DNA of 64,000 nt from Trichomonas vaginalis G3 (Eukaryota; Parabasalia; Trichomonadida; Trichomonadidae): positions 4,340,001-4,404,000 of the forward strand of contig NC_067203.1 in assembly GCF_026262505.1 (NCBI RefSeq), read 5' to 3'. This document shows positions 1 through 64,000 of this stretch, one piece after another; within the stretch, counting starts at the first letter, position 1, and the number at the start of each line of letters is the position of its first letter. The position numbers and the translations under genes were made by a program. Below the pieces are notes generated by a model. The model was given only the letters and a program-made list of their open reading frames with translations. It did no database searches and was not told the origin of the DNA.

Positions 1-188
1 TCTTCTGGTTGTAATTTGTGTGTAGGCGCTTGGAATAATCTGATTTGCTCAATGTTTAATTGGTGAGCAATCGCATTTCGTGTTCTTTGGCCACTCTGAT
101 AGCCAAAAGCCTTGATATTATGAAGATCAACGCTCTTTACTTTCTCTTTTGTCTGATGGTGCGCCTTATTTTCTTGAGGTGCGTCCAT
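1..188 (-). CDS. BMS1-like ribosome-biogenesis GTPase, N-terminus (partial)
   Basis: A minus-strand frame opens with ATG at 188-186 and runs off the window edge. The visible ~62 residues are basic and His/Lys-rich, then contain NIKAFGYQSGQRTRNAIAHQ, which resembles the segment before the GTPase domain of Bms1 (known family pattern: a Lys/His-rich start, 'NPKAFAVQS', then the P-loop). Bms1 is a nucleolar GTPase for 40S subunit assembly. The P-loop itself would lie outside the window, so the call rests on this short N-terminal match only. Tsr1-type relatives are the main alternative. Confidence 0.45.
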   Translation of the reverse strand, partial: MDAPQENKAHHQTKEKVKSVDLHNIKAFGYQSGQRTRNAIAHQLNIEQIRLFQAPTHKLQPE

Positions 189-928
189 TCTGAGAAAATT
201 ATTTTTTGCATACTTTACAAATCAAAAGGACAAAATCTTTCTTCATTGAAATCAATAAAATACTTATTTTATTTGGTATTTAGAATATACACAGGCTTTA
301 ATTCAAAGACATAACATGAAATAATATGTTAAAACAATTTTGTAAATCTCAATTCTTATTGTATCAATATTCAGGTTAACCATTTGTGTAACATGCTTTA
401 TCATATCAATATTTAGAAAAATTAGAAGTACTGACTTTAGTATTTTGTTTTGAAACATGAAATTATTCATATTAATATGATTATATTGAACATTCAGATA
501 CCATGATATAGAATTAGCTATATTATGGGATAGTAGCTTCATTGATGAAACATTACGATAATATATGCCAAATTAATACGTATATCTATTATCCATATAA
601 TTTTATTTATAAACAGAGCATAATAATTGAAATTTACTAGTAAAAATATGTTTTTATATTGATGCGCATATTTTGAATCACGAAATTTCATTTTACTACA
701 TTCATCTCAAAATATATTAATTTCATTCTTATTTTCAAGGCACTGTATGAAAATATTGACATATCCATGCCTTAGACAAAGAAATAACTACAAATATCAA
801 AATTATGATAAAATCATTCATTCTGATTAATATTGTATTGATTCAGTAGTTTTTCGATTTAAAAGAGTGAAATACGGATTGTAATAAAAGAAAGAAATAT
901 TCTAGTTTATATTATTTTAAAAATTTTT
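189..928. other. AT-rich intergenic spacer
   Basis: About 740 bp between two minus-strand genes. Only short open frames of low complexity are present, with no recognisable protein, tRNA or repeat. I see no supported gene. Confidence 0.6.
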
Positions 929-1159
929 TTATTGTTGAACATACATTTCGAGGGCTAACTTGATATTTCCGTCGGCCTTCTGAATAAGATCGATGGATTC
1001 TTGTCTTGAGAGTTTTGTAGAATTGATAACTAAATCTAAGTCAGAACTCTTAATTTCGACAACTTTCTTCTTTTGTTCTTTTGTTTGGATATCTCTGATG
1101 CCTTCTGTTGAACCGCCTTGATTTTGTAAGTGCTCAGATAAGTCTGGTTGGCTCTTCAT
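929..1159 (-). CDS. HYPK/NAC-alpha-like UBA protein
   Basis: A 76-residue protein. The frame is open further upstream, but I start at the ATG at 1159-1157, just downstream of an AAAAGTGACA word also seen near other starts here. The N-terminal half is charged. The C-terminal ~40 residues (EIKSSDLDLVINSTKLSRQ, then a segment ending GNIKLALEMY) follow the UBA-like pattern of HYPK and NAC-alpha. HYPK is a ribosome-associated chaperone partner of NatA. The size fits HYPK (~110-130 aa in animals, shorter in protists) better than NAC-alpha, whose NAC domain is absent. It is divergent from the LRR gene, 80 bp away. Confidence 0.55.
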   Translation of the reverse strand: MKSQPDLSEHLQNQGGSTEGIRDIQTKEQKKKVVEIKSSDLDLVINSTKLSRQESIDLIQKADGNIKLALEMYVQQ

Positions 1160-1239
1160 TATTGTCACTTTTCTTTTCAAAATAAAATAGAAATATTTCC
1201 TCTTATTATTCAGTAAATAGTAAAATTAATAAATTGAAT
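1160..1239. promoter_or_regulatory. Compact divergent promoter region
   Basis: Eighty bases separate the start codons of the HYPK-like gene (minus) and the LRR gene (plus). The spacer holds a TGTCACTTTT word next to the minus-strand start and a TTATTCAGTAAA stretch nearer the plus-strand start. Both genes must be transcribed from here. The exact initiator positions are inferred, not shown. Confidence 0.45.
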
Positions 1240-3477
1240 ATGCGTAACGTACAAAAATTTTTGACAGAAATAAAAGAAATGAACGTAAAAAGGTTCCTCT
1301 CTGATTCCTTCAGGAGGAACATTGATAACAAGATCAACACAATCATCATTAATCATAATATTGTTAAAAAACAGAGCTTAACAGACACAAAAACTTCAGC
1401 AAGAGAAGCAACTTTTGAAATTGACAGCTCAGCAGAACTTACAGAGGATGATGCATGTGCAATTTATAAACGTAAATGTTCAGACTTAGAATTAATACCT
1501 AATGACTCATCACAATTAAGGTTTGTTGAACAATTTTTGAATTCAATCCGTAAGAAGACATTAAACTTCACTGGACTTGGTCTTGGACCTCTTTCATCCC
1601 AATACCTTATGGCTCTTCTTCCATTTAAGCGCCCATTTTATTTTATGGATTTATCTTTGAACCGCCTTTCAGATCAAGGTGCAAGTTATCTTGCTGAATA
1701 TCTATCATATGATCCACTCTTAATACAATTAGATCTTAAGTCAAATAACATTGGCATCGATGGCTGCGTCCAAATCTTCGAAGGATTAATGCACAATCAG
1801 CATCTTACTACACTTGACTTAAGTGCAATTGATGGTATAGATAGAAATAGAATTGGCACTCCTGGTTGCGAAGCACTTGCAAATCTTCTTCTTTCAAATG
1901 GCGTTCTTTGTAATCTGAATATAGCGATGTGTGGAGTTACTGCTGAAGGATGTCATCACATAGGTCAGGCTCTTCCAAACAATACTTCTCTCACTCATTT
2001 GGATCTCTCATCAAATAGATTTGGCTCGGCAGGAGCAAATTCTATGTTTTCTCAGCCAGGAGCACTTGGAGCTCTAGAAAGTCTTGTCCTTTCTCGTAAT
2101 CTCATTGGAGATGATGCTGGTCCAGCACTTGTCACTCAACTTTCACGTGCAAAGTCACTGAGATACTTAGATTTATCAAGAAACAACTTCACGAAAGGCT
2201 TTTTAAAGTACATTCTACAAGCTTACGATAATGGCTGCCGAGTCAGCAATTTATCACTCGCTCATAACAAATTAAATGAAAGTTTAGAATATCTTTGTCA
2301 TGTCCTTAAGACATATTCCAAGATAAGGATCTTAAATCTAAGTGGAAACAAAATCGGAGACAATGGAATTATTAAATTAATGGAAAGTCTTGAACAAAAC
2401 ACTTCTTTGTCAATTCTTGATCTTTCTCAAACAGAATGTACAAGTAAAGGCGCCGCTGCAATCTCAGTTGTCCTTGCAAATGGTGTAACTCCAATTCAAA
2501 AACTTTATTTGAACAACAACAAAATTTCTGATGACGGTGGCGTCAGGTTATTTGAAGCCATTGAGAACAACACAACATTAGTTTCTATCTCATTAAAGAA
2601 CAATGAAATGAAAGATAAAACTGCTGCTACACTCATCAAAATCCTGAAAACAAATACAACAATTGGAGATATCGATGTAACAATGAATGATTTCTCATAT
2701 AGATCATATGTAAAAGTTGCATCTTTAATCGAAGAACACAAGAAGACATTGAACTCTAACATAGCAGGTGTTGCAGAGCGTCATGTCGATTTCCTTAAAG
2801 GAGAAGAAAAGAGATTGATGAAGTTTAGAGAAGACATAAAAGAACAAGAATCAATTGTCGAACAAACATCGGTACAAAAATCACTTCATCTTGAGGAATT
2901 GAGTAACTTAAAGAACTCGTGTGAAGAACAATTGAAGAAGATGGAAGGTGAATATGAAGCAGCAAGAGAAGCACATACAAAAGCCACTGATTTTAGATTA
3001 GAAACTTACAATGAAACAAATAAACTCAAAATGGATTTGGAAAGAGTACAAAGTGAGTTAAGAAGAGACTTCGAGAACAAAGCAAGTAACAGACAAAGAG
3101 CTGAGATGAAACTCAAGCAAGCACAAGATCAGAGAAAAGAACAAGAAGAAGCTCATAAAGCAAAAATGGATGAATTAAATGAAATGCTTAACAATAACTT
3201 GAAAGCTTTGAATGATTTCATTAAAGGAACTATGGCTCAAAAGGAGAGTATATTGCAAGCTGAAAGAGATGCCGAAGAAGCGAAGAAACGTGAAGAAGAA
3301 GAGAAACTCCAAGAAGAAAAGAAAGCTGCAAAAGGAAAGAAATCGACAAAGAAGAAAAAGACAAAAACTGAAAAGACAGGTACTGATGACAAAGAAAAGA
3401 AGCCGAAGAAGGACAGGGCTTCTAGTCTCAGACCACAATCTGCAACAAAAACGCCAAGAAGGGCTATGTTACAATAA
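1240..3477 (+). CDS. RI-type leucine-rich repeat protein with C-terminal coiled coil
   Basis: A 745-residue protein starting at ATG 1240. Residues ~100-500 contain about a dozen ribonuclease-inhibitor-type LRRs (patterns such as LTHLDLSSNRFG, LRYLDLSRNNF, IRILNLSGNKIGDNG). From ~510 to 700 the sequence is a highly charged heptad-type coiled coil rich in E/K/Q. The last ~50 residues are Lys-rich. No kinase, NB-ARC or membrane segment is visible, so it is probably a cytosolic or cytoskeletal scaffold. Similar LRR plus coiled-coil proteins occur in flagellar/basal-body proteomes, but a precise function cannot be assigned. Confidence 0.8.
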   Translation: MRNVQKFLTEIKEMNVKRFLSDSFRRNIDNKINTIIINHNIVKKQSLTDTKTSAREATFEIDSSAELTEDDACAIYKRKCSDLELIPNDSSQLRFVEQFLNSIRKKTLNFTGLGLGPLSSQYLMALLPFKRPFYFMDLSLNRLSDQGASYLAEYLSYDPLLIQLDLKSNNIGIDGCVQIFEGLMHNQHLTTLDLSAIDGIDRNRIGTPGCEALANLLLSNGVLCNLNIAMCGVTAEGCHHIGQALPNNTSLTHLDLSSNRFGSAGANSMFSQPGALGALESLVLSRNLIGDDAGPALVTQLSRAKSLRYLDLSRNNFTKGFLKYILQAYDNGCRVSNLSLAHNKLNESLEYLCHVLKTYSKIRILNLSGNKIGDNGIIKLMESLEQNTSLSILDLSQTECTSKGAAAISVVLANGVTPIQKLYLNNNKISDDGGVRLFEAIENNTTLVSISLKNNEMKDKTAATLIKILKTNTTIGDIDVTMNDFSYRSYVKVASLIEEHKKTLNSNIAGVAERHVDFLKGEEKRLMKFREDIKEQESIVEQTSVQKSLHLEELSNLKNSCEEQLKKMEGEYEAAREAHTKATDFRLETYNETNKLKMDLERVQSELRRDFENKASNRQRAEMKLKQAQDQRKEQEEAHKAKMDELNEMLNNNLKALNDFIKGTMAQKESILQAERDAEEAKKREEEEKLQEEKKAAKGKKSTKKKKTKTEKTGTDDKEKKPKKDRASSLRPQSATKTPRRAMLQ

Positions 3478-3882
3478 TTATATTTTTTATATGTAATAAA
3501 TATGTTTGTTTATATTAACTTATAGATTTCTCGTCCTTGTGAATCTGTTCATCATTGATTTACTTACTCAATTGTTTAAAATCTTTAAAAATATTTAAAA
3601 ATATTCGAATAAATAATTAATTGTATCATTCTAATGCTTAGTTATTTATTATTTTAGTCACAGTATACGATTAGACTTAGATTATTTAGAGATATTAAAA
3701 GTATTATAAAAAATGCTTCAATTGAATTTGTAATTAGTGCTATATTGAGGGTATATGCGAATCATTATATGGGTTTATGTATTTTTACAAAGATATCTAT
3801 TGGTCAATATATAAAGAAATTAAGATGGCCAAAATTGGAATGAATGGTATGCAATTAGACAACAAATAACAAATAATTTATT
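3478..3882. other. Convergent intergenic spacer
   Basis: About 400 bp of AT-rich DNA between the 3' ends of two convergent genes. It has polyadenylation-like AATAAA/TAATAAAT words just after the LRR stop. Nothing else recognisable. Confidence 0.5.
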
Positions 3883-4269
3883 CTAAAAGTAATTAAAGGT
3901 CATAAATCTAATAAAGGCAACTTGGTTAGATTCGTTAGCTTCTACGTATAGACTACAATGAAAATCATTCGCTACAGATCCTCCTAATAAAACAATTCCT
4001 GTAATAACAACCATTGTCCATGATCTAGCCGATTGAATTGTCTGAACATCATAAGAAGAAACAGATAACTGAATTTCTCCTAAATCTGCAAGAAAGTCGT
4101 GAATTTCTTGAACTCCTTCTATTTTCCTTCCTTGAAATACTAAAGTTGCATTTTCTCCGAAGTAATTAGTCATTGCTTCTTTGTCTGTATTCATAAGAGG
4201 AAGAAATTTTTCGGCTAATTCCTTTGCAATGCCAAGTGAATGCTCTGTTTGTGCTGCTGGAATACTCAT
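3883..4269 (-). CDS. NTF2-fold nuclear transport factor-like protein
   Basis: A 128-residue protein, the normal length of NTF2 or NXT1/p15 (120-140 aa). It shows the family layout: an N-terminal helix (GIAKELAEKFLPLM), the FGENATLVFQGRKIEGVQEI segment with the typical 'Y...A.L.F.G....G...I' spacing, then alternating strands ending in FIRFMTFNYF. NTF2 imports RanGDP and NXT1 partners the mRNA export factor. The sequence does not separate these. The start ATG is preceded within ~20 nt by ACGTGACAAA. Confidence 0.7.
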   Translation of the reverse strand: MSIPAAQTEHSLGIAKELAEKFLPLMNTDKEAMTNYFGENATLVFQGRKIEGVQEIHDFLADLGEIQLSVSSYDVQTIQSARSWTMVVITGIVLLGGSVANDFHCSLYVEANESNQVAFIRFMTFNYF

Positions 4270-5995
4270 TTCTTTTAAAATTTGTCACGTTTTGATTCAA
4301 AGTAAAAAAAAACTATTCCTCCCTTTCAATGTTATTGAAAGAATTTTAAAGGATATATATATTCATTTTTTGTCCCCCATCGCCCCCACTTGGGGTATAC
4401 AATAAATCTCCGAATGTTTAAAAGCATACCAATTAAAAGGTACAGTCACTTCCTTCCAACCAAAATTATGGCCTGAGACTCTGGCTAGAGACTATACATA
4501 GCGTATATATGTAGATGTTTGAGCTTGGAGAAAATCGGCTAATACAATCTTGAGTTATATTATCCCCACGAATTATCTACAAAATTTACTTATATATCGA
4601 CACGAGACGATTCAGTACAAGAAGTAGATCAGTTTTCTATCATAAAATGAATCATATATCAAAATAATGCAGTAGAATTGATACAATTTACAATTCTTGT
4701 ATAAAATTGAAGCTTACGATATTATGAACTTTATAACAATTAGAACAAGGATCGCAGATGTTAACTACAATCTTAGAATTACGTTTTTAATCTTCTAAAT
4801 TGAAGATATATTCGACTAAAAACTTGATTTGTACTCTATTTATCAGAATGTTTTACTGATTTAGCTTACACTTATTCACAATCTAATACATTTGTTTCAA
4901 AATTACATATTATTTGGATTGATATTTGTGTATGAAATTATATTTTAAAATTGAAAGTCAAATTCATTATGTCATATGATAGGAAATAAAACTGTGGTAA
5001 TCATCCCGTTCGATTTCACAGTTGAAAATTCCAAAAAAAAATCGAAAAAAGAAAAATAATTATCAAAGATTTAATTTTTCACTAGGAAAAATAGATTTTG
5101 AATATTTTTTGGAAAACTATGATGAAGTATTATTGTCCAAACTTTGAATTTGAATCATTTACAAGTGAGAAAAACCAATAATTTTTGATTTCCATAATAA
5201 ATATTTTTTCTCTTCAATACAAAGCAAAACAGATCTCAGATGTTATGATAAAAATGAAATACGCATGATGAATTTCAATATTTTTCAAAGTAAATAAATA
5301 ATGTCTTTATTTCATCAACAACAAGTAAATATAATAATCGTATCTAAGTGTATCCGTAAATATTTCGTAATTGTTATTGTTTGTGATATCAAATAATAGC
5401 ATTATGATAAGATATCAAATTTCAATATTAAATAAATCTCATGAAATCAGAGTAATTGTTTGGTTAATGAATATTACTTAGTAAGAAAAAGAGAAATCAC
5501 TTCTGAAAAACTTCATGAAAGCATTTAAATATCGCAATTTAATCCCTACAGAAAAATTGTATTAGCCGAATTACTGCATATTTCAACTGTGTATTTACCA
5601 TTTGAATGCGATTTATATATCTGATTATCTAACAAAAATTTTGGCTGGATACCATGGAGTCGAAATTTCATTTTTTAATGTATGCTTCTGAAAACGTGAT
5701 TCATTGTTTTAATAATCTTAGAAGCTATCTTATTACTGTGAATGGTTTTTAACGACATTTACTGAAATTGCAAAATATAATCAGCCCGAAGAGGGTTCAT
5801 CCGAATCAATATGCATTGAGAAAGTATAGATGGCTATGTTATGTTGCAATGTCCCATTGAAGGCTTTTTTAATAAAATATATAGGGAGATTGGACGCATA
5901 TAAATACCCTAGATATTTTTTAATTTTAAGGTTAATGAGTGACCGTACCAATTATTTTCCTTTTTTTTGTCACTTTTATTGCAAAAAACGGATAA
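4270..5995. other. Long AT-rich intergenic region
   Basis: About 1.7 kb with no supported gene. The only distinctive patch is near 4370-4400, a C-rich/G-rich short hairpin (CCCCCACTTGGGG). Near 5960-5980 a TTTGTCACTTTTATTG initiator-like word precedes the next gene's start. A frame open from 5830 is contiguous with that gene, but its upstream part is low-complexity and lies before the initiator-like word, so I treat it as untranslated. Confidence 0.5.
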
Positions 5996-6459
5996 TGAGT
6001 ACTGATGAAATCGATATAGTTGCCCAAAAATATCCTTTAGTTTACAAACATTCTCGCAATTATGCAGCAAAGATCATTCAAAAGGCATGGAATAAATATA
6101 TGGCACGCATTACCTACAAATATTTGCTTCAATGCTGCCGTGACTTCGAGCAAACACTTAGCCCAAAGGAATTAAGTCGTATTTATCCAGAATTTTTGGA
6201 ATCTTCAGATAGCAAAATTAAAACAAAATTACAAATCAAAATGCAGGGAGTTTCATTCCCTCCATGTTTAGTATGTCGAATCATTTCCGATCAAACACCT
6301 TCTGTTGACGGAAAAAAGCATAGTCCTAAATGGATTCCTTTATTTAACGCAGGAAATTCATCGAATGCAGTAGATCAAAAGTCTTTAGTTCGATTATACT
6401 TAGAGGCTCAACATCTTCATGACGAGGCTATTGGAACAAGACCTCCAAGATACCAATAA
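5996..6459 (+). CDS. Small IQ-motif protein (C11orf65/MFI-like)
   Basis: A 154-residue protein. The open frame extends upstream to 5830, but the ATG at 5996 follows a TGTCACTTTT word by ~25 nt and is followed by normal-looking protein, so I start there. Residues ~22-45 form an IQ calmodulin-binding motif (AAKIIQKAWNKYMAR). A later stretch, KLQIKMQGVSFPPCLVCRI, resembles the 'G..FPP...YKIF' segment following the IQ motif in C11orf65-type proteins. That family link is tentative. The gene ends ~100 bp from the convergent solenoid gene. Confidence 0.65.
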
Positions 6460-6560
6460 TTTTACATTTTTCTTTAGTTGTTTGTAATACAATAAATATA
6501 TAATCTATTAATTAAAAATAATCATATATTATCAAAAAATTTACAATTTACTTCTATATT

Positions 6561-7874
6561 TTATTCATAACGAGGAATAGTATTATTTGTCTCTATTAAA
6601 TTAAACAATCTCATTGTTATAGCACTTTTAACATGAGAATTCTTTGCTGCAGCTAACATTGCTGGCAAAATTTTATTATCAATTTCCAAATTGGATAAAA
6701 TCAAATCTTCGTTTTCTGCAACAATCCTTTCCTGATCAGAAACACTGCAGTTAAGGAATTCTTCGTTCAAAACCTTAATTACCGCTTCATTGCCTTCTTT
6801 TCTTGCGTTTTCGAGCAAATTAAAGATGTAATGCTGTTCTGTGAACTTACATGTGAACTCCTTTGTATTTCTAATGGAGCCAAGCGTTACAGGATTGAGA
6901 TGCATTTTAATATATGGGAAAATCACTTCAATTATGGATTCTCCGTTCTGTATTGTTTTCAGGTACATCACAGCTTCATTCGCGAACTCAGTATTTTGCA
7001 ATAATGACTCAACATATCTTCTTATTGCAAGATTTCTTGGTTGATCAACCGGATTGCTTCGATAATTCTTGCCATGCTCGTATACTGTATAAAGAATATC
7101 AATAAAGTGGGCTGCAACCATTTCATCGTTTGTCATCGCATAAATTGTTGTAATTAAAGTAGAAAAGTCGGTATCGAACATTACTTTGATGATAGAATCA
7201 ATAGTATTTGGTTGGACATTAGAAAGATGTGGATAACAAAGATCTTTGAGCTCTGATTTCGTAATTGAGTTATATCTAAAACATAATTTTGCAGCAATGT
7301 TCAATTTCCAGTCTCCTAAGTTGTAGTTTTCGTCATTGATAAAGGCAATGACCTTTTTATCGAATTCTGTCGCATCAGGAATGTTACTTAAATAAATACG
7401 CCATGCTTCGATATTTGTAGCAGCGTAAACTGCTGATAACATATTTCCGACTTGAATAGAGCCTCCAATATTCTGATATTCTTCAATGAAATTTTGATTT
7501 TGTTTACAAACGAGCGTGTGAATGATTTGATGAACTGGATTTGGTGCAATGTTATCTGTATAGAACTTAAATGCTGAATTAAATGCTTGTTTAACATTTG
7601 TGGCCTTATAATTTAAGACACAAGATTCTAAAAGTTTAAATAGAGGATATCCAAATTTATTATCGCCAAGAGAGTCAGCATATCCTTGGCATGCTGCAAG
7701 GAAAATGGTTCCATCCGTTTGAGAAATGACAGATGAATGTAAATTTTTGAAAACTTTTGCAAAATTTTGGACAAGTTTTGTGTGGCTTTCAGTAGGATCT
7801 GGTAAACGTTGCATAACAAGCATTTTGTCTGTCGAATCCCACTTTAATATACAGCCATCATTTCCAAAAAACAT
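6561..7874 (-). CDS. Alpha-solenoid-like protein of unknown function
   Basis: A 437-residue protein. The frame begins earlier with GTG, but the first ATG is 7874-7872, directly after AAAAGTGACAAAA. The sequence is rich in alternating hydrophobic helices with no catalytic motif, signal or membrane segment, and resembles an alpha-solenoid such as a nucleoporin (Nup85-type) or vesicle-coat scaffold. I do not recognise a definite family. It is divergent from the MYST gene across a 105-bp spacer with five TGTCAC words. Confidence 0.6.
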   Translation of the reverse strand: MFFGNDGCILKWDSTDKMLVMQRLPDPTESHTKLVQNFAKVFKNLHSSVISQTDGTIFLAACQGYADSLGDNKFGYPLFKLLESCVLNYKATNVKQAFNSAFKFYTDNIAPNPVHQIIHTLVCKQNQNFIEEYQNIGGSIQVGNMLSAVYAATNIEAWRIYLSNIPDATEFDKKVIAFINDENYNLGDWKLNIAAKLCFRYNSITKSELKDLCYPHLSNVQPNTIDSIIKVMFDTDFSTLITTIYAMTNDEMVAAHFIDILYTVYEHGKNYRSNPVDQPRNLAIRRYVESLLQNTEFANEAVMYLKTIQNGESIIEVIFPYIKMHLNPVTLGSIRNTKEFTCKFTEQHYIFNLLENARKEGNEAVIKVLNEEFLNCSVSDQERIVAENEDLILSNLEIDNKILPAMLAAAKNSHVKSAITMRLFNLIETNNTIPRYE

Positions 7875-7979
7875 TTTTGTCACTTTTTATCAAAAGATCT
7901 GTCACTTTTTATTTTTTTTTGGATTTGTCACGTTTATATAAAAATTGTCACTTTCAATCATTTTACATTGTCACTTTTT
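7875..7979. promoter_or_regulatory. Divergent promoter with five TGTCAC words
   Basis: TGTCAC occurs at 7878, 7900, 7926, 7946 and 7969, all in plus orientation, spaced 20-26 bp apart. The last copy lies 6 bp before the MYST ATG and fits the trichomonad initiator consensus TCA(+1)Py(T/A)(T/A). The first lies just upstream of the divergent gene's ATG in reverse orientation. Arrayed initiators or a bound factor are both possible. Confidence 0.6.
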
Positions 7980-9122
7980 ATGGAATCGAAAAGATTAAGT
8001 GTTGGTGATGTTGTGAGTGTTTATTGCGAACAATATATGCAAAAAATGGATGCAGTCATCCTAACATTTAATATACAAAAGCAGGTAGCTTACGTTCATT
8101 TTATAAAACAAGATAAAAGATTAGATAGATGGGTTCCTATTTCAGAGATATCTGACGATCCCAATGTAATATGCTTCATGACTGAAGATAAACTATCATC
8201 AAGAACAGTTAGAAAACTCCTTGACGAAGAAGATGTAGATAAACTTGAACCACAATATCAACAATTCGAAGAAGCACACCAAGAGACGACAAGAATCAGA
8301 AATATTGATCGAATTACTATCGGTCCTTATACAGTTAAAGCTTGGTATTATTCTCCGTATCCAAATCCATTTGGAAAGATGGAACACATATATATTTGTG
8401 ATCATTGCTTTCAATACTTTGAATCTGCACAAAAATTAAAAGAACATCTTATGAAAACAGGCGAAAAATGCCCTCCAGGCCAAGAAATATACAGACATGA
8501 CAATTTAAGCATCTTCGAGATGAAGGGATGGATAGATAAAGTGCCATGCCAATGTCTTTGTCTACTTTCGAAGCTTTTTTTAGATCACAAAACTTTATTT
8601 TACGATGTTGAAGGATTTCTATTCTATGTTATATGCGAATGCGACAACAATGGTGCTCATATTGCAGCATACTTCTCAAAAGAAGTAAATTGCTTAGCAG
8701 GAAATGTATTATCCTGTATTACTACTTTACCACCTTATCAAAAGAAAGGATACGGTAACTTATGCATATCTCTCAGCTATGAACTTGCCAGACGCTCCAG
8801 AAGAGCCGGTGGCCCAGAAAAACCATTATCTGATTTAGGAAAATTGGCCTTCTCTTCATATTGGAAGGACACATTACTTGAATTATTTAATACAAGAGAA
8901 TCAGAAATGACATCACTTGATAATATCGTAATTTTGACAAGTATACAAAAAGAAGATATAATTTATTCCCTTAAACAGTTCCATTGCTTTACAAAAGTCA
9001 AAGGAGAATATGAGATTGATGTATCTTCACCAAGCCTTCGACAAGCAATTGAAAAACATCGAAGTGCAACTCCAAAAAGAAAAATTGATCCACAATACCT
9101 TACATGGCTTCCAGAATCATGA
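7980..9122 (+). CDS. MYST-family histone acetyltransferase (Esa1/Tip60-type)
   Basis: A 380-residue protein starting at ATG 7980, six bases after TGTCAC. Residues ~5-60 form a Tudor-knot/chromo-barrel-like segment (RWVPISEI). A C2HC zinc finger follows (ICDHCFQYFESAQKLKEHL plus a later Cys). The MOZ/SAS catalytic domain carries the acetyl-CoA loop PPYQKKGYGN. The Cys in LSCITTLPP aligns with the conserved active-site Cys, and the Glu in PEKPLSDLGKL with the general base. MYST enzymes acetylate histone H4/H2A and work in NuA4-like complexes. Length and domain order match small protist Esa1 homologues. Confidence 0.92.
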   Translation: MESKRLSVGDVVSVYCEQYMQKMDAVILTFNIQKQVAYVHFIKQDKRLDRWVPISEISDDPNVICFMTEDKLSSRTVRKLLDEEDVDKLEPQYQQFEEAHQETTRIRNIDRITIGPYTVKAWYYSPYPNPFGKMEHIYICDHCFQYFESAQKLKEHLMKTGEKCPPGQEIYRHDNLSIFEMKGWIDKVPCQCLCLLSKLFLDHKTLFYDVEGFLFYVICECDNNGAHIAAYFSKEVNCLAGNVLSCITTLPPYQKKGYGNLCISLSYELARRSRRAGGPEKPLSDLGKLAFSSYWKDTLLELFNTRESEMTSLDNIVILTSIQKEDIIYSLKQFHCFTKVKGEYEIDVSSPSLRQAIEKHRSATPKRKIDPQYLTWLPES

Positions 9123-9688
9123 TTACTTCTCATTTTTATTTGTTTGTATTTGTAAATATTTATATTCATGTAGTTTATATAAAAATCAAAGTTCAGAACA
9201 ATCATTAATACTTTGTCAATAGTGACATCAATATTTTGAATTTCTTATATCCAACTCATTTCATCGCCAATTTTGAACCAAATTCAGATCTAGATGGTAC
9301 CTTTCTTCTACTAAATGAGACAAAATCGCATTTGTATTTGAACTCCGACATATACCAGGAAGATATGCTTTATGACTTGATTCGTTATCAACAAGCCAGT
9401 AATGGCTATTTTTCCAGTCAACAATACCAATAACAATATCTATCATTCATAACCAATAATTTTGGCGCATTCCTTCAATTACACACTAATAGTTGAAGAT
9501 GATTTAAACTATCAAAATAGAATTTTTCATAAATCTTTTTTTCATAAATCACACATGAATTTCAATATCTTTTCATATGATATCTATAATTTTAACAGAT
9601 ATCTGAATGAAAGCAATAGAATCTTGAATATATCTTGTATGAAATCAGATCCATGTCAATGCAAGCATGAACTCAAAAAGCTAATATT
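9123..9688. other. Spacer with short degenerate open frames
   Basis: Two plus-strand frames (about 9236-9433 and 9462-9731) lack ATG starts and are compositionally simple. They might be the decayed remnant of a surface-protein gene, but I cannot link them to a family. Confidence 0.3.
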
Positions 9689-10951
9689 TTACATTACAAT
9701 CATTACAGTATATAATAAAATATTGGGATGAAAATGACCAAAGAAATAGTTTTTAATTGTTGGGCAATCCATGAATGATTGATCTATCAAATTAAGGCAT
9801 TGATATTCAGGACATGAAAATGTTCTATCAACAATCTGACAGCCCAAAAATTTAGTTGCTGATATAGAGAAATATTCTGATACATGCATTTTTATATCAG
9901 TTCTGGGTAAAGAAGTAGAGTCAAGAGTGTTCGTTCCACAATAATATATATCAGTTATTTTAGTATTTTCGAAAGCATTTGGTACTATATAAGAAACGCC
10001 AGGAGGAAGGATGAGTTCAGCGATATTTGAACCATAGAAACAATATTTATCAATACTTCTTAGCAGTGGTGGCAAAATCACTATTTTCAATTTTGATGAG
10101 CCATAAAATATTGCATTATAAATCATAGTTACTTTGGTACAACTCAAATCAACATATTCAAGATTAGGGCAGCTTCTAAATGCATGATCGAAAATCGTTA
10201 TTAGCGGTAAATTTATAGTGATATTGACAAAAGATGTGGAAGAAAAACCTTTAGCTACAGAAATACCGATTACAGTTGGGAGTAATTCTACGTTACAATT
10301 GCATGGATATCCATGCAAAATCTTATAATCTTTACTGTAAAGAACTTTGTTATGGACAACAAAATAAGGACTTTCTGAAAAAAAATCTTCTAAATACGGA
10401 CAGCAAATAAAGGCTCCGTTATAAATCCATTTACATGATCTCGGAATCGTTATATTTCTAATATTTGTCTCAAAAAACATATGAACTGCAATAGCTTCCA
10501 AACTATCTGGAAGAAGAATATTTTCAAGTAAACTACCAGCAAAATGTTGGTAATCTCTGAATTGTTTGAGTTTTGTTTGACTCAAATCAGCAAATAAACA
10601 TAGACAGTGATAAAATGCATATTGTTTGACTTCTATAACATTTTTTGGACAAATAAATTCAGTTATTTTACATTCTTGAAAAGAACGGATACCAATATAT
10701 AAAATTGTATCAGGTAGTTTGATACTAGTAATTTTGCATCTATAAAATGCATAGTCACCAATTGATACAACATCTTTGGAATCAACTTGTGCTGGAACTT
10801 CAAAAGCTCCTTCTATATCCGATATACAAGGATTTTTCCCATCTCCAATTTGTATATAGTTTGATCCATAATTGACACATGTAAACTGTTGACTCAGAGA
10901 TAAAGTTTTGACATTTAACCTTAAATAGACAATCTTTTGACACAAATTCAA
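9689..10951 (-). pseudogene. BspA-type (TpLRR) leucine-rich surface-protein gene, 5' end doubtful
   Basis: About 420 residues of Treponema/BspA-type LRRs of ~23 residues (for example SIGDYAFYRCKITSIKLPD, IDKYCFYGSNIAELILPPG). BspA-like proteins form a very large family in Trichomonas, and some are surface-exposed. No in-frame ATG is found at the 5' end. The frame stays open ~50 nt further upstream to a stop with no Met, and the first internal Met is ~160 codons in. No C-terminal membrane segment is visible. It is therefore either 5'-truncated or starts at an unrecognised codon. A fragment is more likely than a working gene. Confidence 0.7.
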
Positions 10952-11099
10952 AAAGAGGATAGAAAAAGAATTCTCAAATAAACGTATTTTCCAGTTTAGT
11001 TCTGAAATTATAATTTAAAAGTCTCATCACTTTTTTCAATGCTCGATTTTTAAAAACAGTTTAAAAATGGAGCTTATATTGATATAGTGTAGAGACTAA

Positions 11100-11166
11100 G
11101 AATTATCACAGACTATTTCAGAGGATTGAGTGACAACTCAATCCTCTGAAAAGTCTGAGATAATTC
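11100..11166. repeat. Near-perfect 31-bp inverted repeat (hairpin)
   Basis: The left arm (11100-11131) and right arm (11136-11166) are complementary apart from one mismatch and one bulged base, with a 4-nt loop. It lies between the BspA-like gene and the Pmp-like remnant. Confidence 0.85.
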
Positions 11167-11199
11167 GAAAAAATATTCAATTTTGAATAGTTTACAATT

Positions 11200-12152
11200 T
11201 TGATTTGTTTGAATTCTGATAGATATCAAATGTTCCATTTGATGCATGGCACTATTTTTATCAAAAGTCTGATCAACCAAATCACATTACATGCCGTAAT
11301 TGCCAACCAACAGCAACAGAACAAGAGTGTTTTGTCCTCCTCAGTTTCTTCTTTGACAACAAAGATAGCGCAGTCAAATATTTATCCAACAATATCAAAG
11401 TACTACATTCAGAATGCAACTTTCAGAATAACACAAGCCCAAGTCGCGGCGGCAGTGTTTATTTTAACTGTAAAAGTTGTTTTGTTCAGCACAAAATATG
11501 CTCTTTATTATCGCAAACAACTAATACTGATATAGAAGGAGGCCAACACTCCCATTCATATTTTAAAGATCCTAACAATTTTTTTGTCTATGATTCGTCG
11601 ATTTGTCTATGTGGCAATGAAAAAGCCCGAAAAACACTATCTTTATATTACGGAAATATTTCTATTAGATCCACAAATATCAGTAAATGTACAGCACTGC
11701 TCCAATCTAGTTATGGCCTTTATCCATCAACAGAAGCATTGGTTTCACTTTGTACAATTGAAAATACTTCATGCAAATCTGAATTATTAGGTCATTTTAA
11801 TTATAAAACATTTTTTGTTTCTTTTTGCAACATTTTGAAAAACAAAGTGAGTACAACTTCTACTGGAATATTTTATTGTCAAGGAGTTATAACAATTGAA
11901 AACTGTACTATATTTGGAAATGAAGGTCCATTAGGATTTAAACTTTTTAACAAATATAGTGGATCTATATCATTTACAGTTAAAAATTGTTAGGTTCAGA
12001 GTACTCCATCTATTCCAAATGAAATTACTACTGAAAATATCACAACAGAAGAAAATTATTTAACTTTCTCTCATTTATCTACTTCAAAATGCGAAGCTTT
12101 AATAAACTTAGAAGATGATACATTTGATCCTGAATATATTAAATTTATTTGA
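11200..12152 (+). pseudogene. Pmp-like (polymorphic membrane protein) gene remnant
   Basis: Three overlapping plus-strand frames make up one decayed gene. The middle part encodes FQNNTSPSRGGSVYFNC, i.e. the FxxN plus GG(A/S)xxx repeats of chlamydial Pmp-like proteins, a family also reported in Trichomonas. Later segments (STNISKCTAL, IENCTIFGN) repeat the same beta-helix pattern. There is a frameshift near 11500-11590 and an in-frame stop at about 11992. The homologous pattern continues to 12152. There is no start region, signal peptide or membrane anchor. Confidence 0.5.
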
Positions 12153-12285
12153 TCAATAATTGTTCCTTTGTTTTATACCAATGAAAGTTGAACATATTGA
12201 TTTAAATGCATCATTATTTATTGTATATTGAATTGATAGCTTTTTCCCTTCAAAATATAACTTCCTAATCAAACATATTTTTCTA

Positions 12286-12480
12286 TCAAAAAGAGATCAT
12301 AAACATTCGCAAAACATAGAGGAAAGGAGCAGTAGCTGATTGAATAGAGAACGAGATGTTTTTCTCTCCATTTTGTACACATGGAACAAGCATAGGAGGT
12401 AAGATTGAAGCAAACATGGCATCACTCTTCTTCTTTTCATCAGCAATCATCCTCTCGTGAATATAATATCTGGCCTCATG
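12286..12480 (-). pseudogene. Class III adenylyl/guanylyl cyclase fragment
   Basis: Read on the minus strand, this ~64-codon stretch contains ADEKKKSDAMFASILPPMLV followed by QNGEKNISFSIQSAT, the linker and beginning of a class III nucleotide cyclase domain (family pattern: 'LP..I...L..GE..I......VTVLF.DIV.FT'). The catalytic Asp-containing strand is missing: the frame diverges at that point and stops at 12286. It is a small decayed piece with no partner pieces nearby. Confidence 0.55.
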
Positions 12481-13028
12481 TGGTTACACTTGTCCATCGG
12501 ACAACAATGCCACATTTGGCTAAATAACTATATTTTAATTATAATATGAGGCCAATCAAATTCATTCGAATGGGTTTAATTAAGATTCAATTTTTTATTA
12601 CGTAACGCCCACACAAAGCGAAAGAATTCAAAATAACTCGTTTTGAAATTGTAAGATCAAAATCTCTAACTTTTCCAATACAACAACATATTTTTAAATA
12701 TAAAAATGGAAGCTAATAACTTTGCAGATCTTCCACCCTCAAAATTGGGACCTTAGGAATTATAGTTTTATCTCAATTGACAATAAAAGTGACATAAAAT
12801 TTGAATGAATATAATTTAATGGTAGTTCTCATGCCATGGTAAATTGTTAAAGTTCAAATTAAAGATCTTTTGAGAAGATTGAATTAACTTTCAATTTTTG
12901 CAACACATTTGATATCAAATTACAGATGTGTAATAGAATAGTTTTGATTTTCTTTTTCTGAACTTCGTTTCACTTTCGTTCAGAATACGTTATAATTCTG
13001 AAAATTTTCGAAAAAAATTTTGAAGTAA
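12481..13028. other. AT-rich spacer upstream of membrane-protein gene
   Basis: No gene is supported. A TTTCACTTTCG word near 12968-12978 could serve as an initiator for the following gene, ~55 bp before its ATG. Confidence 0.4.
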
Positions 13029-14849
13029 ATGCTTGGATTCCTTTTAGCTCAAACTCTTTCCTTTTATGTCAACAAGACAGGATTCTATAGCGAATATGTT
13101 TCTTCTTCCTCAAAGTCAAAGTTAATCATCGACCTTTCCCCTCCTAGTGAAGGAAATTATTACATTGTTTTCTCATCAGTGCCAATTCCACTCATATTGG
13201 ATTCAACATCGATTATAGATAGAGTTTTCAAAATCACCAGCCTAACCACAGCTTATATAGTTTCAAGTGATATATCTTTAAACGTTTCTTTTGGTGTTTT
13301 TCTCATTCCATCTTCATATGATTCTCTTGAATTCTGGGTTCAACCAACTGGAATGTCTGACCAACAATATACAATTCCAACTAGAGAAAGTTCTACGACC
13401 AAAACACATTTATTATGTATAATTTCTGACGATCCATTCGAAATTAGTGTTCACAATTCCGATTCAAACATTTACGGTGGCACAAATGGAGAGCTTCCTA
13501 CATCTCAATATTTCTCCTTTACAAATGCTTTTAAACTGGTTACCTTGAAATATGTCCAATATGCGGACACAACTCCATCTATTTACTACACTCTTCGTCT
13601 TTACTCCAATAAAATTAATGATTATACACTGAAAGGCTATGACTCCTCAAAGGAATTTTTTGTTTTTGACTTTCAAATTTCGATCACTTCTCTTGCACCA
13701 GGAAAAGCATCAATGATAACATATCCAAGTATTTCATACGGCCCACAATCTGAAAGCTTCTCCACTTCGGGTAAAACGTACATAGTTCCAGAAAGTACAA
13801 TAATAGTTTTTACAAATCCAGCGAAAGTAAAAGGAGTCGCAAAAGTTGGTGACACAACAACTTTGGGTATTCTTGGTGACACAAAAATCAGAGCCATCGA
13901 ATTCAGGAAAGAAGGAACACTCACACTTTCCTCAGACTCTTCAACATCTGCATACTTTGTTGTTTACAACATTTCAGTCATAGGTTGTGATCGCACTGCC
14001 ATTATCTCTGGAACACAGAAGTTTAAAGTGAAAATTGAAACTAATGGAATATTATACTGTGCTGTTTCTGCTTTCTATACTGGAAAATCAGAAATTCAAA
14101 CTGATGAAGTTCAACATGTCTCTCTTGATTACTATGGTGATGAAATATACCCTGCGAAATCAAATTCAGAGACAGTTTATAAACCATCTATAACAGGATT
14201 TTTTGGATATACACAGGAGAAAATAACCTTTGATAATGATGGCAGCTCAAATGATGATAATTATGTAATTGATGGAAGCTCTTCAGATTATAACTTCTAT
14301 TATATTTCTAAAAATGATTATTCGAAAATTAACACATACAAATCATTTGGTTCTGCTGGTAATGGCTTACCAGGATATGCTATTGCTATTATTGTTATTG
14401 CTGTTATAGGTTTAATTATAGGTATTATTATCTGTATCTGTTGTTGCTGCTGTGGAAAATCTTGCTGTTGCTCGAATAGTAAAGTTTCAGGAAAAGAACA
14501 TAGTAGCAGTAGTAGTAGTAATCGTCAAACAAAACATCCTGCTCCAAATTCTTCTACAACTGTTGTTGTACAAACATCTACTAATACTGCTGTTTCTCCT
14601 TCTTCTTCACCTTCTTACTATTCTCCTCCACCTGCTCAGCAGCAACAACAACAACAATATTATCAACCGCCGCCTTCTTATTCTCCACCTCAACAACCAT
14701 ATCCTTATGGTGCTCCTCCACAACAGGCTTATCCTTATGGAGCTCCTCCTCAACAAGCTTATTCTTATGGCGCCCCTCCACCTTACGCTCCACCACCAAC
14801 TTACTCTGCTGCGGAAACAAAAAATGCCAATGATAATCCTTACAATTAA
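13029..14849 (+). CDS. Type I membrane protein with Pro/Tyr-rich cytoplasmic tail
   Basis: A 606-residue protein. The first ~20 residues (MLGFLLAQTLSFYV) can act as a signal peptide. A ~440-residue Ser/Thr-rich ectodomain with many N-x-S/T sites follows, then one strong membrane segment at ~450-475 (YAIAIIVIAVIGLIIGIIIC) and a run of Cys that may be palmitoylated. The ~130-residue tail is Ser-, Gln- and Pro-rich with repeats of YPYGAPPQQA and ends in NPYN, close to an NPxY-type endocytic signal. No enzyme domain is recognised. The tail repeats suggest binding to SH3/WW-type partners, which is inference. Confidence 0.75.
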   Translation: MLGFLLAQTLSFYVNKTGFYSEYVSSSSKSKLIIDLSPPSEGNYYIVFSSVPIPLILDSTSIIDRVFKITSLTTAYIVSSDISLNVSFGVFLIPSSYDSLEFWVQPTGMSDQQYTIPTRESSTTKTHLLCIISDDPFEISVHNSDSNIYGGTNGELPTSQYFSFTNAFKLVTLKYVQYADTTPSIYYTLRLYSNKINDYTLKGYDSSKEFFVFDFQISITSLAPGKASMITYPSISYGPQSESFSTSGKTYIVPESTIIVFTNPAKVKGVAKVGDTTTLGILGDTKIRAIEFRKEGTLTLSSDSSTSAYFVVYNISVIGCDRTAIISGTQKFKVKIETNGILYCAVSAFYTGKSEIQTDEVQHVSLDYYGDEIYPAKSNSETVYKPSITGFFGYTQEKITFDNDGSSNDDNYVIDGSSSDYNFYYISKNDYSKINTYKSFGSAGNGLPGYAIAIIVIAVIGLIIGIIICICCCCCGKSCCCSNSKVSGKEHSSSSSSNRQTKHPAPNSSTTVVVQTSTNTAVSPSSSPSYYSPPPAQQQQQQQYYQPPPSYSPPQQPYPYGAPPQQAYPYGAPPQQAYSYGAPPPYAPPPTYSAAETKNANDNPYN

Positions 14850-15633
14850 AAAAAAAAAAACAATCTGACTTTAGTTCAAATTAGCTAACTTCAAGTGCCC
14901 TTGAAAATTTACTATTGAAAGAGGATTCAATGGAACCTCTCAAAAAAAAAGTGCACGCCTTTCATGCAACTTAAATAATTTGCTAAAAAAAAATAAAAGT
15001 TTATTATTCATGTATAAGGTCGATGAAAAAATGAGCGTTTTTAAAAAACCGCCGTTTGAGAGGAAAATTGAGAGCCCCGATGTATACTTTTTGACATTGT
15101 CAAAAACTTTGAAAGGACAAAAAAATTTTAGTGTCAGAAAGTTTACAAATGTATACTTTCTGACAAACAGACTCTCAGAAAGTACTCAAACTGCGGTTTT
15201 TAATTTCCGCACTTTTTTTGGCGACCTTAGTTTAAATAAAATTTTATTTTAATATTTGCTTTCATGCCCATGTTATAGCTGGGAATGGCCGATAAGTTTA
15301 ATGGATATTACTTTTAAGATGTTTAACAAAGATTTCAATCGAAAAATGTGAGTTTGATTTAGTATGAGTTACGAATTAGCAAAGCAGACATATGCAATTT
15401 ATGCACACATCACTAGTTGTATGTACAATCAAGGTTGTGTGGCTTACACTTTCAAATTTGATAAAAATTTATCACAAATTTATAGTTAAGACGCAAATTA
15501 TGTTAAAATATGAAGTGTGACAGGTCATTATATCATATTTTTTGATGTTTGGTCTTTTCAAATTGAAGATTAATTGAACTTTTATCGAAAATGGCCGAAT
15601 TTCGATTGAATTTTTTTTTTCAAAAATTTTAAC
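14850..15633. other. Spacer containing a multi-hairpin inverted-repeat block
   Basis: No gene is supported. At 15044-15060 and 15185-15201 lie 17-bp arms (AAAAACCGCCGTTTGAG and its near-complement) flanking ~125 bp. Inside are further short hairpins, including a GTCAGAAAGT/ACTTTCTGAC pair near 15133-15164. It looks like a tiny non-autonomous element or a structured RNA locus. Confidence 0.5.
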
Positions 15634-16815
15634 ATGTCTAGAAAGCTTGCAGATGCAACAGATGGAGCCGCCAAGATGACTGATGAGCGCCTTATCAACG
15701 ACTTTGGTGCTAAGCCACTTGATGATGCCATTCTTGCCAGATGGGAGAAAGTTACAGGAAAGAAGCCACATCCATTCATGAAGAGAGGTCTCTATTTCTG
15801 CCACCGTGAACTTGAACAGATTTTAGATGCTAAGGAGAAAGGAAAGCAGGTTTACATCTACACAGGAAGAGGACCATCATCAGATGCTCTCCATCTTGGC
15901 CATATTACATCATTTATCATCAACAAATACATCCAGGATGCTTTAGACTGCTGGTTTATCATTCAGATCACAGATGATGAAAAATTCATGCGTGATAACG
16001 ACCTTTCCTGGGAAACAATCCACAAATATACAGAAGCCAACATTCGTGATATCATTGCTCAAGGTTATGACCCAGAACGTACATTCATTATGCGTGAATC
16101 CAAATGGTTCAACATTTGCCAGCCATTCCTTGGTGAATTATCACGCTACATGTCTCTCCATACAATCCAGTCAATTTTCGGCTTCACAGAAGAGCACAGC
16201 GCCGGATATGTTTTATTCCCAGTTCGCCAGATCGCTCCAGCCTTCCCGCAGTACTTCCCAGGTGTCTTCAAAGACCCGAAGAAGACATACTGCCTCATCC
16301 CATGCGGTCGCGAGCAAGATCCATACTTCAGATTTGCTCGTGAAGTTGCTGGCAAGATGAAGGTCAACCGTGTTTCAACAATCTACGGCAGATTCATTCC
16401 AGCTCTCCAGGGCGACCAGAAGATGACTGCTTCCAAGAACTCAACAGCTATTTATCTTACTGATACACCAGAAATGATCCGCGAAAAGATTTTCAACTAC
16501 GCTTATACATCTTACAACGAAGATGAACAGGGTGCCGACCTTACAACAGATGTTTGCTTCAAATATCTTGAAGCTTTCCTCGATGATGACGATAAACTCG
16601 AGGAAGCTCGCCGCCGCTACGGAAAGGGTGGCCAACTTAAGGAAGGAGAGACAAGAATGACCGTAAACGATGTAAAGGAACTCCTTACAAAAGTTTTAAC
16701 AGATCTCGTTGTTACTCACCAACAGCGCAAGGCAGCTATCACACCAGAACTTGTCGCTAAGTACGAAGAAATCAAGAAGGCCCCTATCCCAACACCACCG
16801 GCTAATGCTCAATAA
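15634..16815 (+). CDS. WARS1: Tryptophanyl-tRNA synthetase, cytosolic (eukaryotic type)
   Basis: A 393-residue class I synthetase charging tRNA-Trp. It begins with the eukaryotic-type N-terminal segment (LIDDFG-like 'LINDFGAKPLDD'). The HIGH-type signature is at ~90 (GPSSDALHLGH) and the KMSKS-type loop is KMTAS at ~270. Other family blocks are present (IQITDDEKF, FTEEHSAGYVLFPVRQIAP, IPCGREQDPYFR). The length matches eukaryotic WARS without the vertebrate WHEP domain. Codon use is noticeably more GC-rich than its neighbours, as expected for a highly expressed housekeeping gene. Confidence 0.97.
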   Translation: MSRKLADATDGAAKMTDERLINDFGAKPLDDAILARWEKVTGKKPHPFMKRGLYFCHRELEQILDAKEKGKQVYIYTGRGPSSDALHLGHITSFIINKYIQDALDCWFIIQITDDEKFMRDNDLSWETIHKYTEANIRDIIAQGYDPERTFIMRESKWFNICQPFLGELSRYMSLHTIQSIFGFTEEHSAGYVLFPVRQIAPAFPQYFPGVFKDPKKTYCLIPCGREQDPYFRFAREVAGKMKVNRVSTIYGRFIPALQGDQKMTASKNSTAIYLTDTPEMIREKIFNYAYTSYNEDEQGADLTTDVCFKYLEAFLDDDDKLEEARRRYGKGGQLKEGETRMTVNDVKELLTKVLTDLVVTHQQRKAAITPELVAKYEEIKKAPIPTPPANAQ

Positions 16816-18350
16816 ATTATATTCTAAACTATATTTTTCTACTAAAATATACATTTTATAAATTATACTTCGAATTGTTTCATCCTTCTTTGGTGGTTGT
16901 ATTAATTTTGATAAAAATATTAAACAAATTTTCCTCTGAAAACTCTCTTTTTCAAATCTTTTGAAAGGGTGCTGCACAACAATGAGGAGAAGAGCACGAA
17001 AAGGAGACTAGACGTAGGAAAATAAGTTTAATTCTTATTTTTAACATATATGTAGACAAAGAATTGAGCAATTATAAAAAGCAATCGTTTGTGATAAAAA
17101 GACCAAGGGAAAAAACGTTTTTCCTGAAAAATAATCGTCTTTTGATAAATCAAAGATGTTAACTATATTAATTATCTTAACTTAAATGTATCTTGTCCTG
17201 TCTAGTAAGATTTAACAATCTTATAGTTTAATAGCCATTCCGTTTAATCTTTTAATTTGTTTCGAGAAGAGCTATGAGTATAATGTTAATAAGCAATATT
17301 CAAGATAAAGTAAAATATCATGGCATATTTTCTAGAGATAATAATTTCTAATATAGTGCATTTCACATCAATGATAAAAAAAGAGAAATTCTATAGAATA
17401 TGCTGGTTATTTTCTGTTTAATTCATGTGTACACTTTATTATTTCAGTGTTATTGCTCAAACTCATTGAATGAATGAATATTAATTAAGAATTTATCCAA
17501 AACTTTATAAATCACTGATGATTTAAGCCATTTAACAAAAATAACAAAATATTAGGTTCAAGAATTTCCAAATTTTTTATAAATTCAACATTTCGAAAGT
17601 ATTTTTAACAAAATTTCGAAATATTTGTTGGATTTCAGAATTTTTTAAGAAATTTTCATCTCAAAATTACTCAAATTACTTCAAATTTGCCAATTTCATG
17701 CAATGTTTGAATTATTTCAATAGATTTAAATCTCATATAAAAATAATGGTAAATATCTTCTTGATTATGAAGTATCTATCACACAATATAACATATGCAT
17801 ACTAAAATCAGCTGTAATTACATTGTATTTGTTCATTTTTGTTCAATGAACTTAACAAATTATTAATATAGAGCATGTATTTTAGAAAAATTTGAGTTCA
17901 TTATATTTTAAGGTGTATAACACATATATGAACAATATAGCTGATTATTAGTAAATATACAGTATAATTCCAACATTGAAATAATTATTACATAAATATT
18001 TTCAATAAATATAATGATTTTGACGATATTAAATCTCTCAAAAACACTTATTTATGGAGGGGGAAAAAATCGAAAATTGGCACTTTTCCGAAGTTTTGTC
18101 AGGGGAACGACCCCAAAAATGACGTAAATGCGCAATTCTCTAGTATATGATTATTTTTTTCTTTTAATACCGACAGCATTTGAATCAAAAATAATCGTAT
18201 GCTAGCGAATTCTAATTTGTTTCGGATTTATCCCAAGTGTCAATAACGTACACTAGTTCTGAAATAAAAATCGCTGAATTTTGGAATAATGAATATTTAT
18301 TATATTCTTAGTTTCATTTTTCGATGGTGTCAGATTGATTTTTGAATTGT
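16816..18350. other. AT-rich intergenic region
   Basis: About 1.5 kb between WARS and the end of the ankyrin gene. There is no supported gene. A small patch at ~18055-18140 is relatively G/C-rich (GGAGGGGGAAAAAATCG and GGGGAACGACCCC) and could be a transposon remnant, but no terminal repeats were seen. Confidence 0.45.
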
Positions 18351-18491
18351 TTAGAAAATGAATAGAGATCCTAAATCTGGTTTTTCTTCGACCGGAACAA
18401 CTTCTGTAGCACCATGTTCAACTAAGAAAGTGATAATATTTGTTGCTTTATTTTTGATGGCAATACTCAGAGGGCATCTATTAATATCGAA

Positions 18492-19473
18492 AGAATTTTA
18501 TAAAACAATGATAAATATGAGAAGAAAAAGAAAGCCATCAAACAATGATAGATATGAAAAGAAAGAGAATTTCATTAAGCAATGATAAACATGAAAAGAA
18601 AGAGAATGTCATTAAACAATGATAAATATGAAAATAAAGAGAATAAGTTTCATGTTAACATCAGCACCATGACCAACTAGGAATTGGACAATTTCTATCG
18701 AATTCGCTCTGATGGCAATACTAAGAGGGCATTCATTAATATCGAAAGAATTTTATAAAACAATGATAAATATTAAAAGAAAGAGAATGTCATTAAACAA
18801 TGATAAATATTAAAAGAAAGAGAATGTCATTAAGCAATAATAAATATGAAAAGAAAGAAAATATCATAAAGCAATGATAAACATGAAAAGAAAGAGAATG
18901 TCATTAAACAATGATAAATATTAAAATAAAGAGAGTTCTATCAAACAATGATAAATATTAAAAGAAAGAGAATAAGTTTCATGTTAACATCTGCACCATG
19001 ATCAACGAGGAATTGGACAATTTCCATTGAATTCTCTTTGATTGCAATACTAAGAGGACATCTATTAATATCGAGGGAATTTCATAAATCAATAATAATT
19101 ATAAAAAGAAAAAAGAATATAATAAAACAAGGATAAATATGAAAAGAATGAGAATGTAATTAAACAATGATAAATATTAAAAGAAAGAGAATGTAATTAA
19201 ACAATGATAAATATGAAAATAAAGAGAATTCTATCAAACAATGATAAATATGAAATGAAAGAGAATCGGATAAAACAATGATAAATATGAAAAGAAAGAG
19301 AATATAATAAAACAATGATAAATATGAAAAGAAAAATAATCATATAAAACAATGATAAATATGAAAAGAAAGAGAATGTAATTAAACAATGCTAAATATG
19401 AAAAGAAAAAGAATATCATTAAACAATGATAAATAGGAAAAGAAAAAGAATATCATTAAACAATGATAAATAT
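18492..19473. repeat. 37-bp minisatellite, left block
   Basis: Roughly 20 diverged copies of a 37-bp unit of the form AAACAATGATAAATATGAAA plus AGAAAGAGAATGTMATT occur in the plus orientation, interrupted by ankyrin units at ~18645-18760 and 18962-19085. The unit period was counted directly (for example 19162 to 19199). The block is truncated by the Maverick at 19474. Confidence 0.85.
19469..19473. repeat. Target-site duplication of element 1 (left copy)
   Basis: AATAT immediately before the A-tract. The matching copy is 44052-44056. Joining the flanks at this word regenerates a normal 37-bp minisatellite unit. Mavericks usually give 6-bp duplications. Here 5 bp are certain because the next base merges with the A-tract. 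Confidence 0.75.
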
Positions 19474-19566
19474 AAAAAAAAAAAAAAAAAAAAAAAAAGG
19501 TAGTGGGGCTTCCAGGCACTTCGTGCCTTCTAGTCCCTGAAGTTGATGAGTATAATGAAGTTTTTT
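19474..19566 (+). repeat. Left terminal inverted repeat of element 1
   Basis: A-tract 19474-19498, then GGTAGTGGGGCTTCCAGGCA leading into a palindromic core (GGCACTTCGTGCC) and on to a GAGTATAATGAAGTTTTT stretch. It matches the right end with about 85-90% identity by eye over ~90 bp, then similarity breaks. Confidence 0.85.
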
Positions 19567-19569
19567 TTT

Positions 19570-19615
19570 TCTTGGGATGGCCTTCCGGGCACTTTGTGCC
19601 CTCTAGCCCATAAGA
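19570..19615 (+). repeat. Second, diverged copy of the terminal hairpin
   Basis: GGATGGCCTTCCGGGCACTT, then a mirrored GTGCCCTCTAGCCC, repeats the layout of the terminal hairpin ~75 bp inside the left end. A T-run precedes it. The right end lacks it. It may be the relic of an older terminus. Confidence 0.55.
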
Positions 19616-19704
19616 AATTTTGCCCAAGACCCAAGAGGAGGACCGAACCCCAGCCGGTGACACTTTTTGTGTCGCTTTTTCACAAATTATATATGTTTTC
19701 ATGT

Positions 19705-20254
19705 TTTGTCAAGACTTCTTCGTAAATGTTTTGTCAAGACTTCTTCGTAAATGTTTTGTCAAGACTTCTTCGTAAATGTTTTGTCAAGACTTCTTCGTAA
19801 ATGTTTTGTCAAGACTTCTTCGTAAATGTTTTGTCAAGACTTCTTCGTAAATGTTTTGTCAAGACTTCTTCGTAAATGTTTTGTCAAGACTTCTTCGTAA
19901 ATGTTTTGTCAAGACTTCTTCGTAAATGTTTTGTCAAGACTTCTTCGTAAATGTTTTGTCAAGACTTCTTCGTAAATGTTTTGTCAAGACTTCTTCGTAA
20001 ATGTTTTGTCAAGACTTCTTCGTAAATGTTTTGTCAAGACTTCTTCGTAAATGTTTTGTCAAGACTTCTTCGTAAATGTTTTGTCAAGACTTCTTCGTAA
20101 ATGTTTTGTCAAGACTTCTTCGTAAATGTTTTGTCAAGACTTCTTCGTAAATGTTTTGTCAAGATTTCATCGTAAATGTTTTGTCAAGACTTCTTCGTAA
20201 ATGTTTTGTCAAGACTTCTTCGTAAATGTTTTGTCAAGACTTCTTCGTAATGAG
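19705..20254 (+). repeat. 25-bp tandem array (about 22 copies)
   Basis: Unit AAGACTTCTTCGTAAATG plus TTTTGTC, nearly all copies identical, with one variant copy near 20160. The array ends in TTCTTCGTAATGAGTGTAAA and GGACCCAAAAATA. The same unit and same exit sequence recur in element 2 at 56682-56890 and 57440-57556. The uniformity points to recent expansion. Confidence 0.95.
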
Positions 20255-20271
20255 TGTAAAGGACCCAAAAA

Positions 20272-20358
20272 TATAAAGACAAGGAAAATGTTTTCTTTAT
20301 AGTGGACCCACCGTTCTATAACACATGGGATTTTCAATACCAAGTAGACTGGACTTTG
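20272..20358 (+). pseudogene. Fragment of the element's own D12 methyltransferase gene
   Basis: 87 bp matching codons for KDKENVFFIVDPPFYNTWDF and the following residues of the methyltransferase at the opposite end of the element. It is in inverted orientation relative to that gene and contains the catalytic DPPF motif. It stops abruptly inside the next codons. It marks the left end as an eroded copy of the right end. Confidence 0.85.
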
Positions 20359-20418
20359 TGCTGAACAAATAGTGTCATACAAACATCTGTCAAAAACCGC
20401 TTTTTAACTTCACTTAAA

Positions 20419-23400
20419 ATGCCACGTAAGCTACGTAAGAATATACGTAAGAGGAAGAGAGCATTGAAACATCCAATAGTAAAACTGACACCACAACAAC
20501 AGTTGCAACAACAAATTATGAATGACCCCACTATGTTGCAACAAATGTCAAGCAACCCTATGCTTTTAAACCGAGTTATTGGTGCACAGAGTGGAGGTTT
20601 AAGAGCGGCACTTTTAGCGAAAATGGCAGGCTATGGTGGAGCTGCAGACGGAACAGCTTATAACCCTCAAAGTCAAATGAATTTGAGTTCACTCAAAAAT
20701 CAAATAACAGATGTCAAAAAGTCAAACATAGATATACAGAAACAAATAAGTGAAAACGAAAAGAAACTAGAATATGACAGACACACAAAGAAACTCAATG
20801 AGTTAAACGTAGAGAAAAAGAAGAAAGAAGAACAACTGAAAGAACTAAGTACAGAGGAATATGCGAAAAAAGTGTCAGAAAAAGCAGCAGAAGTAGCAAA
20901 AATGGAACAAGATGTTATAAATTTGAAAAACCATACTACTCAATATAAAGTACTGAAAGATGAAGAAATAAAACAAAAAGCCCTGAAGACATATATGGAT
21001 AGCGATGAGTATAAAAAAGAAGTTGAAGCAAATGTAAAGGCAGAAAAACTTTTACAGTTGCAAAACCAAACCGTACAGTATGAAAACTTAGCACAAGAAA
21101 GTAAAAATAACGACGCAGCCATGCAAAAGGCAATGAAAAGCTCAGAATATATAAAAGCTAATAATGACTGGTTAGATGCCAAGCAACGCCAAAGCAGCCC
21201 AACTTTTATAGGGTCAATAAGGACAAAAATACAAGCGGATGAAGACAGTTCAAATGAAGCTTTAATGAATGCTGACTTTAAGAACGCCTTCGAAGCTCTT
21301 CATAGTAAGGTGAAACTAGTGAACGACTTCTCATCTGGAAAGAAACTGAAGTCTGAAGGTTTCGACAACGAGTTAAGAGAAGTAGCACAAAATATGACGA
21401 AAATAACAGATGCAGCAACGAGACAGGCAGTTCAAAGTGCCTATGACGCCGTTAGAGCAACTGTTGTGGAAAAGTCAAGAAAAAGAGTTACAACAGACCA
21501 AAACAGACCTAGTAAATGCTTTCTTAAAAACGAAAAGTCAGGTAGGACATTATGCTGCAGATGGAACATATGTGCCAGCTGGTGGAACTTATATACCAGC
21601 TGGTGGAACTTATATACCAGCTGGTGGAACTTATATACTAGCTAGTGGAACTTATATACCACCAAACCCTCCAAGAGAAGCACCTGCACCAGGACTACCT
21701 AAAACATTTACATCGTCACATGGACACAGACACAGGCATGCACCAAAACCAGCACAACAACCAACAGTTCAAAACACTGCACCACAACCAACAGTTCAAA
21801 ACACTGCACCACAACCAACAGTTCAAAACACTGCACCACAACCAACAGTTCAAAACACTGCACAGCAACAACCACAAACAGAGCAAGGACATAAAAGAAG
21901 TAGAGAACAAGGAAACCAAGAATTCTTAAAAATGCTTAAGGAAAATTATGGTTACCCAGATACTCTTGACTTTAGTGACAGATATAAAGAAGCTATTAGA
22001 AAGTTCAAGGAAGGAAATACTGACCCGAACCTATTTAGCTTTATGGTTCAGCACCAAATGGGATATAATTTCAAACCTGGAAAATACAAGCTCGCTAAGG
22101 GATATGATTTAATAGCATATCATCCAAATGACATGACTGAATTTACTCCAAGATATTTGGTGTCAGAGCTAAACGATAATTCAACTCTCTTCATGAAACG
22201 CGTAAAAAATAGAGACGGAACGAAAGAAGAAAGGTTTATGAGTCCGGATGACTTAGATAGGGAACTTTTTAAAAACGGTCTCGGAATATATGAAATGCCA
22301 GCAGATGAGGTACAAGAAACTCCACAGGAAGAAGTTCAGATACAACCAGACATGGAAGAAATAGTTCAGCAACAACAGCTAGAAGAGCCTGAAGGAAACA
22401 AACAAGTCCCTCCTTTGGAAACTAACTTCACAGAACTAGATGAAGATTTGGAACAGCCGAAAAATCTTGACCCTCAACAAGTGTATGCGGGGAATATGGA
22501 ATCTTTCCAAGAGTCTAAGAAAAATTCGGCTGACATAGTAGAAGAATATCGAAAAATGTTCGCCGACATACAAAAGACTCCAACATCAGATGAAAATATC
22601 CAGCATAGAATGGAAGAACTGAAAGAAAGTGTACACAAATACAACAATCCTTTTTACTTACGAGCATATAACGTTCAATCTTTGGATGAACTCGGTGAAA
22701 ATAAAAGGTTAAATTTCAACAAAACATATAGAAATGAAACATTGTTTAAAGTTCATTCAGAACCTAGCCAATATGGAAACAAACCTACTTTTGTTTCTGC
22801 AGACGATGGAACTACAATGAGATGGGGTCATAAAGCTAATCCGGATAGGTGGTTCATAAACTTACAACCACAATTCCAAGAAGTTGTAGACGCAATGGAA
22901 GTGAATGGTGAACCAGATATAGCTGGTATTTTCAGCGCGGCTTTAATGCCATTGAAAGATATGAAACATGCAGATATTTTGGACCAGTATGAAATGAACA
23001 TGGCTGATGGAAATATAACACCTGACGTTCTAGAACATTTATCTCAAAGAACTACACAGAACCATAGAGATGGTATATTTGGTGAAGAGTTTAGAAAGAA
23101 AGTTAGGGAGAGAGAAGGAAGAGAACCTATTGTACATGACCTTGCAAACGAAAGTTTGCAAAATGTCATAAAAACTTACTTTGCAGACAATGAACCGAGA
23201 AGGGATGAATATTTAAGAAAACTCAAATGGACAGTACCAAATGAAATGTTAGTATTGAAAAACATGTTCCTTGACAAAATAAAACCAACTACAGAAATAA
23301 ATGACGCAAGACTGAAACATTGGGTAAAAGCTTTCCCATTCACAAAAGATATTATTGGTAACATGGAAAGAAAACCAGAATGGCTACAAAAACATATATT

Positions 23401-23677
23401 TGGAAACGAGCTTATTCCATATGGACAAGCTCTGTTTGAAGAGCTTGAACCGGAAACTCAGGAAAGAGTCATGCAAACAATACGCGAAGACTCAAATACA
23501 AACTATGACAAAATCTTCTAGGATATAGGTTACCTGAGTTGGCGACCAGAGCCCAAAGGCAAAAAGGACATGGGAAATTTACAACATACTAGTGAACATG
23601 AGGCAAAGATGCAACAACTTGAAGCAGAGGGCAAGTTACCAAAAGCGACACCAAAGAAGAAGAGTAGAACAAAGTAA
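20419..23677 (+). pseudogene. Large element protein of unknown function (~1085 codons, frameshift and stop)
   Basis: Begins at ATG 20419 with a basic segment (RKLRKNIRKRKR), then a Gln-rich stretch and a long coiled coil (residues ~90-340). Near 21470-21490 the frame changes by a one-base indel. It then continues through short tandem repeats (GTYIPAG, PQPTVQNTA), an acidic middle and a compact C-terminal part. A TAG at 23519 interrupts it, but the same frame stays open to 23677 with a Lys-rich end (KKKSRTK). Its position next to the capsid-type genes suggests a virion or assembly role (inference). I recognise no domain. Confidence 0.6.
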
Positions 23678-23740
23678 AGCTTGGTACGAGTGGGTTCTAT
23701 TATGATATATAAATCCAACTATTCTATATTTTTACCCATA

Positions 23741-25349
23741 TGAAATGTAACGCCGCTCAGAATATAACGCCAACAGTTTTGGATGCCATGAACGGAAATG
23801 TTTCCGAATGGTATAACGAATGCGACAATGCATTAGAAGGTCAGAAATAGTTCCTGGAACTTACGAATATACAACTGCTGTTTCTTATGGAAACGTAGGT
23901 GAGTTTTGGAGAAGGTTCTTCAACAACAGTAGATATTGCTTGCGACAGGTTTCATATTATTTCTATTGACAACTCATTCTTATACGTGGAACAAGACATT
24001 GAAATAAAACCTTCTGCCAAGTTGTCTGACAAGAAAGGTTGCAATGGAATTTTCTATGTCGGATACCAATATGCTCCAGAAGTTTTCATGGGATATAAGA
24101 TATATTCTAACTCTGACTTAGTTCAAACAGTAACATGGGCAAACTATGAATGGTTCGCTTTGAGAAACTCAGTACAACCACAAGCTAGAGAACAAACAGA
24201 CCAGTATGCAAATATTGAAAAAATAAGAAGACTTGACCCTAACGTTCCAGGAGTTTATGTTAACCTTTCTGGTTCAGATGGAACTGCTGCCACTAAAGTA
24301 AAACTGAAACTTAGAGTTCCTTTGTCATCTTTCCTCATCTTCAGGTTTTAAGATACTTGCCAAACTGGCAGGAAAAATTTCTATCGAACTTACTCCAAGC
24401 AAAAATAACTTAGTCATTGCACCAACACAAGACCCATTCAGCATTACTATAGCTGGAACTGGTGGAGCCAAGTTCTGTGACTTTTGCAAAGACAAAGTTG
24501 ACTTAGACTTTGGTTTCTCAAACTTCAACAATGAAGTAAACTATTATTTCAATGCTGCTGGAACTGCTTGGGACCCAGTTAAGTTACATGCGAAAAATTT
24601 GAATGCAAGAGAATAGAAAGCAGACTTGCAGTCTATATGTTGGACCCAGATATTTCAAATGCTTTAGCTGCCAAATATATTGCAGTTCCACTTATGTTCC
24701 CTATACACCAAATATCTGTCAAAAGACTTTGCAGGTGAAGTTGGAAACCAAAGTGCTGACCCAGGTGCAAGAACAGATATTGCTTTAACAACTGCAATGA
24801 AACATGCAGATACTATGTTTGTACTGTTCAGACGAACTATAAATGACTATTCTTGTTTCTACAACCCCGGTATTAAATATCATATAAACATAGATGGCAA
24901 AATATTATCCAAGAGAAGAATATTCTACAGTTGAGGATATGAGGTCATACAACTTGACATTAGATGCTATGAACTTTAACAACAACTTCACAACAACCAT
25001 TAACCCTGAAATGCAAAGTTCTATTATGCCATATGTGAAAGTATGGACTCATACAGGAGGTCAAAAAACTCAATATACAAATGGAGACCGTTCAAACTTT
25101 TGGCTTGGCATTCCATTTGCTGACTCAGAAGACTTTATGGGTGGTATTTCAACTGTTGGTACTGTACAAATACAATATACTGGTGACAGAGACGGTCCAG
25201 ATGAACTGAGAGCAAAGAAGTTTACAAAACCAATAGCACTTTTCACGGAAGATGCTCTTTTGAAGATTCGTTCGATGAAACCTGCTGGGGCTCCTCAGAT
25301 TGGCATAACGACAGCTTCCATCGAGCAGATTTTGGCAGCAGGTCAGTAA
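23741..25349 (+). pseudogene. Candidate major capsid protein gene, multiply frameshifted
   Basis: A continuous coding pattern of ~535 codons is spread over several frames (23741-23850, 23899-24351, ~24340-24620, 24700-25349), with at least four indels or stops. The pieces are beta-rich with segments such as DIACDRFHIISIDNSFLYVE, NYEWFALRNSVQPQAREQTD and WLGIPFADSEDFMGGISTVG. Length, position and the following shorter beta-rich gene match the double- then single-jelly-roll capsid gene order of Mavericks. This is inferred from context, not from a recognised signature. No intact copy is in the window. Confidence 0.45.
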
Positions 25350-25679
25350 GTTGTTCTTGAAACTGACTTCTCTCCGTCAAATATTGACAGTACGCCAGTT
25401 TTGACATAATATTGTATTATAAACTTTCCTTTAGAAATATCTGTAAGTTTTTGTGTTATATTTTTGTCAACGTCAAGAACTTTCACCATCTCGGTTATAC
25501 CAACTTTCTTTGCTTTATGAAAAATTTTGGTTCAGCAAAGACTGCTATTCTATAACATTTACCATGTTTGTATAAAGAACTATTCTGTCAATGTATTTGT
25601 ATTGTTTGTGTGTGTAAACTTTGTTCTGCTTCAATTCGAAGAGATACTCGAATACGTCCATCTTTTTATTCTAAGTAAA

Positions 25680-26184
25680 ATGTCATTTCCGAAAAATAGA
25701 AGCGTGAGTGTTTCAAAAGGTTTAATGGCGGTGGCAGATGTGAAGTTAAATTCACCAACTCAAAACAACAGTCAAAGTGTTGTTGTCAATGTCAAAGACA
25801 GAGATGTTGAAGTGGGGAAACCATACGAAGACGAAGATGGTATAACAATTGTTCCTGTAAAAGAACCAACATATCCTGAAGTTAGCAGAGACTTAAGTTT
25901 CTGTTGCAGATATTCGAAACGACTACCAACAACTTAAAGACAAACTTCAAACTCAGGAGAAGATTTGTCAAGCTTTAGGTATAATGTTAAACTTGGTCGA
26001 ACACAACCCTGTAAAAGTGAACTCATATGTCATTGCACCTCATGAAGTTTTGAAAGAACTATTGAAACTTTTGACAGAGGCAGACGATATAAACATCAAA
26101 GAAATAGAACCCGACATTAGTTGCTGTGGTGTTTCATATAATGTCATTGACAAGATATACGTTATGAAGGAGGTGAAACGTTGA
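25680..26184 (+). pseudogene. Unknown ~167-codon element gene, one frameshift
   Basis: ATG at 25680 opens a frame with MSFPKNRSVSVSKGLM and an acidic middle. A one-base shift near 25905-25920 moves it to the frame ending at 26184 (ALGIMLNLVEHNPVKV, then LKELLKLLTEADDINI). The second half is helical. It lies between the two capsid-type genes and I cannot name it. Confidence 0.5.
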
Positions 26185-26491
26185 ACTTAAAGTATAGTTT
26201 CCCAGACGTCATAAAAATATTTGACGACCACAACATTTCATTAAAATTTATTTGCTAAGTAAAAATGTCAAAACTTTTGAAAGATGTTTGAAGAAAAATA
26301 ATATAGACTTTATTTCATGTAAAGGATTTTACACACTTTTGAACGATATGAAAGACCCTGTTTGTTTGTTCGTGTAGACAAAGGAAAGTTCTATGTCTTT
26401 ACAAAATATTTGAACTTCTTAGACAGAGAACTTCAAGAAACCTCATGTGAAAGTTTAGATGAAGTTCTTCTCCACTTTCAGAAAAACTTTT
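26185..26491 (+). pseudogene. Decayed small element gene
   Basis: Short stretches of plausible coding sequence (LNLKYSFPDVIKIFDDHNIS, then LLNDMKDPVCLFV and a Phe/Lys-rich end) are separated by indels. They lie in phase with the gene spacing of the cluster. No function can be given. Confidence 0.35.
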
Positions 26492-26503
26492 AAATTTATA
26501 TAA

Positions 26504-27301
26504 ATGGCAGAAGACATAATGGTTTATACTATTACGACTAAAAACCCTGAGTCATATAATTCTATAACAACAAACTTACAAAGTCCTCAAGGACGGTATT
26601 GTAAACTAACCTTAAACACAATGGCGACTAAAGCCTGTTTTGCTCTTTTGACACCAGAAGACTTTATTGTTGTGAATGGTAAAAAATACTCCTTTGAAGA
26701 TACTTACTCAGATATACCACCAACAGGTTTTGTTGACTTATTTAATACTTTAATACGGGTGTAACATGTGCTGCAACTAGAGCAGGTTTCATTATGTTTG
26801 GATGTCCGACTGAGTTTACTATAAACGATATGAGCTATAATACAAAACTTATTTCTGGTTTTTACTACCAACAGTTTCCTTAACAGGAAAAGGTGTCATA
26901 CAAGGAATGTCTATTCCATTGACATTAAGCACACCAATCTTATATATTGTTTCAAACTTAGGTTTTCAAAGTGTTATTCGAATGTCGACAGAAACTATTA
27001 TGACCAAAAGATACTTATGCGTATAAACAATACTTTCTCTGCTGGTTTGCCTATTGTTCATTCGAATGCAGAATTTTCAACCTTAGTGAACTCAAACACT
27101 TTGGCAAGTATAACGTTGACATTAGTTGACGCAAACTTTGTTCCTGTAAAACTTTTATGTCCTATGTATTTGTCAATGACGGCAGAAAGTTTCGAATTGG
27201 AAGATGCAACTGGTGAAAGTATTGTATTACAAGAACAACTTCAAGAACAAATAGCTCAAGAACAACAAATGCAACAAATGCAACAACAAAGTCAAGAATA
27301 A
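26504..27301 (+). pseudogene. Candidate minor capsid (penton-type) gene, frameshifted
   Basis: ATG at 26504 starts MAEDIMVYTITTKNPESYNS. The pattern continues through three frames to 27301, with breaks near 26755, 26885 and 27000. The fragments are beta-rich (FIMFGCPTEFTINDMSYNTK, LASITLTLVDANFVPVKLLC), and the C-terminus is a Gln-rich tail (QMQQMQQQSQE). Size (~265 codons) and position after the long beta-rich gene are what a single-jelly-roll minor capsid gene would show in a Maverick. The call is contextual. Confidence 0.4.
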
Positions 27302-27329
27302 AAAAAATATTTTTTTTATTTTTATAAAA

Positions 27330-28555
27330 ATGTACAGAATAGATGTTTCAGATTTTATGACTTCCAAGCATTCAGAAATATGTGTCCATTTCGAGACTAT
27401 AACAAAGCAGTCGAGAATTTGAAACGTTTAGTCATTTATGTTGACTCTGCCCCAGAATGTTATGTTATGAAAGAATGGGATGTAGTCTTTAACAAACCTA
27501 AAGCGACAATAGTGTCTGAACAAGAATGTAGACAGAAACTTAGAAAATAAAAGTTGTACAAGTTGGAATGAAGATGTTAGATGCTTGGGATATCTTATTG
27601 TCAAAGTTAGAAGATTTTTCAGTTCGAGGTATAAAGTTCTATACACCTTTCCAAACTTCTATTCTATCTTCACTGATATAAATATGAACAAGTAGAATGG
27701 AAAGAAAATATTATAGAAGCTTGGTTAGACCATGTCAAAGAAATTATATGCAATGGAAACGAAAGAGTCTATGAGTATATCTTATGTTGGTTTGCAAACA
27801 TCTTACAACATCCAAGTGCTAAAAATGAAACTGCTCTCATTATAATTGGAAAACAAGGAACTGGTAAGAACACATTCTTTACAGATATTTTGTGCAAACT
27901 GTTAGAAGGCTATTCGAACCCGAATATGACAAACATAGAAAACATCTGTGGCAAGTTTAACTCTTCAATAGAGAATATGAAACTTATAGTTTGCAATGAA
28001 CTTCAAAGTATAGATACAACAAAAGTTTTGAACTCAGATGCTTTGAAGAGTCTTATAACAGACAAAGTTGGAGTTGTTGAAAGAAAGTATAAAGACCAAA
28101 GAGTTTGTGAAAATGTTGCAAACTTCATTATGGTTTCAAACAATGCTGTTCCGATGAAGTTAGAAAGTTCTGACAGAAGATATGTAGTTGTCAGAACGTC
28201 AGATTCTCATATGCAAGATACAGAATATTTTGACGACTTAGCAGAAACTTTGACATCTGACTTTTACAACCACTTGTTCTCATATTTTATGACATTAGAT
28301 ATTTCAAAGTTCAATCCAAGACAAATTCCACATACCGAAGAGAGACAAACATTGTTAGAAGCAAACAAGAGTGTATATGAACTGTTCATAGATGAAACTG
28401 ACTTTGAGTGTTTAGATGAAAGGTCATTGTACGATTCGTATAAACAATATTGTCAAGAATATGGTTATATGGCAGCTTCTAAACGAACATTCTTGGCAAA
28501 TGTCAAAAGTCTTTTAGATGTTCAGAATGGTATATACAAAGAAAAATTTTTCTGA
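27330..28555 (+). pseudogene. SF3 (D5-like) helicase gene, 5' part decayed
   Basis: The 3' part (27677-28555, ~290 codons) is open. It has Walker A GKQGTGKNTF at ~27848, a Walker B-like IVCNELQSID region, and the sensor motif C-like FIMVSNNAVPMKLESSDRRY, the SF3 order seen in virus and plasmid D5-type helicases. Upstream, from ATG 27330 to a TGA at 27674, the frame is broken several times. SF3 helicases form hexamers that unwind the replication origin. The second element has the same gene at the window's right edge. Confidence 0.75.
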
Positions 28556-28595
28556 GTAAATTTAAAAAAAAATCTTTTTTTATCCGATAGAAAAG

Positions 28596-29013
28596 ATGGC
28601 AAAATTCATCTCAGTAAATAAGTACATGACAGAAGTCAAAGATAAGTTAGCTCCATTCGCATATTTGAATGTTTACTTCTACAATTTTGAAAAGTCTACA
28701 TTTGACAAAATTTGGAACATTGCACCAGTTAAGTTTGCTGTTGTTAGAAAAAGTGGTGCAACTTTTGAAGACTTATACATTGACGGTATGTTGACAGTCA
28801 AAGAAATTTTGACAGAAAGTTCTCAAACTCGAAGAAGGTAAAGCATACAAACTTGTTATACCTTATGAACCAAAGAAAGCAGACGACTATGAATATTATG
28901 AGTCTAAGATAGTTGAAGTTCAAGGTAAATTGGGTAAAAAGATTTTAGAGTCTAAGCCAGTGTTTGCCCCTAAAGAGGAAGAGAACATTGACATTGACCC
29001 AGAAATGTTCTAA
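28596..29013 (+). pseudogene. Conserved ~138-codon element gene, one frameshift
   Basis: Starts MAKFISVNKYMTEVKDK and after a one-base shift near 28825 continues with GKAYKLVIPYEPKKADDYEY to a stop at 29013. The homologue in element 2 (63111-62692) is also frameshifted near the same point, in a homopolymer-rich stretch. The protein is compact and mixed alpha/beta, perhaps an SSB-like or other replication accessory since it sits beside the helicase. No motif proves this. Confidence 0.55.
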
Positions 29014-29028
29014 AAATAAATTTTATTT

Positions 29029-29476
29029 TTACATGTCAAATTTCTTTTTCTCTGGAACTGGCTCTGGTTCTTTCTCTCTTCTTCTACTTTCTTTTCTTTC
29101 TTTCTTTCTTCTTCTTTCTGGTGGAGTTATGTCAAATTTGGCGCAACTATATTTATGTAAAAGTTCTTTGTCCTTTAATAGCTCATCTATTCTGTTTTCT
29201 ATTTCATCTTCAAGAACAGCGCATGTGTCTTCTTTGCATTCTAAGAACTTTGTTGGACTTCATCTTTCCAATCGGTGTCATCTCTGTCAACAAGTCTGTC
29301 ATTGACAAATTTTAAGACTGCTCTGCTTAATGTTTTATGGTTCTTGTCATATTCCCAGAAACAGAACTTTAGAACAAATTCACCTTTCTTGTTTACACTA
29401 TGTAAATTTTATGGTCGACAGATGTTTTGCTGTCGAAAAGCTTGTCTCGAATATAGATAGCGAAATCGCTAGACAT
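29029..29476 (-). pseudogene. Small Lys-rich element gene overlapping the ATPase start
   Basis: Minus-strand ATG at 29476 opens MSSDFAIYIRDKLFDSK. The gene ends with a Lys/Glu/Pro-rich tail and TAA at 29031-29029. A one-base loss in an A-run near 29250 breaks the frame. The element 2 copy is broken at a different A-run a few bases away, so the common ancestor was probably intact. Its 5' end overlaps the divergent ATPase reading frame by ~66 bp. Function unknown. Confidence 0.55.
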
Positions 29477-30385
29477 TTTCTAAAAGATAAAAATTTTAAT
29501 TTTTCTAAAAATATGTTAGAAAAAAAGTTTGCTGACATTGACAAGAAATTTGAGAATGTTTTAAACAAGAACAAGAGGAAGTTAGAAAATGCTCAGATAA
29601 AGCTATACATGAAAAATTCTTATTTGCTCAGAATGGTATAACAGGTCTAATTGCACACCTGCTCTGGTAAGACTTTCACTTATCTTAAAATGGCTGCACA
29701 ACAACAAGAACTAGATGAGAAGAACCCATTCTATGAGTTAGTTGTCATTTGTAGTACTTCTGGTCAATTTGACCAAACCGTCAATTCGTTCAAAGATATT
29801 ATAAAGAAGTCTAAGTTAGTATGTATAAAGGATTACTGAGTTGTTAGATTGGATAAAGAAGTACCAAAGAAGAGTTTTGAAGTATAATGCTATAAATGAG
29901 TATATAAATTCTAAGTTCAAAGACCCAAATGAGGAAATGCAGAGAATATTAGAGAAGAAACACTTCAGAAACAAACAGAAAGAGATAGAATACATTTCGA
30001 AGAAATTGCAATCTTACGATTGGAAGACATACCCTCATAGGTGTCTTCTTATCTTAGATGACTTTGCTTCTCATCCTTTGCTTAAGAATAGAGAACAAGA
30101 TATGTGTCGAATTCTTAAGAAGCTCAGACACTTTAACATCTCAGTTGTCATTTGTGTACAGACAGCAAAGAGTTTAAGTAAGGATGTTAAAAGAATACTT
30201 ACTGACATTGTACTTTTCCCCGGATTGTCCGAAGACGATTTCATGGAACTTATGAAAGAGTCCATGGCAGGTAAGTTTGACAGATATGAACTATGGGAGA
30301 AGTATAAGTCATACAAGACCCTCATACTTCTTTCAGAATTCATATCTACGCAAACAAAGTTCAAATTGTAAAAAGTCAAGCTTGA
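29411..30385 (+). pseudogene. A32/FtsK-like packaging ATPase, frameshifted copy
   Basis: Homologous end to end to the intact 325-residue ATPase in element 2, but with indels near 29603, within the Walker A region (~29655), near 29830 and near 30305. The Walker B strand (CLLILDDF, ~30045) and the sensor region (ISVVICVQTAKSL) are preserved in the longest fragment. The family drives DNA into capsids in Mavericks, virophages and large DNA viruses. With a damaged P-loop this copy cannot work. Confidence 0.85.
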
Positions 30386-30390
30386 AAAAT

Positions 30391-30486
30391 CTAAGTGTTT
30401 AGTCTTAGTAAGTAAGTCTGTTGTGGTTCTGCAGCTTTCGGTTCTTCTGGCTTTGGAAGGCATTCAGGAAGAGGAACGTCAGTCAT
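30391..30486 (-). CDS. Short Pro/Glu-rich peptide of a divergent pair (truncated paralogue)
   Basis: A 31-codon frame starting MTDVPLPECLPKPEEP, clearly related to the start of the 112-residue protein at 56292-56630 (MSDVPPTESIPKPEEPKAPA). It ends early. It faces the small gene at 30774 across a minisatellite. Probably a truncated gene rather than a functional peptide. Confidence 0.4.
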   Translation of the reverse strand: MTDVPLPECLPKPEEPKAAEPQQTYLLRLNT

Positions 30487-30504
30487 CCGTTTGTGTCCTG
30501 TCGG

Positions 30505-30773
30505 AAGGAAGAACTTTTCCTGTTGGAAGGAAGAACTTTTCCTGTTGGAAGGAAAATTTTTTTCCTGTCGGATGGAAAAATTTTTCCTGTCGGATGGAAA
30601 ATTTTTTTCTGAAGTTCGACCAAAAAGTTCTCAATTTTCGAAAATTTTGAATGGTTTACGGACGGACAACTGGAAAATTTTTTCTTGTCGGATGGAAAAT
30701 TTTTTCCTGTTGGAAGGAAGAACTTTTTCTTGTCGGATGGAAAATTTTTTCCTGTTGGAAGGAAGGACTCGGA
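30505..30773. repeat. ~19-bp minisatellite between two divergent small genes (element 1)
   Basis: About 12 copies of TTTCCTGTYGGAWGGAARA, interrupted near 30610-30660 by a unique core containing a TTTTCGAAAATTTTGAATGG stretch. The same layout with the same unit is in element 2 at 60898-61205, and with a different unit at 55935-56252. Confidence 0.9.
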
Positions 30774-30848
30774 ATGCCAGAAGGATTTGACGAGGCAATT
30801 TACCTAATTGAGCTACTTGAGCCATCTGAAGACAAGCTTGAAAAATAA
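30774..30848 (+). CDS. Short acidic peptide of a divergent pair (truncated paralogue)
   Basis: A 24-codon frame MPEGFDEAIYLIELLEPSED ending in a short Lys tail. It matches the start of the 121-residue protein at 55934-55569 (EPTDEAIYLIEINELV). Probably a truncated copy. Confidence 0.4.
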   Translation: MPEGFDEAIYLIELLEPSEDKLEK

Positions 30849-30857
30849 ATGGTTCAT

Positions 30858-31679
30858 CTACCCTACTTGTTTGAAGTTGTCAAAATACTCTGTTATTTTT
30901 TCTTTCAGTAGCGGTAAGTCTTCTTTGAAGGTAAGTATTGTACAACCTTTAATATCATAGTGTGTTTGAGGTAACGTATCTTGAACTATTTGTTTCACAT
31001 CTTCATTCGGTGTCATTGAAATCGGTAAGTTTTCGCGATAGAACCAATTTCTGTCAGATTTGTAAATCTTAGCAAGGTCGTAAAAGCTTTGTTTTCTTCT
31101 GACTAAATGCAACATAACCATATCTTTATCTTTCATTTTCCATCTCTTCAGTATAAATCATATACTTATAGTTCTTTTCCTTACCTTTTGGTACCGAACG
31201 TGGTATTCTTTTCTGAATGCTTTTGTCTTTTGCTTCAATGACTTCATTTTTTGCTTGAAGTTCTTTTCCATCTCTTCACGTTCTTGTCTATGAATTTCAT
31301 CTAACATCATGAAAATATAACAAGCATAACGAGGTGAAGCCCACATTGCTACGGCATTTACTAAAAGTCTATGAACATAATATCCTTTCAAACAAGGAGC
31401 CAAATTCTTGCGATTTTCGAATGGAATTCTTCCCTCGGTTTTCCGAGGGAAGCAAACATATGAGGAAATTCTTCTAAAAGTTCTTTTGTTCTGTTGGTTT
31501 TCACCAATGATATGCTTGCTTTGTAGAACGAAGAGCATTCAAAATACTTTGCATTTGGTACATATCGTCTTTGACCGAAACGAATGAGACGGAGTTGTTG
31601 TTAAACTGTATGTACTCATATTCTTTTCATTTATGGCTTCATGAACGATAGCAGTTGTTGTGTTCTCTGTTGTTGACAT
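30858..31679 (-). pseudogene. KilA-N domain protein with DUF3627-like C-terminus, frameshifted
   Basis: Homologous over its length to the intact 268-residue gene at 59997-60803. The minus-strand ATG is at 31679. Frame breaks occur near 31600, 31530 and 31150. The KilA-N core (GYYVHRLLVNAVAMWASPRY) is preserved in the 31538-31158 fragment and the C-terminal domain in 31136-30858. KilA-N proteins are DNA-binding proteins of phages, large DNA viruses and Mavericks. It is not functional as a single protein. Confidence 0.8.
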
Positions 31680-31786
31680 ATCTGTCTTTACATACAAAAT
31701 AAAAAATAAATAAAAAAAAACTAACTTTATTTTTTCTGTCTTAAGGAAACTCATGATTTTTTGTGCTGATTTCAATAAAAATATAA

Positions 31787-31837
31787 TTTAGGGTAGAAGG
31801 TTAGATTCTAACCTCCTTTCTACCTCTTTTCTACCCC
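31787..31837. promoter_or_regulatory. Inverted-repeat site, 'GGTAGA' class
   Basis: TTTAGGGTAGAAGGTTAGAT with the mirrored TCTAACCTCC and TCTACC words following. It lies upstream of the KilA-N pseudogene in element 1 and belongs to the same family as eight other sites in the two elements. Confidence 0.7.
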
Positions 31838-31924
31838 AGTTATTTTATAAACGTTTACATGGTAAACGTTATTTTTTAAATTTTGTGAAAACTCAAGGTT
31901 TGACACATGCCCTAAAAATTATAG

Positions 31925-32397
31925 TTCATCTAACATCATGTAAACATGCCATGCATAACGAGGAGAAGCCACATTGCAACAGCATTTACAAGAAGTCTAT
32001 GACATACAACCTCTTAAATTTATTGGCAAATTTTTACGATTTTCATGTGTTTTTATGCAAGGCCGATAAAAGTCGGTCTAGAGAAATTTCACTGTTTTCA
32101 TGAGTTTTTAGGCGACCCCGAAGGAATCGGTCTCGCTGTTCTTCACTGTTTTCAGAAAAAAAAGTCGGTCTCGCTGTGCTTCACTCAAAAGTTCTTGTGT
32201 GCTTTGGTTTTTGAACCAGTCGTCTGCGTGTTTAGTGTCTGGAGCAAAACATATGCTGTCAAAATACTTTGCATCTGGTACATATCGTCTTTGACCGAAC
32301 GAATGAGACGGAGTTGTTTGTTAAACTGTATGTACTCATATTCTTCATTTATAGCTTCATGGACTATAACTGTTGTTGTGTTCTCTGTTGTTGACAT
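31925..32397 (-). pseudogene. Second, rearranged KilA-N gene copy
   Basis: Minus-strand ATG at 32397 opens the same N-terminus as the intact KilA-N gene (MSTTENTTTVIVHEAINEEY). The frame runs to 32185 and ends in unrelated sequence. Further on (about 31990-31925) a decayed piece of the KilA-N core reappears. Between them are repeated blocks with a GACCGACTTTT / AAAAGTCGGTC hairpin, which also occur near 59820-59905. Confidence 0.7.
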
Positions 32398-32566
32398 ATC
32401 TGTCTTTACATACAAAATAAAAAAATATTTTATAAAAAACTAACTTTATTTTTTCTATCTTTCACAAAAGACCAAAAATAAACGCTTTACATGTATTTTT
32501 CAGCAACTTCGTCAAATAATTTTATAGCTTTATCTATCTCATCTACTTCAAACGTTTCTTTACCTT

Positions 32567-33817
32567 TTATGGAGCACCATACATTTTCTCAAACTTTTCA
32601 AGTAGTTCTGTTTCAGCAGCTCTCATATCATTAACTAACACAACCTTGACTCTATTGACTGTACTGTCATATCTTAGAGTTATATTATATGTCCTTCCTA
32701 TCTTATATCTTTTTGTGTTGAAGTCCTTCGGTTTCTGAACGATGTAAAGTAAGCCTTCACTGCAACGTTCCGTATCGAATGAACCATATGTTATGAAGTT
32801 ATATCCAACAACTGGGTCTAACCATAACAAAACTATTGGTATAAGACTTTTGTCGATGAGATATGCTGTAGTTCCATAGAATCTTACCGATATCATAAGC
32901 TCAGGATTTCTTGTCAAAATTTTCTGACTAGAAGCAATTCTAACCCAGTCCTTTGCTTTCTTTCCAGATGGAGATAAAATGTCTGACAAAGAATATTTGT
33001 TGTATTTCTTTGAGTATCTTACGTTTAAATCACCTATTCTAACCACTTTGGTGTCATTGTCTATCTTTCCAACTGTTTCAAACTCAATGTTTGACATATC
33101 TTTCTTTAAGTCTGCATAGTCGTTTCTCATTCTTTCTATCTCTTTGACGGAGTAGTTATATTTCCTCATTGCTGCTTTACATTTAGAACATTGCGGGTTC
33201 ATTTTTGCGTTATATTCTGAAACCTTACCTGCTAAAACAACTAAAGCGTCAATGGTTTTCTTTAACTCAAAAGCTGCTGGTTTTATCTGTTCATTCCATA
33301 CCTTACCTCTTCTATCTTTATCTCTTATCTGCCATACACATTCTGCAACTAACGAAACAAAGTTGTCGTAGGTCTTAAACTCCCCAGATTTATATATGTC
33401 AGAGATGTTCTTATATAACATGTCGCAATCTTTGTCCATAACTTTATGGTTGCAATGAAATCCTAGAAACTCATAGTTTACCTTTCGTATGAACTTCTTT
33501 ATTTCTACTGAGTCAGTTGCTTTGACTTCTATTTCGTCGAATTCAGGAATGGTTAGTTTTTGTTGCTGAATTTCAGGCAATTTGGGTAAATGGTCGATGA
33601 GGTCCTGCATTTCATAAAGATACTGTTCATTTGTTTCATCTTTCGCACTACAGTCTAAATTACTTGTTAAAAGTTCTTGCTTTATCTTCTGGATTTCTGT
33701 TTCGAAAGTATATGAAGAAGGAATGAAGCTTTTCATCTCTACTAACATAGATGTTGGATTCATGACTAACGAGTTTGGTGCTGTTGTTTGAAGTGTTGTT
33801 GTGCCGATTGTTGACAT
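32567..33817 (-). CDS. Fused KilA-N family protein with T5orf172 (GIY-YIG-like) C-terminus
   Basis: A 416-residue frame. Residues 1-~245 match the separate 312-residue protein of element 2 (57699-58637). Residues from ~247 match the separate 203-residue protein (58789-59400), whose KilA-N part (SPSGKKAKDWVRIASSQKIL) is followed by a T5orf172/GIY-YIG-like nuclease domain (GLLYIVQKPKDF, then RYKIGRTYNI and a downstream Glu). The join falls at the start codon of the second gene, so a ~350-bp deletion probably fused two genes. A one-base loss near the 3' end cuts the last ~27 residues. It may still bind DNA. Nuclease activity is inferred. Confidence 0.75.
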   Translation of the reverse strand: MSTIGTTTLQTTAPNSLVMNPTSMLVEMKSFIPSSYTFETEIQKIKQELLTSNLDCSAKDETNEQYLYEMQDLIDHLPKLPEIQQQKLTIPEFDEIEVKATDSVEIKKFIRKVNYEFLGFHCNHKVMDKDCDMLYKNISDIYKSGEFKTYDNFVSLVAECVWQIRDKDRRGKVWNEQIKPAAFELKKTIDALVVLAGKVSEYNAKMNPQCSKCKAAMRKYNYSVKEIERMRNDYADLKKDMSNIEFETVGKIDNDTKVVRIGDLNVRYSKKYNKYSLSDILSPSGKKAKDWVRIASSQKILTRNPELMISVRFYGTTAYLIDKSLIPIVLLWLDPVVGYNFITYGSFDTERCSEGLLYIVQKPKDFNTKRYKIGRTYNITLRYDSTVNRVKVVLVNDMRAAETELLEKFEKMYGAP

Positions 33818-33912
33818 TTTATTTTTTTATACAAAATAAAAAAAATAAAAAAAATAAAACTAACTTTATTTTTTATTTCGGGAAAATTCATGACAAATTC
33901 ATGAGGTGAAAT

Positions 33913-33953
33913 GAGGGTAGAAAAGAGGTTAGATCTAACCTTCTACCCTAAAT
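33913..33953. promoter_or_regulatory. Inverted-repeat site, 'GGTAGA/GGTTAG' class
   Basis: GAGGGTAGAAAAGAGGTTAG then ATCTAACCTTCTACCCTAAA, a nested palindrome centred on AGATCT, lying between the fused KilA-N gene and a KilA-N remnant. Confidence 0.75.
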
Positions 33954-34171
33954 TATATTTTTGGTCCGGGAACAAAATGAACGAGGTCAGGATGTATGTA
34001 AATACATTTGAATTCATTCATAACACCCTTTGTAAGCTCATAAAATGCTTGTTTTGAGGTCGAGCCACTTTTGGCTCCACCGTATTCTTTCAACCAAAAC
34101 TCAAGAATTTCCCGCATGAATTTTGTATAAAAAGCAACCGTCTGAATTCCGGCGGTTGCTATATTCTTCAC
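33953..34171 (-). pseudogene. KilA-N gene remnant
   Basis: An open frame without ATG at its 5' end that includes IYIHPDLVHFV, the core 'G.Y.HP.L..H.' signature of KilA-N domains. The coding sequence is cut at VPGPKI exactly where an inverted-repeat site begins. The same boundary sequence (GGACCAAAAATATAATTTAG) ends the unrelated 56292-56630 gene, which suggests recombination at the site. Confidence 0.5.
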
Positions 34172-34215
34172 AAAACATTTACGTTTAGTTTACGAAGAAG
34201 TCATGACAAATTCAA

Positions 34216-34267
34216 GAGGGTAGAAAAGAGGTTAGAAAAGAGGTTAGATCTAACCTTCTACCCTAAA
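34216..34267. promoter_or_regulatory. Inverted-repeat site with duplicated inner word
   Basis: GAGGGTAGAAAAGAGGTTAG, a second AAAAGAGGTTAG, then ATCTAACCTTCTACCCTAAA. It is like the site at 33913 but with one inner word repeated, showing that the words are the unit of change. It ends 10 bp from the stop of structural paralogue A. Confidence 0.75.
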
Positions 34268-34276
34268 ATATATTTT

Positions 34277-35135
34277 TCAATACTTTTTCAGCACTTTTCC
34301 GTAGTTATATATGAAAGACAATTCGAGATAAAAGTCATAGTACAATGGAATAATATGTTGCACACCATTTGTTGTGAACCAAACTTGAAAGTCAGAGAAA
34401 CTGTTACTAGGTGGTTCGTAGAATTTAGAAGCAAAGTCATAAAAATCCTTACCAATACATAGAAAACTATTGTTGCTTGAACTGAAACTTGCATGACACA
34501 TAACATTTTGAGGGTCAAACACGTTTCTATAAACTGTCAAATCTGCTGGTGGAAGTATAAATTTAAATGGACCATCTGGTGGTAATGGTTCGTTCTGGTT
34601 TAGTAACCGAAGAAATTGTGCCCAAGAACGTTTGTCTACTTTCCAATATAAAAACTCTGTATCTCTTGGAGGGTTAATTTCAATCTTTTGAAATGAAACG
34701 GCGGAGTTCATCTTGTCATATTCTAGTTTCAGATAGTATGTTCCATTTAGTAAAGAGTCGTATTTTCTTGAAATTCCCAATAATATTTGTTCATTTGAGT
34801 TTGAAAGTCATTTAGAGTTTTCTCAAGACTTTCGTCTGAACGAACTGTAAAGATTCTCATTTCGTCAAATTTGTCTATTAGACCATCATGACCTTTATAC
34901 TGCCCATGAAAATATACTGCGAACATAAATGCGTTAGTTCTATTTGAAAACAAAACTCTCTAAATCCTATTGCCTTTGCATCTGAAGGACTTTGAAGCCA
35001 ACGAATTGGATAGTCAAACCTGTATGCTCGGGATGAAATTTCTTCATCTGATATTGTCCTACCAGCATTTGTAAAGATATAGTCTAACGGTTTTGTATCT
35101 GCTACTTTTGTTCTTTGTTTTTCAACCTGAAGCAT
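34277..35135 (-). pseudogene. Structural-type protein A, frameshifted copy
   Basis: Homologous to the intact 286-residue protein at 54594-55454. Minus-strand ATG is at 35135 (MLQVEKQRTKVADTKPLDYI). Breaks near 34955 and 34760 separate three frames. It shares with paralogue B (41340-42186) the N-terminal RFDYPIRWL / AIGFRR block and the C-terminal HASFS...NSFLCI and FSDFQVWFTTNG blocks. Role unknown. The pattern of conserved ends suggests a virion or penton/fibre-associated protein (inference). Confidence 0.7.
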
Positions 35136-35147
35136 TTAATATATGTA

Positions 35148-37411
35148 AAAATATATTGTTTTAAAATTGTATGCCATTTCATATTTCTCATCTAACAAAC
35201 AAGTTTCCCAACGGTCTTCTCCAACAAACTCAGCGTACATTTCGAATAAAAATTTTTTACTTCATGCAATGTTTTATTTCTGTGCCGTCTTCAAGTATGC
35301 CCCAGTACTTACGCTTGGAGAGGACATGAACTTCGGTGAAAATTTTGTCCAATTTGAATTGACCCATCTTTTCACCGACCATTCCCATTTCAATGAGTTT
35401 GTTGTATCCTTCTTCGTTCGTCATGAGTGCGTCAATGTTCTCATAGTAAACCTTCACTTTCGATTTGACTTCGGAGAAGAATTTGTTGTAGTTGTCAAGG
35501 ACTGCCTTTGCGAACTGAGGGTAAGACCAATGTCGACAATAGGTTTTAATGTGGTTACTAAGCCACTTTGACCTTGAGTGAATTCGTACTTCAAAACAAA
35601 AGGAGAAAACCTTTCAACAAAGTTGTCGACCTTCTCATAATGTTTACTCTTCATCTCTTGAGGTTTTTTAATGGAATATCCCCATGTCGAATTCATAAGC
35701 AATTTGAGTGTCATTGCAAGTTTGGGGTTTGAAGCTTTCCTAATATCATACAGTTGTTGTATGACTTTTCCAACTGTATAGTTCCTTCCCGGGAACTCAA
35801 CCATCTTCGTTTGGAATTCCAGTCGGAATATATTGGACAAACCTCATGTATGCAGCGTTAAGGTCGACATAGTATATCTTTTCGTTTGAGTCGAACTTGT
35901 CGCAACCAATTGTTCCAGTTTGTGGAAATTCAAGTGAGTCTCTTATCTTCTGCGAAACTTCTCCTGTTATCTCATAAACATCGTCGAAGCAACCTGTTTC
36001 ATATAAAACCTTCTGACCTAACTCAGATGCTCTCCAATACAATTTGACGTCAATTGGATGTCTCAATGGAAGTTTGTTTATAGCATCTTGAAGTTCTTGC
36101 AACCTCATTGGAAGTTCTTCTGGTTCAGGTTGGTATCCGAACAATCCAACTCCTTGTGGAATTGTGTACTTCTTTTGTACTAGAACTTTGTCTGGAACAA
36201 CTTTTGGTCTTGCTAACAGTGAAAAGTTTGTTTCGTCTTTTGGTACAAAAGTTTCTGTCAGCTTGTCATCTGGAATTGGTTCCAACAAACCTTTCTCGAA
36301 AAGAATGTTTACAGCTCTGACAATGTTGCACTTGCCTTTTCCGAACAATGGGTTTTGTAAGACTTTCGTTCAACATGAAGTGGTTGTGGACAATTGCAAT
36401 CTTCAACCATGGTAAATTGAACTCAACAACATAGTCGTCATGTGAAGAACCTTTAGCTGTAGGTATGTTGACTCGGATATTGACATTTGCCAACGGTGCA
36501 ATTTTTGCCAATTGACCTCTGAGAATGTACCTTGTCTTCACACATGACTCAAGATACTTCATCTTCTCTTCTGTAACAAGACCAGAGTTCCTGAGACATG
36601 TAAGAATACAAGGTTCATTGACAATTGTTTCAATTGAATTGTAAATTCCATACCTTGTCAAGTCAATGTCAGACTTATTTATGAAGGGGAAGTATCCAGC
36701 ATGTTGTCTGACTGCTTGAGGGTTAGGTTGGTACCATTCGAACTTGACACTTGCAATTCCTTCAATTGCATTCAAAATGTCTGAGTCGGAGTCAACCATT
36801 TGTTCTCTCTTTGTAGTCTTGAAAGCGTCAAGAAGTTTTGCAGCTGTTTGTTCATTGCCATTTGCATAGTAAATGTGACCATCCAAATCCGTTATGGTCA
36901 ATCTGAGATTGTGTCCTTTCTTATTTCCGTCTTGTATGGCAGCAAGTACTCCCATGAAGCCTTCTTTGTTCTTTCCTTCGTCAAAGTTTACTGTAAAGGT
37001 TCGACCAGATGTAATTTGACTTCTAACTTCACGATACTTTTCATATGCATATCTTGTTCTTTCCATGGGAGCATGACCATCCTCTGCACTACCTTTTTTC
37101 CTTCTCAAAGGATGCAATTGTTCGTCATGTTTCCAGTAGAATCTGGCAAAGCCGTCGTGTCCTTCAACTTGAGGTTCACTAACATCGAAAGGCATGTCCA
37201 TAAGACGTTCTTCTTCTAACCTCTCTAGTCTGTTTGGATAATTTGCACGTGCTGTTTCCAAATCCATTTCGTAGCGAAGACCAGCCAGTTTGTCATAGAC
37301 TTTTATGGGTCTTCCCTTCCTATATTTAAAATTCTTCGAAACTCTCCAACCATATCTTTGCAACTCTGCTTTTATTCTAGCAGACTTTCTATCCATTCTA
37401 TATGGGGGCAT
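35148..37411 (-). pseudogene. polB: Protein-primed family B DNA polymerase, frameshifted
   Basis: About 750 codons in four frames. The N-terminal 381 residues (37411-36266) are open. Shifts occur near 36350, 35820, 35520 and just before the C-terminus. Motif A is YYVDLNAAYM, motif B KLLMNSTWGYSIK and the motif C region VYYENIDALM, followed by the palm segment KRKYWGILEDG, the order of protein-primed PolB. Motif C has Asn where the first metal-binding Asp is expected. Pol B copies the Maverick genome from a terminal protein. At ~750 codons it is shorter than many Maverick polymerases. Element 2 has only a scar. Confidence 0.88.
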
Positions 37412-37441
37412 TTTTATAAAAATAAAAAAATGTTTTTTTCT

Positions 37442-38026
37442 TTACTTAACATAACCGCCTGCTGCCATAAGTCTTTGACGCCAACCCATACCAGCTAATG
37501 AAGGTTGACTTGGTTTAGTTTGGAAACTAAACTTTGGTTTTGGTTTATCTTCAGTTTTTGGTTTCTCTTCTTCTATCGGTTTTTCGTCACTTTTCGGTTC
37601 CTCTGACTTTACCTCACCTGCAGGAACAGTTGTGTCGTCAACATCTTCATAAATATCATATGCCATTTGTTTTTGTTTTCCTTTCAACTTTTTGTGTTTG
37701 TTGTAAAGTTTAGAATATTTCGACTCTAAGTCAATGAGATGTTCTATAATGAACTGTTGGTCAGTGAAGTAAACTTTTCCATCTGTTGTCTCGAAAGCTC
37801 CTTCAGACTTCAATATTTTATTTGTGAGAGTCTGTTTCTTTTTTGAGATACTAGCCGTTCCATTTCTATGAAAAGTGACTTTATAGTTAGGGTTTGTATT
37901 TCCAGACCTGGCACTTTCTATTATTGAATTTTTCTCTTCATCTGTAAGTTCTTTGACAGGTTTTGACAATGGTTCTGAACTTTTTGTTTGTGGTGTCAAA
38001 TCTACCGTTTCAACTTCTTCGGTCAT
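37442..38026 (-). CDS. Lys/Glu-rich element protein (194 aa)
   Basis: Intact 194-residue protein. The N-terminal part is acidic (MTEEVETVDL). Residues ~50-110 contain a compact segment with NPNYKVTFHRNGTASISKKK, followed by a helix (EHLIDLESKYSKLYNKHKKL). The C-terminal half is a charged linker with KPK repeats ending in GMGWRQRLMAAGGY. The homologue at 53867-54453 is frameshifted only at its start. It lies next to the polymerase and minor structural genes. A virion core or terminal-protein role is possible, but no motif decides it. Confidence 0.7.
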   Translation of the reverse strand: MTEEVETVDLTPQTKSSEPLSKPVKELTDEEKNSIIESARSGNTNPNYKVTFHRNGTASISKKKQTLTNKILKSEGAFETTDGKVYFTDQQFIIEHLIDLESKYSKLYNKHKKLKGKQKQMAYDIYEDVDDTTVPAGEVKSEEPKSDEKPIEEEKPKTEDKPKPKFSFQTKPSQPSLAGMGWRQRLMAAGGYVK

Positions 38027-38045
38027 TTCATCTCAGTAAAAAATT

Positions 38046-38198
38046 TTAGTTTGGTTTGTTTTCAACTGGTTGTTGTTGTTTTTTAAGTCGGTCTAAAACT
38101 TCCTGAGGTATAGGAAGAACTTGACAAACACGTTGTGTAACTGCTGGAAGTCGACAAATCCATCTTGAACCCATTTGTCTCAATGCTGTATTGTTCAT
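38046..38198 (-). CDS. 50-residue conserved element peptide
   Basis: A short gene with ATG at 38198-38196 and TAA at 38048-38046. It begins MNNTALRQMGSRWICRLPAV and ends in a Gln/Lys-rich tail. The element 2 copy (53694-53847) is nearly identical but has an extra base in an A-run near its end. The start is preceded by TTTACTGAGATGAA, the same leader found before the neighbouring 194-residue gene, which supports it as a real gene. Confidence 0.6.
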   Translation of the reverse strand: MNNTALRQMGSRWICRLPAVTQRVCQVLPIPQEVLDRLKKQQQPVENKPN

Positions 38199-38217
38199 TT
38201 CATCTCAGTAAAAAACT

Positions 38218-38619
38218 TTACATTCCCCACGTTTGAGGCGGTTGAGGTTGGTTATTGTTTACCCATTGTTGTGCATGGTTATATCCTCTGTTAAAGAATC
38301 TTTCACCTTGGTCCATATAGTGTCCTGCTTGGTTATAGTAGTCATTTGCTTTGTTATAATAGTTTCCTGCTTGTCTTCCTACATTGTCCATCCATCCTTG
38401 AACTTTTCCTCTTGTTTCAGGATTTGGAATAAGATTTGTTGCATCTCGTGCTACATCCCAACCTTTCTGTACAGTTTGTATAATAGGTTGTGCTTTCTCT
38501 TTCAGTATACCTAATGTACTCAAAATCTTCCTTCCAACTCCAAATACACCTCTGGCTATTGTTCCCACTGCGGGCAAAAATCTGGATGCAACTCCTGCTA
38601 ATGCGCCAAATAAACCCAT
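38218..38619 (-). CDS. Small glycine-rich amphipathic protein (pVI/pX-like)
   Basis: 133 residues. The first ~40 residues form a hydrophobic, Gly-rich, positively charged amphipathic stretch (GALAGVASRFLPAVGTIARG). The rest is Asn/Gln/Tyr-rich with repeated YYNKANDYYNQAGHYMDQGE, ending in PQPPQTWGM. Such N-termini are seen in membrane-active minor capsid proteins of adenoviruses and related viruses; the comparison is by composition only. Start codons of this gene and the divergent integrase are only 17 bp apart. Confidence 0.65.
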   Translation of the reverse strand: MGLFGALAGVASRFLPAVGTIARGVFGVGRKILSTLGILKEKAQPIIQTVQKGWDVARDATNLIPNPETRGKVQGWMDNVGRQAGNYYNKANDYYNQAGHYMDQGERFFNRGYNHAQQWVNNNQPQPPQTWGM

Positions 38620-38636
38620 TTCTTATGGGTTAAAAA

Positions 38637-39596
38637 ATGACGAATCCAAACAAGGACCCCTATGTTTCTAAAGCGACAAAGAAAGCACTCATGATAAAAA
38701 TCTTTAGTTCAACACCAAATGCTTGGTTTATGGATATCTTGGAAAACATTCCGAGGTATAGAGAAGATGGACCACCATACTGGTTAATATTTGTCGGTCA
38801 AAACACAAGATACTGTGAAGCCATACCATTATGGTCCAAAAATATTTTAGATGTGAAAACTGCTTTGACAATATTCGTTGACAAATACCATCCAACAAAA
38901 CTGACATCTGACTGTGAAAGTTCTTTCAAATCAGATGATGTAAAAAACTATCTGCGTTCAAAAAATGTAAACCAATATTTCATTGTCGACCAAAACCATT
39001 CTGCTCTTGGTGTCATTGACGGTTGTATAAAAATGTTAAGAGACTTAAACCAACCACAAGGTGGTGAAGCAAATGAAATGTCATATGACGACAAATATAG
39101 ACACTTCTCCATGGCAAAGATGAGACAAGTTTTAAATATTTACAATAGCCGTAAACAAAAAGGTTTGGGAAACCACTCCCCCGAAGAAATGAAAAACAAC
39201 CCTGACTTAGAGAAAGACTATATATTTAATAATTTAGTCAAAAGAGACAAACAAGAAAGAATGCCGGGCTTCAAACTTCAGAAAGGTGACAAAGTAAAAA
39301 TAGAAATACCTAAACGCGACCCATATGAAAATACTATTGACTATGACAACAATGGGAACCCGACAGGTACTCACATTCGTGTTCGTAAAAATAGAAGAAA
39401 GTATACAAGAGAATATTATGAAGTTTTAGGCAAACATGGCAAAATGTACAGACTGCAAGCAGAAGATAAAACTACTATTGTCAGACCTCGTTTCAAACTT
39501 GTCAAAGTTCAAGGTGGTATACTTTCAAAGACAGTTCCTAACAAATATAAGACAACTCCTGACGAATATGCTAAAGAAGTTGAAAATGACGACTAA
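38637..39596 (+). CDS. Maverick DDE integrase (retroviral-type, rve)
   Basis: Intact 319-residue integrase. The RNase H-fold core has Asp33 in NAWFMDILENI and Asp92 in LTSDCESSF. Exactly 35 residues separate Asp92 from Asp128 in ALGVIDGCIKML, where family members have Glu, so the triad reads D, D(35), D. The C-terminal part (GFKLQKGDKVKIEIP, then YEVLGKHGKMYRL) is an SH3-like DNA-binding tail of the kind that follows rve domains in Mavericks. It joins element ends to target DNA. Its stop overlaps the convergent fibre gene's stop by 4 bp. Confidence 0.92.
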   Translation: MTNPNKDPYVSKATKKALMIKIFSSTPNAWFMDILENIPRYREDGPPYWLIFVGQNTRYCEAIPLWSKNILDVKTALTIFVDKYHPTKLTSDCESSFKSDDVKNYLRSKNVNQYFIVDQNHSALGVIDGCIKMLRDLNQPQGGEANEMSYDDKYRHFSMAKMRQVLNIYNSRKQKGLGNHSPEEMKNNPDLEKDYIFNNLVKRDKQERMPGFKLQKGDKVKIEIPKRDPYENTIDYDNNGNPTGTHIRVRKNRRKYTREYYEVLGKHGKMYRLQAEDKTTIVRPRFKLVKVQGGILSKTVPNKYKTTPDEYAKEVENDD

Positions 39597-41321
39597 GCAA
39601 TTCTATACCATGCGTAAACTGTCATGTAAGGTGGCATGTAGTCTTTACTTTGTCCCGTTGTTTGCGTATATCCGAAACGCGATGTGTATGGTTTCCATCT
39701 CCCTGAGTGTCACCCCAGAAACAATTTATAGCAAACTGAACGTCGTCTTTAACATCATATCCTTTACCTTTTTTCATTGCTGACCAATCCCAAAATTTAT
39801 GCTTATGCCAACCTGCTTGAGATGTACTTAAATCTATGTAGTGACTGTGCGCAGGTAAATTTTCACCTGAAATCGTTTTACTTCCACCTGTTTCCTTTGA
39901 AGAGTTTGCACAATACAAAAACCTGTCGACTATTTGTTCCCATGCACCAACACCAAACATTACTTGAGGACCTCTTGCTTCCATAGATGTATAAATAGAA
40001 CCTACTGGGTTCATTAAATCAAACATATGAGATAATATAGGATTGTCTCTTTTGAACTTAAAATATAGTGTAACTATTTCTGGTTTCTTCTGGTTTGTGT
40101 CAGAATATTTTTTATAATATAATCTTATGTTTTCGGGGTAGGTAAAGTCTTGACTATAATATTTATTTCTGTCATCTTCATAATAGTATACTATTCTCGT
40201 TTTTTCTATTGCATTATATCTTTTATATCTATAATATTCTAAATATAATGTTTGCTTTTTTGGGTCTACATGTGCGTCAACACCATAGTCATAATAATAT
40301 GGTGCTGGAGCTGGGTCAGGCAATGTCATATCTGCCATTTCATAAACTCTTAAATATTTCTTTTGTTCGTCTCCATATAAGTTTAAGTAGCAGTTGTTGT
40401 CTAATGGAACTTTAACTTGTGTCCATCATTCTTTTTATAGCTTACATACATTTCATTGTTATTTTTCGGAATGAGTTTATACCGTATACCATTTTTTAAG
40501 GAGTGTACAAACTCCCATCTAAAATATTTGTTTTCTTCATTGACAGAAAAGTCACCAACAATAGTTTCAATATTTTTCGTTGTTCCTATCAAACTTTGGT
40601 ATATTTCATTGACATATGTTTTATCTGCTTTCTTTTCAAGGCTAACGTTTAAGTCTGTTATTTCAGAAGATGTATGTGTATGTCCAACGTCACTTTTCCT
40701 GTTTAAGGTTTCTTGTAAGTTTGTAATATCAGATATAGAATGTGTATGTCCAACGGCACTTTTCCTGTTTAAGGTTTCTTGTAAGTTTGTAATATTTGCA
40801 ATGGTATGTGTATGTCCAACGGCACTTTTACTGTTTAAGGTTTCTTGTAAGTCTGTTATTTCAGATATAGAATGTGTATGAGTCTTTTTAGAATATTCGT
40901 TTTCAGCTCTTGTCACTTCACTTGACATTTTATTGTCAACATATGTTTTGTCTGCTAGTTCAGGATGAGTATGTTCTTTTGTTGCATAAGCATTGTTAGC
41001 TCTTTCTTCTTCTTTTGCTATTGCATCGTCTACATATTCTTTGTCAGCTTTGTTGTCAACATCCGTTTTCAAAAGAAGTTCATTTATAGGTTTCTCGTTT
41101 AAAGTTCCTTTTGTTGGATTTATACAGACAGTATGGTTCTTATTGTCTTGAAACAGAAACTCATCTGTCATTGGGTTTAATGTCAGTTTTAAGTTTCCTT
41201 CTTTCAATGACTCAGATATCTTAGAATAGTTTGAAAAGTTTGTTGTGTTCTTATTTAGAGCTTGCATAATGAGTTGTCGGTTGTGTTGTATTTCTCTCAT
41301 GGAAGCAATATCTTTCGACAT
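39593..41321 (-). pseudogene. Phage-like fibre protein with Gp10/collar-type C-terminus (two shifts)
   Basis: About 575 codons from ATG 41321. The N-terminal ~100 residues (MSKDIASMREIQHNRQLIMQ) are followed by coiled-coil KADKEYVD-type repeats and four repeats of the form NLQETLNRKSAVGHTHSISD, with HTH/HTHT motifs like the metal-binding triple-stranded fibres of phages. After a frame break near 40405 the C-terminal domain has PVGSIYTSMEARGP and ENLPAHSHYIDLS, typical of phage baseplate Gp10/tail-collar domains. A second break lies near 39650. Such proteins recognise surfaces in phages. Here that is inference. Confidence 0.75.
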
Positions 41322-41339
41322 TTTTATTCTAGATAAAAT

Positions 41340-42186
41340 ATGCTTCAATAGAAAAAGAAAATTCAAGAGTTGCTACAACTAAACCATTAGATGAACTTTT
41401 TACTAATGTCGGTCAAAAGTTTGAGACAGAGACCGTAAAGCATGAAGGCTATCGTTTTGACTACCCATTAAGATGGCTAAGAGACCCATCTGTCACAAAA
41501 GCTATTGGCTTTCGTAGAATGAAGTTTGTGTCTGTAGAAGATAAAAGTTTTCCATTTATTGTAAGGTTTCATATAGATTATATATCTGAAGGGAAACGAA
41601 AAATGTGGGAAGAAATTGAGCTAATACAAGTTGACCTTTCATCTTCTCTACAGACTGCGTTAAAAAATATAGAAGATAAAATAAATTCATGTTATGCAAA
41701 ATATGCTGATGAATATGCAAATACCGAGAGCACACTTTATGTGAGAATTGTATATGACAAACAAAATTCACAAGTGTCATTTCAAATCTACGAAGACAAT
41801 CCAAAGAAAGACGAACAAATATATACAGAATTCACTGCAATGTCATGGTATTATTTGCAAAGAATTTAAATCAGAAAGTCGAACTTCCTTTAGCAAATAT
41901 TTACAGTCGATATGCAAGAGATGAACCATATTTATTTAAAGATGTTTTCGACCCAGCTGCTATTATTGTTCATGCTTCATTTTCTGGCGCCCAAAACTCT
42001 TTCTTATGCTTGGCAAATGACTTTTACGAAAAACCTACAAAGTTATACGAACCACCAAGTGGAAGTATTTCAGACTTTCAAGTATGGTTTACTACAGATG
42101 GAAGAAAAAGAATAATTCCATTATACCATGCGTTTTACTTAGAACTTAGTTTCATATACAACTACTATCGAACGGTAAAAATATAA
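41340..42186 (+). pseudogene. Structural-type protein B, frameshifted
   Basis: ATG at 41340 lies 18 bp from the divergent fibre start. A missing base in codon 3 brings an immediate TAG, and a second shift near 41850 splits the rest. N-terminal TTKPLDELFTN, RFDYPLRWL and C-terminal NSFLCLANDFYEKPTKLYEP and DFQVWFTTDG blocks are shared with protein A. The central ~110 residues differ strongly from the element 2 allele at 49501-50347. Its pairing with the fibre gene hints at a fibre-base or receptor-related role. Confidence 0.65.
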
Positions 42187-42190
42187 TTTT

Positions 42191-42432
42191 TTAATACGGT
42201 TGAGGTGTTGGATTTGGTTGCCAACTGACTGTGGTGCAGGTTCAGGCTGTTGTATAACAGGAGCTTGTTCTTCTGGTTCAGGGTCTTTAGGTATAATACC
42301 AACAAACTGACCTACTCTTTTACCAATATTTTTGACTCCGTTCCAAATTCCTCTTCCTACGGTTTTTATTCCATTCCATATACCTCTTCCAACATTTCGA
42401 AAGAAGTTTCCTATCTTACTGAAGAAACCCAT
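42191..42432 (-). CDS. Small basic amphipathic peptide-like protein
   Basis: The 80-residue homologue in element 2 is intact. Here a one-base change near 42225 alters the last few residues. The N-terminus FFSKIGNFFRNVGRGIWNGI, followed by a repeat VGRGIWNGVKNIGKRVG, is an 11-residue Gly/aromatic/basic amphipathic helix repeat, resembling membrane-active peptides or the DNA-condensing mu-type proteins of adenoviruses. A Pro/Glu-rich tail follows. Function is inferred from composition only. Confidence 0.6.
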
Positions 42433-42450
42433 TTTACTATATGTAAAAAT

Positions 42451-42813
42451 CTAATGTCCGCCTAGTCTCTTACGTTTCCTGTTGAGTTCCATAGCATTCT
42501 TTAACTGGAGCTCATACATTCTGTTTCTCCTCTGGTAGAAAACATATTCTGGGTCAACTCCTGTGTTCGCGTCATCTGCATAAAGTTGTTTATATCCCAC
42601 TTCAGGGTTTGTATAAAACTCTTTCCATCTCATATTTGCATACCATGGTGGCAAACCTAACGCAGCGTCATTTGACATGGCAGTTTGCATTTGTACATCT
42701 GTTGGCACTTGACCATAGTTTGCCATTGCAGTTTGTATTCTAACTTCATTTGGAATATTCTCTGGGTTTGGTTGTCCAGGTTGCTGTGCATTCGCTAAGT
42801 TCTGTGCGTCCAT
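42451..42813 (-). CDS. Conserved 120-residue element protein
   Basis: Intact and apparently identical in sequence to the element 2 copy at 48873-49235. It is Asn/Gln/Ala-rich at the N-terminus with a duplicated VRIQTAMANYGQVPTDVQMQ pattern, then a compact segment PPWYANMRWKEFYTNPEVGY and a basic C-terminus (RNRMYELQLKNAMELNRKRK). No known domain. The identity between two otherwise decayed elements suggests either selection or recent gene conversion. Confidence 0.75.
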   Translation of the reverse strand: MDAQNLANAQQPGQPNPENIPNEVRIQTAMANYGQVPTDVQMQTAMSNDAALGLPPWYANMRWKEFYTNPEVGYKQLYADDANTGVDPEYVFYQRRNRMYELQLKNAMELNRKRKRLGGH

Positions 42814-42836
42814 TTAATATTAGATAAAAATATCTC

Positions 42837-42968
42837 TTACGAGTACATATACTGAACATTTGCAGGCATTGGTTCATCTTCATATTCTCTGTACTTTTCT
42901 GCCACGTCAAATAAATAAATGACACAATGGAAAAAACCTAAAACAAGTAGTCCTATTTCAAACCACAT
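42837..42968 (-). CDS. 43-residue single-pass membrane protein
   Basis: ATG at 42968 overlaps the 3' end of the methyltransferase gene by 16 bases. It has one hydrophobic segment (IGLLVLGFFHCVIYLF) right after the start, then an acidic tail (YREYEDEPMPANVQYMYS). The element 2 copy (48718-48849) has the same sequence in an equally placed overlap. Small membrane proteins are common in virion-forming elements. The exact role is unknown. Confidence 0.6.
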   Translation of the reverse strand: MWFEIGLLVLGFFHCVIYLFDVAEKYREYEDEPMPANVQYMYS

Positions 42969-43771
42969 TTACTTACTAATAAAATTTCTTTATTGTGACA
43001 CTTTCTCCAGTTTATAGGACCTCTCTCATATTCTATCTTGTCATATATAAACTCATAGTCATGTATGTCCTCTAACCATCTCATAACGGTTTCCAAACCA
43101 CTTTTATCGGATGTAAAGTAAAAGCATGGATGGTTATGTAAAACGTCTAAAGTTTCTAAAGAGTCTCTCAAAGTCCAGTCTACTTGGTATTGAAAATCCC
43201 ATGTGTTATAGAACGGCGGGTCCACTATAAAGAAAACATTTTCCTTGTCTTTATATTTTTCATACAACTCTGTCCAATGACATCTCACAAACTCTATACC
43301 CTCAATATATTTTTCTATGTCCTCTTTGAAAACATTTGTATAGTTAAGATATAAAACTTTTGACATGAGTGTTTCAATGTCATGAACTCTTATAGAACCA
43401 CTATATAATAGTCTAGCAGATATACTATCCCAGTCTATATATTCTGCTTTTTTCAAAACCTCTCTCACAATATTTTTCTTATCTAATGGTATACGTTCCA
43501 TCTTACCTATAGGTATCTTTTCTTTTAACGCTTTCAATATTTTGTTTGTGTCTGGAATATGTTTGAGACGGTCCATATAGTTGTCGAAGTCATTGCATAT
43601 AATCTTTGAGTCTGGGAATATTATATGGCACAAATGGGATATATAGAAACTTCCACCGAACAAATCTACAAATGTTAGACCATTCGGTAGTTTCTTAAGT
43701 TCTCTCAATATAATATCTTTACATCTACTCTTATTTCCAAAGAACGGTAACGGTGGTTTTGTAAAATTCAT
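42953..43771 (-). CDS. D12-class DNA N6-adenine methyltransferase (Dam-like)
   Basis: Intact 272-residue enzyme. The N-terminal PPLPFFGNKSRCKDIIL and FVDLFGGSFYISHL contain the SAM-binding FxGG motif I. The catalytic motif IV is DPPF (in FFIVDPPFYNTWDF). The helical target-recognition region between them is the hallmark of the D12 (MTaseD12) family, normally bacterial or phage. It would methylate adenine in element DNA, perhaps for self-marking or in replication. It is the outermost gene at this end of the element. Confidence 0.88.
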   Translation of the reverse strand: MNFTKPPLPFFGNKSRCKDIILRELKKLPNGLTFVDLFGGSFYISHLCHIIFPDSKIICNDFDNYMDRLKHIPDTNKILKALKEKIPIGKMERIPLDKKNIVREVLKKAEYIDWDSISARLLYSGSIRVHDIETLMSKVLYLNYTNVFKEDIEKYIEGIEFVRCHWTELYEKYKDKENVFFIVDPPFYNTWDFQYQVDWTLRDSLETLDVLHNHPCFYFTSDKSGLETVMRWLEDIHDYEFIYDKIEYERGPINWRKCHNKEILLVSKCGLK

Positions 43772-43844
43772 TTATATATAATAATAAAAATGTTTTTACC
43801 CGAAAAGTGGCAGAAAAGTGACAAACATGAAAACATATATAATT

Positions 43845-43950
43845 TGTGAAAAGTGAAACATTATATAATGTTTTCGACCCAGAAGAAGGCTTCTTCCCAG
43901 AAGCAATGGAGGAAGAAGAAGAGTCCTCCGAATTCACACCAGAAGACTAA
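43845..43950 (+). pseudogene. Acidic C-terminal remnant near the element end
   Basis: A frame ending with FDPEEGFFPEAMEEEEESSE and stop at 43948, without a start. It looks like the tail of a lost protein. The same sequence is present at the corresponding end of element 2 (47842-47737). It could alternatively be a non-coding part of the long terminal repeat. Confidence 0.35.
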
Positions 43951-43984
43951 CAATTTTCCGAATAAAAACTTCATTTATACTAAA

Positions 43985-44051
43985 CATCTTCGGGGCTAGA
44001 GGGCACGAAGTGCCTGGAAGCCCCACTACCTTTTTTTTTTTTTTTTTTTTT
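43985..44051 (-). repeat. Right terminal inverted repeat of element 1
   Basis: Complement of the left end: CGGGGCTAGAGGGCACGAAG, TGCCTGGAAGCCCCACTACC and then 21 T. The 33-bp core can fold into a nested hairpin (GGGGCT/AGCCCC outside, GGCAC/GTGCC inside). Confidence 0.88.
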
Positions 44052-46684
44052 AATATGAAAAGAAAGATAATCCAACAAAACAATTATAAATATGAAAAGA
44101 AAGATAATTTTATAAAACAATGATAAATATGAAAAATAAAGAGAATTCTATCAAACAATGATAAATATGAAAAGAAAAAGAAAGCCATCAAACAATGATA
44201 GATATGAAAAGAAAGAAAATTTCATAAGACAATTATAAATATGAAAAGAAAGAGAATAAGTTTCATGTTAACATCAACACCATGATCAACTAAGAATTGG
44301 ACAATTTCCATTGAATTAGATTTGATTGCAATACTAAGAGGACATTTATTAATATCGAGAGAATTTCATTAAATAATGATAAATATGAAAATAAAGAAAA
44401 TTTCATAAAACAATAATAAACATGAAAAGAAAGAGAATGAAATAAAACAATAATAAATATGAAAAGAAAAAGAATGCTATTAAACAATGATAAATATAAA
44501 AAGAAAGAGAATGCCATTAAACAATGATAAATAGGAAAAGAAAAAGAATATCATAAAACGATGATAAATATGAAAAGAAAAATAATCATATAAAACAATG
44601 ATAAATATGAAAAGAAAGATAATTATATAAAACAATGCTAAATATGAAAAGAAAAAGAATATCATTAAACAATGATAAATATGAAATGAAAGAGAATGAT
44701 ATTAAACAATGATAAATATGAAAAGAAAGAAAGTTGGATAAAGCAATAATAAATATTAAAAGAAAGAGAATGTTATTAAACAATGATAAATATAAAAAGA
44801 AAGAAAATATCATAAAGCAATAATAGATATTAAAAGAAAGAGAATGTAATTAAACAATGATAAATAGGAAAAGAAAAAGAATATAATAAAACAATGATAA
44901 ATATGAAAAGAAAAAGAATGCTATTAAACAATGATAAATATAAAAAGAAAGAAAATATCATAAAGCAATGATAAATAGGAAAAGAAAAAGAATATCATAA
45001 AACGATGATAAATATGAAAAGAAAAATAATCATATAAAACAATGATAAATATGAAAAGAAAAAGAATGATATTAAACAATGATAAATATGAAAAGAAAGA
45101 GAATGATATTAAACAATGATAAATATGAAAAGAAAGATAATTATATAAAACAATGATAAATAGGAAAAGAAAGATAATTATATAAAACAATGATAAATAT
45201 GAAAAGAAAGAAAATTTCATAAAACAATGAAAAATATGAAAAAGAAAGAGAATGTTATTAAACAATGATATATATGAAAATAAAGAGAATTCTATCAAAC
45301 AATAATAAATATGAAAAGAAAGTGAATGTCATAAATCAATGATAAATATGAAAAGAAAATGAATTTTATAAAACAATGATAAATATGAAGAGAAAGAGAA
45401 TAAGTTTCATGCTAACATCAGCACCATGATCAACCAAGAATTGAACAATTTCCATTGAATTCGCTTTGATTGCAATAGCAAGAGGGCATTCATTAATATC
45501 AAAAGAATTTCATAAAACAATGATAAATATGAAAATAAAGATAATCCAACAAAACAATGATAAATATGAAAAGAAAGAGTATTTTATAAAACAATGAAAA
45601 ATATGAAAAGAAAGAAAATGTCATTAAACAATGATAAATATGAAAAGAAAGATAATCCAACAAAACAATGATAAATATGAAAAGAAAGAGTATTTTATAA
45701 AACAATGAAAAATATGAAAAGAAAGTGAATGTCATTAAACAATGATAAATATGAAAATAAAAAAAATTCTATCAAACAATAATAAATATGAAAAGAAAAA
45801 GAAAGCCATCAAACAATGATTGATATGAAAAGAAAGAGAATTTTATAAAACAATGATAAAAATGAAGAGAAAGAGAATAAGTTTCATGTTAACATCTGCA
45901 CCATGATCAACTAGGAATTGGACAATTTCCATTGAATTCTCTTTGATTGCAATACTAAGAGGACATCTATTAATATCGAAAGAATGTAAGAAAACAATGA
46001 TAAATATGAAAAGAAAAAGAATATCATTAAACAATGATAAATATGAAAAGAAAGATAATTATATAAAACACTAATAAATATGAAAAGAAAGATAATTATA
46101 TAAAACAATGATAAATATGAAAAGAAAGAGAATGTCATTAAACAATGATAAATATAAAAATAAAGAGAATTTCATAAAACAATAATAAATATGAAAAGAA
46201 AGAGAATTCTATCAAACAATGAAAAATATGAAAAGAAAGTGAATGTCATTAAACAATGATAAATATGAAAATAAAGAGAATTCTATCAAACAATAATAAA
46301 TATGAAAAGAAAGTGAATGTCATAAATCAATGATAAATATGAAAAGAAAATGAATTTTATAAAACAATGATAAATATGAAGAGAAAGAGAATAAGTTTCA
46401 TGCTAACATCAGCACCATGATCAACCAAGAATTGAACAATTTCCATTGAATTCGCTTTGATTGCAATAGCAAGAGGGCATTCATTAATATCAAAAGAATT
46501 TCATAAAACAATGATAAATATGAAAATAAAGATAATCCAACAAAACAATGATAAATATGAAAAGAAAGAGTATTTTATAAAACAATGAAAAATATGAAAA
46601 GAAAGAAAATGTCATTAAACAATGATAAATATGAAAAGAAAGATAATCCAACAAAACAATGATAAATATTAAGAGAAAGAGATT
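44052..46684. repeat. 37-bp minisatellite, right block, with ankyrin units embedded
   Basis: About 59 diverged copies of the 37-bp unit, the same as the left block, interrupted by ankyrin units at roughly 44258-44370, 45400-45512, 45877-45988 and 46388-46502. Blocks between units are ~182, 399, 364 and 1029 bp from right to left. A ~500-bp stretch including one ankyrin unit (45300-45700) is repeated almost exactly at 46270-46660, showing higher-order duplication. Confidence 0.88.
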
Positions 46685-47494
46685 ATAAATTTTGTTGACA
46701 TCTTCTCCTTTAGATAATAAATAAGATGCAATATCATAATTTGCGAAAAGCATACTTTCTGCTATTGAATCAGGAGTTTGTCCAAAATTTGATTTAAGAT
46801 ACTCAGCAATTTCATAGTTTCGATAATCCAATGCTCTATTAATCTTGTCATCAAATGATTTTCCATCTTCAATCGTTTGCATAAAAATGTCTTTATTTCC
46901 GCCTATAACAGCATATTCTTCGGAGTCTCTAGTGTATTTAGCTCCTAAATTTTTCAAGTAATTGAAGCACAATTCTGATCCATATCTAAGTGCACAGTCA
47001 AGTGGTGTGATATCATCTATCTCCTTATCAACATCAAGTTTTGGGAATTTAGATTTAAGATCGTCAACTTTATCCCATGCAATATAGTATAAGGGAGATT
47101 CTGTTGAATATAAATTCATAATTTCTTCTTCTGTTATTTGAGGTTCGAAGTTTTCAAATTTGAGGCCTTTATAATATAATAATGTTGCCAATTTCAAATA
47201 TTTCGGCTGGATGATGCATGAGAATTTGTTTGATATGTTTAAATAAAGTTCCGTATATAATTTAATTTCTTTAACACGAATTTGTGAAAAAACATTAATC
47301 AAATAAAGTGCCATTTGGATAGATATTTTGTTATTTGTAATTAATTCGATAATTTGTGAAGATATTTGTAAAATATTATTGGAATCGACGCCCCATATAA
47401 TTTTTGATGCTTGACTGGGGTATTCGAAGACTTTAATTGGTTTGATGTCTTTAAAATTACATCCGATTTCATTTGGTGACTCAGAACTTGACAT
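44052..47494 (-). pseudogene. 5' part of ankyrin-repeat gene (DUF3447-like N-terminus)
   Basis: Minus-strand ATG at 47494, 8 nt after a TCACAAAG initiator-like word. About 270 residues of DUF3447-type alpha-helical ankyrin-associated sequence follow (SPLYYIAWDKVDDLKSKFP, ITPLDCALRYGSELCFNYLK, ESMLFANYDIASYLLSKGED). The protein frame then enters the minisatellite and reaches a stop at 46490, just where the next ankyrin unit begins in another frame. Four ankyrin units follow. The gene continues at 19473 on the other side of element 1. Large DUF3447/ankyrin families are typical of Trichomonas. Confidence 0.8.
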
Positions 47495-47634
47495 CTTTGT
47501 GAAAATTTTGGCTGTGGCACTTTTGGCGTTAAGAGATGAAATTCTGAAGTTTACAAAATCTCGTAAAACCAGTGTTCAAAATGTTATCACATTTAGGTAA
47601 TAAGGGTATTTTTGTCAATATAATCTGTTATTTC
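47495..47634 (-). promoter_or_regulatory. Upstream region of the ankyrin gene, cut short by element 2
   Basis: Only 140 bp remain between the ankyrin start codon and the A-tract of element 2. They hold a TTTTCACAAAG initiator-like word next to the ATG. Any further upstream promoter elements have been displaced by the insertion. Confidence 0.5.
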
Positions 47635-47725
47635 AAAAAAAAAAAAAAAAAAAAAAGGTAGTGGGGCTTCCAGGCACTTCGTGCCCTCTAGCCCCGAAGG
47701 TGTTTAGTATAAATGAAGTTTTTAT
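47635..47725 (+). repeat. Terminal inverted repeat of element 2
   Basis: The A-tract 47635-47656, the GGTAGTGGGGCTTCCAGGCA block and the hairpin core GGCACTTCGTGCC are essentially identical to the right end of element 1. Confidence 0.88.
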
Positions 47726-47915
47726 TCGGAAAATTGTTAGTCTTCTGGTGTGAATTCGGAGGACTCTTCTTCTTCCTCCATTGCTTCTGGGAAGAAGCCT
47801 TCTTCTGGGTCGAAAACATTATATAATGTTTCACTTTTCACAAATTATATATGTTTTCATGTTTGTCACTTTTCTGCCACTTTTCGGGTAAAAACATTTT
47901 TATTATTATATATAA

Positions 47916-48733
47916 ATGAATTTTACAAAACCACCGTTACCGTTCTTTGGAAATAAGAGTAGATGTAAAGATATTATATTGAGAGAACTTAAGAAACTAC
48001 CGAATGGTCTAACATTTGTAGATTTGTTCGGTGGAAGTTTCTATATATCCCATTTGTGCCATACAATATTCCCAGACTCAAAGATTATATGCAATGACTT
48101 CGACAACTATATGGACCGTCTCAAACATATACCAGACACAAACAATATATTGAAAGAGTTAAAAGAAAAGATACCTATAGGTAAGATGGAACGTATACCA
48201 TTAGATAAGAAAAATATTGTGAGAGAGGTTTTGAAAAAGCAGAATATATAGACTGGGATAGTATATCTGCTAGACTATTATATAGTGGTTCTATAAGAGT
48301 TCATGACATTGAAACACTCATGTCAAAAGTTTTATATCTTAACTATACAAATGTTTTCAAAGAGGACATAGAAAAATATATTGAGGGTATAGAGTTTGTG
48401 AGATGTCATTGGACAGAGTTGTATGAAAAATATAAAGACAAGGAAAATGTTTTCTTTATAGTGGACCCACCGTTCTATAACACATGGGATTTTCAATACC
48501 AAGTAGACTGGACTTTGAGAGACTCTTTAGAAACTTTAGACGTTATACATAACCATCCATGCTTTTACTTTACATCCGATAAAAGTGGTTTGGAAAGTGT
48601 CATGAAATGACTAGAAGATATAAACGACTATGAGTTTATATATGACAAGATAGAATATGAGAGAGGTCCTATAAACCGGAGAAAGTGTCATAACAAAGAA
48701 ATTTTATTAGTAAGTAAATGTGGTTTGAAATAG
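47916..48733 (+). pseudogene. D12 adenine methyltransferase, inactivated copy
   Basis: Nearly identical to the intact gene at 43771-42953, but one A is missing from a run near 48237 (frameshift after EVLKK), and a Trp codon near 48607 has become TGA. The catalytic DPPF motif is still encoded in the second frame. The changes look recent, because the rest of the sequence differs by only a few bases. Confidence 0.9.
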
Positions 48734-48849
48734 GACTACTTGTTTTAGGTTTTTTCCATTGTGTCATTTATTTATTTGACGTGGCAGAAAAGTACAGAGA
48801 ATATGAAGATGAACCAATGCCTGCAAATGTTCAGTATATGTACTCGTAA
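48718..48849 (+). CDS. 43-residue single-pass membrane protein (element 2 copy)
   Basis: Same protein as at 42968-42837: a hydrophobic segment from residue 5 to 20 and an acidic tail. The ATG lies within the last codons of the methyltransferase gene. Conservation of this tiny frame in two copies supports it as a gene. Confidence 0.6.
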   Translation: MWFEIGLLVLGFFHCVIYLFDVAEKYREYEDEPMPANVQYMYS

Positions 48850-48872
48850 GAGATATTTTTATCTAATATTAA

Positions 48873-49235
48873 ATGGACGCACAGAACTTAGCGAATGCAC
48901 AGCAACCTGGACAACCAAACCCAGAGAATATTCCAAATGAAGTTAGAATACAAACTGCAATGGCAAACTATGGTCAAGTGCCAACAGATGTACAAATGCA
49001 AACTGCCATGTCAAATGACGCTGCGTTAGGTTTGCCACCATGGTATGCAAATATGAGATGGAAAGAGTTTTATACAAACCCTGAAGTGGGATATAAACAA
49101 CTTTATGCAGATGACGCGAACACAGGAGTTGACCCAGAATATGTTTTCTACCAGAGGAGAAACAGAATGTATGAGCTCCAGTTAAAGAATGCTATGGAAC
49201 TCAACAGGAAACGTAAGAGACTAGGCGGACATTAG
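48873..49235 (+). CDS. Conserved 120-residue element protein (element 2 copy)
   Basis: Same sequence as the product of 42813-42451, with a duplicated QTAM(A/S)N motif and basic C-terminus. ATG is preceded by TTTTTATCTAATATTAA, the A/T leader common to genes of this element. It is followed by the amphipathic-peptide gene after 18 bp. Function unknown. Confidence 0.75.
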   Translation: MDAQNLANAQQPGQPNPENIPNEVRIQTAMANYGQVPTDVQMQTAMSNDAALGLPPWYANMRWKEFYTNPEVGYKQLYADDANTGVDPEYVFYQRRNRMYELQLKNAMELNRKRKRLGGH

Positions 49236-49253
49236 ATTTTTACATATAGTAAA

Positions 49254-49496
49254 ATGGGTTTCTTCAGTAAGATAGGAAACTTCTTTCGAAATGTTGGAAG
49301 AGGTATATGGAATGGAATAAAAACCGTAGGAAGAGGAATTTGGAACGGAGTCAAAAATATTGGTAAAAGAGTAGGTCAGTTTGTTGGTATTATACCTAAA
49401 GACCCTGAACCAGAAGAACAAGCTCCTGTTATACAACAGCCTGAACCTGCACCACAGTCAAGTTGGCAACCAAATCCAACACCTCAACCGTATTAA
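49254..49496 (+). CDS. Basic amphipathic 80-residue protein (intact copy)
   Basis: Residues 1-45 carry repeated VGRGIWNGxKxxG units with regular Arg/Lys and aromatic spacing, fitting an amphipathic or DNA-condensing helix. Residues 50-80 are Pro/Glu/Gln-rich (EPEEQAPVIQQPEPAPQSSW). The element 1 copy differs only at the end by a small change. It may be a virion core or membrane-active minor protein; no homologue can be named from sequence alone. Confidence 0.65.
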   Translation: MGFFSKIGNFFRNVGRGIWNGIKTVGRGIWNGVKNIGKRVGQFVGIIPKDPEPEEQAPVIQQPEPAPQSSWQPNPTPQPY

Positions 49497-49500
49497 AAAA

Positions 49501-50347
49501 TTATATTTTTACCGTTCGATAGTAGTTGTATATGAAACTAAGTTCTAAGTAAAACGCATGGTATAATGGAATTATTCTTTTTCTTCCATCTGTAGTAAAC
49601 CATACTTGAAAGTCTGAAATACTTCCACTTGGTGGTTCGTATAACTTTGTAGGTTTTTCGTAAAAGTCATTTGCCAAGCATAAGAAAGAGTTTTGGGCGC
49701 CAGAAAATGAAGCATGAACAATATAGCATCTGGGTCGAAAATATTTTCATATGTTCCATTAGGGTTTTCGACTTCATAAAAGTCTGGGTGTACTGGATAT
49801 GCTGCAGGCTGATTTAACATCCTCATAAATCTATACCATGCCAAGTTGTTATATTTTGTAGAAATATAAACGTTTTCTCCAAGGTCTTCTATTCTATTGA
49901 TTTTAACAGTTGCATTTTTCCTGTCATAAATATATCGAGATGGTATTCTCCCTCGTCAATGTTATACTGTTTTGCATATTCGATATAGATATCGTTTATT
50001 TTTTCTTGAAAAGCTTGAAGAGTTGTTTCTAAGTTTACAAGCAAACTAACTTGTAAAAGTTTTCCCTGTTCAAATTTCTCATACATACGTTTTTCTTTGT
50101 TATAGTATCGAACTTCAAAACCGACCGTAAATGGGAAACCATGTATGGCTTCTGAAATGAACTTCATTCTACGAAAGCCAATAGCTTTTGTGACAGATGG
50201 GTCTCTTAGCCATCTTAATGGGTAGTCAAAACGATAGCCTTCATGCTTTACGGTCTCTGTCTCAAACTTTTGACCGACATTAGTAAAAAGTTCATCTAAT
50301 GGTTTAGTTGTAGCAACTCTTGAATTTTCTTTTTCTATTGAAAGCAT
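49501..50347 (-). pseudogene. Structural-type protein B, element 2 allele (frameshifted)
   Basis: Minus-strand ATG at 50347 (MLSIEKENSRVATTKPLDEL). The first 50 residues and the last ~75 match the element 1 allele closely, while residues ~60-190 are different (for example FEVRYYNKEKRMYEKFEQGK and YENIFDPDAI). Breaks lie near 49900, 49855 and 49720. A protein with fixed ends and a replaced middle is typical of receptor-binding or tail-fibre type proteins in phages. Confidence 0.65.
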
Positions 50348-50365
50348 ATTTTATCTAGAATAAAA

Positions 50366-51776
50366 ATGTCGAAAGATATTGCTTCCATGAGAGAAATACA
50401 ACACAACCGACAACTCATTATGCAAGCTCTAAATAAGAACACAACAAACTTTTCAAACTATTCTAAGATATCTGAGTCATTGAAAGAAGGAAACTTAAAA
50501 CTGACATTAAACCCAATGACAGATGAGTTTCTATTTCAAGACAAGAAGAACAATACTGTCTGTATAAATCCAACAAAAGGAACTTTAAACGAGAAACCTA
50601 TAAATGAACTTCTTTTGAAAGCAGATGTTGACAACAAAGCTGACAAAGAATATGTAGACGATGCAATAGCAAAAGAAGAAGAAAGAGCTAACAATGCTTA
50701 TGCAACAAAAGAACATACTCATCCTGAACTAGCAGACAAAACATATGTTGACAATAAAATGTCAAGTGAAGTGACAAGAGCTGAAAACGAATATTCTAAA
50801 AAGACTCATACACATTCTATATCTGAAATAACAGACTTAAACGTTAGCCTTGAAAAGAAAGCGGATGAGGAATATGTGGCTAGTGTGTTAGAGAAGAAAG
50901 CGGATAAGGAATATGTGGATGAAAAAGATAAAGAAATTATAGAAAGGGCTGAATGGTATCATGAATGGACATCGGAGACTTTTAAAGTTAAAGCCGATAC
51001 AGGATGGGTTTCAGGATGTTTAGACCTTAAAGCAGATAAAACTTATGTTAACGATGAGTTAGAGAAGAAAGCAAATAAGACTCATACACATACAAGTTTT
51101 ACAACTGTTGCTATAGAAAGTATTGAAGGAACGGTTGAAGAAACTGGTGGGGATGCATTATATTGTAAACCTCCCTTTCCACAAGGTTTAACATCGGATG
51201 ACGACATAACGACGATGAGAAAACATTAGATGTAAAGATGTTTATGTCATGAAGGATGAATATAATATTAAATTCACTGCTCAAGATTTATATGACAAGA
51301 AAGCAGACAAAAAAGAGCTTCAAACATTAAAGACAGAAATACTTCAAACATTATATCCTATAGGCTCTATTTATACGTCAATGAACTCAACAAATCCAGA
51401 AACAGTTCTGGGTTTTGGAACTTGGACTCAAATAGTCGACAGGTTTTTGTTATTGTGCAAACTCTTCAAAGGAAAACAGGTGGAAGTAAAACGATTTCAG
51501 GTGAAAATTTACCTGCACATAGTCACTACATAGATTTAAGTACATCTCAAGCAGGTTGGCATAAGCATAAATTTTTGGGATTGGTCAGCAATGACAAAAG
51601 GTAAAGGATATGATGTTAAAGACGACGTTCAGTTTGCTATAAATTGTTTCTGGGGTAACACTCAGGGAGATGGAAACCATACACATCACGTTTCAGGATA
51701 TACGCAAACAACGGGACAAAGTAAAGAATACATGCCACCTTACATGACAGTTTACGCATGGTATAGAAATGCTTAG
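50366..51776 (+). pseudogene. Phage-like fibre protein, element 2 allele (frameshifted)
   Basis: N-terminal ~150 residues match the element 1 fibre (MSKDIASMREIQHNRQLIMQ). The middle is a different set of coiled-coil KADKEYVD-type repeats (EKKADEEYVASVLEKKADKE) and a unique segment (WYHEWTSETFKVKADTGWVS). The C-terminal Gp10/collar domain matches again (ENLPAHSHYIDLS, GDGNHTH). Frame breaks lie near 51235, 51450 and 51575. The stop overlaps the convergent integrase stop, as in element 1. Confidence 0.75.
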
Positions 51777-53250
51777 TCGTCATTTTCAACTTCTTTAGCA
51801 TATTCGTCAGGAGTTGTCTTATATTTGTTAGGAACTGTCTTTGAAAGTATCCACCTTGAACTTTGACAAGTTTTGAAACGAGGTCTGACAATAGTAGTTT
51901 TATCTTCTGCTTGCAGTCTGTACATTTTGCCATGTTTGCCTAAAACTTCATAATATTCTCTTGTATACTTTCTTCTATTTTTACGAACACGAATGTGAGT
52001 ACCTGTCGAGTTCCCATTGTTGTCATAGTCAATAGTATTTTCATATGGGTCGCGTTTAGGTATTTCTATTTTTACTTTGTCACCTTTCTGAAGTTTGAAG
52101 CCGCATTCTTTCTTGTTTGTCTCTTTTGACTAAATTATTAAATATATAGTCTTTCTCTAAGTCAGGGTTGTTTTTCATTTCTTCGGGGGAGTGGTTTCCC
52201 AAACCTTTTTGTTTACGGCTATTGTAAATATTTAAAACTTGTCTCATCTTTGCCATGGAGAAGTGTCTATATTTGTCGTCATATGACATTTCATTTGCTT
52301 CACCACCTTGTGGTTGGTTTAAGTCTCTTAACATTTTTATACAACCGTCAATGTAGGGTTGTTAGATTCCCGACGATAGGTGTCTTGGAAGATTTGCCTG
52401 GTGTCATCATAGTGTCTTTAAATCAAAAATTTTATTTTGGAGTTAGTTTTATTGATTTTTCAATAAAAAACATTTTCGAAAACAAGAAATAAAACGATAA
52501 AATATTTATTTTTATATAAGGATCTTATATATTTAAATAAATATCATTTTATTTTTTTCATTGGTGTCTGTCAAACCATAATACACTATTCAAAAATTCA
52601 ATGTGTCTTTGCGGTTTCAAAAGACACCTTCAAATTGAACGATAGCACAGACACTATTGAATTTTACCCATTGTATTTAGTTTTTACCCTTTTTATTTTT
52701 AAGAATTAATGACTGAAACAGCCGTTTTGCTTAAAGTTCATTAAGAGAAAAACATTTCTTCTTCTTCAATCTATTGGCGCATTTATTTCTACACGCCAAT
52801 AAGGAAGGAAAAATTATAAGACACCATGGTGTCTTCAAAACGCTAATTTTTGATATTTTTAACAACCCTACGTCAATGACACCAAGAGCAGAATGGTTTT
52901 GGTCGACAATGAAATATTGGTTTACATTTTTTGAACGCAGATAGTTTTTTACATCATTGATTTGAAAGAACTTTCACAGTCAGATGTCAGTTTTTGGATG
53001 GTATTTGTCAACGAATTTTGTCAAAGCAGTTTTCACATCTAAATATTTTTGGACCATAATGGTATGCTTCACAGTATCTTGTGTTTTGACCGACAAATAT
53101 TAACCAGTATGGTGGTCCATCTTCTCTATACCTCGGAATGTTTTCCAAGATATCCATAAACCAAGCATTTGGTGTTGAACTAAAGATTTTTATCATGAGT
53201 GCTTTTCTTGTCGCTTTAGAAACATAGGGGTCCTTGTTTGGATTCGTCAT
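51773..53250 (-). pseudogene. DDE integrase, disrupted by a MITE and frameshifts
   Basis: Minus-strand ATG at 53250. Matches the intact integrase at 38637-39596 but is split by a 517-bp insertion (52354-52870) between the second and third catalytic residues, with small indels near 53010, 52980, 52105 and 51860. It cannot act by itself. An element 1-like integrase could act on its ends in trans (inference). Confidence 0.9.
52354..52870. mobile_element. hAT-like MITE (517 bp) with 8-bp target duplication
   Basis: Flanked by CGTCAATG on both sides (52346-52353 and 52871-52878). Removing the insert and one copy restores the integrase sequence. Ends are perfect 11-bp inverted repeats, TAGGGTTGTTA. 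An 8-bp duplication and a 5' YARNG-type end are typical of the hAT superfamily. It has no coding capacity but contains internal GGTGTCTT/AAGACACC pairs. Confidence 0.85.
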
Positions 53251-53267
53251 TTTTTAACCCATAAGAA

Positions 53268-53673
53268 ATGGGTTTATTTGGCGCATTAGCAGGAGTTGCA
53301 TCCAGATTTTTGCCCGCAGTGGGAACAATAGCCAGCGAGGTGTATTTGGAGTTGGAAGGAAGATTTTGAGTACATTAGGTATACTGAAAGAGAAAGCACA
53401 ACCTATTATACAAACTGTACAGAAAGGTTGGGATGTAGCACGAGATGCAAACAAATCTTATTCCAAATCCTGAAACAAGAGGGAAAAGTTCAAGGATGGA
53501 TGGACAATGTAGGAAGACAAGCAGGAAACTATTATAACAAAGCAAATGACTACTATAACAAGCAGGGACACTATTGGACCAAGGTGAAAGATTCTTTAAC
53601 AGAGGATATTAACCATGCACAACAATGGTAAAACAATAACCAACCTCAACCGCCTCAAACGTGGGGAATGTAA
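53268..53673 (+). pseudogene. Amphipathic Gly-rich pVI/pX-like protein, broken copy
   Basis: Matches the intact 133-residue gene at 38619-38218, but with several small indels (near 53328, 53448, 53560 and 53625). The N-terminal amphipathic stretch (GALAGVASRFLPAVGTIA) is preserved. Divergent from the integrase by 17 bp. Confidence 0.8.
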
Positions 53674-53693
53674 AGTTTTTTTACTGAGATGAA

Positions 53694-53847
53694 ATGAACA
53701 ATACAGCATTGAGACAAATGGGTTCAAGATGGATTTGTCGGCTTCCAGCAGTTACACAACGTGTTTGTCAAGGTCTTCCTATACCTCAGGAAGTTTTAGA
53801 CCGACTTAAAAAAACAACAACAACCAGTTGAAAACAAACCAAACTAA
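53694..53847 (+). pseudogene. 50-residue conserved peptide, frameshifted near its end
   Basis: Same as 38198-38046 except for a few changes and one extra A in the run near 53812, which alters the last ~10 codons. Leader TTACTGAGATGAA is conserved. Confidence 0.55.
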
Positions 53848-53866
53848 ATTTTTTTACTGAGATGAA

Positions 53867-54453
53867 ATGACGCCGAAGAAGTTGAAACGGTAGATTTGAC
53901 ACCACAAACAAAAAGTTCAGAACCATTGTCAAAACCTGTCAAAGAACTTACAGATGAAGAGAAAAATTCAATAATAGAAAGTGCCAGGTCTGGAAATACA
54001 AACCCTAACTACAAAGTCACTTTTCATAGAAATGGAACGGCAAGTATCTCAAAAAAGAAACAGACTCTCACAAATAAAATATTGAAGTCTGAAGGAGCTT
54101 TCGAGACAACAGATGGAAAAGTTTACTTCACTGACCAACAGTTCATTATAGAACATCTCATTGACTTAGAGTCGAAATATTCTAAACTTTACAACAAACA
54201 CAAAAAGTTGAAAGGAAAACAAAAACAAATGGCATATGATATTTATGAAGATGTTGACGACACAACTGTTCCTGCAGGTGAGGTAAAGTCAGAGGAACCG
54301 AAAAGTGACGAAAAACCGATAGAAGAAGAAAAACCAAAAACTGAAGATAAACCAAAACCAAAGTTTAGTTTCCAAACTAAACCAAGTCAACCTTCATTAG
54401 CTGGTATGGGTTGGCGTCAAAGACTTATGGCAGCAGGCGGTTATGTAAAGTAA
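53867..54453 (+). pseudogene. Lys/Glu-rich 194-residue protein, shifted at the start
   Basis: The sequence is the same as the intact product of 38026-37442 from residue 10 onward, but two extra bases just after the ATG at 53867 put the start codon out of frame. Without another start it is probably not translated. The intact remainder shows that the damage is recent. Confidence 0.75.
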
Positions 54454-54593
54454 AGAAAAAAATATTTTTTTATTTTTATTTGAAATGTACGCTGAGTTTG
54501 TTAGTGAACCTCAAGTTGAAGGAAACTTGTTTGTTAGATGAGAAATATGAAATGGCATACCATTTTAAAACAATATATTTTTACATATATTAA
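54454..54593. pseudogene. Scar of the deleted DNA polymerase B gene
   Basis: Where element 1 has ~2.3 kb of polymerase gene, element 2 has ~110 bp. It is a mosaic: a piece of the polymerase C-terminus (ATGTACGCTGAGTTTGT), a ~23-bp piece of its N-terminal region (encoding SEPQVEG), and again the C-terminal end (GATGAGAAATATGAAATGGC). This indicates deletion with template switching. Confidence 0.85.
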
Positions 54594-55454
54594 ATGCTTC
54601 AGGTTGAAAAACAAAGAACAAAAGTAGCAGATACAAAACCGTTAGACTATATCTTTACAAATGCTGGTAGGACAATATCAGATGAAGAAATTTCATCCCG
54701 AATATACAGGTTTGACTATCCAATTCGTTGGCTTCAAAGTCCTTCAGATGCAAAGGCAATAGGATTTAGAAGAGTTTTGTTTTCAAAAAGAACTAACGCA
54801 TTTATGTTCGCAGTATATTTTCATGGGCAGTATAAAGGTTCTGATGGTCTAATAGACAAATTTGACGAAATGAGAATCTTTACAGTTCGTTCAGACGAAA
54901 GTCTTGAGAAAACTCTAAATGACTTTCAAACTCAAATGAACAAATATTATTGGGAATTTCAAGAAAAATACGACTCTTTACTAAATGGAACATACTATCT
55001 GAAACTAGAATATGACAAGATGAACTCAACCGTTTCATTTCAAAAGATTGAAATTAACCCTCCAAGAGATACAGAGTTTTTATATTGGAAAGTAGACAAA
55101 CGTTCTTGGGCACAATTTCTTCGGTTACTAAACCAGAACGAACCATTACCACCAGATGGTCCATTTCAATTTATACTTCCACCAGCAGATTTGACAGTTT
55201 ATAGAAACGTGTTTGACCCTCAAAATGTTATGTGTCATGCAAGTTTCAGTTCAAGCAACAATAGTTTTCTATGTATTGGTAAGGACTTTTATGACTTTGC
55301 TTCTAAATTCTACGAACCACCTAGTAACAGTTTCTCTGACTTTCAAGTTTGGTTCACAACAAATGGTGTGCAACATATTATTCCATTGTACTATGACTTT
55401 TATCTCGAATTGTCTTTCATATATAACTACGGAAAAGTGCTGAAAAAGTATTGA
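54594..55454 (+). CDS. Structural-type protein A (intact, 286 aa)
   Basis: Starts at ATG 54594 (MLQVEKQRTKVADTKPLDYI) after TTTTTACATATATTAA. Conserved blocks are RFDYPIRWLQSPSDAKAIGF near residue 45, a helical EKTLNDFQTQMNKYYWEFQ region near 110-130, FDPQNVMCHASFSSSNNSFL near 210 and FSDFQVWFTTNG near 255. The first and last blocks are shared with protein B. There is no membrane segment or enzyme motif. The length and the paralogy to the fibre-linked protein B suggest a virion surface component, which is inference. Confidence 0.75.
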   Translation: MLQVEKQRTKVADTKPLDYIFTNAGRTISDEEISSRIYRFDYPIRWLQSPSDAKAIGFRRVLFSKRTNAFMFAVYFHGQYKGSDGLIDKFDEMRIFTVRSDESLEKTLNDFQTQMNKYYWEFQEKYDSLLNGTYYLKLEYDKMNSTVSFQKIEINPPRDTEFLYWKVDKRSWAQFLRLLNQNEPLPPDGPFQFILPPADLTVYRNVFDPQNVMCHASFSSSNNSFLCIGKDFYDFASKFYEPPSNSFSDFQVWFTTNGVQHIIPLYYDFYLELSFIYNYGKVLKKY

Positions 55455-55568
55455 ATGTGAAGATATTAGAAAATAACATTTTTTCTAACATCGTAGAAAA
55501 CTCATGAAAACAATTTATTTTTGACACTTTCACAAAAAACATAAAAAAGTGCAGTTAAACGTTAAGGT

Positions 55569-55934
55569 TTACTGAACTGGTTGGATGTCGCCTTCACAGG
55601 TTATGTAGAATGGTTGACCCGAGAAGCGAAGGAGACCCCTGAGAATTTGGTTCATTCTTGGGAAAGGGTTCTCTCTGGTTGGAAGTTGTATCCAAGGACG
55701 CTTTGCAAAGAACTTGAGAAGAGCTTCTTTCTTTGCTTGCTTTATGTCGTCGTAGGCTGTCCCGTCTGGTATTTGAATTGGAATTCCAGTCGAAGTCTCG
55801 AGATTCAAGGCAGCCCTTCCCGTTATCCAACCGCTAACAAGCTTGCCTTTTACATTCTGCCTGAGGAAGTCTTTAACAAGCTCGTTAATTTCAATTAGGT
55901 AAATTGCCTCGTCGGTAGGTTCGACCTCGACCAT
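55569..55934 (-). CDS. 121-residue protein of a divergent pair
   Basis: Minus-strand ATG at 55934 (MVEVEPTDEAIYLIEINELV). The C-terminal half is basic (KQAKKEALLKFFAKRPWIQL). Shortened relatives sit at 30774-30848 and 60887-60813, always facing a Pro-rich gene across a minisatellite. More GC-rich than the rest of the element. No domain recognised. It could be a regulatory or replication-linked protein since it borders a repeat-rich spacer. Confidence 0.6.
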   Translation of the reverse strand: MVEVEPTDEAIYLIEINELVKDFLRQNVKGKLVSGWITGRAALNLETSTGIPIQIPDGTAYDDIKQAKKEALLKFFAKRPWIQLPTRENPFPRMNQILRGLLRFSGQPFYITCEGDIQPVQ

Positions 55935-56252
55935 TGCTACTGTCAGAAAAAGTACTACTACTGTCAGAAAAAGTACTGCTACTGTCAGTAAAAGTACTGC
56001 TACTGTCAGTAAAAGTACTGCTACTGTCAGTAAAAGTACTGCTACTGTCAGTAAAAAGGAAAATTTGAGAGGGTTTTCGACGATAAAGTACTGCTACTGT
56101 CAGTAAAAGTACTGCTACTGTCAGTAAAAGTACTGCTACTGTCAGAAAAAGTACTGCTACTGTCAGTAAAAGTACTGCTACTGTCAGAAAAAGTACTGCT
56201 ACTGTCAGTAAAAGTACTGCTACTGTCAGTAGCAGTACTGCTAGTAGCAGAG
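55935..56252. repeat. 21-bp minisatellite between divergent genes
   Basis: About 14 copies of TACTGCTACTGTCAGTAAAA plus G, with variants ending GTCAGAAAAAG, interrupted near 56055-56085 by a unique core with GGGTTTTCGACG. The layout matches the arrays at 30505-30773 and 60898-61205, but the repeat unit is unrelated. Confidence 0.92.
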
Positions 56253-56291
56253 ATTTTTATCGTTGTGGTCCGACGGTTAAGCCACAAACGA

Positions 56292-56630
56292 ATGTCCGAC
56301 GTCCCACCAACCGAGTCCATTCCCAAACCAGAAGAACCTAAAGCACCAGCCCCTGCACCTCAGTTCCAGCAAGTACCTCCGATTTACTACCAATTTCCAC
56401 CTCAAGGTTACTACCCACCACAAGGCTTCCCGAACTACCCTCCTCTGCCTATGCCTTACTTCCCCAACCCTTGGATGTTCCAGCAAGCTCCACCCCAGCA
56501 ATTCCAATCTCAATCCAAATCGAAGAGAGCCCAAGAGTTCGAAGAAGGTCTGAACCGCTTACGCAAAGAGTATGCCACAGCTCCAATTGAGAGAAAGTTG
56601 TTCCCGGACCAAAAATATAATTTAGGGTAG
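56292..56630 (+). CDS. Pro/Tyr/Gln-rich 112-residue protein of a divergent pair
   Basis: ATG at 56292 (MSDVPPTESIPKPEEPKAPA). The middle is PPIYYQFPPQGYYPPQGFPN-type low-complexity sequence with PPxY-like motifs. The C-terminal ~35 residues form a basic helix (SKSKRAQEFEEGLNRLRKEY). The last codons run into an inverted-repeat site (TTTAGGGTAG), which supplies its stop. PPxY motifs recruit WW-domain ubiquitin ligases and are used by viruses for budding. Here this is only a possibility. Confidence 0.6.
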   Translation: MSDVPPTESIPKPEEPKAPAPAPQFQQVPPIYYQFPPQGYYPPQGFPNYPPLPMPYFPNPWMFQQAPPQQFQSQSKSKRAQEFEEGLNRLRKEYATAPIERKLFPDQKYNLG

Positions 56631-56672
56631 ATGGTTAGATCTCACCTGTTTTTTCACCTGTTTTCTACCCTC
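56621..56672. promoter_or_regulatory. Inverted-repeat site, mixed-word class
   Basis: TTTAGGGTAGATGGTTAGAT then CTCACCTG, TTTTCACCTG and a final CTACCCTC. Outer words pair (GGGTAG/CTACCC) but inner words do not (GGTTAG versus CTCACC), as if two classes had recombined. Confidence 0.7.
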
Positions 56673-56681
56673 TTGAATTTT

Positions 56682-56890
56682 CATGACTTCTTCGTAAATG
56701 TTTTGTCAAGACTTCTTCGTAAATGTTTTGTCAAGACTTCTTCGTAAATGTTTTGTCAAGACTTCTTCGTAAATGTTTTGTCAAGACTTCTTCGTAAATG
56801 TTTTGTCATGACTTCTTCGTAAATGTTTTGTCATGACTTCTTCGTAAATGTTTTGTCAAGACTTCTTCGTAATGAGTGTAAAGGACCCAA
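56682..56890 (+). repeat. 25-bp tandem array (about 7.5 copies), with common exit sequence
   Basis: Same unit as at 19705-20254, including two copies with GTCATGAC instead of GTCAAGAC. It ends with TAATGAGTGTAAAGGACCCA, directly followed by an inverted-repeat site. Confidence 0.9.
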
Positions 56891-56898
56891 AAATAAAG

Positions 56899-56950
56899 TT
56901 TATGTTAGAATGTTAGATCTAACATATTTTCTAACACGTTTTCTAACATG
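56899..56950. promoter_or_regulatory. Inverted-repeat site, 'GTTAGA' class
   Basis: TTTATGTTAGAATGTTAGAT then CTAACATATTTTCTAACACG and TTTTCTAACA. The same architecture as the other sites, but every word is changed in both arms. Confidence 0.8.
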
Positions 56951-56999
56951 GTCTAAAACTCTTGAATTTTCATGAATTTCCTTAAGATAGAAAAAATAA

Positions 57000-57425
57000 A
57001 GTTAGTTTTATTTTGTATTTTTTGTATAAAAGATATGATTTCAGGGATTTTTTTGACGAAGTGTCAATGTTCACTTCGTCAAAAAATAACAGTTATCTAA
57101 TGAAAAAGTTAGTTTTATTTTGTATTTGACGAGAATGTCGGGTAAATGTTTTGTCATGAATTTCCTTAAGATAGAAAAAATAAAACTAACTTTATTTTGT
57201 ATTTTTTTGTATGTAAGACATGATTTCAGGGATTTTTTTGACGAAGTGTCAATGTTCACTTCGTCAAAAAATAACAGTTATCTAATGAAAAAGTTAGTTT
57301 TATTTTTTTATTTTGTATGTAAAGATATGATTTCAGGGATTTTTTTGACGAAGTGTCAATGTTCACTTCGTCAAAAAATAACAGTTATCTAATGAAAAAG
57401 TTAGTTTTATTTTGTATTTGACGAG
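57000..57425. repeat. Three tandem-like copies of a hairpin block
   Basis: Each ~110-180 bp copy has TTTTTTTGACGAAGTG, an 8-nt loop and CACTTCGTCAAAAAAT (hairpins at about 57050-57086, 57234-57271 and 57340-57378), bracketed by AAAGTTAGTTTTATTTTGTA and its complement. A fourth, shortened copy is near 59488-59524. Confidence 0.88.
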
Positions 57426-57439
57426 AATGTCGGGTATAT

Positions 57440-57556
57440 GTTTTGTCAAAACTTCTTCGTAAATGTTTTGTCAAAACTTCTTCGTAAATGTTTTGTCAAA
57501 CATGAACGTAAATGTTTTGTCAAGACTTCTTCGTAATGAGTGTAAAGGACCCAAAA
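57440..57556 (+). repeat. 25-bp tandem array (about 4 copies), third location
   Basis: The same 25-bp unit with variants (GTCAAAACTTC, GTCAAACATGAACG), exiting through TAATGAGTGTAAAGGACCCA into the next inverted-repeat site. Confidence 0.85.
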
Positions 57557-57562
57557 ATAATG

Positions 57563-57613
57563 TTTAGGTGAAGTGGTGCGATCTCACCTGTTTTTTCACC
57601 TCTTTTTTCACAT
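57563..57613. promoter_or_regulatory. Inverted-repeat site, 'GGTGA' class
   Basis: TTTAGGTGAAGTGGTGCGAT, CTCACCTG, TTTTTTCACCTC and TTTTTTCACA. Upstream of the 312-residue KilA-N family gene by ~90 bp. Confidence 0.8.
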
Positions 57614-57698
57614 CTTGAATTTTCATGAATTTTCCCGAAATAAAAAATAAAGTTAGTTTTATTTTTTTTATTTTTTTTATTTTGTATAAAAAATAAAA

Positions 57699-58637
57699 AT
57701 GTCAACAATCGGCACAACAACAATACAAACAACTACAGCACCAAACTCTTTAGTCATGAATCCTACGTCAATGTTGGTAGGGATGAAAAGCTTCATTCCT
57801 TCTTCATATACTTTTGAAACAGAAATCCAGAAGATAAAGCAAGAACTTTTAACATGTAATTTAGACTGTAGTGCGAAAGATGAAACAAATGAACAGTATC
57901 TTTATGAAATGGAGGACATTATTGACCATTTACCCAAATTGCCTGAAATTCAGCAACAAAAACTAACTATTCCTGAATTCGATGAAATAGAAGTCAAAGC
58001 AACTGACTCGGTAGAAATAAAGAAGTTCATACGAAAGGTAAACTATGAGTTTCTAGGATTTCATTGCAACCATAAGGTTATGGACAAAGATTGCGACATG
58101 GTATATAAGAACATCTCTGACATATATAAATCTGAAGAATTTAAGACCTACGACAACTTTGTTTCGTTAGTTGCTGAATGTGTATGGCAGATAAGAGATG
58201 AAGATAGAAGAGGTAAAGTATGGAACAAACAAATAAAACCAGCAACTTTTGAGTTAAAGAAAACCATTGACGCTTTAGTTGTTTTAGCTGGTTTTATTTC
58301 AATGTATAACGCAAAAATGAACCCGCAATGTTCTAAATGTAAAGCAGCAATGAGGAAATATAACTACTCCGTCAAAGAGATAGAACGTATGAGAAACGAC
58401 TATGCAGATTTAAAGAAAGAAGCAGAAAAGCTAGCAGAAGATAAAATGGACATGTTAGAATTTCTGAACAAAAACTATCCAACAGCAGAAGATTTCCTTC
58501 TATCTGACGTCAAGAAGAAGTATAAAGAAACTTTCGGTATCGTTAAAACATTCGATGTACTAAAAGAAGAAATAGAAGCTACGAAACTGTTTAGGATTTC
58601 AAATATACATCGTACAATTCATGTAAAACGCTTGTGA
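57699..58637 (+). CDS. KilA-N cluster protein, 312 aa, with coiled coil
   Basis: ATG at 57699 (MSTIGTTTIQTTTAPNSLVM). Residues ~80-190 are a compact segment (VEIKKFIRKVNYEFLGFHCN, NFVSLVAECVWQIRDEDRRG). A Cys pair (PQCSKCKAAMRKYN) near 215 may bind zinc. A coiled coil and a helical C-terminus (FLNKNYPTAEDFLLSDVKKK) follow. Its first 245 residues are the N-terminal half of the fused element 1 protein. Other than its place in the KilA-N gene cluster and its shared leader sequences, nothing identifies its function. Confidence 0.7.
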   Translation: MSTIGTTTIQTTTAPNSLVMNPTSMLVGMKSFIPSSYTFETEIQKIKQELLTCNLDCSAKDETNEQYLYEMEDIIDHLPKLPEIQQQKLTIPEFDEIEVKATDSVEIKKFIRKVNYEFLGFHCNHKVMDKDCDMVYKNISDIYKSEEFKTYDNFVSLVAECVWQIRDEDRRGKVWNKQIKPATFELKKTIDALVVLAGFISMYNAKMNPQCSKCKAAMRKYNYSVKEIERMRNDYADLKKEAEKLAEDKMDMLEFLNKNYPTAEDFLLSDVKKKYKETFGIVKTFDVLKEEIEATKLFRISNIHRTIHVKRL

Positions 58638-58683
58638 AAAAAGAGGTGAAAAAACAGGTGAGATCGCACCACTTCACCTAAAC
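58634..58683. promoter_or_regulatory. Inverted-repeat site, 'GGTGA' class (reverse orientation)
   Basis: AAGAGGTGAAAAAACAGGTG then AGATCGCACCACTTCACCTA, the reverse complement of the 57563 site. It overlaps the stop of the previous gene and lies ~105 bp before the T5orf172 gene. Confidence 0.8.
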
Positions 58684-58788
58684 TTTATTTTTGCTGAAAA
58701 ATGACCAAATTTCATGAGTTTTCCCGAAATAAAAAATAAAACTAACTTTATTTTTATTTATTTTTTTATTTTGTATGTAAGAACAGAA

Positions 58789-59400
58789 ATGACAAACATT
58801 GAGTTTGAAACAGTTAAAAAGATAGACAATGACACCAAATTGGTTAGAATAGGTGATTTAAACGTAAGATACTCAAAGAAATACAACAAATATTCTTTGT
58901 CAGACATTATATCTCCATCTGGAAAGAAAGCAAAGGACTGGGTTAAAATTGCTTCTACTCAGAAAATTTTGACAAGAAATCCTGAGCTTATGATATCGGT
59001 AAGATTCTATGGAACTGCAGCATATCTTATAGACAAAAGTCTTATACCAATAGTTTTGTTATGGTTAGACCCAGTTGTTGGATATAACTTCATAACATAT
59101 GGTTCATTCGATACGGAACGTTGCAGTGAAGGCTTACTTTACATCGTTCAGAAACCGAAGGACTTCAATACAAAAAGATATAAGATAGGAAGGACATATA
59201 ATATAACTCAAAGATATGACAGTACAGTCAATAGAGTCAAGGTTGTGTTTGCTAATGATATGAGAGCTGCAGAAACAGAACTACTTGAAAAGTTTGAGAA
59301 AATGTATGGTGCTCCCATAAAAGGTAAAGAAACGTTTGAAGTAGATGAGATAGATAAAGCTATAAAATTATTTGACGAAGTTGCTGAAAAATACATGTAA
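58789..59400 (+). CDS. KilA-N + T5orf172 (GIY-YIG-like) protein, 203 aa
   Basis: ATG at 58789 (MTNIEFETVKKIDNDTKLVR). Residues ~20-105 form a KilA-N domain (SPSGKKAKDWVKIASTQKIL, YLIDKSLIPIVLLWLDPVVG). Residues ~115-190 form a T5orf172/MUG113-type domain (GLLYIVQKPKDF, RYKIGRTYNITQRYD, then a conserved Glu in AAETELLEKFEKMYGA), related to GIY-YIG nucleases. Such fusions are typical of phage and large-virus mobile DNA-binding proteins. It has the full C-terminus that the element 1 fusion lacks. Confidence 0.8.
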   Translation: MTNIEFETVKKIDNDTKLVRIGDLNVRYSKKYNKYSLSDIISPSGKKAKDWVKIASTQKILTRNPELMISVRFYGTAAYLIDKSLIPIVLLWLDPVVGYNFITYGSFDTERCSEGLLYIVQKPKDFNTKRYKIGRTYNITQRYDSTVNRVKVVFANDMRAAETELLEKFEKMYGAPIKGKETFEVDEIDKAIKLFDEVAEKYM

Positions 59401-59562
59401 AGCGTTTATTTTTGGTCTTTTGTGAAAGTCAGAAAATAAAGTTAGTGTCATTTTTTTGTATTTTTTTGTATGTAAGATATGATTTCAGGGATTTTTTTGA
59501 CGAAGTGTCAATGTTCACTTCGTGTCATAATGTAAAAATAACGCTTACCATGTAAAACGCTT

Positions 59563-59611
59563 GTGAGAAAACAGGTGAAAAAACAGGTGAGATCGCACCA
59601 CTTCACCTAAA
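59563..59611. promoter_or_regulatory. Inverted-repeat site, 'GGTGA' class
   Basis: GTGAGAAAACAGGTGAAAAA, ACAGGTGAGATCGCACCACT and TCACCTAAAC. The same as 58634 with small changes. Confidence 0.8.
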
Positions 59612-59666
59612 CATTATTTTTGCTGAATTCAGCACAAATTTCATGAGTTTTGTATGTTTTAGACCA

Positions 59667-59717
59667 TGTGAGAAAACAGGTGAAAAAACAGGTGAGATCG
59701 CACCTCTTCACCTAAAC
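59667..59717. promoter_or_regulatory. Inverted-repeat site, 'GGTGA' class
   Basis: GTGAGAAAACAGGTGAAAAA, ACAGGTGAGATCGCACCTCT and TCACCTAAAC. Lies ~280 bp before the intact KilA-N gene. Confidence 0.8.
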
Positions 59718-59996
59718 ATTATTTTTGCTGAAAAATGACCAAAAATCTGAGTAAAATGGCATATGCTTGCTTCCCTCGAAAAACCGAGAGAAGAGATTCC
59801 GTATGAAAACAGTGAAGAACAGCGAGACCGACTTTTATCTGGGTCGCCAAAACTCTATGAAAACAGTGAAATTTCTCTAGACCGACTTTTTTCGGTCTTG
59901 CATAAAACACATGAAAACAGTGAATTTCCTTAAGACAGAAAAAATAAAGTTAGTTTTTTATAAAATATTTTTTTTATCCGGAATATAAAGACAGAT

Positions 59997-60803
59997 ATGT
60001 CAACAACAGAGAACACAACAACAGTTATAGTCCATGAAGCCATAAATGAAGAATACGAGTACATACAGTATAACAAACAGTTACGTCTCATTCGTTCGGT
60101 CAAAGACGATATGTACCAGATGCAAAGTATTTTGAACGCTCTTCGTTCTACAAAGCAAGCATATCATTGGTTTGAAAACCAACAGACAAAAGAACTTTTA
60201 GAAGAATTTCCTCATATGTTTGCTACCCTCGAAAAACCGAGGGTAGAGATTCCGTACGAAAATCGCAAGAATTTGGCTCCTGGTTTGAGAGGATATTATG
60301 TTCATAGACTTTTAGTAAATGCCGTAGCAATGTGGGCTTCACCTCGTTATGCTTGTTATATTTTCATGATGTTAGATGAACTATATAAAGCAGAACGTGA
60401 AGAGATGGAAAACAAGCTTGAAGCAAAAGACAAAAGCATTCAGAAAAGAATACCACGTTCGGTACCAAAAGGAAAGGAAAAGAACTATAAGTATATGATT
60501 TATACTGAAGAGTTGGAGAAAGAAGAAGATAAAGATATGGTTATGTTGCATTTAGTCAGAAGAAACAACAAAAGCTTTTACGACCTTGCTAAGATTTACA
60601 AATCTGACAGAAATTGGTTCTATCGCGAAAACTTACCGATTTCAATGACCCCAAATGAAGATGTGAAACAAATAGTTCAAGATACGTTACCTCAAACACA
60701 CTATGATATGAAAGGTTGTACAATACTTACCTTCAAAGAAGACTTACCGCTACTGAAAGAAAAAATAACAGAGTATTTTGACAACTTCAAACAAGTAGGG
60801 TAG
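59997..60803 (+). CDS. KilA-N domain protein with DUF3627-like C-terminus (intact, 268 aa)
   Basis: ATG at 59997 follows AATATAAAGACAGAT. Residues ~55-130 hold the KilA-N core (FENQQTKELLEEFPHM, GYYVHRLLVNAVAMWASPRY with the conserved G-Y-V-H and W-x-S-P). A short coiled coil follows, and residues ~165-268 (MVMLHLVRRNNKSFYDLAKI, NWFYRENLPISMTPNEDVKQ) resemble the DUF3627 domain found after KilA-N in ascoviruses and other large DNA viruses. It probably binds DNA and may regulate element genes through the nearby palindromic sites (inference). Two broken copies lie in element 1. Confidence 0.8.
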   Translation: MSTTENTTTVIVHEAINEEYEYIQYNKQLRLIRSVKDDMYQMQSILNALRSTKQAYHWFENQQTKELLEEFPHMFATLEKPRVEIPYENRKNLAPGLRGYYVHRLLVNAVAMWASPRYACYIFMMLDELYKAEREEMENKLEAKDKSIQKRIPRSVPKGKEKNYKYMIYTEELEKEEDKDMVMLHLVRRNNKSFYDLAKIYKSDRNWFYRENLPISMTPNEDVKQIVQDTLPQTHYDMKGCTILTFKEDLPLLKEKITEYFDNFKQVG

Positions 60804-60812
60804 ATGAACCAT

Positions 60813-60887
60813 TTATTTTTCAAGCTTGACTTCAGATGGCTCAAGTAGCTCAATTAGGTAAATTGCCTCGTCAAATCCTTCTGGCAT
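60813..60887 (-). CDS. Short acidic peptide of a divergent pair (element 2)
   Basis: A 24-codon frame (MPEGFDEAIYLIELLEPSEV), related to the N-terminus of the 121-residue protein at 55934-55569 and to 30774-30848. Probably a truncated gene. Confidence 0.4.
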   Translation of the reverse strand: MPEGFDEAIYLIELLEPSEVKLEK

Positions 60888-60897
60888 TCCGAGTCCT

Positions 60898-61205
60898 TCC
60901 TTCCAACAGGAAAAAATTTTCCTTCCAACAGGAAGAACTCTTCCTTCCAACAGGAAAAAATTTTCCTTCCAACAGGAAAAATTTTTCCTTCCGACAGGAA
61001 AATTTTTTCCAGTTGTCCGTCCGTAAACCATTCAAATTTTCGAAAATTGAGAACTTTTTGGTCGAACTTCAGAAAAAGTTTTTCCTTCCAACAGGAAAAG
61101 TTTTTCCTTCCGACAGGAAAAAATTTTCCTTCCAACAGGAAAAGTTTTTCCTTCCAACAGGAAAAGTTCTTCCTTCCGACAGGAAAAGTTTTTCCTTCCG
61201 ACAGG
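60898..61205. repeat. ~19-bp minisatellite between divergent small genes (element 2)
   Basis: About 14 copies of CCTTCCAACAGGAAAAAWTT or CCTTCCGACAGGAAAAATTT with an interrupting core containing ATTTTCGAAAATTGAGAAC near 61035-61056. Same array as 30505-30773. Confidence 0.92.
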
Positions 61206-61215
61206 ACACAAACGG

Positions 61216-61293
61216 ATGACTGACGTTCCTCTTCCTGAATGCCTTCCAAAGCCAGAAGAACCGACAGCCCCAGCACCACAACAGACTTACTAA
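61216..61293 (+). CDS. Short Pro/Glu-rich peptide of a divergent pair (element 2)
   Basis: A 25-codon frame MTDVPLPECLPKPEEPTAPA ending QQTY, related to the start of the 56292-56630 gene. The stop differs from the element 1 copy by a small deletion. Probably truncated. Confidence 0.4.
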   Translation: MTDVPLPECLPKPEEPTAPAPQQTY

Positions 61294-61312
61294 GACTAAA
61301 CACTTAGATTTT

Positions 61313-62290
61313 TCAAGCTTGACTTTTTACAATTTGAACTTTGTTTGCGTAGATATGAATTCTGAAAGAAGTATGAGGGTCTTGTATGACTTTGTACTTC
61401 TCCCATAGTTCATGTCTGTCAAACTTACCTGCCATGGACTCTTTCATAAGTTCCATGAAATCGTCTTCGGACAATCCAGGGAAAAGTATAATGTCAGTAA
61501 GTATTCTTTTAACATCCTTACTTAAACTCTTTGCTGTCTGTACACAAATGACAACTGAGATGTTAAAGTGTCTGAGCTTCTTAAGAATTCGACACATATC
61601 TTGTTCTCTATTCTTAAGCAAAGGATGAGAAGCAAAGTCATCTAAGATAAGAAGACATCTATGAGGGTATGTCTTCCAATCGTAAGATTGCAATTTCTTC
61701 GAAATGTATTCTATCTCTTTCTGTTTGTTTCTGAAGTGTTTCTTCTCTAATATTCTCTGCATTTCCTCATTTGGGTCTTTAAACTTAGAATTTATATACT
61801 CATTTATAGCATTATACTTCAAAACTCTTCTTTGGTACTTCTTTATCCAATCTAACAACTCAGAGTCTTTTATACATACTAACTTAGACTTCTTTATAAT
61901 ATCTTTGAACAAATTGACGGTTTGGTCAAATTGACCAGAAGTCGAACAAATGACTACTAACTCATAGAATGGGTTCTTCTCATCTAGTTCTTGTTGTTGT
62001 GCAGCCATTTTAAGATAAGTGAAAGTCTTACCCGACCCAGGTGGTGCAATTAGACCTGTTATACCATTCTGAGCAAATAAGAACTTGTCATGTATAGGCT
62101 TTATCTGAGCATTTTCTAACTTCCTCTTGTTCTTGTTTAAAACATTCTCAAATTTTTTGTCAATGTCAGCAAACTTTTTTTCTAACATATTTTTAGAAAA
62201 ATTAAAATTTTTATCTTTTAGAAAATGTCTAGCGATTTCGCTATCTATATTCGAGACAAGCTTTTCGACAGCAAAACATCTGTCGACCAT
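61313..62290 (-). CDS. A32/FtsK-like genome-packaging ATPase (intact, 325 aa)
   Basis: Minus-strand ATG at 62290. A basic helical N-terminal ~85 residues, then Walker A in LIAPPGSGKTFTYLKM at ~95, an LVVICSTSGQ strand, Walker B CLLILDDFASH at ~215, and the sensor-type strand ISVVICVQTAKSL near 250, the A32-like order of the HerA/FtsK superfamily. It would translocate element DNA into capsids. The first 22 codons overlap the divergent gene at 62225. A second ATG near 62190 would avoid the overlap. Short spacing to the downstream minisatellite module. Confidence 0.9.
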   Translation of the reverse strand: MVDRCFAVEKLVSNIDSEIARHFLKDKNFNFSKNMLEKKFADIDKKFENVLNKNKRKLENAQIKPIHDKFLFAQNGITGLIAPPGSGKTFTYLKMAAQQQELDEKNPFYELVVICSTSGQFDQTVNLFKDIIKKSKLVCIKDSELLDWIKKYQRRVLKYNAINEYINSKFKDPNEEMQRILEKKHFRNKQKEIEYISKKLQSYDWKTYPHRCLLILDDFASHPLLKNREQDMCRILKKLRHFNISVVICVQTAKSLSKDVKRILTDIILFPGLSEDDFMELMKESMAGKFDRHELWEKYKVIQDPHTSFRIHIYANKVQIVKSQA

Positions 62291-62675
62291 AAAATCTTAC
62301 ATAGTGTAAACAAGAAAGGTGAATTTGTTCTAAAGTTCTGTTTCTGGGAATATGACAAGAACCATAAAACATTAAGCAGAGCAGTCTTAAAATTTGTCAA
62401 TGACAGACTTGTTGACAGAGATGACACCGATTGGAAAGATGAAGTCCAACAAAAGTTCTTAGAATGCAAGAAGACACATGCGCTGTTCTTGAAGATGAAA
62501 TAGAAAACAGAATAGATGAGCTATTAAAGGACAAAGAACTTTTACATAAATATAGTTGCGCCAAATTTGACATAACTCCACCAGAAAAGAAGAAGAAAGA
62601 AAAAAAGAAAGAAAGTAGAAGAAGAGAAGAAAAGAACCTGAACCAGTTCCAGAGAAAAAGAAATTTGACATGTAA
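62225..62675 (+). pseudogene. Small Lys-rich element gene, frameshifted copy
   Basis: ATG at 62225 (MSSDFAIYIRDKLFDSKTSV). Reads through FWEYDKNHKTLSRAVLKFVN to a lost base in an A-run near 62468, then in the next frame to a Lys/Pro-rich tail and TAA at 62673. A further indel lies near 62620. The element 1 copy is broken elsewhere. Function unknown. It overlaps the ATPase start on the other strand. Confidence 0.6.
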
Positions 62676-62691
62676 AAATAAAATTTTATTT

Positions 62692-63111
62692 TTAGAAATT
62701 TCTGGGTCAATGTCAATGTTCTCTTCCTCTTTAGGAGCAAACACTGGCTTAGACTCTAAAATCTTTTTACCCAATTTACCTTGAACTTCAACTATCTTAG
62801 ACTCATAATATTCATAGTCGTCTGCTTTCTTTGGTTCATAAGGTATAACAAGTTTGTATGCTTTGCCTTCTTTAAGGTTTGAAAAACCTTCTGTCAAAAC
62901 TTTCTTTGACTGCTAACAAACCTTCTATGTCTAAGTCTTCAAATTTCGCACCATTTTTAGTCACAATAGCAAACTTAACTGGTTCGATGTTCCAAACTTT
63001 GCTGAATGAAGACTTTTCAAAATGGTAGAAGTAAACATTCAAATATGTGAATGGGTCTAGTTCTTCTTTAAGTCCTGACATGTACTTGTTTACTGAGATG
63101 AATTTTGCCAT
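62692..63111 (-). pseudogene. Conserved ~138-codon element gene, element 2 copy
   Basis: Minus-strand ATG at 63111 (MAKFISVNKYMSGLKEELDP), with a frameshift near 62890 and loss of the stop near 62694. About 80% identical by eye to the element 1 copy in the N-terminal half and nearly identical in the C-terminal half, an unequal divergence that hints at recombination within the gene. Confidence 0.55.
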
Positions 63112-63147
63112 CTTTTCTATCGGATAAAAAAATATTTTTTTTAAAAT

Positions 63148-64000
63148 TTACTCATAAAAATTTTTCTTTGTATATACACCATTCTGTACGTCTAAAAGAC
63201 TTTTGACATTTGCCAAGAATGTTCGTTTAGACGCTGTCATATAACCATATTCTTGACAATATTGTTTATACGAATCGTACAATGACCTTTCATCTAAACA
63301 CTCAAAGTCAGTTTCATCTATGAACAGTTCATATACACTCTTGTTTGCTTCTAACAATGTTTGTCTCTCTTCGGTATGTGAATTTGTCTTGGATTGAACT
63401 TTGAAATATCTAATGTCATAAAATATGAGAACAAGTGGTTAGTAAAAGTCAGATGTCAAAGTTTCTGCTAAGTCGTCAAAATATTCTGTATCTTGCATAT
63501 GAGCTTCTGACGTTCTGACAACTACATATCTTCTGTCAGAACTTTCTTAACTTCATCGGAACAGAATTGTTTGAAACCATAATGAAGTTTTGCAACATTT
63601 TCACAAACTCTTTGGTCTTTATATTTTCTTTCAACAACTCCAACTTTGTCTGTTATAAGACTCTTCAAAGCATCTGAGTTCAAAACTTTTGTTGTATCTA
63701 TACTTTGAAGTTCATTGCAAACTATAAGTTTCATATTCTCTATTGAGGAGTTAAACTTGCCACAGATGTTTTCTAAGTTTGTCATATTCGGATTCGAATA
63801 GCCTTCTAACAGTTTGCACAAAATATCTGTAAAGAATGTGTTCTTACCAGTTCCTTGTTTTCCAATTATAATGAGAGCAGTTTCATTTTTAGCACTTGGA
63901 TGTTGTAAGATGTTTGCAAACCAACATAAGATATACTCATAGACTCTTTCGTTTCCATTGCATATAATTTCTTTGACATGGTCTAACCAAGCTTCTATAA
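63148..64000 (-). pseudogene. SF3 (D5-like) helicase, partial at window edge, frameshifted
   Basis: The same gene as 27330-28555, read on the minus strand and cut by the window end. The Walker A region (GKQGTGKN) lies at about 63870-63847 and the frame is open from there to the edge. Breaks occur near 63540 (after VCENVAKLHYGF), near 63440 and near 63375. The C-terminal helical part (ETDFECLDERSLYDSYKQYC) is preserved. Confidence 0.75.

What the first reader, a model, noticed from the sequence alone, without database searches (positions are those of the whole stretch)
56621..59717. Co-varying palindromic sites around KilA-N genes: a possible set of matched operators
Nine sites (31787, 33913, 34216, 56621, 56899, 57563, 58634, 59563, 59667) share one architecture: TTTA, word, spacer, word, (A/C)GATCT, mirrored words separated by TTTT-rich spacers. 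The word itself changes between sites (GGTAGA/GGTTAG, GTTAGA, GGTGA) and changes in both arms together. One site (56621) is a hybrid. Sites flank genes of the KilA-N family, whose domains bind DNA. Each regulator may have its own word, so the region could be a set of insulated switches that evolves by duplication and word change.
Basis: partly seen in the sequence, partly recalled or inferred. Interest (0 to 1): 0.75.

Follow-up and report, generated by a model that had tools for sequence, protein, structure and literature searches.

The report
Self-matched DNA words around DUF3839 genes
Inside virus-like Maverick elements of the parasite Trichomonas vaginalis, an unstudied gene (DUF3839) sits between mirrored arrays of hairpin-like DNA sites, and a stretch of eight amino acids near the end of its protein comes in three types that match the three 'words' of the sites, which suggests a protein that recognises its own DNA.

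Summary
All nine sites are real. They belong to a family with thousands of matches in the genome, which is Trichomonas vaginalis; the window holds one Maverick/Polinton copy and part of a second. The arms co-vary (central words agree in 84 of 98 distinct sites; shuffles average 33). The KilA-N link is wrong: KilA-N sequence does not track word class (p=0.56). The gene that does is DUF3839, which lies between inward-facing sites in all 18 fetched 9.9-kb loci that carry it (loci chosen for their sites). Its body is about 90% identical and carries little class signal, but residues 300-307 come in three types (A ISNIHRTI, B VSRIHNVY, C VMNHRNIY). Tail type matched the word of the adjoining 3' site in 98 of 100 listed genome matches, and the innermost 5' site, about 1 kb away, in 16 of 22 loci (shuffle 7.5, p=0.00035). 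GATC, at the centre of 188 of 203 sites, is almost absent elsewhere in these Mavericks. Best reading: DUF3839 binds the arrays around its own gene, its tail helping to read the word, in a Foldback-like unit living in Mavericks. Binding is inferred; the purpose is open; a linked cassette with concerted evolution is the main rival.

The parts
31777..31837 (+). composite palindromic site, word class B, centre GATTC
33903..33962 (-). composite palindromic site, class B; last right-hand word A-like, one base out of register
34218..34277 (-). composite palindromic site, class B, sharing a base with the stop codon of the DUF7777-family ORF
56611..56670 (+). hybrid site (class string BB|AAB); the stop codon of ORF 56265-56630 lies inside it
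56889..56948 (+). site, class C
57553..57612 (+). site, class A; innermost 5' site of the DUF3839 gene
57699..58637 (+). DUF3839 gene (PF12943, 312 aa), tail type A
   Evidence: E 1e-154
58596..58619 (+). codons 300-307 of DUF3839 (ISNIHRTI): the patch whose type matches the site word
58633..58692 (-). site, class A; innermost 3' site, inner end overlapping the DUF3839 stop codon
59562..59621 (-). site, class A, preceded by what reads as a remnant of a DUF3839 3' end
   Evidence: sequence
59667..59726 (-). site, class A
32567..33817 (-). DUF3839 fused in frame to a T5orf172 (GIY-YIG) domain, own tail lost
58714..59400 (+). T5orf172-domain gene, neighbour
59997..60803 (+). KilA-N gene, neighbour; does not track word class
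19494..44035 (.). Maverick element A, between inward-facing terminal repeats GGTAGTGGGGCTTCC...
   Evidence: integrase, A32, D5-like and KilA-N genes
47652..64000 (.). Maverick element B, left end at 47652, runs off the window

Best explanation
The sites are cognate DNA-binding sites of the DUF3839 protein, in Foldback-like inverted arrays on both sides of its own gene inside Mavericks. Shown by sequence: the inward-facing arrays, three word classes, three discrete tail types in an otherwise shared protein, and tail-word agreement on both sides of the gene. Inferred: the protein binds the sites as an oligomer, conserved parts reading the constant frame and the GATC centre and residues 300-307 helping to read the word; binding both arrays pairs the two ends. 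What the paired ends are for is the weakest step: I think a DNA transaction of the unit itself (movement or amplification of site units and of the gene between Maverick positions, about 0.4) more likely than autoregulation or immunity (about 0.3) or replication/segregation (about 0.1).
For: All 18 DUF3839 copies in the 20 loci (chosen because they held sites) have inward-facing sites on both sides. Tail type equals first-word class in 98 of 100 listed matches (784 in all) and in 64 of 66 distinct sequences. In a C-tail search 95 of the 100 listed (356 in all) have a C central word, counted by reading the list; 4 of the 5 others lie within 1 kb of a match with a C central word. All 121 proteins examined carry one of the three tails or a near variant of one, with no intermediates; outside residues 300-307 no column tells more than 0.39 bits about tail type, and residue 299 only 0.16 (the type was defined from the patch, so the high values inside it are by construction). 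Along the gene, 3'-site class is associated only with the last 150 aligned bases. The innermost 5' site agrees with the tail in 16 of 22 (shuffle 7.5, p=0.00035). In 7 of 100 the spacer between tail and word is of B type while tail and word are both A, against 2 tail-word mismatches. Type B tails differ at synonymous codon positions (my reading of the strings). Arrays without the gene exist; a site unit is present (L018 class B, L016 class C) or absent (L010, its near-copy L011, L013) at the same DUF7777 3' end, bounded by AAAAAT.
Against: No binding datum. The structure prediction was uninformative (mean pLDDT 40.7), and no known DNA-binding or catalytic family was found. The tail and the 3' site are only some tens of bases apart and the tail block is non-homologous between types, so recombination there may simply be rare. 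Sites within a locus are homogenised, which could carry the match to the 5' side. Weak class signal does exist in the gene body (several columns exceed all 200 shuffles, best 0.39 bits at residue 183; one early window p=0.02 for the 5' class). Outer sites and 5' sites mismatch more often (5' ranks 1-3: 17/23, 15/20, 8/14; 3' ranks 1-3: 22/23, 19/22, 15/18); in L013 a B tail adjoins a CC|BBB hybrid. A looser B-type pattern gave a B central word in only 67 of 100 listed, A in 32, C in 1 (407 in all); it also catches solo ends that are not gene ends (one is the end after T5orf172 in L022), so it is unclear. No clean empty site of a whole DUF3839 unit was found.
Confidence: 0.55

Rival explanations
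1. Linked cassette with concerted evolution: the 24-base variable block at the gene's end and the 3' site are one DNA block that recombines as a unit, and gene conversion spreads the word to the other sites of the locus. The protein does not read the word.
For: The tail block is non-homologous between types and only a short shared stretch (CATGTAAAACGCTT and a few bases) separates it from the spacer and site; arrays are visibly homogenised; the 3' side agrees better than the 5' side; C-tail and looser B-tail searches show some mixed words.
Against: Recombination reaches to the edge of the patch (residue 299 nearly unassociated) and spacers between tail and word are of another type in 7 of 100 without breaking the match. 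The types differ in a run of eight residues of an otherwise about 90% identical protein, with synonymous differences inside type B.
Confidence: 0.25
2. Operators: DUF3839 is an autorepressor or immunity repressor; word classes are immunity types, as with mycobacteriophage stoperators.
For: Sites are intergenic, many begin or end at stop codons and lie upstream of the DUF3839 and T5orf172 starts; repressor-site matching of this kind exists in Cluster A phages (PMC6550527, passages).
Against: Sites occur in both orientations, in mirrored arrays around one gene; arrays near an element end mix classes within one element (L012) and one class (GGGTATATC) lies in arrays with no DUF3839 in the stretches fetched.
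Confidence: 0.25
3. The sites act as RNA or single-stranded DNA hairpins, such as 3'-end signals of Maverick transcripts.
For: One class B and one class C site fold well as single strands (z -4.1 and -4.8, DNA parameters), one class A site less so (z -2.3); sites often abut stop codons.
Against: The hybrid site folds no better than shuffles (z -0.98); of the A32, KilA-N, rve and Gp10C gene ends listed few have a site; tandem and inverted arrays and the tail-word match are not explained.
Confidence: 0.07
4. Operators of the neighbouring KilA-N proteins.
For: KilA-N is a usual neighbour.
Against: KilA-N sequence does not track class (16 loci, within 0.883, between 0.886, p=0.56); the sites surround DUF3839.
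Confidence: 0.03

Closest known systems
Foldback-like DNA transposons (FB, Galileo)
   Same: Long inverted ends made of tandem repeats that hold many binding sites, gene inside, gene-less derivatives (general features recalled). For Galileo multiple transposase THAP sites in the tandem repeats of the long ends are reported (PMC3688188, abstract).
   Different: No recognised transposase domain in DUF3839; units sit inside Mavericks; site type is matched to a patch near the protein's end; no target-site duplication established.
Mycobacteriophage Cluster A stoperators and immunity repressor
   Same: A set of repressor sites in each genome, with site motif and repressor differing together between phages (PMC6550527, passages).
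   Different: Stoperators there are asymmetric with one predominant orientation; here composite palindromes in mirrored arrays around the gene itself, in a eukaryotic element; no repression shown.
Maverick/Polinton elements of T. vaginalis
   Same: The window's elements have inverted ends, rve integrase, A32-type ATPase; 4,808 Mavericks are listed in PMC7845603 (passages).
   Different: The site arrays and the DUF3839 match were not described in the passages I read.
KilA-N / T5orf172 (GIY-YIG) viral proteins
   Same: Neighbours; DUF3839 is fused to T5orf172 in one copy of the window.
   Different: They do not track the word.

Membership tests
Foldback-like transposon | long inverted ends of internal tandem repeats | tested here: met
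   inward arrays of repeated site units, spacing mostly about 100-230 bp, e.g. L010, L026, L028; inverted arms of 280-424 nt at 99-100% in L033 and of 284-422 nt at 99% in L030
Foldback-like transposon | transposase encoded inside | tested here: inconclusive
   DUF3839 inside; no match to a known transposase in Pfam, NCBIfam or PHROGs; PDB matches only at E 0.3 or worse; structure model unusable
Foldback-like transposon | target-site duplication and empty sites | tested here: inconclusive
   one site-unit presence/absence bounded by AAAAAT; no whole-unit empty site; comparison at the Maverick end not clean
Foldback-like transposon | gene-less derivatives with the same ends | tested here: met
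   L012, L014, L029-L033, L039-L041: no DUF3839 in the stretches fetched
Phage-type repressor/stoperator system | sites match the repressor of the same element | tested here: inconclusive
   innermost sites mostly match the tail, outer ones less often; arrays near an end can mix classes (L012)
Phage-type repressor/stoperator system | one predominant orientation to transcription | tested here: not met
   mirrored arrays on both sides of DUF3839
Phage-type repressor/stoperator system | binding and silencing | not testable with these tools
   needs bench data
KilA-N operators | word class tracks the KilA-N allele | tested here: not met
   16 loci, p=0.56
Maverick/Polinton (host element) | terminal inverted repeats, integrase, packaging ATPase | tested here: met
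Maverick/Polinton (host element) | protein-primed DNA polymerase B | not tested
   not searched for

The most novel reading that the evidence does not exclude
Thousands of DUF3839 units in one eukaryotic genome fall into at least three mutually exclusive self-recognition types, each set by an interchangeable eight-residue cassette near the C-terminus that reads a five-to-six-base word in mirrored site arrays, so that elements of one type act only on their own kind (an incompatibility or immunity grouping) and change type by swapping tail and word together; the central GATC is the common handle and has been purged from the rest of the element.
Probability: 0.3. Interest if true: 0.82.

Novelty: new variant of a known kind. 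Interest (0 to 1): 0.62.

Why it matters
Mavericks make up a large part of the T. vaginalis genome (about 73 Mb in PMC7845603, passages), and DUF3839 is listed as of unknown function. If the tail reads the word, this is a natural, many-copy data set of protein-DNA specificity change confined to eight residues, directly testable with a three-by-three binding matrix of natural proteins and natural sites, and it would give DUF3839 a function and Mavericks a self/non-self rule.

Tried and rejected
KilA-N as the matched regulator: rejected. Hybrid breakpoints fixed at the GATC centre (a cut-and-rejoin idea): not supported; class switches are as frequent in the T-rich spacers (2, 12, 16, 15 of 75 at the four junctions). 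Fold of DUF3839: no usable model, so no fold search was run. Solved structures by profile: 8 weak matches, 7 of them ribosomal L37, best E 0.3. Clean empty site at the Maverick end: repeat-rich, not resolvable. Papers: no held paper has both 'Trichomonas vaginalis' and 'DUF3839'; the 6 with Maverick and palindrom and the 2 with KilA-N did not show this system in the listings, nor did the passages I read of PMC12695648, PMC7861443, PMC10120064 and PMC7845603; most subscription papers and all bioRxiv preprints are missing from the library. Reading tail and word together from gapped patterns: stopped by a tool rule.
Full report
Where it is. The window is G000:C1:4340001-4404000 of a 180.9-Mb genome in 86 contigs. 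The best protein matches to DUF3839 are Trichomonas vaginalis G3 proteins, and the length of C1 (27,726,287) equals a contig length listed for several of them. Bases 19494-44035 lie between inverted copies of one terminal repeat, another copy of which starts at 47652; genes inside include an rve integrase, A32-type ATPases, a D5-like fragment and KilA-N. These are Maverick/Polinton elements: one copy with both ends and part of a second. The two groups of sites in the finding lie at corresponding places of the two, between the DUF7777 and KilA-N genes.

The observation. All nine sites are present. Genome-wide, 26-base patterns for the classes A (GGTGA), B (GGGTAGA/GGTTAGA) and C (TGTTAGA) have 7779, 6586 and 3603 matches with up to three mismatches, and none when reversed. 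A profile of 15 copies found sites in all 20 fetched 9.9-kb loci (the loci were chosen because they held sites). Of 203 parsed sites, 188 have GATC at the centre. Among 102 distinct arms the word class agrees between W1 and W2 in 98 of 100, W2 and W2' in 84 of 98, and W1 and W1' in 60 of 77, against 34.0, 33.0 and 26.3 in shuffles. Hybrids like 56621 are a true minority: class switches fall at the four junctions in 2, 12, 16 and 15 of 75 distinct sites.

What the sites surround. In one search, 18 of the 20 loci hold a DUF3839 gene, and in all 18 it lies between sites that face inward, one to five on each side. A usual order is DUF7777, sites, DUF3839, sites, T5orf172, KilA-N, A32; the T5orf172 gene can stand on either side (L013, L016, L024). 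Arrays grow as repeated site units, spaced mostly about 100-230 bp. Arrays without DUF3839 in the stretch fetched occur near Maverick ends (L012, L014, L031, L032, L034, L039-L041) and as nested palindromes in which word variants are mirrored (L030, L033). A fourth, GATC-less class (GGGTATATC) fills some arrays near ends.

The match. KilA-N, T5orf172, DUF7777 and A32 sequences do not follow word class. DUF3839 as a whole does not either (p=0.16), but the last 150 aligned bases do (3' class: identity 0.896 within, 0.807 between; p=0.003, the smallest value that 300 shuffles allow; the 5' class gives 0.881 and 0.841, p=0.003), while the earlier windows show nothing for the 3' class and one of them (bases 150-300) p=0.02 for the 5' class. 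The reason is a patch of eight residues, 300-307, before a constant HVKRL end: A ISNIHRTI, B VSRIHNVY, C VMNHRNIY (window numbering). Among 121 proteins my pattern typed 27 A, 46 B and 44 C; the other 4 are single-residue variants of C (three) and B (one) by reading the printed tails. Outside the patch no column carries more than 0.39 bits about type, though several exceed all 200 shuffles; inside it 0.62-1.55, by construction, since the patch defined the type. In the genome, a pattern spanning gene end and site has 784 matches; of the 100 listed, all on C1, tail type equals first-word class in 98 (62 A, 16 B, 20 C; one A tail with B word, one B tail with A word). A C-tail pattern has 356 matches; of 100 listed, 95 have a C central word, counted by reading. 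A looser B pattern gave 67 B, 32 A and 1 C of 100 listed (407 in all); it also catches ends not attached to a gene, so I do not count it for the match, nor hide it. On the far side of the gene, the innermost 5' site agrees with the tail in 16 of 22 loci, shuffle mean 7.5, p=0.00035. Agreement falls outward on the 5' side (17/23, 15/20, 8/14) more than on the 3' side (22/23, 19/22, 15/18).

Selection or linkage. Close linkage could hold tail and 3' word together, because the tail block is not homologous between types. Three things speak for selection: residue 299, next to the patch, is almost free of type (0.16 bits); in 7 of 100 matches the short spacer between tail and word is of B type while both tail and word are A; and type B tails vary at synonymous positions (strings, my reading). 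The 5' match, across a gene body with little class structure, needs either selection or gene conversion among sites of a locus. I cannot exclude the second.

Function. Mirrored arrays of sites around one gene, gene-less copies of the same arrays, and a site unit present or absent at one place bounded by AAAAAT (L018 with class B and L016 with class C against L010, its near-copy L011, and L013) look most like a Foldback-type unit; for Galileo, a transposase site was footprinted in the long ends and further sites were identified in their tandem repeats (PMC3688188, abstract). But no transposase domain was found, the fold prediction failed, and no whole-unit empty site was seen. A repressor with stoperator-like sites is the main functional rival (PMC6550527, passages). 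I put protein-site matching at about 0.55 and leave the purpose open.

GATC. Outside the sites, GATC occurs 0 times in Maverick A (78.7 expected from base composition), once in Maverick B (50.1), 13 times in 18 loci (533), but 55 times in 19.5 kb of host DNA (55.5 expected). In 210 kb of Maverick-rich DNA there are 14 against 256.6 by a second-order expectation, and none in 24,951 bases of DUF3839 copies, overlapping fetches included. GGCC is also rare (11 against 83.2), as are ATCA/TGAT, so avoidance is not only about the sites. That sites keep GATC where the element otherwise lacks it suggests that the centre is needed.

Noticed in passing
window 19494-44035 and 47652-64000; L009-L011, L013, L015-L028: Mavericks almost lack GATC outside the sites (14 against 256.6 expected in 210 kb) and are poor in GGCC (11 against 83.2), ATCA/TGAT and some other words, as if under restriction-like pressure; host flank is normal for GATC.
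   Followed up: partly
L030, L033: Onion-like inverted arrays in which word variants recur at mirrored places, with inverted arms 99-100% complementary over several hundred bases.
   Followed up: partly
L029 1041-1382, L033 981-1179: A small core with inverted ends GGAGGATTTCAT...ATGAAATCCTCC between the innermost sites, like a MITE.
   Followed up: no
L039-L041; C1 1196507-1989952 matches: Fourth word class, GGGTATATC, without GATC, in arrays near Maverick ends with no DUF3839 in the stretches fetched.
   Followed up: partly
window 32567-33817: DUF3839 fused in frame to a T5orf172 (GIY-YIG) domain by loss of the DUF3839 tail and of the site between them.
   Followed up: partly
proteins P0010, P0022, P0024 and others: Some DUF3839 proteins are named 'organellar and viral DNA polymerase type B' by a source; nothing found here supports that name.
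   Followed up: no
L010 against L011: Two 9.8-kb stretches 20 kb apart on C1 are 99.46% identical in opposite orientation.
   Followed up: no
window 19701-20250; L029: Long runs of a 25-bp repeat (ACTTCTTCGTAAATGTTTTGTCAAG and kin) form spacers of arrays and part of Maverick ends.
   Followed up: no
window 19494, 44035, 47652; L012, L014, L031, L032, L034: All eight Maverick terminal repeats matched are preceded by a run of A on the outer side.
   Followed up: no
L010 3450-4110: A further reading frame that looks KilA-N-like by eye (not tested), holding an insert (GCATTTTGTGAAGAATATA...) that also occurs about 500 bases upstream.
   Followed up: no
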